From Volutella citrinella (lineage: Eukaryota; Ascomycota; Sordariomycetes; Hypocreales; Nectriaceae): a stretch of DNA of 64,000 nt. The notes under the pieces are model-generated. The model ran no database searches, was not told the DNA's origin, and saw only the letters and a list, made by a program, of their open reading frames with translations. Below, piece after piece: positions 1 to 64,000 of the stretch (positions are counted from its first letter, which is position 1; each line of letters starts with the position of its first letter). The position numbers and the translations under genes are program-made. The DNA lies in the NCBI GenBank assembly GCA_034401135.1, contig JAWZSP010000010.1, positions 372,001-436,000 on the forward strand. Direction: 5' to 3'.

Positions 1-104
1 GATCTCAACTCTGTTATCGTATGTCAGGCCTTTAAGCATCTCGGGAGCGCGGTAAGAAGACACCCCACCCACTATATTTTGGCCTTCAAGGACACAGCCT
101 GGAA
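1..104 (-). CDS. Protein kinase, catalytic-domain fragment at window edge
   Basis: The minus strand reads without a stop through EGQNIVGGVSSYRAPEML and on to the window edge. This matches kinase subdomain VIII (the T/S-x-x-Y-x-A-P-E activation-segment anchor) followed by a G-x-x-Y-D stretch that usually precedes the DxW of subdomain IX. The exon seems to start at a CAG acceptor near position 104. The upstream exon carrying the HRD and DFG motifs could not be placed with confidence, although a candidate LVDVD stretch lies near 200. By family it would be a serine/threonine kinase acting on protein substrates. The substrate, and whether the kinase is intact, cannot be seen because the C-lobe lies outside the window. 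Confidence 0.45.
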
Positions 105-1059
105 TTCATTAACAACACGCAGCAGGATAATACCGGCGGCCTTATCTTCTCACTGGGCGTGTTTTCTCTTTGGTGCAATGTCGCGGTCAACGTCGACCAA
201 CCGCACGTGGGCCAGGTGAGCTGAACAAGCGCATCGGATCGATCACAGCGCCAACTCCGCCGCTTCCTCACCTGTTGAGAAATATTGCAGCGAGGTCAAA
301 TCGACGATCCAGAGGTACTTAAACAAAAGACACTCCCTCGATCTGCCTTCCGCATCCTAGAGGGGGCTTTTAAGCTCTGGGACATCCTACTTCTTCGGCT
401 TCCCCAGCGGCGAGGATGCACCGACCACAAATTAACAGGTTCTACGGCCATACAAATAGTGGCTCAACAACCAGGCTGATGACTTCGGACGAGTTAAGGG
501 AGTGAGGAGGGGCCGCTGTCCGGGAGAAGCCACGGTGGAGCTGGCGTATATATCTGCAGCTTGGCCGCAATGCCTTGTGACATGCACCCGGACAAACATC
601 TCTCGCACAGAAAGTCATCGTCGACTTCCAGCAAGAAGACCACTCATTCGAACCGGATGGACTCGCTATCCAAGGTCAAGACGGCGGAGAAGGGGGGCGG
701 TAGCGGCAGCAGTAACAATGGCCCCAAGGCTGGTTGCGGAAACACTGGCAGTGGAGGCGACAGCTCGAGCAGAAAGAGTGGCCCTGTGGTGGTTTGCGGC
801 ACATACATGTCTGCCTGCCATGTTTGGTCTCACTGAGCTTGGAGCTCACGACGTAATTATACGTAGCCTGGAGAGATGACTCAATAAACATATATGCAGC
901 ACCGCCACTTGCGAGTATGTTAAGCAGAAATACGGCTGACTAAATGTGACTATAATAAAATTAAGACTTCTACTGAGTTCGCCCTCTTTGTATCTCAAGA
1001 CTCTATCCGCGGCTTGTAGCCTGCGCTTTGGACGGTCTCAAATAAGTCAAAACTGGGCT
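105..1059. other. Intergenic, no firm gene
   Basis: The first 200 bases probably hold the upstream exon or intron of the kinase fragment. A plus-strand open stretch near 576-836 encodes a Ser/Gly/Lys-rich low-complexity peptide beginning MHPDKHLSHRKSSS. It has an ATG but no recognisable domain and is not called as a gene. Confidence 0.3.
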
Positions 1060-1934
1060 CTAGGCAGTCAAAGCCGGCGCAATCCTCTTTTGTAGCTTCC
1101 ATTTCAATGCTTGAACAAATCGCAATTCCCAATCGCCAAAGTCGCACGAACGACGCTTGGCCAACCGCTCTAGATTGTCCAATTCGGCCTCCCATAAGAT
1201 AGGGAGGTTATCGCTTTCCATCATGCGGCGAAGTTCGAGGACTCGATATAAAATAGACGTGAAGGGCTGAAATTCTGTAGAGCTGTAGTGGCAAGTATAC
1301 TTTAATGGGATATGAATGCTAAAACGTATGTAGTGAAGGCTGGCACCACATCGTAGTCTCTGCCATCTTCGTCGGTGAATCAAGGTTGATATCGTATATA
1401 CTTCGTCCACCTCCTGATAGCAAGTCGGGCATGCTGCAGGTTTACCACTAATAGGTAGTGGGAGTTTGAAACCCCTCTCTCTATAGGTGAAGGCTTGTGC
1501 AAGGCATTGAGAATGAAATTTATGACGGCATAAAGGGATGGAAGTGCAGAGCATGTTCATGTTCGTGACCTCTATCGGTTCAAGACAGATCGAGCAATCT
1601 ACTTCCTTGAATGGATAGAAAGGGTCTTGCCGCCGTTCCCACTCACTAGACCAGGGCATGCCCAGTAATTGATATGCTGACACTGATACCATGACATTGG
1701 CGAATGATTCGCTTTGGCGCCAGTAAAAAAACGGCGCCAACTGCGCTTCACCACACCACAGGCACTGTACCTGTGATTCCTGGATAAGATTTGCTTCTTC
1801 CAAACATGGAAGATGATATGGGCATCCGCAGACCAAGCTGATTGTCGCAGAATCTGGAGAGGTACACAAAACGGAACAACGCGGATTGGATATGACTGGA
1901 CGATAACTGTTGTTGTATGCGGTCAACCACTTGG
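1060..1934 (-). CDS. Double RING-type zinc finger protein
   Basis: The protein of about 290 residues has two Cys/His clusters. The N-terminal one has C-x3-C, then C-x-C-x2-H-x2-C and C-x2-C (CLWC). The second, near residues 110-170, reads CSICLEP, then CRHKFHSQC, then CPTC, a canonical RING cross-brace spacing. RING proteins of this kind are typically E3 ubiquitin ligases that recruit an E2 through the zinc-bound loops; substrate and location are unknown. The open frame has no ATG at its 5' end and is closed upstream by TAA. A good acceptor (GCTAAGCAG) lies at 1935-1936 with a possible donor GTAGGT about 49 nt upstream, so a first exon is inferred but its frame did not join cleanly. The family call is good and the start is unresolved. 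Confidence 0.7.
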
Positions 1935-2701
1935 CTGCTTAGCTTGATGACATTCAATGGCAGTAAGATGTACCTACCTGATGAAAAAATACGGGAGGCA
2001 AGTCAGGACCCATCACTCAGTTACGTGGGAAGCAGGGAATGTGACGACGCGAAACTTGGACTGTGGGTGGGCGGTAGGTGAACCAAGAATAATTCTTCTT
2101 CTCCTTATGACGGTACTCTTGCGAAAGGAATTAAGGGGAAAGAATTTGGTCTATGTAAAGAACAAAGATGCGTGAACTCACAGCTTGTATGTGATACCCC
2201 AGAAGATGCTGTCCACTGACAACACCGCGTCCTCTTTTGGCCATTTTATGCCGTAACAGCATGAGCAGTTTTAACTATGTCGTCACGAAAAGGACTTGAG
2301 ACAGCCCACCACAACAACCTGAAGAAAATTCCAATCGCTGCAAGCGTTACCCAGCCTACCTCGTCCTGTTTCGACATTATATGCCTGGAGAAAGCCCCAA
2401 GCCTTAATCTCACGTGGAATCTTAAGGTAGATGGTCATATATTAGATTTGGTTGTTCAATGAAGCGTTACAAGAAGGTAGTTAAATTTGTAATCATCATC
2501 AGAGCCACCCGATGCGCATAGTCTTATGTTTATTATATTTATCCTATACTAACTTCTGAAGATCGACTGACTGTTCGTGGCGGCAAAACTTGCGACTCAA
2601 GACAGCCAATTTTATGGTGTAGTATATCAAGGTTGTATCAACACTTCCATCAGTCGCTCATCAGAAGGTAAAGCAGCTCGACAAATCAAGCTCCCGGCTG
2701 G
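1935..2701. other. Intergenic
   Basis: Probably holds the first intron and 5' exon of the RING gene and the 3' flank of the secreted-protein gene. No other coding signal was seen. Confidence 0.4.
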
Positions 2702-3412
2702 CTAGGCAAATCCTGACGATGAGCCGGGAACACCAGGCACAGAGGGAAACACACAAAGAGGAGAAACAGGTATTTTATTGCCTGTTCCGAACTCAATATT
2801 CACAACTGCTTGGTCAAGCGGCTTTGTGGGATCGATTCCATTCGGGCACGAGGGCTGGTTGCTAGTCAACAAGTTGAGGGAGCAAAGCTCATCTCTGCCG
2901 CAGGTGCAGGTCTGATCATATATATTAAATAATTGGTAGTTCTTGCCAACCCAAGTATCACTAGCGACGCAGCTAGCGATGTAGTTCATGCTGTTGGCTG
3001 CACTGAAGGCCAGCTTGCCGTCATGCATCAGATCTTGGCATTTAGAGGCGTGGACGTATTTATAGGCCATTGTAGCACCACCATTGAATGGATTGCAAGG
3101 CGCCTCGGTAGCGCTCTTGCCAACGAAGAGCATATTGAAGGCATCATAGGAGATGTCATGAGCGGCAGAGGATGCATCGATTCTGAGGACGTGGAGAGAT
3201 CTACCCTCGTAAGAAAGCTCGATACAAATATTATCGCAGTCTATAGCACCCGGCCAGTAGGCAATTCTGTTGGTGTTGACCTTACAGCCCAGAACTCCTA
3301 TTGAGGATGAGTATTGTACATGAGGAGTGACCCATACGCTTCCAGCAGGCACGGGCGTGGCCGAAACGAAGGGAAGCGCAAGAGCGAGGATATGTTGGAC
3401 CGAAGGGATCAT
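2702..3412 (-). CDS. Small secreted cysteine-rich protein
   Basis: 236 residues starting at a true ATG. The first 18-20 residues (MIPSVQHILALALPFVSA) form a signal peptide. The mature protein has about a dozen cysteines, including CDNIC, APCNPF, TCTCGRDELC and PSCPNG, as expected for a disulphide-stabilised extracellular protein. The central block (YWPGAIDCDNIC... LHVLRIDASSAAHDISYDAFNML) resembles the double-psi beta-barrel or barwin-like fold of fungal secreted proteins, with G-x-C and H-D-x-S elements. This is recognition by eye, not by search. It is likely exported to the wall or the host interface. No membrane anchor or GPI signal is visible. A single exon is sufficient. Confidence 0.7.
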   Translation of the reverse strand: MIPSVQHILALALPFVSATPVPAGSVWVTPHVQYSSSIGVLGCKVNTNRIAYWPGAIDCDNICIELSYEGRSLHVLRIDASSAAHDISYDAFNMLFVGKSATEAPCNPFNGGATMAYKYVHASKCQDLMHDGKLAFSAANSMNYIASCVASDTWVGKNYQLFNIYDQTCTCGRDELCSLNLLTSNQPSCPNGIDPTKPLDQAVVNIEFGTGNKIPVSPLCVFPSVPGVPGSSSGFA

Positions 3413-3430
3413 TTGTGATGATGGAAGCCC

Positions 3431-3754
3431 TTATATTTCAAGTGGGTCAAATAAAGTACAGCAGAGAGATACAGTAGGTGACTCTAACCAATACAACTGA
3501 AATCGAGCACAGGTTAGAAAGGTCAAGCCTTCAGGGACAATGTGGGACATAACCAGAATAAGAAGAGGTTGGGGTATATTTAGATACATACCACTAAGGC
3601 GTCCAAGACTCACCACTACAGAGAAAAGAGCTGTATAAAGAAAAGCTAAAAGTGTAGGCTTTATAAATTCCGGAAAGCTGTCAGCGCCCAATGCGGCCGC
3701 ATTTTGCGCAGTAAGTTGTCCATATTGATCATATGTCGGTGTCACACCAAACAC
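3431..3754 (-). pseudogene. Possible exon of a membrane protein, unassigned
   Basis: An open minus-strand stretch of 107 codons without an ATG start holds one or two hydrophobic segments (LLAFLYTALFSVVVSL and PLLILVMSHIVPEGLTFL). A GTGAGT donor-like site interrupts the first helix, so this could be a real exon followed by intron sequence. No partner exon was found and no family was recognised. It lies just upstream of the secreted-protein gene on the same strand. It could equally be a chance open stretch. Confidence 0.22.
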
Positions 3755-4102
3755 TTGAAAGAAAGAGCCAGAAACTGCTTTCGGCGAAATCGGCCAAGCA
3801 ACTAACGTTATTTATTACCCCGCCCACTCAGAACTAATAGAACGGTCCATATTTCACAAAGATTTTGCCCACACTTTCGCACGGTAGAATTGGGTTCAAG
3901 CATTTTACATGCGCAGCCCATGGTTGTTCAAGCTGCATAGGGCGAGTGTTTGTTGGTTATTTCTCCTATATTAAAGACCACCGCTCTATGCTAACAGTAT
4001 ACAGATGCGGACTGAACAGATTCGACTCTTTATCAGCACTGTCTTGCCCTTTGATCTGATTTTGTCCTTAAGCGGTTGCGAGATCCAAATCGGACAACGA
4101 TC

Positions 4103-5950
4103 ATGTCCACTTTCTTAGCCCCTACAATGCAACTCAGCCCTAGCGAGAGACATGCTGTCGTGTCTGAGCTATTGCTACGGATCGGTCCAATGCAGCACGA
4201 AAAGGACGTGTGGATGCTCACACTAGAAATAATGCAAAGGATTGTGGGAGAGACACACCCTTCAACGTTGGCGTGCATGGCAGGTCTCTCGGTAGCACTG
4301 AACAACATCGGTGATACGAAGCAGGCCGAGGAGGTTGGCGCCCAGGCTCTGGAAATGAGACATCAATTGCTAGGTCAGGATCATCGAGACACCTTCAAGT
4401 CGTTGACAAACCAAGCAACAATTACCCAGAACTTGGGCCGGTATGCAGAAGCAGAATCAATGCTGGAGCCAGCTCTTGAACGAATGAAGGCCGCATTGGG
4501 CACGAGCGACGCGATTACAATGGCTTGCATGTCAAGTCTCGTCTCAACATACCGGTTTCAGGGCTTCTATGGCAAGGCTGAGCGTCTAGCAACACAGGTC
4601 CTTGAGCAAAACAAAGCGCTACTCCCCGACAACCATCCAGGATTGCCCACTTCTATGTCCGACCTCGCTCGCATTTACATCGATCAGAGCCGTTTTGACG
4701 ACGCACTTCCTCTTGTCACCCGATCTATAGCCTTGAGGAGAAGAATCTTGGGCCAGACACATCAAGATACTCTCGTTTCAACAGCTGATCTGGCAGCCAT
4801 ATATACTGGGCAGAACAAAATTACGGAGGCACTGCAAGTCATACGTGCGGTAGCATCAATGATGAAACGTGAGCTAGGAACAAATCACATCCTCACAATC
4901 AACGCCAGAGAAATGTTGGCCGAAGCCCTCATGAGCGCAGGCCAGTTTAGAAAGTCAGAAAGTATCTTAGTCGACTTGATGGAAAACAGGACGCGGACTT
5001 ACGGCAGGGAACATCCTACTACTCTTACCTGCATAAGTCGTCTTGTTCGTCTATATTACCACCAGGGCTATTACCAGGAAGCAGAACAACTAGGACTCTA
5101 CGTGATGGAAGGGTCGACAAGAATTCTAGGAGCGGAGCACTTGCTTTCCATCAAGTCTAGATCCGAGCTGGCACACATATACCACCTCCAGGGCCAGGAC
5201 GAAAAGGCTTTACAGTATGGCGAGTCGGTCCTGATTATGATGGAGAACACTCTGGGTGAAAAGCATCCCGAAACTATCGCAATGCTTACCACGCTATCTT
5301 GGATATATCACAGCCGCAAGCTTTACGCAGAAGAGGAGAGCATGAACTCCAAGATTCTGGAGCTTCAAATCAGCTGGCTTGGGTCAGATCATATAGAAAC
5401 GGTGTCTACTATGGTCCGCCTGGCCCTTACGTACTGGCACTTGGGCAAGGCTGAAGAGACTTCACGGCTCACAGAGGAAGCGCTGAAAAGATACACAGCT
5501 CTGTCTAAGCATCGGCAATCTCTTCTCATTTTGGGTTCCTATGTATCTGAGCTTTTATATACCATAGGACGACTTGAAGAGGCCGCAAACCTTGGTGCCG
5601 AGGTACTGGATGCCAAAAAGGAGATACTTGGCCATAGCCATCCACAAACAGTCAACTCTATGACCAACCTGGCCAAGACGTATATAAGTCTAGCTCGACA
5701 GGGTCAAAGACATGCTAGGTTGGAAAAGGCCGCTGATCTCACAATGGAAGCAATAAGAAGGAGTCGGGGAGGTGAAGACAACCCCTTCACCCTTCTCGAC
5801 CTATTCACACTAGGAGTAATTCAGTTGGAGCAAGGGTACTACGAACTAGCGCGCAATGGATTGACGCATCTTTTACCAAAGATGGAGAGGGCGCTAGGAA
5901 CTGACCACGAGTGCACTATGCTGTGCAAAGAATATCTGGCTGAGCTATAG
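4103..5950 (+). CDS. Tetratricopeptide-repeat (kinesin-light-chain type) protein
   Basis: 615 residues, one exon. The ATG at 4103 is used because the upstream open part starts only with TTG. About twelve 42-residue repeats carry the fungal KLC/TPR_10 signature: A-E-x-L at the helix A/B turn, then L-G-x-x-H-P-x-T (for example GETHPSTLACMAGL and GEKHPETIAMLTTL). The repeats form a superhelical scaffold for protein binding. In fungi such arrays usually sit at the C-terminus of NLR-like proteins behind a NACHT or NB-ARC domain, but here there is no P-loop and the array is free-standing. It is either a stand-alone scaffold or the detached C-terminal part of an NLR. The frame is open throughout, so it is probably functional. 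Compare the gene at 9,643-11,025. Confidence 0.8.
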   Translation: MSTFLAPTMQLSPSERHAVVSELLLRIGPMQHEKDVWMLTLEIMQRIVGETHPSTLACMAGLSVALNNIGDTKQAEEVGAQALEMRHQLLGQDHRDTFKSLTNQATITQNLGRYAEAESMLEPALERMKAALGTSDAITMACMSSLVSTYRFQGFYGKAERLATQVLEQNKALLPDNHPGLPTSMSDLARIYIDQSRFDDALPLVTRSIALRRRILGQTHQDTLVSTADLAAIYTGQNKITEALQVIRAVASMMKRELGTNHILTINAREMLAEALMSAGQFRKSESILVDLMENRTRTYGREHPTTLTCISRLVRLYYHQGYYQEAEQLGLYVMEGSTRILGAEHLLSIKSRSELAHIYHLQGQDEKALQYGESVLIMMENTLGEKHPETIAMLTTLSWIYHSRKLYAEEESMNSKILELQISWLGSDHIETVSTMVRLALTYWHLGKAEETSRLTEEALKRYTALSKHRQSLLILGSYVSELLYTIGRLEEAANLGAEVLDAKKEILGHSHPQTVNSMTNLAKTYISLARQGQRHARLEKAADLTMEAIRRSRGGEDNPFTLLDLFTLGVIQLEQGYYELARNGLTHLLPKMERALGTDHECTMLCKEYLAEL

Positions 5951-7084
5951 AATAGACTGGCTCGCTGGTATTATAGAGCCCCCAGGCCTATGCATCGAGC
6001 TCAGTAGAGTTGGCTTGAGACCAAGCTTTCGTATGCGTTTGCTGTGAGTTTGACAGGGGGGTTCATGGAAAGGGTCAGTATACGTAGTTCTATATATCAA
6101 GCACATGATAAGGATAGGTTTATTACATTAGTCTAGCTCTGAGTGTCGGAACGGTTCATCTTGAGATGAAAGGCTTTACTTAGACAACTGCTGAGGTTGC
6201 TCTACTATAATATATCGAATTAATCTGATATCGTGAAGCAAGCAATGCAGTAGCTAAAGAACCAGGAGAAAGAGTACTCACACCTTGCGATACTGACTGG
6301 TATCGCCTTTGCCTTACTCCTTTTGAGAAGCAAGAATCCCCAACTCTTGTGCCAGCTAGGGTAGCGCACACAAACAACATAACTGCATATTCACTTACTT
6401 TACTTCCCTCTCTATGAAACTATTGAGCTGTATCTGACCTACAGCGCCCATGCTGCGAAATTCATCCTTAGCATCAGTGATCTGAGCATAAAGTGTGCAG
6501 TCCCGGAAGATAGCGCACGAGAGACCACAGGGCTACGATTTGTGCACACTATTAGTCAGGTAGGCCGAGTTTTGATAGTGCAGAAGTTGGGTTTCATTAT
6601 TCTAAAACCACGGCAGAACGTCTCGGCCTGTCTCAAGAACATCTCCAAGTGAATGAATCCTTGCCCTTAATGACAGGTTGTGAAAGACTGTTAGGCATGT
6701 TCTCCTTCAACTCTTGAGTGCAGACTCTAGGAGGCAAAAAGCAGAACCTTCGGACTATTTAGGAAGCAGAATAATTAAGCATAGCCCTTTTGAGCCCTGA
6801 TGCAATCAGTAGTGTAACGGTGCACTCATCATTGCATTGTGTCGTCATGGAAGCGTCCAATACTGGCCGTTGAGTGTGCATTACGTAGACTGGATTGGAT
6901 AATAAACTAGAGATCTCCCTCTCATCGGCCGGTCTTCCCGTTTCATTGCTGATCAGAAGGCTAAAGCCAGATTGGAACCATCAGTTTGTGGCCGTTTTCG
7001 TTCCTGTAGTGGTATTTTAGTAGCATCATCCGCCAAAATTTAGTCAGTCATTAGAAAATGAAGACCAGGCGTGAAAAACACATT
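5951..7084. other. Intergenic, AT-rich
   Basis: About 1.1 kb between two same-strand genes. It is AT-rich with short hydrophobic open stretches but no splice-compatible gene. It presumably contains the TPR gene terminator and the LysM gene promoter. Confidence 0.4.
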
Positions 7085-8467
7085 ATGAAGCTTGCAATTT
7101 CTTTTTTATTGGTAGCAGTGTCTGACGCACTGAAAATGCCCTGTCCTTTTGAATACGGACTATGGCAGCCAGACCGAGGCCAATGTTTCGCGCTGGTTTT
7201 CCGGGAATTAGACACCAACCGACGCCGAATCGAGACCCTCAACCCCGGGTTAGACCTTGACGATATATTCCCCTCTGTAATTTATAAAGTACCTTTTAAT
7301 TTGCCCAAATTCTCAGCGGCTTGGAGCAGCAGCTGTCCACCTATTCTTAGACTGCCTAACAATGCAGAGTATTCGGGAAGCCCAGTTTGCGGTGGTGGTG
7401 GCAGCCAGAAATCCTTGTTCTCCTCCTCTATTACAAAAGGTGCTACTGCTACCTTGAGTACTCATACGAATTATCATTACTCAGACATTCATCAACCACT
7501 TGAGACTACTGATTCTGGTTTGTCAACCACTTCTGTACGGTCAGTGAATGCTGGAGGTTCAGAAACCCGTGAGGGTAAACCCTCGACACTATCGTCTTCA
7601 CCTCTGGTTAGTCCTCCGAAAACTACTCTAGAGTTCTCCATAAGCAGAACCGTCGAACAATCAACTCCAGTCAGTGAACTATCATCTACGCAGGGCGTGG
7701 TTACGATATCAAAGTCAAGGAAGTGTGTGCCTGAAGCTGCTTCATCACTATCCACAACGTCAATCATCCTAAGAACGGAGAGCAGTAAAGCTATAGACAA
7801 TCTATCAACAACACAAATGGGCTTATCATCTATCAGTTCAACAGCCACAACTACAAGTGAGGTACAGCAAAGCAGTGGATCAACTAGTCTCACACAGACA
7901 TCAATCACCAACGATAGAGTTTCTCTTTCGTCAGACGTCGCTGAAATGCATAATATCTTGTCTGCACTTCCCAAAGAGGCCATTACCACAGCTGCACCTC
8001 CCAATGAGGCGACTGCTACTACTGCAAGTCCCAATCAGACCCATTTACCATCCCCGATTTGTGTAGACGAAGCAGAACTACCGGGGCATGCAGATGTTAA
8101 TCCAGATTCCGTCACTGAAACTGCGTCCAAATGGTGCAATAACAAACTGTACAAGCAAACTATAGGACCCGCTGATAAATGCGCTCTCGGGATCCTATGG
8201 CGCAATAGCGTGGGTTACGAATATTCTATATGTCCAGCAAAGGGATGTATAGGCCCGGAGCAAGAAAGGAAGCGTCCGCTTGGAAAAAGTGGATCTTCAT
8301 GTGAATATGTCATGACGCAAGCCTATAAGGGTTGCAATAATAGAGGCGTCGGTGGAACAATACAGGTGGGCTGCTTGCTTTATAAGTTTCGAGGTGGAGT
8401 GGGCGAAGGGCAAGAATACGAAGGGCAAAAATACAAAAAGAATAAGGAAAAACACTTCGCTAACTAA
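7085..8467 (+). CDS. Secreted LysM-like protein with Ser/Thr-rich linker and C-terminal Cys-rich domain
   Basis: 460 residues from the second ATG (7085), which gives a clean signal peptide, MKLAISFLLVAVSDA; an ATG at 7058 would add nine charged residues. Residues ~20-75 look like a divergent LysM module: Cys, then W-x-P-D-R-G-Q-C-F-A-L, I-x-x-L-N-P-G-L-D-L, and a closing Y-K-V-P. LysM modules bind chitin and related GlcNAc polymers. Residues ~95-320 are a Ser/Thr-rich stalk, probably O-glycosylated. The last ~140 residues are a Cys-rich domain (CVDEAELPG, WCNNKLY, CALGILW, CPAKGC, CEYVM, GCNN, GCLLY) of a kind seen at the C-terminus of fungal LysM and chitin-related secreted proteins. A wall or host-interface role is inferred. 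The Lys-rich tail is unusual for an exported protein. Confidence 0.72.
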   Translation: MKLAISFLLVAVSDALKMPCPFEYGLWQPDRGQCFALVFRELDTNRRRIETLNPGLDLDDIFPSVIYKVPFNLPKFSAAWSSSCPPILRLPNNAEYSGSPVCGGGGSQKSLFSSSITKGATATLSTHTNYHYSDIHQPLETTDSGLSTTSVRSVNAGGSETREGKPSTLSSSPLVSPPKTTLEFSISRTVEQSTPVSELSSTQGVVTISKSRKCVPEAASSLSTTSIILRTESSKAIDNLSTTQMGLSSISSTATTTSEVQQSSGSTSLTQTSITNDRVSLSSDVAEMHNILSALPKEAITTAAPPNEATATTASPNQTHLPSPICVDEAELPGHADVNPDSVTETASKWCNNKLYKQTIGPADKCALGILWRNSVGYEYSICPAKGCIGPEQERKRPLGKSGSSCEYVMTQAYKGCNNRGVGGTIQVGCLLYKFRGGVGEGQEYEGQKYKKNKEKHFAN

Positions 8468-9642
8468 ACGGTACTTTATGCAACGCGGCTCATGAGACAA
8501 CTAATGCGTAAAATAATTTAGTCTTTAAACAGAGAGTTATGTTTTGCGCACTCCTTGATGTTCTACTGTCCTAGCAGCAATTGCCGCCCGCCTAATATTG
8601 TTGCTATAAATCGCTATGCCAGGTGAACTTCAAAAGAAAGCTATAGAGGGACAAAAAGAGAAGTGACAACACCAGAAACTCTTGGCTTGCGTGGCCACGC
8701 ACCAGCTATCAAGTCACGATGTCGGCGAACGGCTGAAGCAGCTGCAGTTTGCGAAGAAACCCGCACCTCTCCAAAGTCTTGGCTGTCAATAGGGTCATCC
8801 AAATCTATGTCTACACCTGCCTGAAAATTAAAGCAGCTTACTTGTTGGTCGTCCTCAACCAGATCCATGAGTAATACATCTATTTCGCTGGAGCTGTGTG
8901 AGTATAGGTGACCAACAGGACGTTGGGAGAGCGCAGAGCCTCATTTCTAATGCCTCATGACGCAGCCAGCCTGCTCCCCGACTGGCTAGATGTGCACTCG
9001 TATTCGCATACGACGTGGCAGCGGGGTAAGGGCAAGGGGGCTAAATTCTAGCCGCTGCATATTGCATACCGGTGTGCGCAAACACCAACCATGGCGCGTT
9101 GATAGACCACGCTACCCATCCTTTCAGTGTTATTCAGCACTGTAAGTGAGACCTAATACTACATCGGTGTATGTATGCTTTCTCAGCATGCAGCTCGAAA
9201 GATGTAATAGTACATTCCCTGCATCAGTTGAGGTACTTAACCCCGCCATTACCCTGCTATCAGCAGGAGTTTCTATAGTACCTTAGGCACGACAAGTTTC
9301 AGCCAATTTCATTTCAATTATTTGTCTCTATCTATCTGTTTCTTAATGGAAGCAATGAGTATCCCCCAGGCAGTCTACGGGACGGCTCAAGCCTTTTGTC
9401 ATATGCTGTCAATACTCGATCTTGACAACGCTCCACTAAGCCTATTCCTAGTAAGCAATGCCAATCGAATGTAAGACTATTACCACAATAGCGTAAGCAT
9501 ATGTACTGACACCAATAAGGCGTCTTGATGGTCCGGACAGACCAGAAGAGTTTCCAGATATCAACATCGTTGGAAACCCGCTGTTCCATAATAAGACTGA
9601 GTAAGCTAGGTCCTTATCATTTCATTTCGATCCTAACTGCAG
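8468..9642. other. Intergenic or 5' region of the TPR gene
   Basis: Two short minus-strand frames with real ATGs are present: 8641-8868 (MDLVEDDQQV, acidic) and 9332-9589 (MEQRVSNDVDIWKLFW). Neither has a recognisable domain or a splice partner, so they are not called. GTAAGC at 9601 and a CTAACTGCAG acceptor ending at 9642 look like the last intron boundary before the TPR gene's first visible exon. Confidence 0.35.
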
Positions 9643-11025
9643 AAAAATAGACTGCAAAACGCAGCACGGCATCTAGGAGAATTCGTAAAAAGCACGGAGC
9701 ACTCCATTGTGACTATTGCGCAAGATCGCATTGCAGTAAGAGCGCAGTTGACAGATAGGGATCGTAGCCTTGCCCTAGATCGCCTAGCATTCCTTCTCAA
9801 CGGCGCACATCCCACGCAGTGTAATGGGGAACCACTGCATCCTTTTTGGAAAGCGTGTGAAGATCTCATTACCAGTCTCAACTCTCTGGTTGCATACTCT
9901 GCAAAAAATAAGGACAGCTTGCAGGCACCAATTCTCCTGTGCGAAGTTTCGTGTCGCTCTGCCTGGTACGTATAACCCAACCCAAAAGCCTGCTCTATTT
10001 TTGACATACTTAAGGTTCTGCATAGAAAATGGCATGTTCGTTGAGGCCATAAAGCAGGTCCATTCAGCCATATCCTTACTCGAGCAGGCCGCGAAGCAAG
10101 GCAGGCATGATGGCTACTCTGAATGGTTCGTTCAAGATATGTTTGGGCACCTTCAGAATGTGCTGGCTACTTCCCAAAGAGACCGCCCAGAAGGTGATCA
10201 TGGACTCTCGCTTTCCAAGCAAATTCGTGACGATCGTGAAAGAAACCTACGGCCAGGGACCGATGACATAACATGGAAATTCAGAGCCGATGGAAACTAT
10301 GCCGTCTCTCTGATGGCTAATGGACTAGCTAAATTTGCCTTGCCTATCCTTCGACACCTTTGCGAGCGAGATGAGATGAACGCAAACAAGGACATCTATC
10401 AATCCAACCTTTGCCTCTGCTTGATTCAACTTGGTGAGCTTGATGAAGCTATAGAGGTCGCCCATGAAGCCCAGGTTATAATCCAGAGGGAACGCGGACT
10501 CGACTCCATTCAGATGGCCGTGTACGCCTTTAAATCTCATTTCTTTATGGCTTTGTGCTTATAGTATCTCAGGCTACTCTTCTATTTCTTCAGAATCTAC
10601 GAGAAACGTGGCAACGTAACGAAGGCCATTGTGTTTCTTGAGCAGAGTCTGGAAATGAGGCGGAAGTTTATGCCCCAACACCAGTCCACAGGCCTTACAT
10701 TATACAATCTGGGGCTTACGAGGCTCACCCCTCAGCCGGAAGCTGCGATGTGAGTTGTGTATTTAATATCATTCTCTGCGCCTCTAACACTAAAGGCTTT
10801 AGAAAAGATCTTAAGGAGGCATATGATATTCTGGACAACACGCAATGTCGCCCGGAACTGAAGTATAGGGTGGCAAAAGTTTATATTGACGCCTGCTCAC
10901 GCGATCCATGCGAGACGGAACATCGCGCTATGGCACACGATATTCGTCAACAGTTGGACAAGGATGGTGTGCTTGACAAAAGCGAAGATGGCGAACATAT
11001 GTATATACCCGTATGCTTTCGCTGA
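9643..11025 (+). CDS. NLR-type C-terminal TPR protein, four visible exons
   Basis: The in-frame spliced model has exons 9643-9965, 10015-10521, 10594-10749 and 10803-11025. The introns are 49, 72 and 53 nt with donors GTACGT, GTACGC and GTGAGT and acceptors TTAAG, TTCAG and TTTAG. All junctions keep the frame (TGG, GTA and ATA codons are split), giving at least 402 residues. The visible protein is all-helical with TPR-like pairs, for example IENGMFVEAIKQVHSAISLL, LGELDEAIEVAHEAQ and YEKRGNVTKAIVFLEQSLEM. It ends in the YRVAKVYIDACSRD style typical of the C-terminus of fungal NB-ARC/TPR proteins. No ATG lies in the first visible exon, and the nucleotide-binding domain is absent from the 1.1 kb upstream. 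It is either a 5'-truncated NLR or a gene whose first exons are short and unfound. Confidence 0.6.
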
Positions 11026-12065
11026 TATTACATCACCAACACGGGTGTACGGTAGCGGCCGCGAAGTTGAATGCAGTATTGTTCTCCGCACAGACCGAGT
11101 TGGTGTAGCGCTTTATGGCCGGGCTGTCTGGACTCTGCTAGCACCATCCATCATTGCCTAAGACTATTCCAGGACGTAAGACGGCTAAAATGGGATGGCT
11201 GGTGTGGCCAGTGTCTGCAGCTCATCTTTTCGTTATCAGCTGGCCCCAAGCCTGGGCCAGTTAGCCTCCGCTGTGATCCTAGCTACACGTCATCAGCTCA
11301 CCCAAAGCCACGCTACGTAGGATGGCTGTCCACAAACGCCATGACTCCACCACCTCAGGTCACCCTTCAAATTTGGCTACCACTGCGTCTTCAGCTACCC
11401 AAGATCGAGTGGCTATTACTCTAACAGGGTTGCCACGCCATGGCCGCTTTTCCAAGTTCGTTGGTATCGGCAGCACACGATTTGCACGGTTGCATCCAGG
11501 GCTACCTACTGCTTTCCACTCGGTATCAAATGAACATTAACATCTATCGAACGTCAATTCCACCATTGAATCATCAGTACCAATGTAACAGAGCGAGTTC
11601 GTTTGTACGTTTGACCTGAGAATGGCGCTCCAATCTGCAGGATGGCGTGGACACTCATGTGCCAACCAGTCCCGTATTCTGCAGGTATGCAGTCGTCAGG
11701 GTGAAAATGTACTATCATCAATCAGTTCCGAGACTTTTCAGGTATTTGGCGAATCCTTGGCCTACATCTACGACCTGGTGTGTACCCTTCATGAGTTCAG
11801 GCTATAAAAGGCGGGGATCTCTTTCTTGAATATGAGAAAATCAGCGAGAGAGATATCCTAATATTCACATCCAAACAGTCCAACAAGAATGCCCTCGGCC
11901 GTGACATCTACTTACAGCCAAGGCCCATGTAAGTCGAAGGCAGTCGCGACACAGGCTGAAGAAGGCTAAAGTGCTAGCTTCGCCGCCGCTGCTTCGGTGA
12001 CTGGCCTCGAAAGTGCTGGCTAAAAAATCCGTCTAGTCTGAAATAAAACCTCGAACACTGACCAG
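11026..12065. other. Intergenic with weak coding traces
   Basis: A plus-strand open stretch near 11,812-11,930 (LEYEKISERDILIFTSKQSN... IYLQPRPM) ends at a perfect GTAAGT donor, but its phase did not match the next open stretch at 12,066. The rest shows nothing convincing. Confidence 0.3.
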
Positions 12066-12206
12066 ATCAAGGTGCCCACCAAAGAGAAGAGTCGGGCCAT
12101 GGAGGAAGCCTCCCGGGCTAGCAAGGAAAGGCGAGAGCAGGCGGAGAGAGAAAGGATAGAGAGAGAGCAACAGGAAGCTCTGGACAAGCTCATTACCAGC
12201 AAATAG
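12066..12206 (+). pseudogene. Possible 3' exon of an unknown gene, charged helix
   Basis: A plus-strand frame ending in TAG reads KEKSRAMEEASRASKERREQ, then AERERIEREQQEALDKLITSK, a strongly amphipathic Glu/Arg/Lys helix. It follows a CTGACCAG acceptor. Coding character is plausible from composition alone. Upstream exons could not be joined in frame, so this may be a relic. No function can be assigned. Confidence 0.25.
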
Positions 12207-12399
12207 TTGGGGAAAACACCAGAGTGCTTGGAAGCATGAAGTGTTGAGCGAGGGACAGTTGACTAACTCGACGCCCTGGTGTGGCTAAGCTACGTCGCGA
12301 TAAACAAATTATTACGTCCTGATTAAATAAAACCTCTTGGAAGAATGGAAATATAAAAAACATGACAAAATTGAGGCAGCGCATTCATTATGCTACTTA

Positions 12400-12789
12400 C
12401 TAAATTAAATCGCCTGTTCTGCTCGTGAATCTAACTATACATTCACTGCGCTGCTTCTCGGCCATATCAGCCCATGCATTACTATAGTTTGCAAGCTGCT
12501 TCATTATATGCCGTAAGTATTTTTCCATATCCGCTTCCAGCTGATCGGTTAGATTTAGCGCTACTTCTCCTGGATGGTGCTTGTAGAGCACTTCCCAATA
12601 AATTGCATCAGCATGATCTGTATGTGTAGCCGCGTAGTTGAACCAGACGCGATTGTAATCCCAAGAGTTCAGTATGCAAGTTGATAGTGGAATCTCTTCG
12701 GGCCGATGATCCTGCTGCGCTTCTATTAACCTCATAGCGTCGAGAAACTGGTCAAGGAGAGGTCGGTACTGTATTAGTGCAAGAACCAA
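12400..12789 (-). CDS. Hypothetical protein (partial or spliced 5' end)
   Basis: The open minus-strand frame of 129 codons has its first ATG at codon 19 (12,735), giving 111 residues if that is the start. The sequence (RPEEIPLSTCILNSWDYNRV, then VWFNYAATHTDHADAIYWEV) is rich in aromatic residues and looks like a genuine helical protein, but no family was recognised. An upstream exon is possible. It sits directly downstream of the degenerate gene at 12,805-13,158 on the same strand, separated by only 15 bases, so the two could be parts of one decayed locus. Confidence 0.4.
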   Translation of the reverse strand: MVLALIQYRPLLDQFLDAMRLIEAQQDHRPEEIPLSTCILNSWDYNRVWFNYAATHTDHADAIYWEVLYKHHPGEVALNLTDQLEADMEKYLRHIMKQLANYSNAWADMAEKQRSECIVRFTSRTGDLI

Positions 12790-12804
12790 GAAAAATATCC
12801 ACCA

Positions 12805-13158
12805 TTAAGGCACTGCGCCGGCAACACCGTGGATAGCCAAAGAGGTGGGTTGCAAGCAAATTGGGCCTCCATTGCGTTGGAACTCAAGGCCAATGACGGC
12901 AGTGATGATGCCTGTTTTTGGGTCGACGATAACTGGGTTGAAGATGCGAAATGGACCTAGGGAGTCTTCTTTCTTGCAAACTGGCTAACTACAGTAATAG
13001 CTTCCGTTGATAAATTCCTAGAGGCCATTATTCCAGCGAGGCTGGGCTAAAAATGCATAGCCACTGCCGCGAGCTCTGCCGAAGTTCCGCTCCACTTTCA
13101 CATCCAGTGTAAAGGAGAACGTTTCCAGTCTTGGCCCTCCTCGTACTGATACATTGTC
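12805..13158 (-). pseudogene. Pseudogene with two in-frame TAG codons
   Basis: The minus strand encodes a continuous protein-like sequence (VRGGPRLETFSFTLDVKVERN, then GYAFLAQPRWNNGL, stop, EFINGSYYCS, stop, PVCKKEDSLGPFRIF) and ends NGGPICLQPTSLAIHGVAGAVP before TAA. Both internal stops are TAG in the same frame, as expected if CAG (Gln) mutated by C-to-T change. A short intron could remove only one of them. The closing block FNPVIVDPKTGIITAVIGL looks well formed, which suggests recent decay of a secreted or enzyme-like protein; the family was not recognised. No start codon was identified. Confidence 0.5.
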
Positions 13159-13895
13159 TTATTCAACGATCATCTATATTCGATTCGGCTATAGCGCTAG
13201 CATGAAGGATTGACCTTTTCCAGTTCTTCCATCATGTTCACAGACTTATGGGACGACCCGCCTACTGCACCTAGCGGCAGCGGCGATGATGCCATCTGGG
13301 AACTGTTTTTTGTTTCAGCAATCACCAAGCTGCACGCTATGCCTTTATAACCAGACGAAATTCAACCTACCTGGGTGGCAAGAGAAGAAGAGGAGAGCGG
13401 GAAAGGCTGGCCAGGCAAGGGTTCCTGCCTGGAGTGGGTCAAATAGACCGTTTTAGATAGATGATCAAGACCAGAAAGAGCCCGTAGACCAGTTGAGTCG
13501 AAAGCTGCCCCCCTCTTGAGGAAATTAGCTTAGAGAAGGGGCGGCACTTGTTTCGCCTTTCACTACGCCAAGCTGCACGACCTGGTCCAGATCGGCTAAA
13601 GTACATTACTTGCCCTCAGCTTTTATTTTGTTTCCTTGGTCAGAAAAGCAATGTTTTCAGTTCAATCGCACACTATAGGCGTTTCTTTCGCTTGTTGTAC
13701 CCGAAAAAAAATGTATCTGTTCCGAATCCTGAGTTTAGAGCTTCGATTTCAGCCTTAGTAACTTTTATGTCTACCGATAGGCGTCCAATATTTGACATAA
13801 TCCGAAACCTGAATTTGATTTGCTTTGGAATGCAAACCTGTATAAAATAAACAAGATTTCTTTCCTTGCCACCTACTCACTCAGCACTGGGTACT
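13159..13895. other. Intergenic
   Basis: The minus strand near 13,200-13,300 holds MASSPLPLGAVGGSSHKSVN, possibly a 5' piece of the adjacent pseudogene. A plus-strand open stretch at 13,548-13,850 has no ATG at its start and no recognisable domain. CT-rich sequence precedes the next gene. Confidence 0.3.
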
Positions 13896-15239
13896 ATGGC
13901 GGCAACTACTACTAGAGCTAGGGCAGCGGATGCAACCAAAGCCCGAAGCACAGAGGCGAAGAAAAGGATTGCCAAACCAAGCGCAAAATCTGCCAAGCAA
14001 CAAGAGAAAGACAACCAGGAGTACCTCAACGGCTTAGAGAAAGATTACGACAAGGCAAGCCCTCAGAGGCAGGAAGAGATTCAAAAGCAGCGTGGAGCAA
14101 TGAATGCGTTTCGAGAAGCTGTTGAGCAAATGGACATTGAAACACAATCTAGTACTGTCACGCCACCAGAGGAAGCCCAAAGCGAGCCACGAGCGGAGGA
14201 AATCACAGAGAATGGATCCAGTAATGTGACGACTGTCTCTAGCAATACCCAGGACAGTCCGGTGAAGGAAGCCGACAGGCTTAATCAACGCCCTGAAACT
14301 ACCTCTCAAAAAGAGACTCCAATAGCCTCTATCGAGGAAGATCAAAATACAGAACCGGAACACGAGGTGCCGCTTCTTGATAGACGTTCGCAAGTCCCTG
14401 GACATGGCAAGAATTTTGAAACAGTGGCCTTCTATGAAGGAAGGGGCGGCTGGTATGTGAACAAGTATGGTCCTAGATATTCGCCGCAATACGAGATGAG
14501 CAGGGAAAATTATCATACCGGAATAGGAGAGTTGCCCAAAGTGGGGCAAGAAACACGCAAGACTATACGCGCGAGCTACCCACCTCCTGGTGAAGTACGC
14601 ATCTGGGGTGTCGCTTGGGTGCCTCGAAAGGGCTCTAAAGTCAGCGACAGAAATGACCCAGAAAACATTAATCCGGACCGGGTTGAAAGCTTCACTGGTA
14701 TCTTAACCGTTGCGCTTATCGGAACCACACGCAAGGAGGCAAAGTGGGCCCTGCGAAGTACTTATCAGGTGCTGTTACGTGACTATAAGCGAGCAAACCA
14801 CGAGCTGCATGATGCCGCATGCGAGGCCTATCGGAGGGCTAACGATGGCTCTCGACCAAAAGACAGGTCTCCCTCTGCTCCCATCTACCCTTTACCTGAG
14901 GCAGCTCGGACATCCTCAAGCGCTATCTCTACTAAGAAATCGGAGCGTCAGTCCCGATTTATTGAAAGGAAAGTCAGACGCAAACACCCACAGAAGCTGC
15001 TAACGCCAGGGCTGAGCGATGACGAAGGATCCATGTCTCCAGAGCCACGATCGCCTAGCTCTACAAGGACAACTTCACACTACAGTGAAGAAGAAGCAAG
15101 GAAGGAGTTCTTAGATGACTACTTGAAGATGGAGGGCCTCAACTCCTGGACTGAAATGTCTCAGCAACAAAAGTCCGATGCTATAACCTCTTGGAAAATA
15201 TTTAAGGAGGAGAATGGGCCGTCTATCTCTGTCGGCTAG
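13896..15239 (+). CDS. Hypothetical charged protein with a conserved-looking central domain
   Basis: 447 residues from the ATG at 13,896 (the longer frame begins with TTG). The N-terminal ~160 residues are Lys/Glu/Ala-rich and probably disordered, with helical character (KQQEKDNQEYLNGLEKDYDK). A folded-looking block spans about residues 170-310: FETVAFYEGRGGWYVNKYGP, PPPGEVRIWGVAWVPRKGSK and GILTVALIGTTRKEAKWALR. The tail is Ser/Pro/Arg-rich with a basic stretch (RKVRRKHPQKLL) that could serve as a nuclear signal, then a final helix ending in WKIFKEENG. No known family was recognised. The frame is intact over 1.3 kb in one exon, which supports a real gene. Confidence 0.6.
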   Translation: MAATTTRARAADATKARSTEAKKRIAKPSAKSAKQQEKDNQEYLNGLEKDYDKASPQRQEEIQKQRGAMNAFREAVEQMDIETQSSTVTPPEEAQSEPRAEEITENGSSNVTTVSSNTQDSPVKEADRLNQRPETTSQKETPIASIEEDQNTEPEHEVPLLDRRSQVPGHGKNFETVAFYEGRGGWYVNKYGPRYSPQYEMSRENYHTGIGELPKVGQETRKTIRASYPPPGEVRIWGVAWVPRKGSKVSDRNDPENINPDRVESFTGILTVALIGTTRKEAKWALRSTYQVLLRDYKRANHELHDAACEAYRRANDGSRPKDRSPSAPIYPLPEAARTSSSAISTKKSERQSRFIERKVRRKHPQKLLTPGLSDDEGSMSPEPRSPSSTRTTSHYSEEEARKEFLDDYLKMEGLNSWTEMSQQQKSDAITSWKIFKEENGPSISVG

Positions 15240-16059
15240 GTTACAGTTTGATATTAAGGCTAGTCTTTGCTTATGCAGTTGAATTTCATAGGTTGAGGTT
15301 TAGTAGTTTAGTAGTTTTTTTTCGAGCTGCTTAGTGAGTAGTCCCGTCCCAGCATGCAGCTCTCACTCTACTTTATTATGTTTAAATATAGTTGCGGCTT
15401 TGCAATATTCTTATAACACCTTCTACTTTGTGCTAAAACTGCTATATGTCGATGTTTAAAGATAGATTGTTACGCGATCGCGGCTGCTTCTGCAATCAAT
15501 AGCCCAATTCTATACTCTAATTAAAATAAACAAGGAGTAGCTTTATAGGATCATAGTCTGAGAAGTTATAAGAGTTGAGTGTTTTTGATTGCCTCTTAAG
15601 TTTCGTAAGGCTAAGTTGCTTGACTTCGTGACCCTCGTCTTTGCCTCGGTCATCCTGGTTTGCTTCGCTTTCGCTTGGCAAGATGAGGCGTTTAGCAGAT
15701 GACGTGTAGTAGCGGGTTTATGTTGGCCTTTTCGGGCGTTTATAGGCTCTAGCCCTTACAGGCAGACGTGCAATACTCCTCTAGCTTAATATAGAGGGGA
15801 GGTTTAAGCAGTTCAGTAACATCTTCTATTCCTTTTATAACTCTATAGGTTTAATATAGAAGCAATATGACCTCCTGAGAATAAAGTCGTGTATTTATCG
15901 CAGACACTTAATATCACTATTGCTTTAAGTAATATATACTCTAGAGACAGCTGCCCAAACCTGCACGTCCACTCAAAGCGATTAACCATTAATTGATTGC
16001 TGACTGTGCTCTTTATAACACACTGAAGTACACATACTACAGCCCTTGTATCTATGGTC
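15240..16059. other. AT-rich intergenic sequence
   Basis: 820 bases of AT-rich sequence with many TATA and TTTA runs and no coding frame. It is the 3' flank shared by two convergent genes. The composition fits decayed, possibly point-mutated repeat DNA, but no repeat partner was seen in this window. Confidence 0.35.
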
Positions 16060-16629
16060 CTAAGCATTCGATTCGAACTGCCAAAGGACGGGTTCGATGT
16101 CCTTTCCAAAGTCAGGTGCAATAAACAAGTAACCCTGTAAAAAAAATGTCTTTTTCACATTTTTTTTCTGAGCGGCGTGTTCAAAAATGCTCATTTGAAT
16201 GCTTGAAAGATTCAAAACGTCTGAAACAGCATTCTTGTCCCACCCAAGCTTGGTGAAGTCGACTTGTTCCCACTGTCCTGTCGCATTTACAACAGAATAA
16301 GAGCTTATGTTAAGAACGACGCTTGTATCTTGGATGCGAATGTCTCCGCTTCCTCTCTTTCCCTTGTGTGTGTGTGGTCTCAATTCTTTGATGAACTCGT
16401 CTTGCGGAGGAAGGGGCTTGACGTCGCTTCCATCACTTGCTGGTGAGATTTTCAGAATGAAATACACCTCGCCATCATTAGATGGCTCGTTCAAGTCCTC
16501 CGGTTCGTGGCAGTTGGAGATCAAGAAGGTGGTATATCCTAGGTTTTTCATCTTTTCGGGCCAAGTGGAACCCTCAGAGAGAATGCGCTTCCAACAACCG
16601 TCGATAGGAACGCGAGTTGAGTCTGCCAT
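16060..16629 (-). CDS. Hypothetical protein, 189 residues
   Basis: The ATG at 16,629 starts MADSTRVPIDGCWKRILSEG. The protein has no signal peptide or membrane segment and a single Cys pair. The sequence alternates short predicted strands (NLGYTTFLISNCHE, GEVYFILKISPAS, DIRIQDTSVVLNISSYSVVN) with a C-terminal helix-strand (KKNVKKTFFLQGYLFIAPDF). It looks like a small soluble beta-rich fold, but no family was recognised. The promoter side contains ATGTGG and GATAAG-like elements of unknown relevance. One exon is sufficient. Confidence 0.55.
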   Translation of the reverse strand: MADSTRVPIDGCWKRILSEGSTWPEKMKNLGYTTFLISNCHEPEDLNEPSNDGEVYFILKISPASDGSDVKPLPPQDEFIKELRPHTHKGKRGSGDIRIQDTSVVLNISSYSVVNATGQWEQVDFTKLGWDKNAVSDVLNLSSIQMSIFEHAAQKKNVKKTFFLQGYLFIAPDFGKDIEPVLWQFESNA

Positions 16630-18324
16630 TTCGAAGTGCTGCAATGTTGGTACTGATCAAAAGTGATGGGTGTTGATTAAAGGTGATGTGGTAAAGCCAT
16701 GCTTATATACTCCAAAAAGTCAGCAGACGAGAGCGGTCGCTTTTGAACTTTTGGCTGTAGAATGCTGGGGTCGACCTTGCCCGTCAGATTGGACAGCCAT
16801 TAACCTGACTCGAGCTATTCAAGTAACGATAGCGTGACATAACAACCACCTGCGTCGAGTATCTAGAGCCATTTGCCTATCCTCGTTGCAAATTAGTCAC
16901 GGCGGCCAAAATTGTCCGCTCGTTGAATCTATCACAGGCTAGGTGAGTGTGGCGTGTCTAACATAGGATGTCCAGAGCAGCTTGGTCTGTTGACATCATC
17001 CATATCTAACTGACTGGAGCTTCTATAGGCTCAAAACGGCAAATTAGACCGCAATGCAGCCAGTATGATCTTCCCGGAGCCATCTCTTCATTATCACCGT
17101 TTGCTGAAAGCTTGCGCACACACACACCAATGCGCGTCCATGGCGGCGGCAATGCCCGACATCCGAATGGCCGGGTCGTTTAAGTCGCCCAAGGATCTAG
17201 TTACTGTACTGGCGATGTCTTAAAGCCAGCCACATTCGTGTCTGAAAACCTGTCTATATGGTTCTTCCTCGTAGCAGAAGTGAATGGGCAACCACGCGGC
17301 GCATGTTGGGCGGGCTAGGGAGGCACTACATGCACGCAGTCAAGGTGACAGCCCCCATTGGCACATAGAGGGGTTCTTTAAAAGCCAAGAAAGTAAGACG
17401 AGCCACTGGCTGAAGGAATCGGTTGGAACCATTACAGAACCGCATGGTCAGAGATATAAAGCGGATGTGATTTGATACCAGAGAATGTGATACATGCGAA
17501 CGAGACTTCGAATCACCTAGCCATTGATCATTAGGGGCACCTAGATCCGCCATAGCCCCGCCAGCCACTGTTGAGCTTTGCGATCTTCTTCGTGAAGAGC
17601 TTGAGCAAGAAGCGATCTACAAATCAGTGGGAGCCTACCCGCTACTTATCACATCAGAATCTTGTTTGTGGCCAAGGCGTTCGAGGCCAACCCAGGCGAA
17701 GAGTCCACATTCCTTTCCATGTTTTTTTTTCTTTCTCGGCGTCGTCGTCGAACGCGGTGGGTACCTCTCTGCCATCACATGTCGCCTCACTGAAATTGTG
17801 ATGTGACATCAGAGTATCTGGCAAAGTTGACGCCGCTAGACATGCTAGCCAGGGCCTTGCGTCAGTTGAGCTAGCCGGAGTTCAGACAGCTCCCATCTAC
17901 GGGAACTTGACAAATATTCTTCTCTCATCTCGTTCTTGCAACAAGAGTGACGGTCGGTTTATGGTTGGGGCTGTCCAAGTAATCATAGACTTTCTTCCGC
18001 CAAAGCCCCTTCACCGTCAAGTATTGCGGAAGACACTACTTCAATTTTTTGGGCGCCTAAATACTGTAGAAAGAATATCATCGACGCCGGGTTACTTGAA
18101 AGTTTAGCTCGCGCCAGCTATCTTATGAGAGCTTCCCGTCAGGTTTCCCCTAGAACCCAGAGCAACGACACCAAAAGCAACCGTATCTGAACATAATCTA
18201 TCCGAGGCAACCAATCGACCACTTCGAGCGAAGCAACATACTTACGATGGTAAAAAACAGGCACCCCGCTGGATATTCCCTGGTTTTTAAACCTCTGATG
18301 GCTCTTCTCATAATGTTATCCAGC
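16630..18324. other. Intergenic, no gene seen
   Basis: 1.7 kb upstream of the 16.6 kb gene and downstream of the 18.9 kb gene. A (CA)n tract lies near 17,117. Open stretches here lack coding character and splice support. Confidence 0.4.
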
Positions 18325-18912
18325 TCACTTGGATGACTTCTGCCGGCCTCGACTGCTGCCACTGCCAACACTTTCCCCTGTACAAATGCTTGGCTTTCCA
18401 GCATTAATCCACGCCCAAATAGCAAGTACGACGAGGCCTCCAACCATAATTGAACACTCCACCCCTGCCCAGTTGGTGATCCATGTGGGATACCTTTCCA
18501 TATACCATAAGATGAGGCCCGCCGAGAGCTCCAGGATCACTAGGAGGAGTAAAACAACAGGAGCGCATGCGAGTGCCTTTCCCATAATACTCTTGCTTTC
18601 ACATTCTTCCATTCCAAACTGAAGCATTCTAGTGGCTGTAACGGCCGTGGTAGATGTGATTGTAGCGCTAAGAAGGAGCCGCACCGCCAGCTGTGACTTG
18701 TGCCCGCCATCATCAGCGAATATAACGACGAAAATCATCGAAGCTAGGGATATGGCTGCGAAAGAGATAGCAAACACAACCAAGTCATCATAGCATTGCA
18801 GCATTCGATAGATGAAGCCGCGAGAATGCGAGACCATTGGTTTCTCGGCTAGGAGGTAGTGGGGTCAGCAGCATGTCAATGCAACCGACAATTTCGACTT
18901 ACGTTGGCTCAT
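18325..18912 (-). CDS. Small four-helix membrane protein, two exons
   Basis: The first exon is only 10 nt (18,903-18,912, ATGAGCCAAC). A 54-nt intron follows (donor GTAAGT, branch GCTGAC, acceptor CTAG), then exon 18,325-18,848, giving 177 residues beginning MSQPEKPMVSHSRGFIYRML. Four hydrophobic helices are clear: FAISFAAISLASMIFVVIFA, LAVRLLLSATITSTTAVTA, LACAPVVLLLLVILELSAGL and CSIMVGGLVVLAIWAWINA. The Ser/Arg/Lys tail (GSGSSRGRQKSSK) is likely cytosolic. It resembles uncharacterised fungal integral membrane proteins of this size; transport or signalling cannot be inferred. The tiny first exon is well supported by canonical splice sites. Confidence 0.65.
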
Positions 18913-19392
18913 TTTTTCCCAGTTGCTTTACTTAACTGCTGGTCTTAGTGTGTGTAAAGTGTAGGACTAAGGAGCTGGCAAAACAAAGCGGTAATTTATT
19001 AATTTGCGACGAAGAGCGGAGCAGGTTGCTTTGCCCGTTTTATCCATGGGAGGGTACAGATATCAACTGCCCAAATTTGACTTATTTGTAATTCTAAAAA
19101 GCAGATATTTGATACAAAGTACAGAGACTCTTGCAGGTGTACTGCACTGATCCTACTGACCATGTCCTGCCTTGGGTGCGGAATCTTGCCTCGTCCTACA
19201 GTCAAATTAAGCCGCCGGTAGAATTCTCATCTATTAACGGATACTACCACGATGTGTTGCCGTCTACTGGTAAGAAAAAGCCATGCGCCGTGTGAATACT
19301 CAAGTATAAAGTTTTCTAACGGACAGCTTCCTCATGTCGTGCTTAATCGTTATTTTGGCAGTTCAGGTGGATAACCGCTCAGCCCCCAAAAT
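18913..19392. other. Divergent intergenic region
   Basis: Promoter region between the minus-strand membrane protein and the plus-strand Cys-rich ORF. No other coding signal was seen. Confidence 0.4.
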
Positions 19393-19767
19393 ATGTACGG
19401 CCTCTCAGATACCAGACACGGGCGGGTATACAAACAGACTTTGTCTTACGACCTAGAAAATGAAACTTCAAACCATGATATGCCTTTAGCCATCGCACGA
19501 GCGTCTACTAAGCGGCCTAACCCCGACACATGCCTCCACTCTTGGTTAATCAAAGCTGGCTATTCTGACGTGTGGTCCTGCCCCTCTTGCAGTCAAGTCG
19601 ACCATACATTTTTCTTTGAGTGCCACTACTGCAATCTCAGAAAGTGCAAGGTTCGAGGATACCACTGCCTTCTTGACACAAGGCCAGGATGTAGTTCAGC
19701 GCTTACCAGTTCTATAGGATCATATAATCCTGAATTGAAAGTTGGAATGGATTTCTATATACTTTGA
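19393..19767 (+). CDS. Small Cys/His-rich hypothetical protein
   Basis: 124 residues from an ATG (MYGLSDTRHGRVYKQTL). The central part has paired Cys and His residues: CLHSWL, CPSCSQVDH, FECHYCNLRKCKVRGYHC, suggesting two zinc-binding knuckles (C-x2-C with H, then C-x2-C-x4-C). There is no signal peptide. The zinc-binding idea rests on spacing alone; no named finger family fits. The N-terminal 35 residues look unstructured. It could also be an exon of a longer gene, but no upstream splice partner was found. Confidence 0.4.
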   Translation: MYGLSDTRHGRVYKQTLSYDLENETSNHDMPLAIARASTKRPNPDTCLHSWLIKAGYSDVWSCPSCSQVDHTFFFECHYCNLRKCKVRGYHCLLDTRPGCSSALTSSIGSYNPELKVGMDFYIL

Positions 19768-20043
19768 ATGCTTTTATGCTCATGTCTGATGATAGCCCTT
19801 CATAACCCCCTATTAAGTCGAAAATCACATACTATATTACTGAATCAGGTGAGAGTAGTTAAATTGAGGTCAGGGCTGCGTCATTTGCGTAAAGACAATC
19901 AGACGCATCAATATACCATTCATTCCTTTTGCTACGGGCAAAGCTCTTCAGGTAAAGTCTCAAGTCTATTCTCATTTCATTTTGCATCAAAAGAGTCTCT
20001 CACTAAGCAGACACAGTCTAGCGTCTAGCCCATTGGGTATTTG

Positions 20044-20780
20044 CTACTGTGCTCCAGAAAAACAAAGGTCTATCATGCTTCTGGAGTCCTCCTGTAGATC
20101 CGCTACTGATAAAGCCGTCTGGTTGATAAATGCGAGGCATTTGTATAGAAGCTCCTCTGTCTGCATCGCCCTCTCGGATTGTTCTCTGAACAATCTAACC
20201 AGTCGTTCATGCTCCAGAGACAGGGCTTCCAATTCTCTCTGCAGAGCTTCTGTAACTGCTAACTTCGTCTCTGAGTGATCTGTCGCCAAATATCCTTGAC
20301 CTTGACCTGAGGTGTGTCCGACAACTTCGGCATGCGCGCTCTCGAGGGCAGCACTGTGCGAGGGGATTAGGCAGTGTGTGTCGAACCTTTGACAACCAGT
20401 ATAGTGCAAGGGTTCAATAAGAATCGCATAGAAACCATTTCCCACCTCCCGGCAGAGTTCTTCGTGCGCCTTTGCACTATGTTCGTCTATCTCTCGAGAG
20501 AATAAATGTGATGACTTGGTTGTACAGACCCAGTTATAAGGGTCAGAGTGTTGGGTGATGAGCCTCACTTTTGATGGCTCAATCTCGAGGCCAGTCTTGA
20601 GCTCTTTTCATTTCGTTAGCGACGACCAATGGCGTAGGTGAGACCAGGCTTACTGATGTGGGCGGCAAGCTCAGCTCTGCATCTCTGAATGGCACTTTCG
20701 TGATCATCGACAGTGAGGCCTACTTCCCAAGCAGCAACATTCTCACTCGCAGCAGAGGAAGAAGCGGCATCCATGCTCAT
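20044..20780 (-). CDS. Coiled-coil orphan protein, two exons
   Basis: Exon 1 is 20,654-20,780 and exon 2 is 20,044-20,603, joined over a 50-nt intron (GTAAGC, branch GCTAAC, AAAAG) that keeps the frame (A|AG). The product is 228 residues beginning MSMDAASSSAASENVAAWEV. Exon 1 encodes a helix (HESAIQRCRAELAAHI). The C-terminal half is a heptad-rich helix (TKLAVTEALQRELEALSLEH, then ERLVRLFREQSERAMQTEEL). No catalytic motif is visible. It belongs with the other small minus-strand coiled-coil genes of this window (21.4, 45.7 and 46.6 kb); homology among them is suggested by design, not shown by alignment. Confidence 0.6.
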
Positions 20781-21407
20781 TGCGTGGCTTATATGACGTA
20801 CAATATACAAAGAGTATACAGCTCAAGGACGACGCTGTCATGCTCAAGCTGTGTTTTGCCATGGGTTTATGAGGGCCTGTGAATACTTTGAGCTGGCCCA
20901 GCGGTTTAAAACTGCCACGAGTTGCTTTATCCGTTTTTGGCCTCTTTTGCCCCATTGTGTGGTGCGGCATAGTGGTGCCGGGGGTGGTGTTCGCCACATG
21001 AACACATCGCACAGTCGATTTTGGCCACTGCCTGGGGGCTTGACTTGGCCGCCTGCAATCCTAGGCCGTTCCCTCCAAGGGAGAGAAGGCACCCGAAGTG
21101 GCTGATGGGGCAGCTTGTCAAGCCCTCGGGCACACGATGATGTTGAGTCACATACGGAATGAGTATTGTCCTTACGAAGCCAGTTAGCAAAGTAATAAAA
21201 GTGGCCATTGGTCTATAGGCGACGCCCGCCTAACAGGAAAAACTACCCTCCAAGTGAGTTTACAATTAATACAGCGTCACTCATTTCGTGGTCCACTGCA
21301 GCTTTCCAGCCTGAGGGATGAAACAGCCAAATTTGGTTTACTTCAGCAGAGCTTTTAGAACAGTTATTGTATTTTGTCAAATCTCCGTGCCTGAAGAATA
21401 ATTTCAT
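20781..21407. other. Intergenic
   Basis: Contains a GC-rich palindrome-like patch near 20,960-21,000 but no gene or repeat partner seen in this window. Confidence 0.35.
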
Positions 21408-21725
21408 TCAACTGACTGTGTCAAGTTGCATTGTATCGATGGTTTCTGCCGTCGCACCCGTTTCTCCCAGCCCTAATACCGCCTGCAACCTCGCGATGAT
21501 CACAGCTTGCGCATCCTGAACTCCTTGCATGAAGTTGCATTCTATTTCGAGTCTTTCAATCTGGTGCAAGGCCGCTCGTAGGTCGCTCTCTAAGCGGACT
21601 TCCAGCTCTGTCGCACCATTTGTGCTCGAACCACAATTGTCCGAAGCCAGATACGTCTTCTTTTCGAATTCCTCAATGATGGGCTTAGGCACTCTGCCCA
21701 CGTCGTATGGTGGCGCCATTGTCAT
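21408..21725 (-). CDS. Small coiled-coil orphan protein
   Basis: 105 residues starting MTMAPPYDVGRVPKPIIEEF. Residues ~42-90 form an amphipathic helix (ELEVRLESDLRAALHQIERL, then EIECNFMQGVQDAQAVIIAR). The C-terminus is Thr/Met-rich. The size, acidic helix and strand resemble those of its downstream neighbour at 20.0-20.8 kb. No domain was recognised. The size alone leaves room for a chance ORF, but the ATG context and composition favour a gene. Confidence 0.45.
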   Translation of the reverse strand: MTMAPPYDVGRVPKPIIEEFEKKTYLASDNCGSSTNGATELEVRLESDLRAALHQIERLEIECNFMQGVQDAQAVIIARLQAVLGLGETGATAETIDTMQLDTVS

Positions 21726-22436
21726 CCTTCGATTCGTTTTGTAGTTGTGGGCTTAGACGGGGGACTTTGGGCTACGGTTTAGTTGCGTGATGCGTGAGGT
21801 GTGGTGCTGGGTGCGTAAGGCGGTACAGTTGCTTCGTCTACCTGCCTTCTGTGTGAGGGGGGGGAAAACACCCTTTTATGCGGAGCTTTTCGTCTAGCAC
21901 CCATAGAAAGGCCTAGACTAGCCATCACGTCTGTCACAGGCCCTGCAAGTACAGCTGACGTATTCCAAGGTTTTGTTGCCTACCAATGCCCATTCCGTTC
22001 TACTACTACATTCGGCAAGTTGATACGGGGAAGCATGACGACATGCAATTAATGGCCATAAAGTTCTTCGCAATGATTCCATTGTTGTCAATCTTGTCTC
22101 AAAAGCTATGTAGTCACTATTGCCTTACAACGTAGTCGATCTGGCTGTGTGTTCGCCCTACTCTTCGCCTGCTTAATTCCCCGTTACCCATGCACTGACA
22201 AGTGTATCGCTCTCCACTGCAGCTAAGTTTCATCTCTCCAAATGTCAGCCGCGATATCCATCTCCAACTTAAGACGGGGGGTATTCTCTGTCCAAAGTCA
22301 ATGCCGAAAATAATGCTGACCGTTCGTCTCCATATCCAAAACAAGGTGTGCGGTTTCAGCTAACAGGCGAGTCATCAGACTCATCTGACGGAACAAACGT
22401 GATGTGTTCTTCGTAGAACTTAAGGAGCTGTATTCA
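21726..22436. other. Intergenic
   Basis: Region between two minus-strand genes, likely the promoter of the small coiled-coil gene (a G-run lies at 21,858-21,866) and the terminator of the HP1-like gene. Nothing else was recognised. Confidence 0.4.
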
Positions 22437-22919
22437 TTAGCAGATGGACAGAAACTGCGGTGTGATCAGCCTCACTTTCTGTGGGCACTTTTCATGCATC
22501 TGTCGAGACTCAAGCCAGGCATTTTCTCCATCCTTCCAGGTAACGTAGAACATCAAACCATTTTTTTCGTCCATAGTCCCACTGTGAATTTTCCGGATCT
22601 CATTCTCCCATGATTCGACTGAAGACTCGTTTTTGCGTTGTGCGGCCAGGCGAAGGCGAGTACGTTTTGCCACTATCTTGCTTTTCTTGCCGCTGATGGC
22701 ATCCTCTAGTTCCGGAGTGAGTTTTGAGGACATAGCTAGATGACTCCTGTAGTTTTGGATGTTCTCATCACTGGAAACTCTAGCGCCAGTCCAGAAATCT
22801 TAGTAACGTGCATACTGAACTATGCAATTGCGTACGAACCTGAGGTTTTCCAAGGGCTCCCACGTCCAGTCCTTTTCCTTGTCAAAGCCTTTCCATTCAA
22901 CCAGAAACCTCACTTTTCC
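22437..22919 (-). CDS. HP1-like chromodomain and chromo-shadow protein (N-terminus unresolved)
   Basis: Exon 22,840-22,919 encodes the core of a chromodomain (KVRFLVEWKGFDKEKDWTWE, PLENL), with the W-K-G-F aromatic-cage region and the W-E-P-x-E-N-L helix start. After a 60-nt intron (GTTCGT to GCGCTAG, frame kept by AG|A), exon 22,437-22,779 gives a basic hinge (GKKSKIVAKRTRLRLAAQRK) and a chromo-shadow domain (SWENEIRKI... LMFYVTWKDG... EKCPQKVRLITPQFLS). This is the HP1 layout: the chromodomain reads methylated H3K9 and the shadow domain dimerises, which builds heterochromatin. An acceptor at 22,920 shows that at least one upstream exon exists, probably within 22,960-23,260 (DTSYNQFEAMILER resembles the chromodomain's first strand). 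Its exact junction was not resolved. Confidence 0.7.
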
Positions 22920-23508
22920 CTAATCACCCAGCGTTACCAAGTTAGTATCCAGGGCGTGTGAAATGACATTGACATGTTGTAGGAGGCATTCTTGGTGGGA
23001 AGGATGCTTGCCTTTCTAATATCATGGCCTCGAATTGATTGTACGATGTATCTTCAGGCGCTTGGTTAGCTCATCAATGCTTCTAGATTTCATCAAGCCT
23101 TACATGTCACCCTTCGGCTTGCTTGCTCCCGTTACTCTGCGTGTCCGGACCATCCTCAATGAATAAGTCTGTATGCTTTTTCTCGGCGATCGTTTGACAA
23201 TTCGCAGTGGCATCCGGGATGTCTTGATACTTTACGATTAGCTGGCAAAGAGTCAACGTCTAATTTGGACCTCTCCGTGCAGTGGAGACAGATGTCCATC
23301 CCTGGTGCATAGTCACAGAACGGTACATAGCCGCCGAATATGGACGGCTTTTGATGTAATTGGATGCACGGGATGCCGTTGTTTCACCTGTTCATAATGC
23401 TTCCTACGGCATCGTCAGGCGTAGCACATCATCCTTTGTGTTTCCATTCAGTAACAAGCTCCTCCAATATTCAGCGTCAAGATAAGGCAGTCCACGACTT
23501 TTGTCACA
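22920..23508. other. 5' part of the HP1-like gene and divergent promoter
   Basis: Minus-strand coding traces (CQTIAEKKHTDLFIEDGPD, then APEDTSYNQFEAMILER) separated by intron-like GTGACA and CTAACCAAG signals suggest the missing N-terminal exons. The remaining sequence is shared promoter with the plus-strand F-box gene. Confidence 0.4.
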
Positions 23509-24879
23509 ATGGTACTCCGCCTACCGGAAGAGATCATCTGCATGATCACACATCATTGCGCCCAGCAAGACCAGGCTTCACTTGCAAGATCGTGTGCGCG
23601 ACTTTATGACATTTGCAACAACATCTTATACCGGCACAACGTCCAATACCACGGATGCTCCTCCGTGTTTCATGCTATCTTCTGGTGCCATGACCAGTCT
23701 CTTGCTCTACGAACTCTTGCAGCCGCCAGGCTGGGTGGGGCAGACTTCAAGCGGTGCCAGGATGGCCGAAATCATCATCTCTTATCTCTTGTTCGATCGG
23801 ATACAACACTGTACTCGCCCATCCACCTTGCAGCACGCCTGGGTCTGGATGAAATTGTCTTGTTTTTTATTCGCTACGGCATCTCTCCCGATGGTCCGCA
23901 GGGCGCGCGCAGAACGCCACTGACCGAAGCCATCCTCTACGATCGGGAGACAACAGCAATCCTACTAGTCCATCAGGGAGCTTCTGTGGGTCTCCAAGAA
24001 CCACAATTTGAGATGTATCGTTCTGCCATATGGCGTGGCCTCGCCGATCTGACAAAGGCCGTCATCGAGACCAAGGGAATTGATGTAAACGCCAATCTTG
24101 GGTACGACTGTACAGCCTTCACACTCGCTGTTTGTCACCGGCAGAAGCGAGTATTGCGGGTCCTCATAGATCTCGGGGTTGATGCGAAAGGGCCACTGGA
24201 GCAGTTCTGCCGGGATTGCACTTTCTTGTCCCTCATATGGACCTTGGACGCTGGAGGCGTAGCCTTGTGGAAATCACTCGGTCTCAAAGGCCTGGTTGAT
24301 CTCGTCATTTGCGTCGCCACCAAGCAAGTTTCTCTGCTTCATAAAACCCACCAAGTTCTTGCGCTACAGTGTCTACTTAACATATTACGAAGGGAGAGGT
24401 CGGCTGTGTGCGTGGCTCTTGTCCTCCCCGTGCCTGAATTCGATCGCTTCCTCGATGGAGTTCTGGAGACGGTCATCTCAGTGGATCGTGCAGACAAGGC
24501 CATTGCCACCCTGTTGATTCAGCACGGTGCCAAGATCTGCGTGGCTTCCCTCCTGCAGCTTCTCGAGGTGCTCAGCTCTGCTCTATTTCTGGAGAATATT
24601 TTGCGATGCCTGCGGCGGCATCCCAAAATCTTACAAAGCTTTGACTTTGTGTATGTCTATTGCACGGAGCTTCCTCCCGAAAAGAGGGGATTTATGGTTG
24701 ACTACTTCATGGAGAACATTCCCGATCATGCTTTGAGGCTCGTTGCTGAGCTGAAACGATGCAACCTTCCTCTAAGCGCGCGTGGCGTCCGAAGGCTTGG
24801 CTCCGAAGCGGAAAGGAGGCGTGACGAGCCAGAGCCTGCTCATCCCGCCCCCCCACTTGAACAGGTCCCAAGTCACTGA
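23509..24879 (+). CDS. F-box and ankyrin-repeat protein
   Basis: 456 residues, one exon, ATG at 23,509. Residues 3-40 form an F-box-like motif (LRLPEEIICMITHHCAQQDQ, then ASLARSCARLYDICNNILY). Ankyrin-like repeats follow from ~100 to ~230: SPIHLAARLGLDEIVLFFIR, then TPLTEAILYDRETTAILLVH with Q-G-A-S, then TAFTLAVCHRQKRVLRVLID with L-G-V-D. More degenerate repeats run to ~400. F-box proteins link substrates to SCF ubiquitin ligases through Skp1, and the ankyrin part would bind the substrate. The C-terminal 30 residues are Arg/Pro-rich and disordered. This domain pairing is common and highly duplicated in filamentous ascomycetes. Confidence 0.78.
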   Translation: MVLRLPEEIICMITHHCAQQDQASLARSCARLYDICNNILYRHNVQYHGCSSVFHAIFWCHDQSLALRTLAAARLGGADFKRCQDGRNHHLLSLVRSDTTLYSPIHLAARLGLDEIVLFFIRYGISPDGPQGARRTPLTEAILYDRETTAILLVHQGASVGLQEPQFEMYRSAIWRGLADLTKAVIETKGIDVNANLGYDCTAFTLAVCHRQKRVLRVLIDLGVDAKGPLEQFCRDCTFLSLIWTLDAGGVALWKSLGLKGLVDLVICVATKQVSLLHKTHQVLALQCLLNILRRERSAVCVALVLPVPEFDRFLDGVLETVISVDRADKAIATLLIQHGAKICVASLLQLLEVLSSALFLENILRCLRRHPKILQSFDFVYVYCTELPPEKRGFMVDYFMENIPDHALRLVAELKRCNLPLSARGVRRLGSEAERRRDEPEPAHPAPPLEQVPSH

Positions 24880-25231
24880 GTATCAAATCATGGAGCTATA
24901 CATATCGTAGTAGATGGTTGGCTTGATAAGAAGCCTTAGTACAAGTAGCACAATTACAATAAACAACAGCCAGTGTGGCAAAAAAAATGTTCACCTTGTA
25001 TCAAGTTCCCCCAAATACTCCCACGTGGACAGGTGAGCCCATGTGAAAAACACCTCACTCAAGAAGCCCTGAACTAGATTCTCTAGTAGTCACAAGACCA
25101 CTTCCATCCTCCGATTTCAGTGCAGTAGTCGTCTAAGATGGATTTTCCACGGAGTTGTACATGTATTCAGAAATGAGAATCTTTGCCTACACTGACTGCT
25201 CGTTTCCTCATCACCACACAAATCAGAGCTA
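24880..25231. other. Intergenic 3' flank
   Basis: AT-rich 3' flank of the F-box gene leading into the repeat-rich zone; no gene seen. Confidence 0.4.
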
Positions 25232-25424
25232 GCCGACCGCCGGCAAACCTCTGCTGACACCATCCATAATCGGCCTCGACCTCACGCGCAAAACTAGCCG
25301 GCCGCCGACAAACCTCTACTAACACCGTCCATAATCGGCCTCGACCTCACGCGCAAAACTAGCCGGCCGCCGGCATACCTCTGGTAACACCGTCCATAAT
25401 CGGCCTGGACCACACGCCCAAAAC
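25232..25424. repeat. 65-bp tandem repeat, three copies
   Basis: Copies start at 25,232, 25,297 and 25,362. Each reads GCCGGCCGCCGGCAAACCTC then a conserved ACACCGTCCATAATCGGCCT and CACGCGCAAAACTA. Copies differ at a few bases and the third ends at 25,424. The unit contains a GCCGGC palindrome core. Confidence 0.85.
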
Positions 25425-25847
25425 GGCCGATAGTGGACGGACTGCTGTGAGTGGATGGCTCCATTTAGCGTCTCCAGCCCCATCTGTACCACCACAACGC
25501 AGCTGGTGTGTGGCAACGATGTCCCCATTCAATTGCGGACATTCTGCGCGGCTATCACGGTACGGTACAATGCCAAGTTATGAGCACGGGTTCACCTTTA
25601 CCAAGCCGGCTGAAGCGTACGGTAATAGAAGCTGCTGAGCTGGCCGCAACACATACGCAGACAATTCTACGAGTGGCCAATTCAAGTCTGGCGCCAGTGA
25701 ACTGACCCCACACTTGGCCTGAACCGGAAGGTCAAATTCAGCGGCTTCAAGCAGATTACTAATTACGCCAGTCCAGGAACCGTCGGTTTGGACACCAGAA
25801 AGTGCCGCAGTCGGGTTCCGGCTAAGGGCAGCATTATTCCCACAGCG
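25425..25847. other. Intergenic between repeats
   Basis: No gene recognised. Overlapping open frames in this GC-rich zone lack introns, domains or starts and are treated as chance. Confidence 0.35.
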
Positions 25848-26119
25848 AGCAGTGCGAGCAAGCCACGTGACTTTTAGCACCGCTAGCTGTGCGAGCAAGG
25901 GTCTTAAGTCAGCTGTTGCTTGCGCGGGCTCCAGCAGGTTACAGGCCACAGCGACCAAGAGCTTATTGTCACGCCTGCTGTGGCCCGATGCGGCCGGAGC
26001 TTGCGGTTGCTGGTGGCGGTTGTGGCCCGGGGCGCTGTGGCTAGGCTTCGGGAGCTGTGGCACAACTTGGGGCGCAGTAGCTTGGGGCGGGCGGCTGACA
26101 TAAGACTCCGCTAGCGGTG
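25848..26119. mobile_element. Foldback/MITE-like element, copy A (inverted relative to B)
   Basis: The left part contains CACCGCTAGCTGTGCGAGCA at 25,878. The right end reads GCTGACATAAGACTCCGCTA then GCGGTG to 26,119, so the ends are imperfect inverted repeats of about 30 bp built around the palindrome CCGCTAGCGG. The interior (GTGGCCCGGGGCGCTGTGGC and flanks) is the reverse complement of parts of copy B at 28.4-28.85 kb, with an internal deletion. A short extension (GTGCGAGCAAGCCACGTGAC then TTTTAG) outside the left palindrome is also shared with B. It has no coding capacity, so it would be non-autonomous. Confidence 0.6.
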
Positions 26120-26439
26120 AAGGTAATACTCCCTCCGGCTGATTACGGCTGATTAATAGGGCATCGATGGAGAGATGGGCTAATTAATCCATTGTCCGGT
26201 CTTCCCAGTCCTCACAGAACCATGCGCCTCTAGGCACCATTGAAGGCGCCACACCATTGCCCAGACAGGGATACATCGGTGTTTCAAGGGGATGCTGCCT
26301 TATTCTACCGAAGGAGGAGGTTTCAACACCTGGGCGAATGCAAAGCCCGGCTGGATTGACAGTCGGTCGGCGCACGAGCCGTGGTGCAATGCGCGCACGC
26401 TCCGTGATATGGAGCGGTTAGGTGGGTGGGCATTTCCCA
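26120..26439. other. Intergenic
   Basis: No gene or repeat recognised between copy A of the foldback element and the hairpin array. Confidence 0.35.
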
Positions 26440-26985
26440 CTCCCGCATGTGCGAGATGATCTCGTCCTTGTGATGCAATGCTCCTCATTTGAGGAGCGCA
26501 TGGAGAGCATGTACGACTAATTCGTCTTTGATGCATTGCTCAATACTTCAGGGGCGCATAGATGTAGGCGGACGCCATTGCCATTCCGGCCTGTGCGAGG
26601 GTTTCTCATCCTGATGATGCAACACTCCTGCGTGGGAGTGCATGACAGTGGCAAGGGGCAGCGCCTCATTCCTGCCTGTGCGATCATATCGCTTGAGATG
26701 CGGCATTATAGCTTCGCATGTGCTGGTCTTCAGAGAGCAGATGAAAGGCATCATTCCTGCCTGTGCGATCATGTCGCTCGAGATGCGATACTCCGACGTA
26801 GGAGTGCATGGTAGCGGCAAGGGGCAGCGCCTCCTTCTTGCCTGCTCGATCATCTCGTTTGGAATGCGGCATTATAGCTTCGCATATTTGTGCTGCTCCT
26901 CAGGCAGAGAGGCCAATGGGGCACTCCTGGCTCAGCGATCATGTCGACTTCGATGCTTTCGCAGGCGGTGCTCCTACTTAGGATG
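26440..26985. repeat. Degenerate ~83-bp tandem array with hairpins
   Basis: The core CTGCCTGTGCGATCATNTCG followed by CTYGAGATGC recurs at 26,672, 26,757 and ~26,838, with weaker copies near 26,444, 26,588 and 26,927. A 166-bp higher-order unit is visible: GGCAAGGGGCAGCGCCTC at ~26,650 and ~26,816, and GCGGCATTATAGCTTCGCAT at 26,700 and 26,866. Several units carry a short hairpin such as ACTCCGACGTAGGAGTGCAT or GCTCCTCATTTGAGGAGCGC. Open frames here are by-products of the repeat. Confidence 0.65.
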
Positions 26986-28354
26986 CACAATCCAGAAGCA
27001 GAAACCTCCCAAGTGATGATGGGAGGGAGACCACTCTTTATACGGCGAAAGAGGTGGAGCGAAGGGGCAGCCTCTAATACAAAACAAGGTCGGATGACGC
27101 GGATGAGCCTTTGTTGTGGGGCTGACCCGAAGCGAAGCAGCGACGTTCCGCTAATACTGTGTACTGTCGTAGACGACCAAGAGGCCCAATACACACCTGG
27201 TGCCCTTGCACGCCAATGTTGGCACATGCGGACTAGTGGGTAGAGTGAAAACGCGAGTGAGTGATGCGCGGCACGAGCCCCGCTGGCAGCACACAAAGTC
27301 GCTCCCTATGAGCTTCCTACCTGATATCCGAGATGCCTTCATTATCCCGGGGAAAGTATGCAGGGTGAGGCCGTCTGCCTTCCTCTGCTCCTTTGTTCAC
27401 CTTGAACGCCAGCAAAGGCCGCGCTGGGTGGGGGCGACTTGGGCGAGTCGCGCACGCATGGTTGCTTGCAAGGGGGCCTAAATTGGCTAGCATGGGGTGA
27501 TCATCTCTTCGAAGAGATGGGTCGAGTGGGTCCGAGTGGTTGGTGAAACAGCTGCTCGGCGGATGTGCCAGGCGGCGCGGCTTGTCTGAGCGTCGGGCAT
27601 AATAGTAGATATGAATTATTATGGTTCATCGGGGTGGAGTTTGTTTCCTTGACTCTTAGCACAATTAGAAGCAGGGCAGAAGCACCTAACGTATAATAAA
27701 GGGCTTACTACATGTATGGACACGCGCTGTGCTCTGGAAAATTTTGTTCTGTTTTCTTTCGGTCTCGTCAGATTTTTTTGCGTGTTTGGTCGAGCGTAGG
27801 GTAATACGATGCATGAGGGCATTTTCAGCTCGGACACAGCGCAGGGACCAATTAATTTTACCACCAAGACACAGTCCATTCCACCCACCCACCAGCCTCC
27901 TTGTCACCATGGTTCCGCTCGGATTCGCGGGCCGGCTGCTGGCCCCGAAAGCTTGCTTGAAGCATGTTGGGAGCTATAAGGGGGGTGTCCTTGGGGCAAT
28001 CGATGGATGCAGGCAGCTTCGAGTCTTAGGATTAAGAGAGGACGAAGAGGTCCGTCACTTGAGGTGGGTGAACGCGCGCTCCCTTCTCGATCCACTCACT
28101 TACAGCTCCACCGCCAGTCATTCGATTTGCCCGGCCATCATGTGACATGCAGCCAATGCAGGCTGTTTCCTTGGCTCCAGCTGTTTGCACACACTTGTGT
28201 GCCAGTGCCACACGTGGCTACTGCATAGCCGGAGCCTGTTGCGGAACGGCTCCACTAACATGAATGCGCATTAAGGTTGTTCCGCCCAACACTCGAGGCT
28301 GTGGGGTGGGATTCACATCGACAACTCCGAGCTGCGGGCCATCTCAGTCACAAA
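26986..28354. other. Gene-poor repeat-flanking region
   Basis: No convincing gene. A CT-rich leader ending in CACCATGG at about 27,904-27,911 resembles a fungal start context, but the 78-codon frame that follows (MVPLGFAGRLLAPKACLKHV) has no recognisable domain or splice partner. Confidence 0.35.
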
Positions 28355-28851
28355 CACTCGGCCGTCGAGCAAGGGGTCTTAATTATGTCAGCCGCTCTTA
28401 ATGGCCACAGCGCCTGAGGCCCAGCCACAGCGCCCCGGGCCACAACCGCCACCGGCAACCGCAAGCTCCGGCCACATCGGCTGCCAGCCACAGCAGGCGT
28501 GACAATAAAGCTCCCGACCACAGCGGGCTCTCGACTATAATAGGCCTATTGTTGCGCCTATTGTGGTCGGAAGCCCGCTGTGGTCGGGAGCTTGTTATTG
28601 CGCCTGCTATGGCCGGCAGCTGCGCCTGTTGCGGCCAGGAGCTTGCTGTTGCCTGGGCGCCCGTTTTGGCCAGAAGCCCGCAGTAGCTGGGAGCCTGTTG
28701 TCAGGGCATTGCGGCCTATAGCCCCCCTGTAACCCAGGTGTGCCCTGTAACCTGCTGGAGCCTGGCCAAGCAACAGCTGACATAAGCATTGCTCGCACAG
28801 CTAGCGGTGCCAAAAGTCATTGGATGTGTCTTACTCGCACCGCTAGCTTAC
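28355..28851. mobile_element. Foldback/MITE-like element, copy B (longest)
   Basis: The left end begins CGAGCAAGGGGTCTT then ATGTCAGCCGCTC. The right end has AGCTGACATAAG, then GCTCGCACAGCTAGCGGTG, then CCAAAAGTCATTGGATGTG and CTCGCACCGCTAGC. The ends are imperfect inverted repeats. The interior is a large imperfect palindrome: the left arm has CCACAGC... GGGCTC units and the right arm the complement GAGC... GCTGTGG units, meeting near 28,540-28,560. It would fold into a long GC-rich hairpin. It shares end and interior sequence with copy A (inverted) and copy C. No transposase is encoded. Confidence 0.62.
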
Positions 28852-29525
28852 ATTTCATTTGTTCTAATACGGGCCTTTTATTCACTCCCCTGCGGGTGCG
28901 GTTGGCCCAATCAGGAACGGCGCAACACAGGCGATGCTTCATTCCACAGATGGCCGATCCTCCTGCTCCGCTCCGCTTCATGGCATCGCCATGGTCAATC
29001 TAAACTGCCATTATGTTGGGCAATGCATTTCGTAGAACTGGGCACGATTGAGATTACCATGTGATGCCACCGTCGTCGTGTATATGTGCTCCAAAGGGTA
29101 AAAGCGATTCAAGGTTGCTGTTGCTCAAGGAATTGATTCGCCTGCCCAGCACGGAACTCTAGAAAGCGGCAGTTCTAACAGCAGTATGCCCATCGCGCCA
29201 TTGGCTCATTGCACGGTTCTGCCAGGCGCCAAGGGCGGGTGGACTCAATGGCCTACGGAGCAGGCGACATGACACGGGGGCCCGACATCACACAATGGGC
29301 CAAGAAGCATTCGCCTAGCAATCATACATAGAACATGGGTACCATGGTAACATGGAGTGTGTTGCGATGTTTCCCCGGGATTGATTGAAATGCCGTAGCT
29401 ACACAAATGCTGTTCTCTGAGCTAACTTCCCCCACTGCACGAGCTCCGTCTTGTGCACGCCGGCATGTGTCCGATGGTCACGCCCATTTCCACTCGCAGA
29501 CGTCGTCCATTTGCCCAGTGTGGAC
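28852..29525. other. Intergenic
   Basis: Nothing recognised between the foldback element and the 3' end of the membrane-protein gene. Confidence 0.4.
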
Positions 29526-30218
29526 TCAGTTTGTGCTGGCTGCTACAGCTGCAGCATATGTCGGAAGTGAGGCCCTTTCCTTGGTCTGACATGAGCTATG
29601 AACGTAGCGAGGGCCAAAAATCCCTTCTTCTTGGATGTGATTATCATCATCTTGCCGGCTTGGGTTGCGCAAGAAAGTATTTGGCGGAGGTTGGATGTAA
29701 AACGGATGTCGGATAGGAACTCTGTATCCTACCGGGATTTCTCCCGTTATCGGCCGGTTGTACTGATACCTTACTTTGATTTGGTCCCAGGCAAAGGAGT
29801 ACAACTCTGATACGCCCGCAACCTCCGTGCTATGCCCGCGATGCTTTGAACGGGACACCAAGACACAGGTGCTGACTGACACAGGAATCGCCAATAGCAA
29901 GATAATCGGCCAAAGAAGCGACAATATAAAGGCAGCCATAATGGTAAGACTCAACAGGATGGCATCCGTCTGTAGGCGTGGCCATTTGTTCATCATCCCG
30001 GGCACGAAAACGTGGGTAAGTGTCGTAGCAGGCACAACCCATAGAGTGACCGCAACCGCCGTTATGATAAAAATATTGACTGGTTTCATGACTGGTATAA
30101 TGTCGTTGAGTATGGCCACTGAGAAAGGTATGCGACAGAGTTGGGTTGCTTGTTGTATTGTCGTGAACAGTTGGCAAAGGACTGAGCAGTCTTCGGAAGT
30201 GCATTTTAAGTGTGTCAT
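29526..30218 (-). CDS. Membrane protein with cytosolic tail
   Basis: 230 residues from the ATG at 30,218 (MTHLKCTSEDCSVLCQLFTT); ATG at Met44 of this model is an alternative start. Hydrophobic segments lie at about 48-70 (VNIFIITAVAVTLWVVPAT) and 88-122 (ILLSLTIMAAFILSLLWPII, LLLAIPVSVSTCVLVS). They are followed by a basic patch (SRSKHRGH) that would sit on the cytosolic side. The tail is Pro/Gln-rich and ends LPTYAAAVAA, a P-T-Y motif near the usual PPxY type. Together this suggests a two- or three-pass protein with a disordered tail. No family was recognised. Confidence 0.5.
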   Translation of the reverse strand: MTHLKCTSEDCSVLCQLFTTIQQATQLCRIPFSVAILNDIIPVMKPVNIFIITAVAVTLWVVPATTLTHVFVPGMMNKWPRLQTDAILLSLTIMAAFILSLLWPIILLLAIPVSVSTCVLVSRSKHRGHSTEVAGVSELYSFAWDQIKVRYQYNRPITGEIPVGYRVPIRHPFYIQPPPNTFLRNPSRQDDDNHIQEEGIFGPRYVHSSCQTKERASLPTYAAAVAASTN

Positions 30219-30853
30219 TCGTGCAATCAAGTAAAATTTTTCATTGTCCAGAGCACATGCGAGCTACTACCACGGCTTGAGAGGTTGCCCGACAATTTCG
30301 GCCGTAACATCTCTTGCCAGGTTCCTGCCGTATGGTGCTCACAGTAGCACGTCCGGGGGTGACTCCTTGGCTTGACCGTTGGGCTGTCCGAATGAGCACG
30401 CTTCCAGTCGGAGATACTTCATCTACGCTAAAGCTATGTCGAGGCTGAATCATACCGGCTGAAGATCTCCAAATCAGGCGATCAGCTACTCAAGGCATCG
30501 AACCTAGCTGCAGAAGAACTTGTGTTTGGGAAAATGGCCAATTTATGACCTAGCTCAGTATCGGAGGCTCCCTTGAAGTGATTCAAGTCCATTTATGATG
30601 TGAACATCAAATATTGGCAAGGGTCGCCCTACTTGAGTATCAGGGAACGGATGCTGGCGTGGGACCTCGCCTTTCTGGTTCTCGCAACGAAGGGCCTAGC
30701 CCGGCTTGCCCCTCCAGATTAATCACCCACAACTAGACGTCGCCCAACGTTGTCGCACTGGCCGGCCAGGTGTAATCTTGGCCATTATGACGGAAGATTT
30801 TTTGCTGGGTGGTGATATATTTTAAGGTAGTGGAAGAGCAAGATTTCCCTGAA
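30219..30853. other. Intergenic
   Basis: No gene seen; short open stretches here lack domains. Likely the promoter of the 29.5 kb gene and the 3' flank of the 30.9 kb gene. Confidence 0.4.
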
Positions 30854-31556
30854 CTAGTATAATTCTAATGCTGAGTGCTTTCTGCAGAGTGTCGAGTGGC
30901 CACTTTGGTTAGACATCTCGGAATTGCAACGACTTAGACGAAGGACACTAGGCCAATGTTGATACCCATCTTCACTTGTATCATCAACCGACAAATTATC
31001 GCTACTAGGTGAGGATAATATGTAAAGAGCTTCATCGTCGCTGAAGGGATTATGACGAAGCTCCTTGCATGAGCGCGCCGTTGCGACCGGGCCGATAGAT
31101 TCCTCACTAGAACTTTCTGCGGAGGAGCCGCCCTCTATATGGCGATTGAATGGGGCCATTGCCGCCGGTGTTTGTCTTTGTTCACAGTTACAGATAATCT
31201 CATAGTTATCTGGGCGCCTTTGCATGAGAAAGAATCGTCTTAATTCCCCCCCACCAGTTTTGAGTTTTTGTAGAATCATATGATGCCACATCTGAGTGCT
31301 TCTGTCACCCAACGTGTTATGCGTAGTGCTACCAACCACCAGTGTTCTGTTGGAAGCAGTTAATTCGAAACCACACCCGAAGGCAGATACCTGCTTTATA
31401 GTTGAATGAATAAGAGAAATCACCGAAATGTGGAAGTGAAGATGGCCGACAAGATTATCTCTGCACAGACCGTCTTGGCCGCTATGGGGCGGTACATCAA
31501 TCACATTGGGCCGATACAGGACTAAAAGAATGAAAAAAACATCTTTTTTACCAATG
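30854..31556 (-). CDS. Hypothetical protein, C-terminal exon(s)
   Basis: The long last exon probably starts after the acceptor ATATCAG at 31,557 and reads IGKKDVFFILLVLYRPNVID, then HFHISVISLIHSTIKQVSAF, then QMWHHMILQKLKTGGGELRR, FFLMQRRPDNYEI. It continues into an acidic Ser-rich tail (SSAESSSEESIGP, SDDEALYILSSPSSDNLSVD). The core looks like a folded alpha/beta domain, but the family was not recognised. An upstream exon in 31,663-31,775 (LLTIYLLHLKDVHIEWTPEG) is likely, with a GT donor near 31,610; the true start was not found. The acidic tail recalls the neighbouring small acidic gene at 32.4 kb, though no clear motif is shared. Confidence 0.5.
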
Positions 31557-32373
31557 CTGATATGATATTGAAGGTGAGTACTCAAGGCGGCCCAGCCACA
31601 GGACGCCACACAATAGCAACAGTCCGCAAGAAGTCGATAAAGTAGTCACTCTTGAGGCAGAACTGTTCTCAAGGGAAGTACTGTTATGAGCAAAACCACC
31701 TTCCGGTGTCCACTCTATATGCACGTCTTTGAGGTGCAAGAGATAGATAGTAAGCAATTTTACCCACTCCCTCAAATCAAAAATTATAAGGCCGTATTCG
31801 CTATTATTAGCTAATTACAGACGCATAGCTAGAGTGGACTAACTTTTATACTATAGTTATAGGGCTCTTTTGTTCAAAACAGATATTGATCAAAGGAAGC
31901 TGCTTTTGCTTATAATAGTATATTGGATAGCTAAGTAAGTTTTATCGCTGTTCTTAGGTGATTGACTTGGAGGGCCTTTTGGTTGCTGAGTGGTTGGTGC
32001 GCTAACAGCCTTTGGTCACTCTCATTGCTGGTTCAATGAGCTCCGCCAGAGCAAAACAAATTTCGCCGTTGGCTATAAGTAGTGGTAGCTATGTATTCTG
32101 TGAACACAAAAACAAATGAGTCTTTGGTTGCTGTCATCGCCGCGCTAAAGAGGCTGCTCCATTGTTCAGAGCGAAATGACAACTACTATATTGCAAATGG
32201 CTTCACCGTGGCGACATATAAAATAGCGGTAGCTGAAAAGTGGTTTCTACTATTCACTGGGGACGATTTGGGCGTAAAAGCGATTTCAATATTTGTTAAT
32301 CTATGACACATGTCTCGTCCAGGACATAGGTAGGCAAGATTTACTTGTCGCACACCCCAAATACACGCTTTCA
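31557..32373. other. 5' exon region of the 30.9 kb gene and AT-rich spacer
   Basis: 31,557-31,775 probably contains an intron and an upstream coding exon of the preceding minus-strand gene. 31,780-31,960 is strongly AT-rich. Nothing else is recognised. Confidence 0.35.
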
Positions 32374-32812
32374 CTAGCTCTCAGACTCGGCCGCAGTTAG
32401 ATCAATTTCCATCTGAACACCTTGAAGGCAGCTTTTCAACTGGTCGAGAGCTATGATGACGCGACTCAACCTATCTGACAGAGTATGGTCAACTCTGGTA
32501 GATGAGCGGTCTCCAGACCTCTGAGGCCAGAAGTCCCGAGAAGCCATTGATGGCTCAGCTGAAGTCTGTGAGTCGAGTTCAGAGTCAGAGTCTGCTACTA
32601 CAAATTGACGATCACTAGATGTCTCTGAGTCTTCATCACTGGAAGAATCATCCCAGTCGCCCTCTATAGAGCTCTCCTCAGACCCATGGTCTACCTCGGT
32701 GGTGATTAGATTAATACTTGATAAGACAACACATGAAACACCCACCTGTGAGCTGAGAGCCCTGGTTCTCATCGTGGATACCACGACCCGACAGTCTAGT
32801 TTGGGGAGACAT
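32374..32812 (-). CDS. Small acidic Ser-rich protein, family member 1
   Basis: Exon 1 is 32,746-32,812 (67 nt, MSPQTRLSGRGIHDENQGSQ...). A 55-nt intron follows (GTGGGT, branch TCTAATC, acceptor GGTAG), then exon 2 at 32,374-32,690, for 127 residues. The frame is kept by G|AC. The middle is very acidic (GDWDDSSSDEDSETSSD). The C-terminus carries a helix, LSDRLSRVIIALDQLKSCLQ then GVQMEIDLT. The same helix closes the protein at 37.8 kb (LSDRVGTALLAVEHLKSCLE then GVRTEVDQL). Both genes have 67-nt first exons, phase-1 introns of 55 nt and an Asp at the junction, so they are paralogues. The function is unknown; an acidic linker plus amphipathic helix suggests protein binding. Confidence 0.65.
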
Positions 32813-33840
32813 AATTTGTAGACGAACTAGAAAAGGTGTGCCCAGGTTAAGTATCAAGGCCTGCCAAATAAATAGCAAATGCTACTTATACAAAAGAACC
32901 CCTGTTGACTGGAAATCTAGTTTCAGACCTTTATTTGTTATGTCTTGCTCTCACTGGCTTTCCGGTCGCGGAGGGCTTTGCCTATCGAAAACGCTTCTTT
33001 CAGCTTCGTTATCCATGATAGCCCATTTTTGCAGTAATAATAAACGTAGAAGCTGGTAAAGGAATATTGTTCAGGGCTCAAAGCGAACTGGTCATTTGCT
33101 AGAGTGCACGTGGTGTGGCACTCAAAGCACCACTACAACCACGCAGCCTTCACTTGCAATGCTGCGCAGAAGGACGGCTTCTTGACGGCACGTCAAAATT
33201 TATCTAGAGTTAGGTAATGCAGTCGGAGAGGGCAGTGTCTGCCCTCATCCTGCATCAACTGTTGGTATAGTATTTCCAATATGTTGGTAGCCTCGTTCTA
33301 GTTAGATTGCCTGCAACCGAAGCCCAACACACTCCAGCCTCCAAAGCAAGAAACTGATATAGACAGGGGCATCCTTTTTCCCTAAAGGGCTGCGACGCAT
33401 AGGGAGCTAGTCCGTACAGTACACTCGTAGGCAGTAGAATGAATGGCCGCAGGCCCGCAGCTGGGCTCAGCATACCCAGGCAAGGCCAGTATGATTGATA
33501 GTCAGATTGAGACTGTCACTTACCCGGCATGGAACTGACCAAGGGCCAATGATCCGAAGTCCAAAAGCCCCTCCTCAAATCCAATGGCCCCGCTGATTCA
33601 TGTCCAAAGGCCCCAACTGTCCCGACAGACATGAGTTCTCCAACACACAGGACGCAAGCCCCTCATTTGCACCCAACGTGACACTGATAGGTCTGCCCAA
33701 CGTCCCGCCCTTGCCAAAAGACGACGCCTAGTATCGAGCCGGTGATGGGCCTGGGGTTGGGCGCGCGGTATTCACCACCAGTCATCAACCTCAACGCCCG
33801 AAGCAAGTATTTCGAACCTAGATCTCGCGCTCCCTCGCAC
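32813..33840. other. Intergenic
   Basis: No gene recognised in about 1 kb. Short frames have no domain or splice support. Coding-like traces of the following relic begin near 33,840. Confidence 0.4.
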
Positions 33841-35338
33841 CTTGCTTCTGCATCATCAATCCTCCACGAGCCTCAATATCGAAGACCTGCGGAAGGTACA
33901 TCCATCCATAGTCAATCTGTTTCGGCTCTTCCTGCCAACATTGCCTACTGACCGCGATAACCAGGATTCCAATGATCCCTCTCGAGAGCTGGATTTGGCA
34001 CTTCTAGACTTCTTTCCTCCACACCGAGCAAACAGGAATTAGATCTAGGGGAAACGGCGATTAGCTGTGTTTCTCCACTAGATGTGACGGTGCTATCGTC
34101 CACGTTGGTTGGGGGAGAAGAGCTGCCGGGGTCACTCGTGGGATGTAATTCACCCTAGTGCCCGTGGTCATTCTTGGACCAAGGAGACAGGTGGCCCCCC
34201 TGCAGCCATGAACTTGACCCGTGCCAGCAAACTTAGCGAGGCTTGATTGGAGACTGCCAGGTAATGCGGAGTGGTGCGGTTACATATCACATCTAGTTCC
34301 GTCAAAGACCTCGAAGAAGCAAGGGCTAGGAGCCTCCCAGTCACAGAGCCTTCTCTCTTCTGGGTTATATGCCGTACCACCGCAGGTTGATGTGGGCTCC
34401 GAGGAGGAAACAAGGTTGAATATAAATTGCTCATCACACCCACGACCCGACTGCGAGAATCTCTCACTCCAATGCGCATCAGTTTTGGAATCTATTGATC
34501 AACCGTCTCCTGTCAACTCAATCTCGACTCTCAACATTCTTGGTTGATCATGGGCCCCCAGCTTGTCACTTCCCGGGGCTTCTCCCGCAGTACCCTATCA
34601 TCTACACCCTGCTTAACTTCATGTTGCAGAATGACATTGAATACGCCACGTCGGCATTTGGCAAGCGATATTCCAAGCCGAGTTCGAGCCTGCGGATGGG
34701 TACATCGCCGTCTGTGAGTTCTCACCGGACGGCGGCAGGTCCAAAGTCGACATTATCCCCATTGCCCTTGACCCCAAGCCCTATCCGCTTCCCTACCTCA
34801 AGCATTTGTCGAGATCAAGCGCAAGGGGAGTAGCCAAGAGGAGGTGGTGAGGCAGGCTGCTCAACGGGCCAGAGATGCAATCGCCAAGTGCAATTTGGCC
34901 TATCTTCCGGTGCTTGCGGTCCATCGAGACAAGTTTCGCGCCCTGTATGTTGCTATCTCAGGCCCGCAACCTTTCTTCGTTGATGCCAATGAGTGGATCT
35001 CGATTTTATCCGACAACGGAAAATTCCTGTACGACTGGTTTGACGCAATCAAAGAGCCGGCTGATCTGTCTTATTTTCGCCACACTACTCAAAGCCAAGA
35101 TCCATCTCAAAGCTAGCAGCTATTCTAAGAGGAGGAGAGCGGCGACGAGGATGAAGGGGATGACTGGAGGGTGAAAATCAAAACCGAGAAACACAGGATT
35201 CTCCCAGACAAATACTACTCCCGGGATAAAAATGGTCAGCTCATAATGACGAAGCGCGGCGACTGGGCAAGGAAGCGTCATGGGAGGTATCAATACTTGT
35301 GGATAGAATACTGGTGCAAGAGGCCGCCACCTCGCTGA
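33840..35338 (+). pseudogene. Decayed gene with Gln-type stops and a frameshift
   Basis: The 3' half is clearly protein-like: AIFQAEFEPADGYIAVCEFS, then KVDIIPIALDPKPYPLPYLK, a one-base frame change near 34,800, AFVEIKRKGSSQEEVVRQAA, then KCNLAYLPVLAVHRDKFRAL and WISILSDNGKFLYDWFDAIK. The frame then meets TAG (35,114) and TAA (35,126) in the context SQS-stop-QLF-stop-EEESGDEDEGDD. It stays open to TGA at 35,338 through KTEKHRILPDKYYSRDKNGQ. Both stops differ from Gln codons by one C-to-T change. The block VEIKRKG... with E-I-K recalls the nuclease-fold E-x-K signature, but no family is assigned. Fragments at 33,840-34,040 (LNIEDLRKVHPSIVNLFRLF) may be the same gene's 5' part. Confidence 0.5.
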
Positions 35339-35495
35339 GCCGTCTGCGTCTAGGACCGTCCCGTCCTCTCATGCATGATGTACCCATGCAAATAGCCATC
35401 CCCTCATCTTATTGGGTGCTTATGTAACCGCATGTCTCACTTTACCCCTCCTCACGTATATCTCAGAAACAGTTTTGAACTTGACCACAGCAAGA

Positions 35496-37435
35496 ATGTC
35501 GCACTCGATGCCCTTCCTTGAAGTTCGGCCCTGGTGCGGCCTTTGCAGCTTTCTGTTTGATGATGATGATACTGTTATAATCTGTGGGGAGCCTCTGCGA
35601 ATCTTCGCCATCATGGCGCTAACAGTCCCAGTCGATCCGTCCGCTCCTAGCTCAAGATCCAAATCATTGACGTACAAGCACACAGGCCTAGAAGATTCTG
35701 ATTATGCCCGTCGATACAGGAATGCGCGCTGTTACTTGGTTTCGTACGCCGATCCAACATCAGCAACACATGTCATGGCGTCGGAGCTCCACTTCGGCTG
35801 CCACGAAACATGCGTACAGATTGCTGACAATGGTTCGAATATACTATCAAAGAGGTTAGCGATAGCAGCTTGCGACTACGTTCCTGCGGTTCAGGAGTTC
35901 GACTCATGCCGCTCGTGGGCCCGGATGAAGTTGTCCCAGGCCTGCGGCCTACACTCGGACATTTTGCTCCACATGGATCGCCAGATCGACCAGCATTTCT
36001 TTCGTGCGATTTCCTTGGCTTGTCTTCCTCAAGCACTGCAATTCTCAGATGAATCCTGTTCGCAGAAGCTTACCAAGGTTCGTGACAACATTTGGGTCCA
36101 ATTCGTCACCTTTCAAGGCAAAGCCTACATCTCCTCACTGTCGAACACCGAACCCAAGGAACGGACATCAACAATGCTGCTTCAACGGCCAAGCGAATTC
36201 GACATACTCTACATGGCAAGGGATCATCTGGGCATTAGGAGACTCTTATTTGGAAATTCTGCTAAAGAGCAACAGTTTCCCAGGGATCCAGATCATTGGT
36301 GGAAGACCCTGCGGATATCAGAGCACGCATCACTCATAAGCTGTGGAGATGTCAGTGCGATTCCCTAAGCAAGGCGCGTAGGTTAATAGGCTGGCAGGGT
36401 TTTAAGCTGCGCGACTTGACATGCAGCAACGATGAGATACCAACGTCAAATACACTTTGGGCTATTCCCAACCCCCTGACGAAGCCCTTACGTATTGTCA
36501 CACTTGATATCGTTGCATCAGCACCTCGGATGAACCTATTCAAATGGAATCACCCCGGCATCACCGCATATTCCGCGCTCTACCATGGAAAAATTATTTC
36601 TATCCGCGCTCACCGCCATGACGGGACAACTGGAGAGCCTGAAAACGACTGGGCGATTGGGGGAGTATGGCTCTTTCTGCCTATGGACAAGGGCGAGTTA
36701 ATTTCCGAAATATGGTCCCGCAAGATTGCGTCCTGTAATGTCGGTCTGGTAGTGAGTTAGCCAGTGGCAGGCAGTGACGCTTTGACTGAGCAAAGACAGA
36801 TGAAGACGACGAACGGTCGCAGTTGGTCACTTGGACCAGAGCACCCCGGGGTTCGACGGCTCGATGGCTGGGCTCTCCTGGATCTCCCGACAACGCATTC
36901 GTGCCGTTGTTTCTTCGAGGAATCGTCATCTGGGGTTGGGCAGATTGCATTTGAAAGCCCGGAGCCTCCAAAGAGCCACGCGAGTCCGCCAATCCCCCAG
37001 CTGCTATCTCCATACCCCCAAACACACCCTTACTCGCCATTATTTTACTCGTCCGCACCACTCTCTAGTGTGACAGCACTGGAGGCATGTAGGAAATCAT
37101 TCAAAAGCCCAACAATGATCGTTGGAGTCGACCGCATTGTGAATGCCGTGGTTGGGCTCCTCCTGCACTACGAGGATGGCCAGAGGAGGAGTCTGGGCGA
37201 GATTCGCCCCCAGCACCTTGAACCTCCCGTAAGCACCAAGGCATCGTCAGGGGCTATACTGCAGTTGAACGTTTCGAACGGAAGGGTTGTTGACCTTAGA
37301 CTGTGCCCCGCGGGCGAAGGAGATGAGGGATGGATTGCAGTGCCGTGGTCTGGGAGTTTGAGCTGGTGGTTCTCGTCCAGAGCGTGCTACGTGAAGCACG
37401 AGACTGGCAACCCGGCGGATCAGGATGAAGCGTAG
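35496..37435 (+). CDS. 614-residue fungal hypothetical protein, three exons
   Basis: Exons 35,496-36,350, 36,398-36,751 and 36,800-37,435 are separated by introns of 47 nt (GTCAGT to GGCAG) and 48 nt (GTGAGT, branch TTTGACTG, ACAG). All junctions are phase 0. The introns remove an apparent frame change and an in-frame TAG, so the locus only looks broken if unspliced. The start MSHSMPFLEVRPWCGLCSFL places a Cys-rich motif first, followed by LHFGCHETCVQIAD. The middle and C-terminal parts have beta-rich repeats (WKTLRISEHASLISCGD|GFKLRDL; NVGLV|MKTTNGRSWSLGP; VVGLLLHYEDGQRRSLGEIR). I recognise the overall pattern from uncharacterised fungal proteins, but no function is known to me. The C-terminal part may be propeller- or lectin-like. 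Confidence 0.7.
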
Positions 37436-37754
37436 TAGGAATCCGGGTAGAGATGGCCAAGCCGCCGAAAAGCCCAAGACTTGGAGGAGAGTTCTCCCTT
37501 AGAAAAGTTACCTACTGAAGGCGCACAGTATTAAGATAGAGAAAGTGGGACATGGTGTGCGAAGAGGAAAAGGAGGAGGGGGCGAAGGATCCCACTAGGC
37601 GAACCTGCGTTCTGGGGCGCGTAGAACAGGCAGATCTTGGGTGGCAGCCAACACAAGATCCAACGCAACAACGCCACGCAAATCTATTTGTAGGGTAATG
37701 TAATTTACTAGTCATTTTCATACTATATCGTGTATATATTGTAATTGCCGCTGG
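37436..37754. other. Convergent intergenic spacer
   Basis: Shared 3' flank between the three-exon gene (+) and the acidic family member 2 (-). No gene seen. Confidence 0.5.
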
Positions 37755-38304
37755 TCAATTCAGTTGATCAACTTCCGTTCTAACGCCCTCAAGGCAACTC
37801 TTCAAGTGTTCCACGGCCAATAGTGCAGTTCCAACTCGGTCAGAAAGCGAGACCTTGCGATGTGGAACTGAACTTGTCGCCGCGCGGCCTAGACGAGAAC
37901 AAGGAGAGGAAGCGCCTCGTTCATAGCCCGAACTGATAATGCAGCGAGACTTTCCGCGTTGCCGGGTCTTCACAATTCGACATGGGCTCAAATTCGTCTG
38001 GTTCAATGAATTCACTGGTGTTCTCAAGTAGGGCGTTGTGGGTTGCTCCACGACGTCGTTTGTGACAATGTTGGTGGCAAGATCAGGACCACCGACACTT
38101 GAGCTTGTAGCTGCTTCATGGCAACGCCCGTCGTCATCGTCACTGAAAGAGCCATCGAATTCTCGTTCCTTAGAATCATCATCTAAATGGTGGCTGTTAG
38201 GCTTTGCTCCAGCAAACCTAGGACTGAGCACTCCCACCGGGTATTTGGTAGTCTATTGCCGTGCTATGGGCATGGGCATGACGATTTGAAGAATATGAAC
38301 TCAT
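37755..38304 (-). CDS. Small acidic Ser-rich protein, family member 2
   Basis: Exon 1 is 38,238-38,304 (67 nt, starting MSSYSSNRHAHAHSTAIDYQ). The 55-nt intron is 38,183-38,237 (GTGGGA, branch CCTAAC, TTTAG), and exon 2 is 37,755-38,182, giving 164 residues with the frame kept by G|AT. An acidic segment (DDDSKEREFDGSFSDDDDG) follows the junction, then a basic Ser/Arg linker (RIVKTRQRGKSRCIISSGY), then the helix VSLSDRVGTALLAVEHLKSC, LEGVRTEVDQLN. The closing helix, intron position, intron phase and exon-1 length all match the gene at 32.4 kb. The linker is longer and more basic here. The function is unknown. Confidence 0.65.
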
Positions 38305-38756
38305 TTCTGGAGTGTTTCAACAAGGCGTAAAGTGAGTCTTCGACTTATGGCACACAGTGTGTAGGTTGAGGAGAGACGAACCGTTTAAGTAGAAGGCTTA
38401 GGACCGGGATCTCATCTATAGCAGAGAGTGACAAATAAAGTCAACGGACGTACCTTTTGAGTTATTTTGATAGATGATACTTCTCATACAAGCCAGTATT
38501 GGTTCAGAAGCGATGTGGTGGCAGCGGTCCATCAGCAACGGCCAATTTCGTCGCTAGAGGCTGCTGATGTTGCACAGCCGCGTCCGTGTCACTTTAATCG
38601 CCTGCGTAAACAAAGCCAAAACTGACTTAGTATCCATGAACTGGGTGTGGCTAGGGCTGTAATGTAGACGAGTGGCGCATAAGACATGTTGGCCACTCGT
38701 GTGGTAGTTGAACTAACTCCCCGTTAGCAGCTCCTGGATCTCATTGAAGCTTCCTG
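38305..38756. other. Divergent promoter region
   Basis: Between acidic family member 2 (-) and the 2EXR gene (+); no other gene seen. Confidence 0.45.
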
Positions 38757-39587
38757 ATGGCTTCTTGTGATGTGTTTGATAATGATGACGCATGCAAATA
38801 TGAAAACGTGGATCAAGGGCATCCAGAGCCGACAGTCAATGCAAGGGGCGTTGAGAACAGCGATTCTTGCTTCATGCGATTTGGCTACCTTCCAGCGGAA
38901 ATTCGACGAATGATCTGGAGATTGGCATTTGACGATGTAGACCCGGCCGTTGCTGTTTGCACATCTCTGGCAGGCCGTTGCCGAGCTACAGTCAAGCAAC
39001 GCCACACACGAAGCAGTCGTTTGCCCTACGTAGCACTATCTTGTCGAGAATGCAGGCAGGAGTGGTACCGGTCTACAAGGTCATGTAAATCTCCAGATGG
39101 GCTTCCTGAACAGATATTTGTCCCTCGGACAGTTTTCCTTCTCCCTGCGGCCTCGGTTATCAAATGTCAACCACGAGGTCTCGGTCTTCATCTAGCACAC
39201 GTCGCTGTCGATATAGCTGACAGTCCCGACGTGTTTTTGGTCTTTGAAGCACTTGCCCGCCTACCCAGCTTGAAGACCATCATCATCATCATACCGTCGG
39301 TTATTGTGGAAGAGACACGGTTTGGAGATTGGCAGCAAGAACTAAAGGAAAGCACTCTCGCATTCCAACGAATCAGTGCACTTGTGGATAATCCATCGCC
39401 AGATGGTGAGTGGCACGAAGGGACCTCTGTTGGATGGCTACTTCGTCATTACCTAGACGGTGCGAAGGTGAAGGAGTTTTACCAGCGTCACGACAGCCCA
39501 CTGGTCAAAGCTCTCGTCGACCCGGCGAGAGAATATACTGCAAGTGAAGAGGGCGGAAAAGCTTGGCCCTTGATGTTGTATTTATAA
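38757..39587 (+). CDS. 2EXR-domain protein
   Basis: 276 residues, ATG at 38,757. Residues ~38-60 read FMRFGYLPAEIRRMIWRLAF, the start of the fungal 2EXR domain (F-x-x-L-P-x-E-I-R-x-x-I-W), an F-box-like fold found in very many lineage-expanded ascomycete proteins. The rest of the domain continues through LPYVALSCRECRQEWYRST, FVPRTVFLLPAA, LAHVAVDIADSPDVFLVFEA and LPSLKTIIIIIPS, which is the usual order. The C-terminal 60 residues are helical and close to the family norm. 2EXR proteins have no established biochemical activity; an adaptor role by analogy to F-box proteins is an inference. The gene is complete and single-exon. Confidence 0.75.
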   Translation: MASCDVFDNDDACKYENVDQGHPEPTVNARGVENSDSCFMRFGYLPAEIRRMIWRLAFDDVDPAVAVCTSLAGRCRATVKQRHTRSSRLPYVALSCRECRQEWYRSTRSCKSPDGLPEQIFVPRTVFLLPAASVIKCQPRGLGLHLAHVAVDIADSPDVFLVFEALARLPSLKTIIIIIPSVIVEETRFGDWQQELKESTLAFQRISALVDNPSPDGEWHEGTSVGWLLRHYLDGAKVKEFYQRHDSPLVKALVDPAREYTASEEGGKAWPLMLYL

Positions 39588-40197
39588 ATTTACTAAGCCT
39601 CAGAGTCGTGCTATCCCGACAACTCGTTTTTACTACCTGCATAGATTACCTACCCCTGTGCTACATCTGCATCTGATCTACTTACAGACTGCGCAAGAGA
39701 GCATTCACGAGAGCCTATGAAAGCCCGGTACCGGATTAATGGTTTTACAGACATTGTCACGTGAGCAAAAATATCTCGCGCATTTCATCAAACCCCCCCT
39801 TTTCATCAAAAAATCCCGCGAAGTCGGGCGAGCGTCATGGACGAAGGGCGAAGCCGTTAGCCCAAGAGCTAGTAGGAAGTGTAAAGCCTCGCGCGTACAC
39901 TCTTCCCTTTGAAGAGTAGAGTCTAAGAGTGCCACCGACCAGTGAGTTCCACGAGTCAGTCCATCACAGCGAGCCCTGCCCGGAAAATGAGGCTACGCGC
40001 TCAGCAATTCGCAGACGTCGGGATGGCACGGCTCAAGCCCAATTGTCATGCAAACTAGCCCATGCCATTCTGTTATGAATCAAGTACCAAAATAGAAATA
40101 CTCTAAGCGCTATCAAACTGTCATTCGGTCGTCCAGTATTCCACACCCCCTCCTCGTTCTCTGCTTGCTTGGCTGTAATCTGGAGGAAGCCAGCCTT
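39588..40197. other. Convergent intergenic region
   Basis: No gene seen. A short minus-strand open stretch near 39,705-39,935 has no recognisable domain. Confidence 0.4.
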
Positions 40198-41557
40198 TCA
40201 TCTCCGGGCTCCGAAAGGCAGGAAAGCCGACAGATAACCCGACTGCTGAGCCTGGGGTCTTGTGTCCAGGGGCGCGTCCCGTTTCTTTTGAGTCAGCGTC
40301 TCCAGTGATCGCACCATAGCAGTATAAATTTTGTCTGCCATGAAACTCTGGGTGAACGGAGCTGTCTTTGGCGGGCCAAATTGCGGTGATACGTCGTCAT
40401 TCGCTGTCCCAGATGCGTTTTGGTGTGGTTGAATGACAGGCGCCGAATGTGCGGGCACATTATTGTTTGCATGATGCGACGTCGGATTGGACGTCAGACT
40501 AGTCTTCTGCCCGAAATCTGGCATGCAGACGTTGGCTTCACGGCTGTTACCGGAGCATTCATCGGTCGTAGCGGCGGTGGCCGCTCGCGTTGTCCATGGC
40601 GCCCCTGGGCTTCCAGTATCGAAGGAATACTGATGCTCGCCCAGGTCACCTACTGCATCCATCTCAAACCCAAGATCCATACCCAAATTCAAACCAGAGA
40701 AAAGGGCCAAGTCGAATTCTTCAAGTCCCTGGCCCATCTCCACATCGGTGCCAATGGGCATGACTCCCCCGAAGTTGCCAGCAGCTATATCGTCGATCGT
40801 TGGGATAGGGGTTGGTGCAGTGCCGTTTCCAGGCGCCTCACAGGGCTCTCCGTCCGCGTCTTGGTCGCCAGCCAGAGCAGCAATGCCTTGCTCATGCGCG
40901 TCATTTGTGGCTAGGGGGGCATCGGCTTCGTCGTCTGCTGCACCCTGCACCACCCCTTCATGACCCTGCTCAGGTGGCTCGGTCGGGCGAGGAACCGGAC
41001 TACTAGGCACTTCATAGATATCGGGCTCATTGAATCCCGAGTCACTCCCTGCCACGTTGATCTGCGGAAGTGCCGGGGAGACGTGTAATTCTGGTTGTGT
41101 AGATGGTCGTAGTCTCCGGCGCAGTCTTGGGTCCGCAGATTGCCTCTGTACTCTGTGCGGCCCATGTGTGTATGCTCGCTTCCTCTCCTTTGCCCGGTGT
41201 TCGAGTAACTCGCCATCGCGTGCGACCTGACTGTCAAGCATATTTTGTACCTACATCGCCACCAGCGTTGTCAGCAGCGACTCAAGGAATACAGCGGGTT
41301 GGACAAACAAGTTTGGCTACATCTGGCATGGGTTCACCAGCCGGAAGATACACTGAACCATCATGGAAACCATGGGTCTTGTTGAAGAAAAGACAAACTG
41401 AGAAAGTACTGAAATCTTTCCCGAATTTGAGGTTTCGCTTTATCGCCGTTGTTCCTCTCTTCCGGATCCCTTGGTTGACGTCCAATGGTCTTGGCAGGTC
41501 TGGACGGCGCGTCTTTTGAGAAGGCGCCTTTCGACGAGACTCTCTGGTTCTCATCAT
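40198..41557 (-). CDS. MADS-like nuclear protein with acidic C-terminus, two exons
   Basis: Exon 1 is 41,309-41,557 and exon 2 is 40,198-41,250, with a 58-nt intron (GTTTGT, branch GCTGAC, GATGTAG), phase 0, for 433 residues. The N-terminus (MMRTRESRRKAPSQKTRRPD) is basic. Residues ~30-80 (IRKRGTTAIKRNLKFGKDFS, then FSVCLFFNKTHGFHDGSVYL) resemble the short divergent MADS-box segments of some fungal proteins: K-R-x-x-T-x-x-K-x-x-x-x-F followed by two strands. This is a tentative match. The rest is Pro/Ala/Asp-rich and disordered, with an acidic hydrophobic patch (EEFDLALFSGLNLGMDLGFE) typical of activation domains. A transcriptional role is inferred. The splice model is better supported than the family call. 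Confidence 0.5.
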
Positions 41558-44076
41558 GCGTTATTGTGCCGAAATGAGTTGGCGACACATCTTTCCCACC
41601 GAAAACGAGGAATCCTGCCACCTAAATTCCATCTCTGGCCGTGGATTGGCCTGAAACATGCCATCTTCGACTGTTTTCGGACACTGCCTTGCCATGCGGC
41701 CAGAATTGGACGCTGCTTCGCTTCGGAACGACCGGGCAGAAAATGCACGGGCAAGGCCACCACTGGCGAATATCTCTCGTTCTTCCTTGTAATTTCAATT
41801 TTTTCGTCGTTACCAGACTGTCGGGTCGTTTTTGAGGTCGAGATAGGCCGAGAGTTGGGATGGTGGATGTGGAGGAGTTGAGCGAACATTTAGAGCCAAC
41901 ACACCTGAACGCTGTCCTCAGCTGCCAGGGTGAAAGGTCGGCCGCCGGCTTCTGTTGATGAGAAAAAGTGCCTGTATACGGACTAGTCTGAGTGCCGACT
42001 AGGCCGTGCATCGCTCTAGTCTAAGGCTTAGCTGATGGACAACGTTCTCTAGTGTAGTGTGAGATGTCATTCAAGGCCAACTTAGTGAACTCCTGTGTCA
42101 GACCAAGCCTGCCTGCACCAGTCAGTGCAGCCCCCATCCTGTGATACGTCGCTATTTCTGCTCGTAGTTATTCTACTCAGAAAATATTGCGGGCGTTTCC
42201 ATTATACGAATTTGGGTCTACATGGGACGAAGTCACCATCAGCGCTCATCGGCATTGTCAACGTTGTGGGGCGAGATTGGCGAGGTACTTCTCATTATCT
42301 AGCACGTCATCGCGCTAAAAATTTGGGGAATTCTTGGTTATTGCGGAGCCACTGTGATTCCAAATCCTAAACGACGATGGAGCCCTTTGAGCGTGTCTGC
42401 CTGGTCCGATTTGGCGCGCAGATTGCCAGGTCCTGCACAACATGCATCGGCAGTCAGAGCCGTCCAGTTGAGACGAAATTGGCGCATCACTTCGTTCACC
42501 CTTGTAGCTCACAACCAACCATTCTCAGCTCGGAGGGGTGTTGAACCAACATGTGGCGATGTCGCCCCACCACCACCTTGCCAAGCTTGCCAAGCCTGCC
42601 CCCCAACCCCCGAGCCTAACTTGCCTGTCACTATTGACTAGCGTATCAAGCGGAGAGAGACAGTTTAGTGGCATCGCCGTGTGGATTGTAGTGACGGATG
42701 GGTTGTAGTAGCGATTCTTCAGCTCGAAGCTACTGTGCAAGGTTAACCCTCTACGGTTAAGGCAGTTCGATTTGGGCTCGGGGAAGATATCCCGCGCGCC
42801 TTCCAACTCAGCACACCACTGCCCAATGCAGATGTAGTTAGATAGGCGGATGTTGGCCAAGCAAGCCAAGCTAAGTCATGAACTACCAGTACTCAGTACT
42901 ACTGTACGCTCCTCCCAGTGGAGCCATGGAGCGCGCCCTCTTCCGATTTGCCAACGCAGGATCATCGTGTTTCATTTTCCGGGGGTCTAATTGGAGCAAG
43001 CCCGATCCCACCGGATCGGCAATCTCCGAGATTTTCGCTTTTGGTGAAGTCCCGGGCCATGGCTATCATAAATCGAACCATAAGTGGATGACGTCTACGG
43101 CGTAATGAGGATTAGTCCCAGTTCCTGAGCTAATTTGGTTTCATGCTGTGCAGAGAGATCGCACACTGACCTGCATGCATGAACTGCGGGTCATGTGAAT
43201 CAATCCTGCGGGGGGAGGTGGCTTGCATTACTACCAGTAGCCTTATCTCTTGGCCGAAAATGGACGGAGCGGCAGTTGTATACGGGGATGCCACACTTTT
43301 TCGGCCCCATTTGGCTCGCGCCGTGGCACTTGGTTCAACGGTCCTCACTCCTCGGCCGACTGTCAACGGTGTTTGACCACCAAGTGGGCCAAGTGGGCAC
43401 TTGCTTGTATGCACAGACAATGGTCTTCACATTCAAGAACTGCCGTTTGGCACTTCCAATCACTCGCTAAACCAAATTTGACCGTTAGCGACGAACAGTT
43501 CCTCAGGGCCGAAATGTGCCGTTGGCCAGACCGTATCCTCTATGGGGCATCTGTGGATTCATTTACGACCAATTTGTCAGTCACCGTCTGAAAACTGCCT
43601 AAGCTAATGCCTGCACGACTCTGTCGGTCGTTCATGGTTCTTAGCCTGTAAGAGCGAGTCCGGTTACTTCAATCGGAACACACAATAAGAAACATACCGT
43701 AGAGTCACTTGAGGCGACTTATTCGCTACTCCAACAGTACCGTGGAATTCTTCCTCGAACTCCAAGTTAAAAGAACGTGAAATGCTATCTCCCGAGGTAA
43801 TAGGTAGATGGCTGATGCTCGTACTGATCTTACCGGGTTCGCTCTGACCCTTCCTTGCTGGAGATTTTGTTGGACGCGAGCATCTTTAGTCGCATTAGGG
43901 TGAACCAAACTGTCGGAATCGGCCAGAAAATATAAATCAAAACGCGGCTGTAGCACCCAGAGGGAGGACCAGTGCTTCCTCAATGCCCGTTCCACTCACC
44001 TCCCACTCAGTATTTTTCTCATCACATTTTTCTTGGCCTCTGTGGTACGAGTATAGCCCGCGGTGAACAACCCGCC
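41558..44076. other. Long intergenic region without a gene
   Basis: About 2.5 kb between the MADS-like gene (-) and the microexon gene (+), which are divergently transcribed. Many short overlapping frames exist on both strands but none has an ATG-led domain or consistent splicing. It probably holds both promoters and old non-coding DNA. Confidence 0.4.
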
Positions 44077-45433
44077 ATGAGCTATTACCGCACGGGTCAG
44101 AGGCCCAATTCTCCGACCGGAAGCAGGCAGTATTCTCATCGTAAGGACGATAAGGCCATTGCCAATGACAGGCAGCGGCGAAAGGCCAAGCATCGATATC
44201 CGAGGCAGGCAGGTACAAAACAGCATGCCTCGGATTTGCCTGCCACTGGCCGCCCTGCCTTGCCCGCCCCCACCTACCCTGGCCATACCTACGCTGGTTA
44301 CGCGGCGCCTGCCTTCCCAGCCCCTACCTTCCCGGCCCCTGCCTACCCGGGGAACTTCTCCAACCCGCAGGATATCCACCAAAACTTGATAACTCCTAAT
44401 TTCCAAATTAATCCACAACACCAACAACAAAACCAACATCCAGGCTTATATCACCCAAGCCGATATCCTACTGACGGGCTGTGTGATCAGGGACTCGCAG
44501 GGAACAATGATGGTACCCGCGTTCCAAGCATTGGCACCCCCCCCATTGAAGCTGCAAGGTATGTGCTACTTGATCTCCGCTGTGCATACGCCTAATCCGA
44601 AAAGCCTTTCCGATGGTGACACGACTAGTAGTCCATTGGTGGAGTACGCTGAGGATGCTCCCGTCGATTTGTAAGTCTCATAGTACCCACCGAAAATCCG
44701 CCGCTTCTAACTATATCGCTTCTTCTAGAGAATCCATGTACGTCCTCATTTGCCGGCCAGTTTTCGTATGCCATTAACTCAGTGCTACACAGGTTTGACG
44801 ACACAGAGTACGCAAATGCCCCATTGTATCCTTTCTATCGCATCTTCAATACTGGTCCCTCACTAACATGTTAAAAAAGGATGACAACCTCCACAATGTG
44901 AGTAGCGATATATGGGAGTCGCAACATCTGCTAACGGATAAACGTACAGACTCAAGTCATTGGTTCAACATCAGTGGGTGCTCACGTCTGCCTTGAAGCA
45001 ATAACGGAGATGGTAACTCAATGTTCTACAGGATTAACATGCTGCAAAAGCAAGACGAAATGTAAGTTTCAATGCTCTTCTTCGATGCAGTGGCATCTAT
45101 TGACTGTTGAATCACTTGTAGGCACTCGCAACTAAAGGGGAAACTCTTCGCAGAGTACGTGTCCATTCTACGGCTGTGAATTTAACAACTAACCCACACA
45201 GGCTCAAGGATTGGCTCAGAAGCTTCTTGGAGAATGATATGAAGAAAATGATGTTGGCCTTGAGCCTGGAGGTGGCCGCACTGGTCCAAGGCAGCGGTCA
45301 GCGCCACAACCAGGTCCACAACCAGGGCCACAGCCAGGGCCACAGCCAGGGCCACAACCAGGGTCATAAGTCAAATGAGCCCCTCACCGGGGACCCTGCC
45401 ACGTTGGACCCAACCCAGACTCAGTATAATTGA
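44077..45433 (+). CDS. Microexon-ladder gene encoding a Pro-rich coiled-coil protein, nine exons
   Basis: Exons: 44,077-44,558, 44,605-44,670, 44,729-44,737 (9 nt), 44,793-44,807 (15), 44,880-44,897 (18), 44,950-44,973 (24), 45,032-45,061 (30), 45,122-45,154 (33) and 45,202-45,433. All eight introns (46-72 nt) have GTRNGT or GTACGC donors, CTAAC-like branch points and AG acceptors. Every junction is phase 2, so each internal exon is a multiple of 3. The 302-residue product starts MSYYRTGQRPNSPTGSRQYS. It has a Pro/Ala/Tyr-rich region (PALPAPTYPGHTYAGYAAPA) and a Gln/Asn-rich patch. The microexons then build a helix (TSTILKSLVQHQINMLQKQD, EMHSQLKGKLFAELKDWLRS) that continues into exon 9. The protein ends in QGHS/QGHN repeats encoded by a 12-bp tandem repeat. 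No domain family was recognised and the function is unknown. Exon skipping would keep the frame. Confidence 0.85.
45311..45366 (+). repeat. 12-bp coding tandem repeat (Gln-Gly-His-Ser/Asn)
   Basis: CAGGGCCACARC repeats about four times within the last exon of the microexon gene, giving HNQGHSQGHSQGHNQGH. The length is likely polymorphic. Confidence 0.75.
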
Positions 45434-45670
45434 CCAGTCTGTTCATCCTGATCATGATAGTAACTGATCAATAACGAGAGATTGATGGAGAAGATATGAT
45501 GTCGGGGTGTTTGCCATAGTCGCTGCATGTATTATCGTGGATTTTATCACTATTGTTCACTTATCATTCACCTCCCAGACGCTCTGTGACGCCGAGTGTG
45601 CGTAGAATAGCCCATGACCCGATGCAGAAACATTGAACTGCACCATGTTATCTACACCCCGGATTTCCAG

Positions 45671-46117
45671 TTAAGCGTCCAAATTTCCAAGCTCTCTCTG
45701 ACCCTGGGAAGCCCCCCCGGGAAGCTCTGCCGTCTCTGACAGCCATATGCGCGGCGGGGAGACAAGCTCTGGTGGTATGCTGAATGGCGCGTTCGATGAC
45801 AGTCCTTGGGAAATTTCGGGATCATTCGGCGACATCCTTGTTCTCGACTGGCTTCCTTGTTCGGTTCGACTATTCGTTTCCAGATAGCTCATGTACTCAT
45901 CTCCCATTGTGACAAGACGATACTGCCAAGAGACAACGGCCTCGTTATGGATGATTTCTTTCCTCAACAAGTCGTATTCCCGTAGTAGCCTATTATGTTC
46001 CGCAGTGAGAAAGCGATTTCGATCGTTCATGCATTGAACTAGATGGTGAACCTCTGTCAAAGAAGCGTCTGTAGGGTACAAGGGTGAGGAAGCACCAGGT
46101 GTTGGTGTGCTTGCCAT
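45671..46117 (-). CDS. Coiled-coil orphan protein, 148 residues
   Basis: The ATG at 46,117 starts MASTPTPGASSPLYPTDASL; the frame upstream opens only with TTG. Residues ~20-75 form a charged heptad helix (TEVHHLVQCMNDRNRFLTAE, then HNRLLREYDLLRKEIIHNEA). The C-terminal half is Ser/Pro-rich and disordered (MSPNDPEISQGLSSNAPFSI). There is no basic region, so it is not a bZIP. It lies next to another coiled-coil orphan on the same strand (46.6-47.9 kb). The function is unknown. Confidence 0.5.
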   Translation of the reverse strand: MASTPTPGASSPLYPTDASLTEVHHLVQCMNDRNRFLTAEHNRLLREYDLLRKEIIHNEAVVSWQYRLVTMGDEYMSYLETNSRTEQGSQSRTRMSPNDPEISQGLSSNAPFSIPPELVSPPRIWLSETAELPGGASQGQRELGNLDA

Positions 46118-46641
46118 GGCGAATAGTAAACACCGCAGGGTTGTGAGTTGCTCAAACCAGTGACTATATGGCAAGGGCTAGACTTTATATATCCGCCAGA
46201 GATATCTTAACCGCCCAAAAAGGCTTATCAATACACACCGCATAGGTACAAACTGTTTCATCCCAATTAAGAGCCATAAATGCTTTTTAATCGTGAGTAT
46301 CGGTGTGGACTAGGGAGATGGTAGTTTTCGTTACTCCATCCAAATCCCGACGCTCAACTTACTCGGAAATAACATAAGATGCACAGCAAGGTATATGAAG
46401 TAGACGGTTTGTGGCATTATGGAAAAAAGTCTTTTGCTACCTGAAAGATACAATCCCTTTCTCAATCATGTATTTTGGTACACTTAGCCATCCTCTCATT
46501 GCCAGAGCCCAACCATACCGCCGCACCTTGGAATTTCTGCTCACTTGAATAGATTATGGAGCTGCCTGTCAGAAAGATAATAGTAGAATATCACATACGA
46601 GTTCTGAAGAATGACCTCACTGCTAATGCGCATTAGACGCT
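46118..46641. other. Intergenic
   Basis: Spacer between two minus-strand coiled-coil genes; it holds a TATATA-like motif near 46,186 upstream of the shorter gene. Nothing else was seen. Confidence 0.4.
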
Positions 46642-47892
46642 TCACTGAGTATGTGATGTGAAGAGCGATCGTTTCCCTGCACCATGACGTACAAAGCAGC
46701 CCAATAGAGTATCAAATAGACCTTTTGTCTTGGAAGCATCGTCAACTTGTTGATACCTTGCTGCACACTCGGCGATGGCCGCATGAAGTCCGGCCGCCTC
46801 GGACTCGACCACGGGTACGACGTCCTGTAGCACTCTTCCAATCAATTGTTGGTGAAAGGAGCACTCTAGCTGCAAATGTCTGTATAGACACCTCAACTCT
46901 GTGAGCGTCGTGGCATCTGTGGTTTCATCCAAGCCCCTCAGTAGTGGCCCCTGTGTGCCTAGGCGTGGGTAGGTGCTGGCTTCAGCCACCGCCCGTTGGC
47001 TCGGTTGTCCTGCACTCTTGTCTCGTGCGTCAAGAAGAAAGCGGCTTTCTCGAACCCAGGCATCATTTGCTTCCTTTAGTATAGAATCACTTTTGTTGAT
47101 TGCGTGATGAATAGTGTCAACAAAGCTTCTTACTTGGGAAACAAGTTTCATCAACCCGTCAAATGCTAGCTTCCTCTCCATGGCAATGTCCTGCCTCAGC
47201 TTGCCATTTTCACGACTCAGTGTCACCACGAGAGCTTCAGCAGTACTATTTCTACCAAGCTGCCCTGTTAAGGGGAGTTTTCGGTCGCCTGCGCTACGAG
47301 CAGGCCTATGTCGGAGTACTTCCTCATGTTTTCGGGATCCACATTGGTCGCTCTCTGTCGAGGAATCCGCTTTTATCGTGTAGGACAGGTAAATAGGCAC
47401 TTCGGCAAACTCTAGGTTCTCATTTGTTGTTAAAGGCTTCTGAAATCCTTTTATTACGAGTTCGTAGTCTCTCAGCGACCAAAGAAGTTGTCGGATCGGC
47501 TGTTCGAGGGAGCACAACAAACTGGGTAAGACACCGTAGGCGAGGCTGGCAAAGTACTCAGCCTCGTATTGAAGCCTCCCGTTTTCTCGGTTTAACTCGA
47601 CGACTCGGCTCCGGAGCGACGAAATAGCCTTGCTGTTACGCTCAGGAGGAGATGTAAGGTCAAACGCGGTGGTAGTTCCGCCGTGCCGACGTATCTCGTA
47701 GTCTATCTCTTGTGGCCAGGGTGGTGGTTCCTTGTCTCTCCGAGGTGAATTCTGATGATTGCTAAATGTTATGACCGACATGCGAGTCTCGGACGCGGAG
47801 TGAGCTCTGACGAAACGACCTTTAAGTAGCAGCATCGAGGGCAAATGCGGCTCCGAGCGCCTCTGGCACCATTCTGCCTTAGTACGATGCAT
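46642..47892 (-). CDS. Coiled-coil orphan protein, 416 residues
   Basis: Starts at a true ATG (MHRTKAEWCQRRSEPHLPSM) in one exon. Residues ~85-135 (AISSLRSRVVELNRENGRLQ, then YEAEYFASLAYGVLPSLLCS) and ~215-270 (EALVVTLSRENGKLRQDIAM, then ERKLAFDGLMKLVSQVRSFV) are two related helical blocks. Each is introduced by an R-E-N-G-[KR]-L motif, suggesting an internal duplication. A third helical block spans ~320-380 (LTELRCLYRHLQLECSFHQQ). No enzymatic motif is visible. It is possibly a structural or adaptor protein; no family was recognised. Confidence 0.55.
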   Translation of the reverse strand: MHRTKAEWCQRRSEPHLPSMLLLKGRFVRAHSASETRMSVITFSNHQNSPRRDKEPPPWPQEIDYEIRRHGGTTTAFDLTSPPERNSKAISSLRSRVVELNRENGRLQYEAEYFASLAYGVLPSLLCSLEQPIRQLLWSLRDYELVIKGFQKPLTTNENLEFAEVPIYLSYTIKADSSTESDQCGSRKHEEVLRHRPARSAGDRKLPLTGQLGRNSTAEALVVTLSRENGKLRQDIAMERKLAFDGLMKLVSQVRSFVDTIHHAINKSDSILKEANDAWVRESRFLLDARDKSAGQPSQRAVAEASTYPRLGTQGPLLRGLDETTDATTLTELRCLYRHLQLECSFHQQLIGRVLQDVVPVVESEAAGLHAAIAECAARYQQVDDASKTKGLFDTLLGCFVRHGAGKRSLFTSHTQ

Positions 47893-49381
47893 ATCACATT
47901 GCCAATTTGGCTCTGTTTTTAGAGAATGAGGTGGACATGCACGGTTCTGGCAGGGAACACCACGGAGTCACAATGGCAAAACCTTGCGAAGACATGGAAG
48001 AGCCGAATTTATTAATTCCCCTCAGACGTGAATTGACATGGTGGATGGAGAGTGTTTCCTTGGTTAGGTCGCCAATGAGCGAGAGCGTCAGACAGGGCTT
48101 CGCTTGCGGCCTTGTAACTGGATGAGAACATGTCCATTTTGGGATTCTGCCTCAAACGGTAAACGTCCAAGAATGAGGTCCCTTACGAATATGTTGTCCT
48201 CCATATGAGACAGGTTAACTCAGCTTAATGATCCCATGCCCGCAGGACGCCTCGAAGTGCTGATGCATAGTGCTTCGGTGCCCTGCTTTTCATCTAAGCA
48301 TCTTTTGGCCAAATTTGTGTGGACCAGCCCTACTACTGCAAGCCCCTTCCAGCCTCCTTCGTCCACCAGCATGATCTTGCGCCTGAGCAGGGTTCTGGCC
48401 TTCAAGCCATTGCACGGGTACCACGGAGCAGTGCGATACTGCTAAAATGGCCTTACCGATCTTCGTTCAATCTAGCTACTCATCGTATCATGCAGGGACA
48501 CAGAAGCAGATGCGGCAGACCATCCTGCGGCAGCTGGCCGTGGCAACGCCACGAATCAGTTGCCAAAATTGGTCTAGACAGTAATGCGATGCGTCATTTT
48601 CGAGCAACTATTTTGGCTCAAGCCAACAGTTGACCTCTGACGATGAAACCCGCTTTTGTACGAGCACCCCCTGGGCTCCATTCGTCGTCCAGTTTCTCCC
48701 ACGACGCAGAAGCCGGCCTGTGTAGACTATGCCCCGCCCACACCGTCAGGGATGGCATTATGACGCGAGTACGGATCCAGCTCATGGGACCGTGCACGGC
48801 AGTGGGAATGACCCCTGAGTCCATGAAGGTTCTCCACACCTACCTGGCTTGCGGGAGCTGAGAAGGGTTGCGTTCAAGTCCCAAAGTGTGGAGAATGCTT
48901 CAGGCTCGTGAGCATTGGGGGTAGCGCAACCCACTAGCCATGTATGGAAAGATTTGCTGCCGCCACACCTGAAGCTGAAGGCCTGGCGTTTAGAAAGTGG
49001 CACCACGCAGGGCCTGCGGCGCTTAACGCCAACCGCCATGCCAAGGAAATCTCCACTCCTGAATGTCATCCTCTGGGCTTCGGATTGCGCCCTCAACGAA
49101 CCAACCTCCTCCTAGCTCGTAAGCCGCATTTCTTTGCGTTCCCATGGAAGCTATTCGCAGCAGGCATGACAGCCAAGCTCGACCATTTGCATTGACCACA
49201 ATGGAGACGAATGGTCACGGTTCCCCTTCTCGGTGGTTGTGTCCGGAGCGCCTCTTTGCTTGGCATGCTCAATTGTCCAGATTCACATGCTGGCCCGAAG
49301 CAAGATTGATTGGCGGAGTTTGTCAGGCTTGTCGTGCGTATTGCTCCCCGGTGAAACGGGGGCAAGCCCGCATTAAGAGCA
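47893..49381. other. Intergenic, no gene seen
   Basis: 1.5 kb upstream of the 416-residue coiled-coil gene. GC-rich with overlapping short frames on both strands and no coherent coding or splicing signal. Confidence 0.4.
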
Positions 49382-49785
49382 CACCGCTAGCGGTGCGAAC
49401 AAGGGGTCTTATGCTAGCCGCTCTCAATGGCTGATAGCGCCTGAGGCCTCGCCATAGTGCTCCAGGCCACAATAGCCACAACGGCCACCGGCAAGCGTAG
49501 GCTCCCAGCTACAGCAGGCTCCCAGCCACAATGGGCTCCCGGCCACAAGCGGGCGCAACAACAAGCTCCCTAACAGAGCAGACTCCTGCGCCTGTTGCGG
49601 CCGGGAGCTTGTTGTGGCCGGAAGCCCGCTGCAGCTGGGAGCCTGCTATCGCCTGCGGCCGCTGTGGCCCAGGGCATTGCGGCCTGTAGCCCCCTGTAAC
49701 CTAGGTCGCTGTGGCCTGTAACCTGCTGGGGCCTGGGCAAGCAATGGCTGCCACCTGGCGACCAAAACCTAGCAACCTAGCGTGT
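49382..49785. mobile_element. Foldback/MITE-like element, copy C
   Basis: The left end is CACCGCTAGCGGTGCGAACA then AGGGGTCTTATG and CTAGCCGCTC, nearly the best copy of the family end. The interior repeats CAGCCACAATGGGCTCCCGG on the left and GCGGCCGGGAGCTTGTTGTG on the right, forming a long imperfect palindrome centred near 49,580. The right end is degraded (GCAAGCAATGGCTGCC, then AGCAACCTAGCGTG). It has the same orientation as copy B, 21 kb away. Non-coding. Confidence 0.6.
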
Positions 49786-50133
49786 ACCTTATAGCCTCTA
49801 AAATAGACGTGGCTCCGAAATGCTACTTCACTGGCCATGCTCAGCAAAACACTTGTGATGATGGTTTCATCCCGCGCCGTTGTGACTACTTAGTATATTC
49901 CTGCCTTTCAACGACGTTGATAGTATATCTATATACAGCACTCATCCAGCTGCGCTAATATGTCTAACAGTCGACCAGAGCTTTACACATAGCCAGATGA
50001 GTACCACTGTTCAGCTCCTCTCCGTTGAGAATACGGCTTGGAGGGAAGGAGTGAAACTAATGAAAGCTATTAAGGTGCGAAGAAAACAAAAAGCACTGTG
50101 AGCTCAACTTATCGTCGCCAAAGCGTTCCCATA
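49786..50133. other. Intergenic
   Basis: 3' flank of the two-RRM gene; no gene seen. Confidence 0.45.
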
Positions 50134-51629
50134 TCAACTCGCCTCTCTCTTGCGACATGTCCCATCCACCACGAGGGGAACGCCTCCACTGTCGGTGTTC
50201 CTGCCTTTTCTCATAGAGCTGCTGCTGGTTGTGCGAGTGCTGCTACTGCTATTGCTATCTACAATCTCGCCCCTGGATGATGAAGTCGCCTCCGAAGGGG
50301 AGCCCTCTTGGCTTGGAGCTGATGAACCCCACTCCGATACTGTCTGCTTCCTCGAGCGATCCCCACCTCTTGTGTGATGTCGAGGCTGCCTGTGAGGCTG
50401 TTGTGGGCAGTGTGCAGGGCGTCCCTCTCCCATGTTGGTGTCTTGGTCCGCAAACTTTGATTTTATGCGGCGGCCTTGGAAGCGTGCCTTGCTCAGCGTG
50501 TTAAGCGCAGTTCCCGCCTGGGTGGCGTCTTCAAACACCACAAGCGCATAGCCGAGTAAATAAACACTGTTGTCATTCTGTGGAACCTTAATTCTTTCAA
50601 TGGTCTGATCTGTCACTTTACTGCGGACCCATGCTGTGACGTCCTTGACCCGAGACTGCTGTGGGAATTCGGAGATGTGGATTGTACGATGCTCAGTGGG
50701 GATGTAGTACGTGTTCTCGCCTGGGATGGTTCGATCTGGGATAGTGTACGCAGCGCCTTCATTCAAGTAGCTGGCGGGAGTGCCCGCGACACCCCTGCTG
50801 TCGTTGTGAGCAAAGTGGTAGCTTATCGCCGCTGAGATGTTTGCTACCGATGGGTCTCGGCTCATATTACGCGTCGTGATAGGTAGTGTCGCGTAGCCGG
50901 AAGTATTCCCATGACAGTAGCTGTGGGGATAGCACTAAAATCCCGGGTTTCATTAGAACTATGACCAACTTTAGCTTCTCATAGAGACCCACCTGCCCAG
51001 AGAAAGTTGCGGGGGAACTTGGAAAGATAAGAGGGGATGATGGCTGATATCCCGCGGCATGATCTCCCTGCATCTGAGATGTTGGCATGTCCAGGCAGAC
51101 TCCTTGGTTGGCATACACGGGCACCTGCGGAGGTACAACGAACGTTGCTCGAGATCCTAGAGGGGTTGGCGTGCGCGAGTCAACAGGTCTGTTGATATAA
51201 TTCTTTATCTTGATGGGTTGGCTTCTGTTCTTGTCACATGCAACGATACAGCGTCCATTGAAGACGCCACCATTAAGAAGGCCTACTCGAAGTGGTGAGC
51301 ATTAGTACTGTGAACACAGTAAGTTGGCGAGGCCTACTCCATGCTTTGTCAAAATTTTGCTTGCCCTTTAGGAGAACCCAGCCCGAAGTGCTATCATTAA
51401 ACACCTCGATGCGGGCCACAGCGCAGGTAGTTTTCATCCAGTCCTTCAACTCCTGCCATGTAGTTCTGAACGGCAACTAGTAGTGTGTTGGTCAGCTTCT
51501 ATCACTGTCTCTTGTTGTAATGACCGCAATTGGGAGTTGACGAGCACTTGCGTTGCAGATTGGAATGTAGTAGACACCTGTCCAGTCGCCTGGCTGAACA
51601 TCCACCTGGATTGTTCTTTGGGCTTCCAT
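50134..51629 (-). CDS. Two-RRM RNA-binding protein, four exons, one GC-AG intron
   Basis: Exons (minus): 51,552-51,629, 51,338-51,476, 51,282-50,993 and 50,934-50,134; introns are 75, 55 and 58 nt. The model keeps the frame and gives 435 residues beginning MEAQRTIQVDVQPGDWTGVY. RRM1 (~18-95): VYYIPICN|LPFRTTWQELKDWM, ARIEVFNDSTSGWVLLKGKQ, LLNGGVFNGRCIVACDKN. RRM2 (~235-310): TEHRTIHISEFPQQSRVKDV, YLLGYALVVFEDATQAGTAL, RFQGRRIKSKF; the RNP1-like strands are divergent. The C-terminus is Ser-rich with a basic patch. The first intron begins with GC (GCAAGTGC) rather than GT and lies exactly where RRM1 must join, so the non-canonical donor is well supported. The protein probably binds RNA in the nucleus or cytoplasm; the target is unknown. 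Confidence 0.78.
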
Positions 51630-53519
51630 ATTGCGATGTAGCGGATCGCGCATGGGAATTTCGCGCGGTGAGGAATCAAGTCGATGGTGTCGATCGGGTG
51701 GAGAAAGAAGAGAAGTGAAGTTGGGTGAGGTTGAGGCCTTAAAGAAGCACGCAACTGTCGGCTGGGCTGGGCTGATCGCATCTGGCTCCGCATCTTGATT
51801 CCTCGCGTCGGGAGGAAAGAGACCATAGACGGCACTCTAGTCATAAATGATAGGATTGCTCCATGTCGCGCAATATCGTTCCCTGCTAGATAATAGTAGA
51901 TGTCTACGTCCAAGTGATAGAAACATCGATTGGTCCAGTAACAATCGCGTTACAAGGATCAAGCCTGGAAATCCAGTGGAATGGCGCGCAGGGGCCGTCC
52001 TTCGCGTCATATATCCTTCTGTGCCACTCGCTGCTCGAGACTAGTACATTATGTCACACGGCATTGCGGCCAAGCTGCAGACATATGCCGCCAGCCCGCT
52101 GTGGTCCCCTATGCAGCGGCCCTAACCCCATTAAACTCATCCCAGCACGACCTTGTTCTGACGAGCACGTTTCTTAGTTAGCTGCAGAATGGTGCTGTTC
52201 CTCATGCGACCTGTCAATTTGTGGTTGGTGCATCGACCATTCAGGCGGGGCGAGTTATCCTGGAGAGGGGCGGGCCTGAGGCCAGTCACTTACTACTGAG
52301 ATTGACAGACGATTCACAGACGATTCGCACTCGCCGCTCTCTTTAGATGAGGAAGTAGGCTGCGGCTGGTTGAGGTTTACCCATGTTGCGGCAAAGGAGA
52401 GATCCTTCTACTTGTTACTAGGACCTATACCTGACATTGTGGCACAGGAAAACACGCCAAGGCAGCCAAACACGCCATCATGGATATTAGGCTCTGAGTC
52501 GCGCCTGGCACAAGCGGCGTTCCAGGGGCAGCACTCCGGCTAGCCCTTAGAAGTGCATTGAACCGAGGACCTGGGCTGGAGGGGTCTCACATTAAGGCAA
52601 CAGGGTTTGGCTGATCCGCCCAATCATTTTGTTATGTTATTCCTCAAAAGGATTGCTTATTCGGCCACCTTTTGGGGGCGGGGGCTGGGGCGCTGGAAGG
52701 CTCTACGTCTTAGTTGCTCCGAATTCAGGGTGACTGTAGCTGCTCACGAATGTGCAGACGCAGTGGCAACTGACCGTGTTGGTTAGTCCCTAGTCGCATT
52801 ACTTGGGATGCCCGTCACCCAACTGATCTGTTATATATGCGGGCTACTTATGATCCTTCTCTTTACCTCCCACTTCATTATCGACAACTCAGGTAACAGG
52901 TCCAAGCATCCAAATCGTGGTGGTGTTATACAGGGGCGTGCCTCGACGAGTGCTTTTGTTTCGGCTCACCACAAGTCCCGAGTGGGCCAAAATGCAAACT
53001 AAGGTAATGTCGGTTAGATGATGCCACCTAAGACCATTGCCTCTTCCTACCCTGGTCAGATGAAATGATGGTGACAGCTTCCGAATCTGTTCTCAACATG
53101 ACTATTCCGGCCTCTCCGCAACAGCCATCAAAGGGCTGCCTGCAAGCAACCCAGTTCATGAATGGTCAGAAGGATGGCGAGGTTGCTAAGACTATGCAGA
53201 AACCCTTATATTTCTTCACTATGATGGCCCTTGATAGTAGTCTTAATAAAGAATAACTCAGTCTTCTTCCCCACTAAGTCCTTTTCGATTCCATTATTAT
53301 CAGATGCACTATTAATAGACTCTCCGGACTTATCACCTTTGGATTTAAAGTTACTAGATCCTTAGTTAGTTAGCATGCTGCCTTCTCTCAACAATAATCC
53401 GCCGCCCTTGTCCACTTTCTTCCATTCCCAACCCAGCGTTGCCTATAAATCTATTCAAACTACCCAAACGATACAACCCTCGAGATCACTCCGCTTGTTT
53501 AAGTCACCCTACTCTTGAT
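51630..53519. other. Intergenic with weak open stretches
   Basis: A plus-strand frame at 52,808-53,002 (MPVTQLICYICGLLMILLFT) begins with an ATG and a hydrophobic segment. Another frame at 53,065-53,256 follows a CCTGGTCAG acceptor-like site. They did not join into a convincing gene and are not called. The rest shows nothing. Confidence 0.35.
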
Positions 53520-54780
53520 CGTCGGTCGCGATCTAATTACCTACGAACTAGCGACCAACACAGACGCCAATATTATCAAGAAGAGAGTCCTTAACCAGGA
53601 ACTCTAGGAGCAGCGACACGCCATCGTTCATCTCGTTAAACACCATTCGCGACTCAAGGGTGCAGACGGCTGCACGCTATCTTCCCAACCCAGCTGGATT
53701 CGATTGAAGTGGCCTCGGATGGCTCGGCCAAGAAAATCATTTTCCGCTACGCGATGCCGCACAAGTTGGCTGAGATGCCTTGTCCAGATTCCATGCTTTT
53801 CTTGGTTTGGCTTCTTTGATCATCGCCACGTGAGTTTTTTTCGTCCCTGTCAACCTACGATGCTAATCTACCTGCTGTAACCTCGCACTTTACCCACGAG
53901 AGCCTCCGCCCTTGGTACGCTCGAATTAGTCTCTTCTTGCAACGCTGTCTTTACAAACTTTTTCCGATACCCTAGCTTCTCACACTACACTGCCCATCCT
54001 ACCAGGCATCGTCTCCCCAGAGCATCCATACTGCTCGAGCACATTGGCCCTGATGTCGACCAGATGCTCGCAAACACGTGGCACCGCAACGAAATATCCC
54101 AGCCTGCTGAGAGAAACCTTTCAAGCTCTAGCGCGACACATTGTCTCCTTGGACACATCCCTCAACCACAAGTAGCCTCGGCTCAATTTCACGACGACTG
54201 TTCCGTTGCGCTATGGAACGAGCCGTTGACCTCTCCCCTCGCGAACCTAGAAAAACCACGGCGCGCCGAGGGCGCTACAACGTAACGAATCGTGCACTTG
54301 CACTGAGCCTTGGGTGGCAGATAGGCTCACCTTTTTGACTACAGTAGTATTTCCTCTGCAACCTGAACGCAGTATCAGATAACGACGACTGTCGTTTTCA
54401 GATGGCAGCCACGAAGCCTCTTGATAGAGCCGAAGTTGGACTTATCATCAGAAGAATAACGTATACTCAGGGAAGAGGAGGAGATAATGGCAGCTAGTTC
54501 TCCTCTATCACTAGTAAAGGTCATGGACGACGTGTGGGAGTCTAAAAGAGTGTGCTTTTGGCATTGTGTTGAGTCTGTGAAAGCTATTCTTTCTCTCCCC
54601 GAAGATTATCTCTGCCCTAAGCTCTCGGTGGCCATTTCCTTGAAATGCCAGGAAGTATTGTCGAGACTGTGATCCGCGGGGTCCGCCGAGGTAGTTTACA
54701 AGAAGGTATCCGATCTGAAGAGGTACTATGAGAGCCTCTAGAGCTTCTTCGACTAAGAGACGCTTCCGCTAGCATCCTAA
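53520..54780 (+). pseudogene. Relic coding sequence with many Gln/Arg-type stops
   Basis: Several plus-strand stretches look protein-like but are broken by stops that match single C-to-T changes. One is RDLITYELATNTDANIIKKR, VLNQEL, TAG, EQRHAIVHLVKHHSRLKG near 53,530-53,660. Another is SLPEDYLCPKLSVAISLKCQ, EVLSRL, TGA, SAGSAEVVYKKVSDLKRYYE, SL, TAG, SFFD, TAA near 54,590-54,760. The pieces are in different frames, so they may come from one long decayed element or from two. No family was recognised. No terminal repeats were found. Confidence 0.3.
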
Positions 54781-57709
54781 ACTACCAGAATGGAGTAATC
54801 GATCGAACCTTCATGTCGCTTGCGCTATGTCTTCTTTCCATCTTCTGAATTCCCCTTCCTTCCCTTTCATACTTGCTCCATCTGCTTTGGCCTTCGATCC
54901 GAATGCAACCACTATTGCCATGCCCCCTCCTCTGCCGCTTTTGCCGAAATTCGCAAATAAACAACGCTACTGCACTCTCCTGAGGAATGGTCGCCGCTCT
55001 TCTTTTCGCCAGTATCAGACATTGATGGTTGGAAGACGCGATCTCGGTCTAGGGTAACAGAAAGTAGGAGTTACCCTAAAGTGATTCTCAGTGCAGGATG
55101 AGTGCGAGAGCCAGCGACCTTGGGGTCACTCTTACTACAGGCGAAGACGAGTTGCCCAGCCGCGCAATAGGAGGCAGATATGAATTGTCGCCTTGGAAAC
55201 ACACCCGGTTGAGCATATCCACATAGGCCATGGCCAATGATGTGTATATTGCTAACCACGATTTGCTAACCTCGACCCTCCCGCAGCATCTAGAATTCCT
55301 GCCAATTGGCTCACCCTCTCGCCGCGAGTCCCCCCAACAGGTCCCACACAGACGTACGAAGGCGTCCTCCTATGTTCAGGGCATCGCTGTCGCCTTCCTG
55401 GTCGAAGAGCTCTACCACGGCCGCAGCGCAATCACCGGCATCCCAACCAAGCTCGTGCTGATTCGCTGGAGGCGGCCTACTAGCAGCAGTATGTGCAGTT
55501 GCAGCGACTGAATCTTTCACGCTCTAATCTTGTGACGGCCCACCGCTGCCAAAGTGTCGCCACATGGAGCCGTGCGTAGCCAGGGTGAAGTTGAGCCCTG
55601 GAAAATTTTCCCGCCATGCAGTTCTGTACCTTCGTGACGGCTCGGACATCCTGATGTAAAGAGTACGGTTTGATTTCGCTGGTTGTGCCTCGACGTTGAA
55701 ATAGACTGGCCCTCCCTATAGCGTAGTGTTAATAGTAAATTGCGCCGTTGGCTATTAATTGTTCTCTTGGACTTTGGGATTGGGGAACTATAAGTCGCAC
55801 TTGCGTCTTTTACAGGCCGGCGAACATGACTCGATGATAGATGATGAAATCTATTGACGTCATCTCTAATCTTAATCCTCTAATATCAGATGATTTACGT
55901 GTGTAAAGTTACCATCTTTGAGCTGAGTAGTGCTACTACAGCGCACTTGACCTGGACTTATGAATGAATTGCCGAGTGGGGGCGGCCTAGCAGGCTGGAA
56001 AGTTGCTCAGCCGTGGAGGGATGGCATAAGTTAGCAGGCCACATTTTCGGAGATGAGTCGTATCATATCTTCTCTGCCCTTGGTAGCGCGTTGTGCTATA
56101 CATTCGCCCACGTGGTGTTGGATACACATCACATTGTCGCTCAGCTGCCCAGCTTGTGTGTCTGAGTGCGGTTCCATAGATGCGATCTGGGCCTGGCAAT
56201 ACTCATCGGATTAACGCAGCCTTAGAAGACTTAATATCCTTCAGCGAGAGGATGAAGGCGTGCGCTGCCATATGAATGGAGCTGATGAGCCTAGACGGGC
56301 TGGCACGTCCCCATGATGGCCAGCAACAGTAACCCGCTATAGACCTTCCATATATGTATGTGAGAAGTGGAGGCTGCAGCGTGCAGGGGGCGTCGGCGAC
56401 GACGAGGACGATGACGACGACAACGAGCGTCCAGGACTGCATCACAGTCGTGCCACATTGAGGTGGCCGATGGGGAGATGTTGTTGCAGGGCATGCTGAC
56501 AGACGAGGTCGTGGTGCGGGCGGCACGGTCACACTGCTGAGCTGAAAGATCCCGCAAGACAAGTGCGGCGTCAATAGGGAGTCGCTCGCCCGGAAACTGA
56601 CATCTGTCGGAGAGTGTATAGGGGTCAGGATATCTCGGACGACTTGGCGAATGATTTTGAGAAACTCTTCCCGCATGAGAGATTCTCCTCTTCAACAGTA
56701 TGCGAGTATTTACACCGCTTTCAGAGAACGGGAATATCTCTAGGTCAGGTTGTTGAAATGGCAAGATCGGTTTTTGAGAAGCCTTCGCCCTCGAGGCGGG
56801 GCAACTGTAAGCACGGCCGCAGGCAACGCCATCGCGGAGTCGGAGACGGGACAGGACATCGAGGACGAAAAATTCCCAGGTGTCGCAGGCTATGGCATGA
56901 CTGAGGTCCAAGGTGCCGTGCCAGTATCGCTGTCGATGGTGGAGCCGAGGGTCGACCGGTCATAGAGCAAGAAGCTTGTGTCTGATGAGCTGGGGTGAAT
57001 GGAATATTCGTGTATGCCCTGGGCAAGAGCCAAAGAATCTCAGCCATTTCGCCTCATCAGGGCCCGCGTCTCGCAAAATAGCTCTGTCCAAACGCGTAAA
57101 TCCTGAGCGAGCTGTCGGCGCTGCCTTCTAGCTCAGTTGGGTGCCAGGCCAGCCAGCTGGAGTACTGCGTTGGGTTGGCAGAAACCAAGTAGGTTCATTC
57201 GTGAGCGAAGGAGAAAATAAACCTCGTACGTAAACAGGGAGGGAGACTACTCTTCACAGGCCGGCTTCTCTACAACAGCCATCCCGTACTCATTCAGCAG
57301 CACGATGAACAGCCGGCCAGCCTCTGTGTCAAACGAGAGTACACGCGGACTTGTCTCGCCTTGCTATAGTGAACATCAGCTCCTTGGTCGGCCATACTAC
57401 GTCGAGAATCATGCTCGTGTGACCCTTGGGGATTCTCCTTAAGCCACAATGTCACTCCCATTCTGCCCAATGCAGCCGTAATGCCTCCGTTCGTGCAATA
57501 TAGCACAACACATCTCTAGATCACCTTTCCATTTTTCTCACCGGATGCGTGACTCACGTCCAAACCGGCCGATAGCAAGGGACTCTTAGTTAAGAGGGCC
57601 GCGTACTATACACCGACTGGTGAGAGATACGGGTTTCTGAGGGTGAGTAATAGAACTCACGATAGCTCAAGATACCAGCGTTGCAACTAACTCTAGCATA
57701 CTGGCTTAG
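54781..57709. other. Gene-poor region
   Basis: No firm gene in 2.9 kb. On the plus strand, 56,614-56,780 (SDDLANDFEKLFPHERFSSS, then LHRFQRTGISLGQVVEMARS) and 56,800-56,965 (GNAIAESETGQDIEDEKFPG) look mildly protein-like and could be two exons of a small gene, but no good donor joins them. The minus strand has a hydrophobic run near 56,380-56,440 of unclear meaning. Confidence 0.3.
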
Positions 57710-57858
57710 GTGTACAGTCAGCACTTTTGGTCTAGAAAGTGTACAGTCAGCACTTTTGGTCCAGAACAAGTGTACAGTCAGCACTTTTGGTCTAGAAAGT
57801 GTACAGTCAGCACTTTTGGTCCAGCATAAGTGTACAGTCAGCACTTTTAGACCTGACT
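57710..57858. repeat. Minisatellite with alternating 29/31-bp units, five copies
   Basis: GTGTACAGTCAGCACTTTTG starts at 57,710, 57,739, 57,770, 57,799 and 57,830, spacing 29, 31, 29, 31, so the true higher-order unit is 60 bp. Odd copies end GTCTAGAAA; even copies end GTCCAGAACAA or GTCCAGCATAA. The fifth copy diverges after CACTTTTAGACC. A lone sixth copy lies at 58,295-58,320. Confidence 0.88.
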
Positions 57859-58294
57859 TTGACGGTTGATTCGATGCATGACTGCGAACGTCGACGAAAT
57901 CAGCTGCTTCTCCCTTGCCAAGTTGTCACGGCAAACGACGGCAGATCACGACGCCGTGTGTGTGCTGTGTTCTCCCGTCCAGTATGGTGACTAACTCTTT
58001 TCAAACTGCGGCATTGGACTGCCCGCACCGCCCGCCTCATCTTGGAGGCCACATTATGCGAGCAGGCAAGGAAGGATGGAAGCTCTGGCTGCTCCATTCG
58101 GGCTGAAGACTATGCGTGGTATGGCCTGTCGGACAGGGTCCATCCTTCCAGGCGACGCCGGGGATTCCCCCAGCAGAGGATCCCAATGTCGATGGCTAAG
58201 TGCGGGACGCCGGACTCTGGGGCTCTGGGCGCTGCGTACCGGACGGGCAGGGCGAGATGAGAGAGGCTAGACAGCCATGCGTGGCCACCAGCAA
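57859..58294. other. Spacer between minisatellite and solo copy
   Basis: No gene recognised; GC-rich short frames only. Confidence 0.4.
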
Positions 58295-58333
58295 ATGTAC
58301 AGTCAGCACTTTTGGACCAACAAGTGTACATGT
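58295..58333. repeat. Solo copy of the minisatellite unit
   Basis: ATGTACAGTCAGCACTTTTG then GACCAACAAGTGTACAT, in the same orientation as the array 0.5 kb away and just downstream of the Hsp70-like gene's stop codon. Confidence 0.8.
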
Positions 58334-58408
58334 GTTAAACCAATTCACTTTATGCGTATACAACAGGCTCAGGTCTTGAAAATAAGAAAATGGCCCTTTA
58401 TTGCACAG

Positions 58409-60180
58409 TTAATTCCCATCACTATCACCATCGCCATCGCCATCAGCATCACCATCGCCATCAGCATCACCATCGCTATCACCACCATTACTATCACCAT
58501 CACCATCGCCATCACCATCGCCATCGCCATCAGCATCACCATCGCCATCAGCATCACCACCATCACCATCACCATCGCCATCACCATCACCATCGCCATC
58601 ACCATCACCATCGCTATCACCACCATCACCATCACTACCATCACCATCACCATCACCATCACTATTATCCTCATCCTCGCCCTGTTGTGGGTTGATCTTG
58701 ACGCTATCTGCTGTGGCTGTCGCCCCCTGTCCTGACACTGCAGGGCGAAGCTGTTCCTGTCTTGTATTAATACCTTGTTCCTGATAGTTTCCGTCATCGC
58801 CGTCCCCTCTCTTTCTTTTTTGCGACCCGGAATCGAGAATCTTGGCAATGAGTGCCTTGTCTTCGTCAAGTTGTTCCATCCGCACCTCGTTGTAGCACTT
58901 GATCGTTGTGCTCTCCTCCATGCTCCGGATTTTTGCGCGAACTTGGATCTCGCTCTTTCCCTCATCGACCGATACAAAGACGTTGATCACAGTCCCCTTT
59001 TTGCATTTAGGGAGACTACATATTGAAAACTTGGCCAGCTCAATGTCGCAGCTGAGGTCACTAGACTCCCCCTCTGCAATGGTGAAGTCGACGCTTCTTT
59101 GATTGGTATCCGTTGTAAACAGGGTGACGGGACTCTGCGGCAAGGGTAATTGAGTATTGTGCCTCCACAGAGGATGCATTTTCAACTGTCCTTCGTCGTT
59201 GTATGCCTCAACTCGTAGATCACGAGGCAAGACATTAATGACTGTGACCTCTGGATGCGACGCCAGGTATGCTGCCCCGCGAGCGATGGCTTCTTCTGGA
59301 CTCGAGCAGTCAACCTTTTTGCCTGGGAACATTTTTTCGCAAAGCAGCTTGATGCCTGGCAAGCGGGAGGATCCACCAGCGAGGACAATGTGGTCGACGA
59401 TTTCTTTGGTTCTCCTTCGTTCGGGGTCGAAAACTTTGCCGATGGTTTTCTCTACCTTCTCATAGAAGTCTTGGCACAGGTCGTCGAACTCTCGGCGGCT
59501 GACATGTACCTCTTCTGGCTCCTCAGACTCAGGCCCATGGATCAGGATCACTTCGCCTTCTTTTTGGCACAGCTCTCTCTTTCTCTTTTCGCACTCCTGG
59601 AGCAATTTGCGATCGTTGATCTCGTATGAGACTGGTGGGGCCTTGTCCTTGGCGAATTGGGCCAGCTTCTTGTCGATATCCGCACCGCCAAGTCGGATGT
59701 CGCCTGCTGTGGCTTCGACGAGAATACTCGTACAGCCTTGCTTCGTCATCACCAAACTCACATCGGTCGTGCCCCCCCCCAATATCTACAACGAGCAGAT
59801 ATGTTCCTTCGGGCGTCATCAACTGTTTGTTGGACTGGATGAAGTCGATGGCGGCAGCAGTTGGCTCCGATATGAGCCGGGGCTTATTGAACCCGGCAAT
59901 CTCAGCTGCGTACAATGTCGCGCGCTTCTGCATCAGGCTGAAGTAGGCCGGGACAGACAGGACAAGATGGGGCTCTCGGTTGTACTTGGCACGAAATGTC
60001 TGTCCAATATGTGCCAGTATATACCCCGCTAGTACTTCAGGGGCGATTTTGATGTCACCCACGTCGAACACGGGGCCGCTTCCGCCCTGTGCAGCATATT
60101 CGATCTCGTCCATGTCATTCTCGAGGCACGGATCTTTCCAGTGTCGGCTGGAGAACGGGTTGGCCGCATATCTTTGGCCA
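58409..60180 (-). pseudogene. Hsp70-like chaperone, 5'-truncated, frameshifted at a G9 tract, with Asp-Gly tail
   Basis: Reading from 60,180: QRYAANPFSSRHWKDPCLEN, a middle ATPase part (APEVLAGYILAHI, HLVLSVPAYFSLMQKRATLY, ISEPTAAAIDFIQS) and the phosphate-2 motif VVDIGGG. A run of nine G (59,772-59,780) then shifts the frame; eight would give DIGGGTTDVSLV and leave the rest open. After it come the adenosine motif (DHIVLAGGSSRLPGIKLLCE), a substrate-binding beta domain (INVLPRDLRVEAY, FTTDTNQRSVDFTIAEGESS) and a ~95-residue (Asp-Gly/Ser)n tail in place of the helical lid. The phosphate-1 loop (DLGTT) and the first ~70-100 residues are absent upstream. An active Hsp70 would fold proteins using ATP; this copy probably cannot unless missing exons and the shift are resolved. 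A sequencing error in the G run is possible. Confidence 0.7.
58420..58675. repeat. CATCRC microsatellite-like coding repeat (Asp-Gly tail)
   Basis: The plus strand reads (ATCACCATCGCC)n with ATCAGC variants; the minus strand codes GATGGTGATGGC, giving alternating Asp and Gly. It is the 3' end of the Hsp70-like gene. All other long frames across it are by-products. Confidence 0.85.
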
Positions 60181-60186
60181 AGCTAG

Positions 60187-60446
60187 ATTCACTTTTAGGA
60201 TGGCTTACAAGCAGATGGTCTCAAGGGAACCAACTACTTGGAGACTTCTAAACGTTACAAGAAGACTAATATTATTGGTTAATACAAGTCCTTGGCTTCA
60301 CTTTCTAAAGCAACTCCAATAACCCTATTCTATATTACAACTCTCTTCAATAGATATTCACTTTTACTAGAGTGATCAAATACAAGCGACCAAGTGTCGG
60401 ATGCACTCGCATTACTCCATCTCTCCGTGATGGTGTGCATGTCGCC
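60187..60446. other. Spacer upstream of the Hsp70-like gene
   Basis: This is where the missing N-terminal Hsp70 exons would be expected. No DLGTT-type motif is seen on the minus strand; the sequence is AT-rich and looks unrelated. Confidence 0.4.
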
Positions 60447-60650
60447 AGGGTTCGTCCTCAGGGCTGACTGCGCCGTAAGTGGGTCCTGACCGCGGAGCGC
60501 AGTGCTCAATAGGTGGGTCTTGACATCGGTGCTCACTGCGCAGTAGGTGGGTCGTGACCGCGGAGCTCAGTGCTCAGTAGGTGGGTCTTGACATCGGTGC
60601 TCACTGCGCAATAGGTGGGCCCTGCCCCCAGTGTCCACTGCTCAGTAAGT
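60447..60650. repeat. 34-bp tandem repeat in 68-bp pairs
   Basis: GGGTCCTGACCGCGGAGCGC starts at 60,481 and recurs at 60,549 (period 68). The second half of each pair, GGGTCTTGACATCGGTGCTC, starts at 60,515 and 60,583. A degenerate copy precedes (60,447) and another follows (60,617). There are about six 34-bp units in all. Confidence 0.8.
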
Positions 60651-60936
60651 GGGTCTCTCGCTTCCCATGATGCATTACCCCTCACCAAACTTCCTCCTTG
60701 ATCAGTCGTTTGCTGAATAACCACGTCACCTTGCACCAAGACTCCTATGCCCAGCCAAAAGTTGTGCCCAACGATGCCCATCGCCCCCTTCAACGGATAA
60801 GCCCGCTCGAAGCCACCACCATAAGCAACAACCGACTAGACTGCGAACATCAAGTGAAACCAGAGGGGCAGTCTTCCAACTTGAGAGCGAACCATTCCCT
60901 TTGCAGATTAACAGGGGCAATTTAAATCACATCTAG

Positions 60937-61272
60937 ATGAGCGACGAGCCGGTGAGACTGGCTTACCTCGAGCGCAAAGTCTGCTGTATTCTAATATGCT
61001 CTTAGTCATTCGTCATCAAGGCACTCGGCCCTGAACACAATGATGAGTTCTTTAAGGACGCAAGGTTGGATATTCACGCAATCAGTGGAGTGGGACAGTG
61101 GTTATTTTGGCGCGGATGTACTATCTGGGTTTGGAAATCGGAGGACGTAGATAGACCACCTCTTAAAACTTATGCACGCTGTGATGGGCTGGCCAAGTTG
61201 GAATATGGAGTGAGTGTGATGATGGACGCGAGGGGCGGTGGTAAATTGATAGAGAAGTCAGCGAGGGCTTAG
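60937..61272 (+). CDS. Small hypothetical protein, 93 residues, two exons
   Basis: Exon 1 (60,937-60,951) encodes MSDEP. A 54-nt intron (GTGAGA, branch TTCTAATA, CTTAG) leads to exon 2 (61,006-61,272), phase 0. The protein reads SFVIKALGPEHNDEFFKDAR, then LDIHAISGVGQWLFWRGCTI, WVWKSEDVDRPPLKTY, and ends in a Lys/Arg-rich tail. It is Trp-rich and lacks a signal peptide. No family was recognised. It is convergent with the gene at 61,283, leaving only 10 bases between stop codons, so their mRNAs must overlap. Confidence 0.55.
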
Positions 61273-61282
61273 GTGCAATCGA

Positions 61283-62129
61283 CTAAGCAAAATATCTGTC
61301 CTTGATCTTCATCCCTCTGAAAGATGATAACATGACCCGAATTTTGCCCGGTTGAGACGTCCAGGTTGGAATTGTCATGGTAAGACATTTTATAAAATCT
61401 GTCGACATCTCCTCCTCGAGTTGGTACAAATTTGAGCTATGGACGGCTTTGAGTAGGTTCCCCGCCAAATACCTCGACAGGTCTCGTTGTCCGTTAGTGA
61501 GTATTATTTCTAGGTCGGGTTGCACCATAGTGGATCCCAGGCAGATATACATAGCTCTATTTTGGTCCTCTATGTTAACTCTAAATTGTCTGAAAGCAAA
61601 TGTCCTGACCTTTGCGGGCATAATGGCTATCTCCAGCTGGCAACCAAACATTGACTGTTGTTGCGCATCTGGGATAATAAATGACAAGTCGACGCGCCAG
61701 GTCATTGGGTTGTCCTTACTTTGCACTCGTTCAATGCAATTCCAAAACTCCTTTGTAAAGAGGGTCTTGGCATCAAGCCTCGCTCCTCGATATACTCCTT
61801 CCTTGGCCGGATGTTGCAGATGGCGATCAGGCAAGACCATGGACGCAGGGTCCTGGGGATTCACACGACGTCTCTTGGCAGCCCTGGCGGTTGCGACAGC
61901 TTCATATTGCTCGAGGCTTTGCCGGTTATTTTCGGGGCTTTGATGTGTCGCCATCAAGCCGGCACCGAGCTCGGTAGCTGGGCCGTGGGCAGGGGTCGTC
62001 GCCGCGGCTGCTGAAACCATTGCCTGTGTAGCCACCGATGGCGTCGCGGTCGTCTCCTCCCTCGTGGATTCGGCTGTGAACTCATCTGTTACTGCCGCCA
62101 CCGCCGGGTCGATGCACAGGGCCAATGAC
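61283..62129 (-). CDS. Hypothetical protein, about 245-280 residues, start unresolved
   Basis: The frame opens at an acceptor TTTTTTTCAG at 62,130. The first ATG in frame is at 62,020 (MVSAAAATTPAHGPATELGA). The N-terminal third is Ala/Thr-rich and disordered with a basic patch (ARAAKRRRVNPQDP) that may be a nuclear signal. The C-terminal two thirds look folded (LFTKEFWNCIERVQSKDNPM, TWRVDLSFIIPDAQQQSMFG, QNRAMYICLGSTMVQPDLEI, STDFIKCLTMTIPTWTSQPG). No family was recognised. Its 3' end is 10 bases from the convergent small gene. An upstream coding exon is possible near 62,165-62,290 but was not confirmed. Confidence 0.55.
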
Positions 62130-62478
62130 CTGAAAAAAAGCCACTAACTGGGCCAAGATCTTCACCTGGGATTCTACTGATCCTCGTGCACCGAAAAATT
62201 TAATCCAGAGTTCTGGTACCGCGATTACGCAAACCGGCGGTCACAATCAAGGGACAAAGGAGACATAAGGTACGAAGGCACTAGATCAAACGACTAAAGG
62301 AGGAACCATATTGTCATCAGGGATGTTACTTAAGTGGGGGCCATGGCATCACAGTGCACATCTAGGCCCGCGGCGGATCCACGTCATGTGCCCCCCCCTA
62401 CCTCATTTCATCTTGGGCGAGGCCCCAATTGTTTGAATCGTTCTTCTTCTTTGTGTCTTAAATGCCTGATGTTCGCCT
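62130..62478. other. Divergent spacer
   Basis: Shared upstream region of the 61.3 kb gene (-) and the methyltransferase gene (+). It includes a C-run at 62,393-62,399. It may also contain the first exon of the minus-strand gene. Confidence 0.4.
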
Positions 62479-62544
62479 TTGAAACTGCCCGAGCCCGTCA
62501 TTGAATGCTCGCATACTGTTCCTGAAACTCCCGGCAAGGCAGTC

Positions 62545-64000
62545 ATGAGGAAGTCTCGCACGCCTTCCGGTCATCTGACCAGCAGCAGGCAGACGAGACT
62601 TTCGCTGCGGCCACTAGCTACAGGTTCTATTCCTCAATATTCATCGATTAGAAACGACCCATCTTCAGATCCACCGACCAGCAGGAAACGCAAGCGCCGT
62701 GAGACCATCAGCGATGTGGCCATTCCAAGAAGTCCACATCGTGCAATTAGCCTCCTTGGTGCTCCATTGATTACCGCACACGGCCCAAAATCTGTCGCCG
62801 ATGACGATAACAAGGCTAATGACGAAAATCTTACGCCAGGTTCTCGATCCTGTACCAAAGCGACGCGGACAACAAGCCCCAGCCTCATCCGAGAAGTACA
62901 CTCTGCCTCCGAAGACAAATACAACGAACTTTGCGCAGAATCATCAAAAAATGATGTTGCATTCTTGCCAACTTCGACTAGCAACACGAAACCGCCTGTG
63001 GCGGCAAGTCCGATGCCTGTGAGCAACACACGTCCCAACACCAATGAGAGCTACGCCTCCATTTCCGGTTTGATCACATCAAACCAGGATCTTGCCACCG
63101 ATCACTTGCCCCCAGCAGATACAGAGCCGGTGATGGATTCACACTCGGACATGGGTGATTCTGTGGCTGATTCAACAGTGACATTGGACTCTGAAGCTGA
63201 GGAGCAATATGATGCACTGAGAAACATTCGAGGGTATTCGTCAGTGCAGTTCCATAATTGGGAGTATTTCAACTAACTAAAAGCCAAAAGAATACTGGAT
63301 GATGAAGCAGACCGGGATATAGAGCGCCTTTTGTAAAGCCAGTCAGTGCCACCGTTGTTTGAGCGACACTAACCACGTTAGTCACAAATCCCTTACATTA
63401 CTCTCAAAGAGGCTTGTGTACGCACCTATAGCTTCCAAATTTACCTTCCAGGTATGAAGTTCCAATAGCCGAGACGTTTTCTTGCTAACTTAGGTTAATA
63501 GCATGTGCTTGATGTCGGAACTGGAACAGGTCTGTGTAAAATATCGGACATGAAGGCACTCACTAATGCTAGGCGATACAGGACAATGGGCAATGTACGC
63601 TTAAATTTCGCTTGATATCTGTAGGGATCTAATTACCTGCAGCGAATTCGCCGAAAAACATCCCGAGGCACTTGTGACAGGTACCGATATAAGCTTGGAT
63701 CAGCTACCGCAATTTGTCCCCGAGAATCTAAAGTGGTAAGTCAGCGTTTTTCTTTTACCGCAGACGAATATTGAAGAGAAACTAGGGTGGCAGAGGACTG
63801 CGCTGAGCCGTGGGGCTGCGAGACAACAACGCCCTACGATTTGATAAATGTTGCCCGGATGGGCACATTGGTACCACGCGATATCCTGGTGGTTGAATCG
63901 CGTAAAGCGTTGGCGCCAGGCGGGTGGGTGCAATTCGTAGAGCCTTCGCCACGGCTTGAGGACTACTGCGGAATCATTACTGAGAAAAGCGCTTTGCGCG
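62545..64000 (+). CDS. LaeA-like SAM-dependent methyltransferase, multi-exon, runs off the window
   Basis: The ATG at 62,545 is the first in frame (MRKSRTPSGHLTSSRQTRLS). Introns are 63,234-63,290, 63,333-63,411, 63,452-63,501, 63,530-63,581, 63,595-63,642 and 63,736-63,785, all frame-preserving. The first ~230 residues are disordered and Ser/Pro-rich with a basic KRKRR signal. Then come LVYAPIASKFTFQ|HVLDVGTGTG (SAM motif I), QWAIEFAEKHPEALVTGTDI (motif post-I), SLDQLPQFVPENLKW and ALAPGGWVQFVEPSPRLEDY. This is the fungal LaeA/UMTA-type methyltransferase fold, whose members act in the nucleus on secondary metabolism and development. The usual E-N-G-R-x-Y-H segment before motif I is missing or shortened here. 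The C-terminus lies outside the window. Confidence 0.75.

Follow-up and report, generated by a model that had tools for sequence, protein, structure and literature searches.

The window, i.e. the whole 64-kb stretch of DNA analyzed here, belongs to a genome of 45.1 Mb in 26 contigs and carries on its plus strand, at positions 44077-45433, a gene with six consecutive very short exons (referred to below as the microexon gene). Nine exons of 482, 66, 9, 15, 18, 24, 30, 33 and 232 nt are separated by eight introns of 46, 58, 55, 72, 52, 58, 60 and 47 nt. The introns are of phase 2 throughout, as are all seven internal exons. When the exons are joined, the spliced product comprises 302 aa, and the six microexons contribute 129 of the 909 nt of coding sequence. 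A preliminary description made from the letters had given the same coordinates, exon lengths, phase and 302-residue product, all of which were reproduced exactly. Features of the locus are listed below, with posteriors from the gene finder.

43931-43936 (+): TATA-like hexamer found by sequence search, some 145 nt 5' of the start codon; putative function as core promoter
44077-44558 (+): exon 1, 482 nt, with the start codon, a basic N-terminus and a Pro-rich and Gln-rich low-complexity region (top parse)
44559-44604 (+): intron 1, 46 nt, phase 2, AAG acceptor (posterior 0.986)
44605-44670 (+): exon 2, 66 nt; 42 or 39 nt with alternative acceptors
44671-44728 (+): intron 2, 58 nt, phase 2 (posterior 0.992)
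44729-44737 (+): microexon 3, 9 nt (gene-finder parse)
44738-44792 (+): intron 3, 55 nt, phase 2, TTAAC branch (posterior 0.960)
44793-44807 (+): microexon 4, 15 nt (gene-finder parse)
44808-44879 (+): intron 4, 72 nt, phase 2, AAG acceptor (posterior 0.901)
44880-44897 (+): microexon 5, 18 nt (gene-finder parse)
44898-44949 (+): intron 5, 52 nt, phase 2 (posterior 0.931)
44950-44973 (+): microexon 6, 24 nt; 36 nt with the donor at 44986 (gene-finder parse)
44974-45031 (+): intron 6, 58 nt, phase 2, with the weakest donor, GTGGGT (posterior 0.602)
45032-45061 (+): microexon 7, 30 nt (gene-finder parse)
45062-45121 (+): intron 7, 60 nt, phase 2 (posterior 0.988)
45122-45154 (+): microexon 8, 33 nt (gene-finder parse)
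45155-45201 (+): intron 8, 47 nt, phase 2 (posterior 0.973)
45202-45433 (+): exon 9, 232 nt including the stop codon, with the remaining helix-prone segment, QGHS/QGHN tetrapeptide repeats and the C-terminus

Several other frames were distinguished in the window. Two frames convergent to the microexon gene (45671-46177 and 46642-47967, both on the minus strand) appear helix-rich by eye and match no Pfam family at E 0.01; a genome search with the second of them returned only the self match at E 0.01. Two short orphan frames about 5 kb apart (32377-32826 and 37758-38252, minus strand) resemble each other in their C-terminal parts, where a motif shows 42% identity across 43 aa (E 1.4e-6), and the latter frame likewise matched only itself in the genome at E 0.01. 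The frames 435-614 (-) and 51942-52178 (+) are 43% identical over 44 aa (E 2.3e-4). Short related repeats are common to 25581-28816 and 49326-49776 in several frames; they probably represent a dispersed DNA repeat and not proteins. At 58412-60182 (-) there is an HSP70-like gene in two overlapping frames, reflecting either an intron or a broken gene, whose end continues into a long tail of Asp/Gly repeats. On the plus strand, 4055-5950 encodes a 631-aa tetratricopeptide-repeat protein with TPR_10/TPR_12 repeats, and 7055-8467 is a 470-aa frame with a signal-like hydrophobic start (by eye), a Ser/Thr-rich middle and no Pfam match at E 0.01. No RNA families were found within positions 43000-47000.

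All eight introns of the microexon gene begin with a GT[AG]NG[CT] donor and contain a plausible branch site and an AG acceptor. The preliminary description had assigned such signals to each intron, which proved correct, although three of the eight branches and two of the eight acceptors are non-consensus. The branch conforms to CTRAY in introns 1, 2, 4, 5 and 8 and to TTRAY in introns 3 and 7, while that of intron 6 is GTAAC or an overlapping CTCAA (the latter recognized by eye). The acceptor is YAG in six introns and AAG in introns 1 and 4. According to the excerpted source, Fusarium core genes have a CTRAY branch in 91% of cases, a YAG/R acceptor (the slash marks the junction) in 94% and RAG in 5.7% (PMC5677156). 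Judged beside these figures, the introns appear acceptable yet somewhat weaker than average.

We compared the array with chance expectation by means of three approaches. The first was a scan for strict splice sites with exons of 6-42 nt only, using patterns that agree with common fungal consensus but were set after the eight introns had been seen. At the microexon gene the longest chain of strict introns in frame numbered eight; it never exceeded two in 3000 dinucleotide shuffles (0 in 1496, 1 in 1483 and 2 in 21 of them). Owing to the 42-nt exon limit, intron 1 of the strict chain ends at 44628, which gives an exon 2 of 42 nt; introns 2-8 are identical to those described previously. The second was a scan in tiles. 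Among 1776 overlapping 700-nt tiles covering both strands of 314 kb of the 45.1-Mb genome, with exons of up to 60 nt allowed, only three contained a chain of at least three introns, and all three lie on the microexon gene. A scan of 264 kb in which asymmetric exons were allowed revealed a chain of at least four at this gene only.

The third approach was a gene finder that combined splice frequencies from Fusarium with local codon usage and imposed no constraint on phase or symmetry. Its best (Viterbi) parse is exactly the nine-exon chain listed above. For codon usage, the training set consisted of 26 ORFs from the same 264 kb; the microexon gene was excluded from it, and these ORFs are possibly among the 136 ORF starts parsed for comparison (starts less than 3 kb from the far end of the strand read were left out of the count). 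Microexons of at most 36 nt were absent from 128 of these parses; six parses had one, one had two, and the microexon gene had six. In the other 135 parses the predicted introns were distributed over phases 0:1:2 as 42:29:25, and 18 of the 50 internal exons were symmetric. The earlier view that the pattern is not an artefact is borne out both by the shuffled chains, which stop at two as against eight, and by the identical phase-free parse. These sequence signals lend good support to a real microexon array, which appears to be unique in the part of the genome scanned; the scans covered 314 kb and 264 kb, and further microexon genes may be present elsewhere in the 45.1 Mb.

The individual exon edges differ in certainty. 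At the standard intron rate, the posteriors are 0.97-0.99 for introns 1, 2, 7 and 8, 0.90-0.96 for introns 3, 4 and 5, and 0.60 for intron 6, where the alternative donor at 44986 (posterior 0.324) would extend exon 6 to 36 nt. Intron 1 has alternative in-frame acceptors ending at 44628 and 44631. Neither exon 2 (66, 42 or 39 nt) nor exon 6 (24 or 36 nt) has certain edges, and for this reason a strict ladder of lengths is less secure than the array itself. The sampled posterior of the full parse is 0.52 at one intron per 500 coding nt and 0.33 at one per 2000.

It is conceivable, if unlikely, that the exon chain is partly wrong, i.e. that the gene ends earlier or uses other junctions (the donor at 44986 or the acceptors at 44628, 44631 or 44806), and that the ladder is an artefact of choosing the nicest parse. 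Earlier-ending parses win when codon information is switched off, and also when a very low intron prior (very rare introns) is combined with a weak codon weight; since the parse depends on codon information and the intron prior, splice signals alone do not prove the chain. Moreover, the runner-up parse (weight 0.27) interrupts the ladder, the strict scan used the acceptor at 44628 for intron 1, and some branch sites and acceptors are non-consensus. Against this, the full model ranks the nine-exon parse first at both intron rates, the Viterbi path is the same chain (the model is of the same kind and so not independent), and the shuffles never chained more than two strict introns.

The monotonic increase in microexon length pointed out in the preliminary description holds in the top parse and is broken once the well-scored donor at 44986 is used. 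A strict rise of six distinct lengths has a chance of 1/720 for one preset order; this order was noticed post hoc, and the flanking 66-nt exon stands outside the series. The rising lengths are probably a coincidence.

From its sequence, the product appears to be a low-complexity protein consisting of a basic N-terminus, a Pro/Gln-rich part, a helix-prone part and a QGHS tail. The N-terminus (MSYYRTGQRPNSPTG) is hydrophilic and shows no secretion signal by eye, and there is a single cysteine among the 302 residues. The tetrapeptide repeats of exon 9 correspond to 12-nt DNA repeats at 45286-45369. Residues 181-280 are free of proline and in part rich in helix formers, so the segment encoded by the microexons is probably helical. 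The earlier suggestion that it forms the first heptads of a coiled coil fared poorly, as a test for hydrophobic a/d enrichment over residues 196-256, which assumed an unbroken register, found no single heptad register (P = 0.62). Of five angles tried, 98 degrees gave a nominally significant helical moment (P = 0.011); with a free angle the moment was not significant in any of three segments (P 0.095, 0.45 and 0.23). The idea of a helix tunable by exon choice is similarly weakened, because the microexons encode 3, 5, 6, 8, 10 and 11 aa, none of which is a multiple of 7.

To identify relatives, the product was compared with about 5.8 billion proteins; neither the whole product (E up to 1) nor residues 160-256 (E up to 10) gave a relative. 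A search at E up to 0.001 with the neighbouring 2EXR gene (38757-39584) gave 16 relatives, of which the named ones all belong to Fusarium or Ilyonectria, the closest being those of F. decemcellulare (60%), Ilyonectria sp. (56%) and F. solani (55%). This one gene suggests that the host is a Nectriaceae-like ascomycete. As named Fusarium proteins are present in the collection, the empty search is informative; since it requires shared 5-residue words, it can miss relatives of a fast-evolving low-complexity protein. Comparison with Pfam, NCBIfam and PDB gave weak matches only (E 0.07-0.9), those in Pfam and NCBIfam being far below cut-off. The preliminary statement that no named fungal family with this layout is known agrees with the failure to find protein, Pfam or NCBIfam relatives of the 302-residue product. 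No second copy of the gene was found in the 45.1-Mb genome by a search that skips very common words. Of two weak genome matches, L005 on C5 (E 0.012, 28% identity) was set aside, as it involves mainly the low-complexity region and its ORFs show nothing beyond composition by eye; the other, L006 on C2, has an E value of 0.98. The microexon gene is most likely a fast-evolving orphan, apparently present in a single copy.

Intron definition has been proposed as the prevailing mode of splice-site recognition in fungi, and intron retention accounts for 61% of fungal alternative splicing events, compared with 3% for exon skipping, in the excerpted source (PMC3925392). A Fusarium study, likewise excerpted, describes accurate splicing of even a 1-nt exon (PMC12940212). 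The default expected for the array is thus constitutive inclusion, with failure by retention. In the microexon gene, retention of any one of the eight introns introduces an in-frame stop and shortens the product to 172-233 aa. By contrast, omission of any subset of the seven internal exons preserves the frame to the same stop (128 of 128 subsets), as had been noted previously for the internal exons.

We consider it fairly probable that the locus is a fast-evolving, apparently single-copy gene of a Nectriaceae-like fungus, in which six microexons encode a linker and helix-prone segment and splicing is constitutive, by intron definition, to a 302-residue product. Each short intron (46-72 nt) would be recognized as a unit, so that the tiny exons would need no special machinery, and the array would yield one protein. 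Splicing failure would usually mean intron retention and a premature stop after 172-233 aa, so that the array would act as an all-or-nothing gate and would not offer a choice of isoforms. The basic N-terminus, the lack of a secretion signal by eye and the low-complexity arms suggest that the protein could act inside the cell as an adaptor whose partners are joined through the helical part; this proposed role is drawn from composition only.

In schistosome micro-exon genes (MEGs), symmetric exons no longer than 36 nt occur in runs and make up most of the coding sequence, and the products are mostly secreted, with a signal peptide. The fungal gene shares such a run of short symmetric exons; here, however, the microexons occupy only 129 of the 909 coding nt. 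MEGs, together with the bicycle genes of aphids, are the nearest look-alikes of the locus, and the seven symmetric internal exons might in a similar manner be combined variously to give products differing in helix length and choice of partner. We regard this as improbable. All internal exons are symmetric and of phase 2, and the skippability of all 128 subsets fits such variability as well as it fits constitutive splicing. Among fungi, the microexons of NLR genes in Tuber melanosporum are described as alternatively spliced (PMC4986451, PMC3689799, PMC10197012) and that of Trichoderma as regulated (PMC11121469), as far as the excerpted sources go. On the other side stands the low share of exon skipping (3%) among fungal events in the partly available source cited above (PMC3925392). 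A skipped microexon would, in addition, need a fused intron of 122-148 nt, which is possible though above the 56-nt median reported for F. graminearum in the excerpted source (PMC12940212). Parses with exon skipping received low weights at the standard intron rate, for instance 0.035 for intron 44898-45031, which became 0.109 at a four-fold lower rate; such weights order individual gene models and are no measure of how much an isoform is used. Pieces of 3-11 aa would keep no heptad register, and no single register was found in any case.

Bicycle proteins possess two CYC motifs each, and the single cysteine of the fungal product makes such motifs impossible. In the source as excerpted, bicycle genes have about 17 exons on average, many of the internal ones unusually small and nearly all of phase 2; they evolve fast, encode CYC motifs and have few relatives detectable by sequence search (PMC9168663). 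The microexon gene is also composed of small exons, of phase 2 throughout, fast-evolving and without found relatives, but it differs in its 482-nt first exon, its one cysteine, the lack of a secretion signal by eye and its occurrence in another kingdom, in a fungus rather than an aphid. The bicycle classifier, which was trained on an aphid and was applied with coefficients from the excerpted source (PMC9168663), gave it p = 0.0014, below the cut-off of 0.72.

The nearest fungal case is that of the nank (NACHT-ankyrin) NLR genes of T. melanosporum, which contain, according to the excerpts, many 3-bp microexons that are alternatively spliced (PMC4986451, PMC3689799, PMC10197012). Many microexons are common to both; the truffle genes, as far as excerpted, differ in having 3-bp exons and NACHT-ankyrin domains, while the exons here are 9-33 nt long. 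Neither NACHT nor ankyrin domains were detected in the spliced product, for which no Pfam family reached the cut-off. A 20-nt exon in Trichoderma Xlr2 (PMC11121469), a 1-nt exon in Fusarium CYP621A (PMC12940212) and exons of 2-10 aa in Phanerochaete P450 genes (PMC1184071), known from excerpts, indicate that very small exons occur in fungi and are spliced in Fusarium and Trichoderma; the excerpted text describes no consecutive array of uniform phase there. Apart from the truffle NLR genes, no similar run in other fungal genes was found among the matches listed from the open-licence literature, partly seen in excerpt, which is weak evidence.

A fungal counterpart of bicycle genes or MEGs, i.e. 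an orphan class kept by a phase-2 microexon skeleton, with up to 128 isoforms of differing helix length and with hidden sister genes, appears to us improbable. If such a class existed, sister genes in related fungi would have been missed or misannotated because predictors drop microexons.

Intron phases in F. verticillioides were counted as 215:172:147 in the excerpted source (PMC5677156). With these counts, the chance that eight of eight introns are of phase 2 is 3.3e-5, and that they are all of any one phase is 8.4e-4. Local codon make-up may explain part of the bias, depending on the type of site that introns use. Sites of the type [AT]/G, to which five of the eight junctions belong, fall in phase 2 in 29 of 47 cases within codons 161-256 and in 56 of 110 in the whole CDS. 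Given the junction trimers, eight phase-2 introns have a chance of 0.0135 on the local counts and of 0.0019 on those for the whole CDS, both slightly circular as the junctions are counted among the sites. In the same stretch, AG/[AG] proto-splice sites are distributed over phases 0:1:2 as 8:5:1 and [AG]/G sites as 17:9:14. Counts of this kind would point to phase 0, which leaves the codon account possible but not established. The introns are also dense: eight in 195 coding nt correspond to 41 per kb (Poisson P 5.7e-8, assuming one per 600 nt), an extreme local burst for a fungus, beyond ordinary gain.

Growth by duplication of exon-intron units, as proposed in the preliminary description, would leave the array as the worn remnant of tandem copies of one symmetric unit. 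Such copying would fix the phase automatically, in keeping with the uniform phase 2, and six of the seven units are of similar size (67-93 nt). Whole introns resemble each other at a borderline level in comparison with shuffles (P 0.057-0.197, with mean-score P of 0.057 and 0.067), which shared splice signals would suffice to produce. Intron cores (P 0.46-0.85) and exons (P 0.87-1.0), by contrast, show no excess likeness over shuffles, all of which preserve single-base composition only, and a repeat search at 14 nt or above showed the QGHS repeats only. We consider this origin very unlikely, although old unit duplications could have faded beyond detection. The bolder readings made earlier (a duplication ladder, a tunable coil and variable isoforms) are unproven or disfavoured.

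Introner-like elements are copies of a mobile intron and have been reported, according to the excerpted source (PMC4457414), from a few fungi. They would account for a burst of introns within one gene, but they were rejected as highly improbable since the intron cores are unlike each other and the 45.1-Mb genome contains no detected second copy of the gene, intron 4 or intron 7. Introns 4 and 7 gave self matches only at E up to 10 in a search that skips very common words, and introns 1-3, 5, 6 and 8 (shorter than 60 nt) were searched as part of the whole gene. A possible origin of the introns is local gain at [AT]/G sites, most of which are of phase 2 in this stretch.

Two questions could be tested on the microexon gene. 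One is to what extent consecutive microexons can be spliced by intron definition alone; the other is whether a uniform phase requires selection or the duplication of exons, or is in part a consequence of codon make-up. Genes of this kind may be hidden from automatic annotation.
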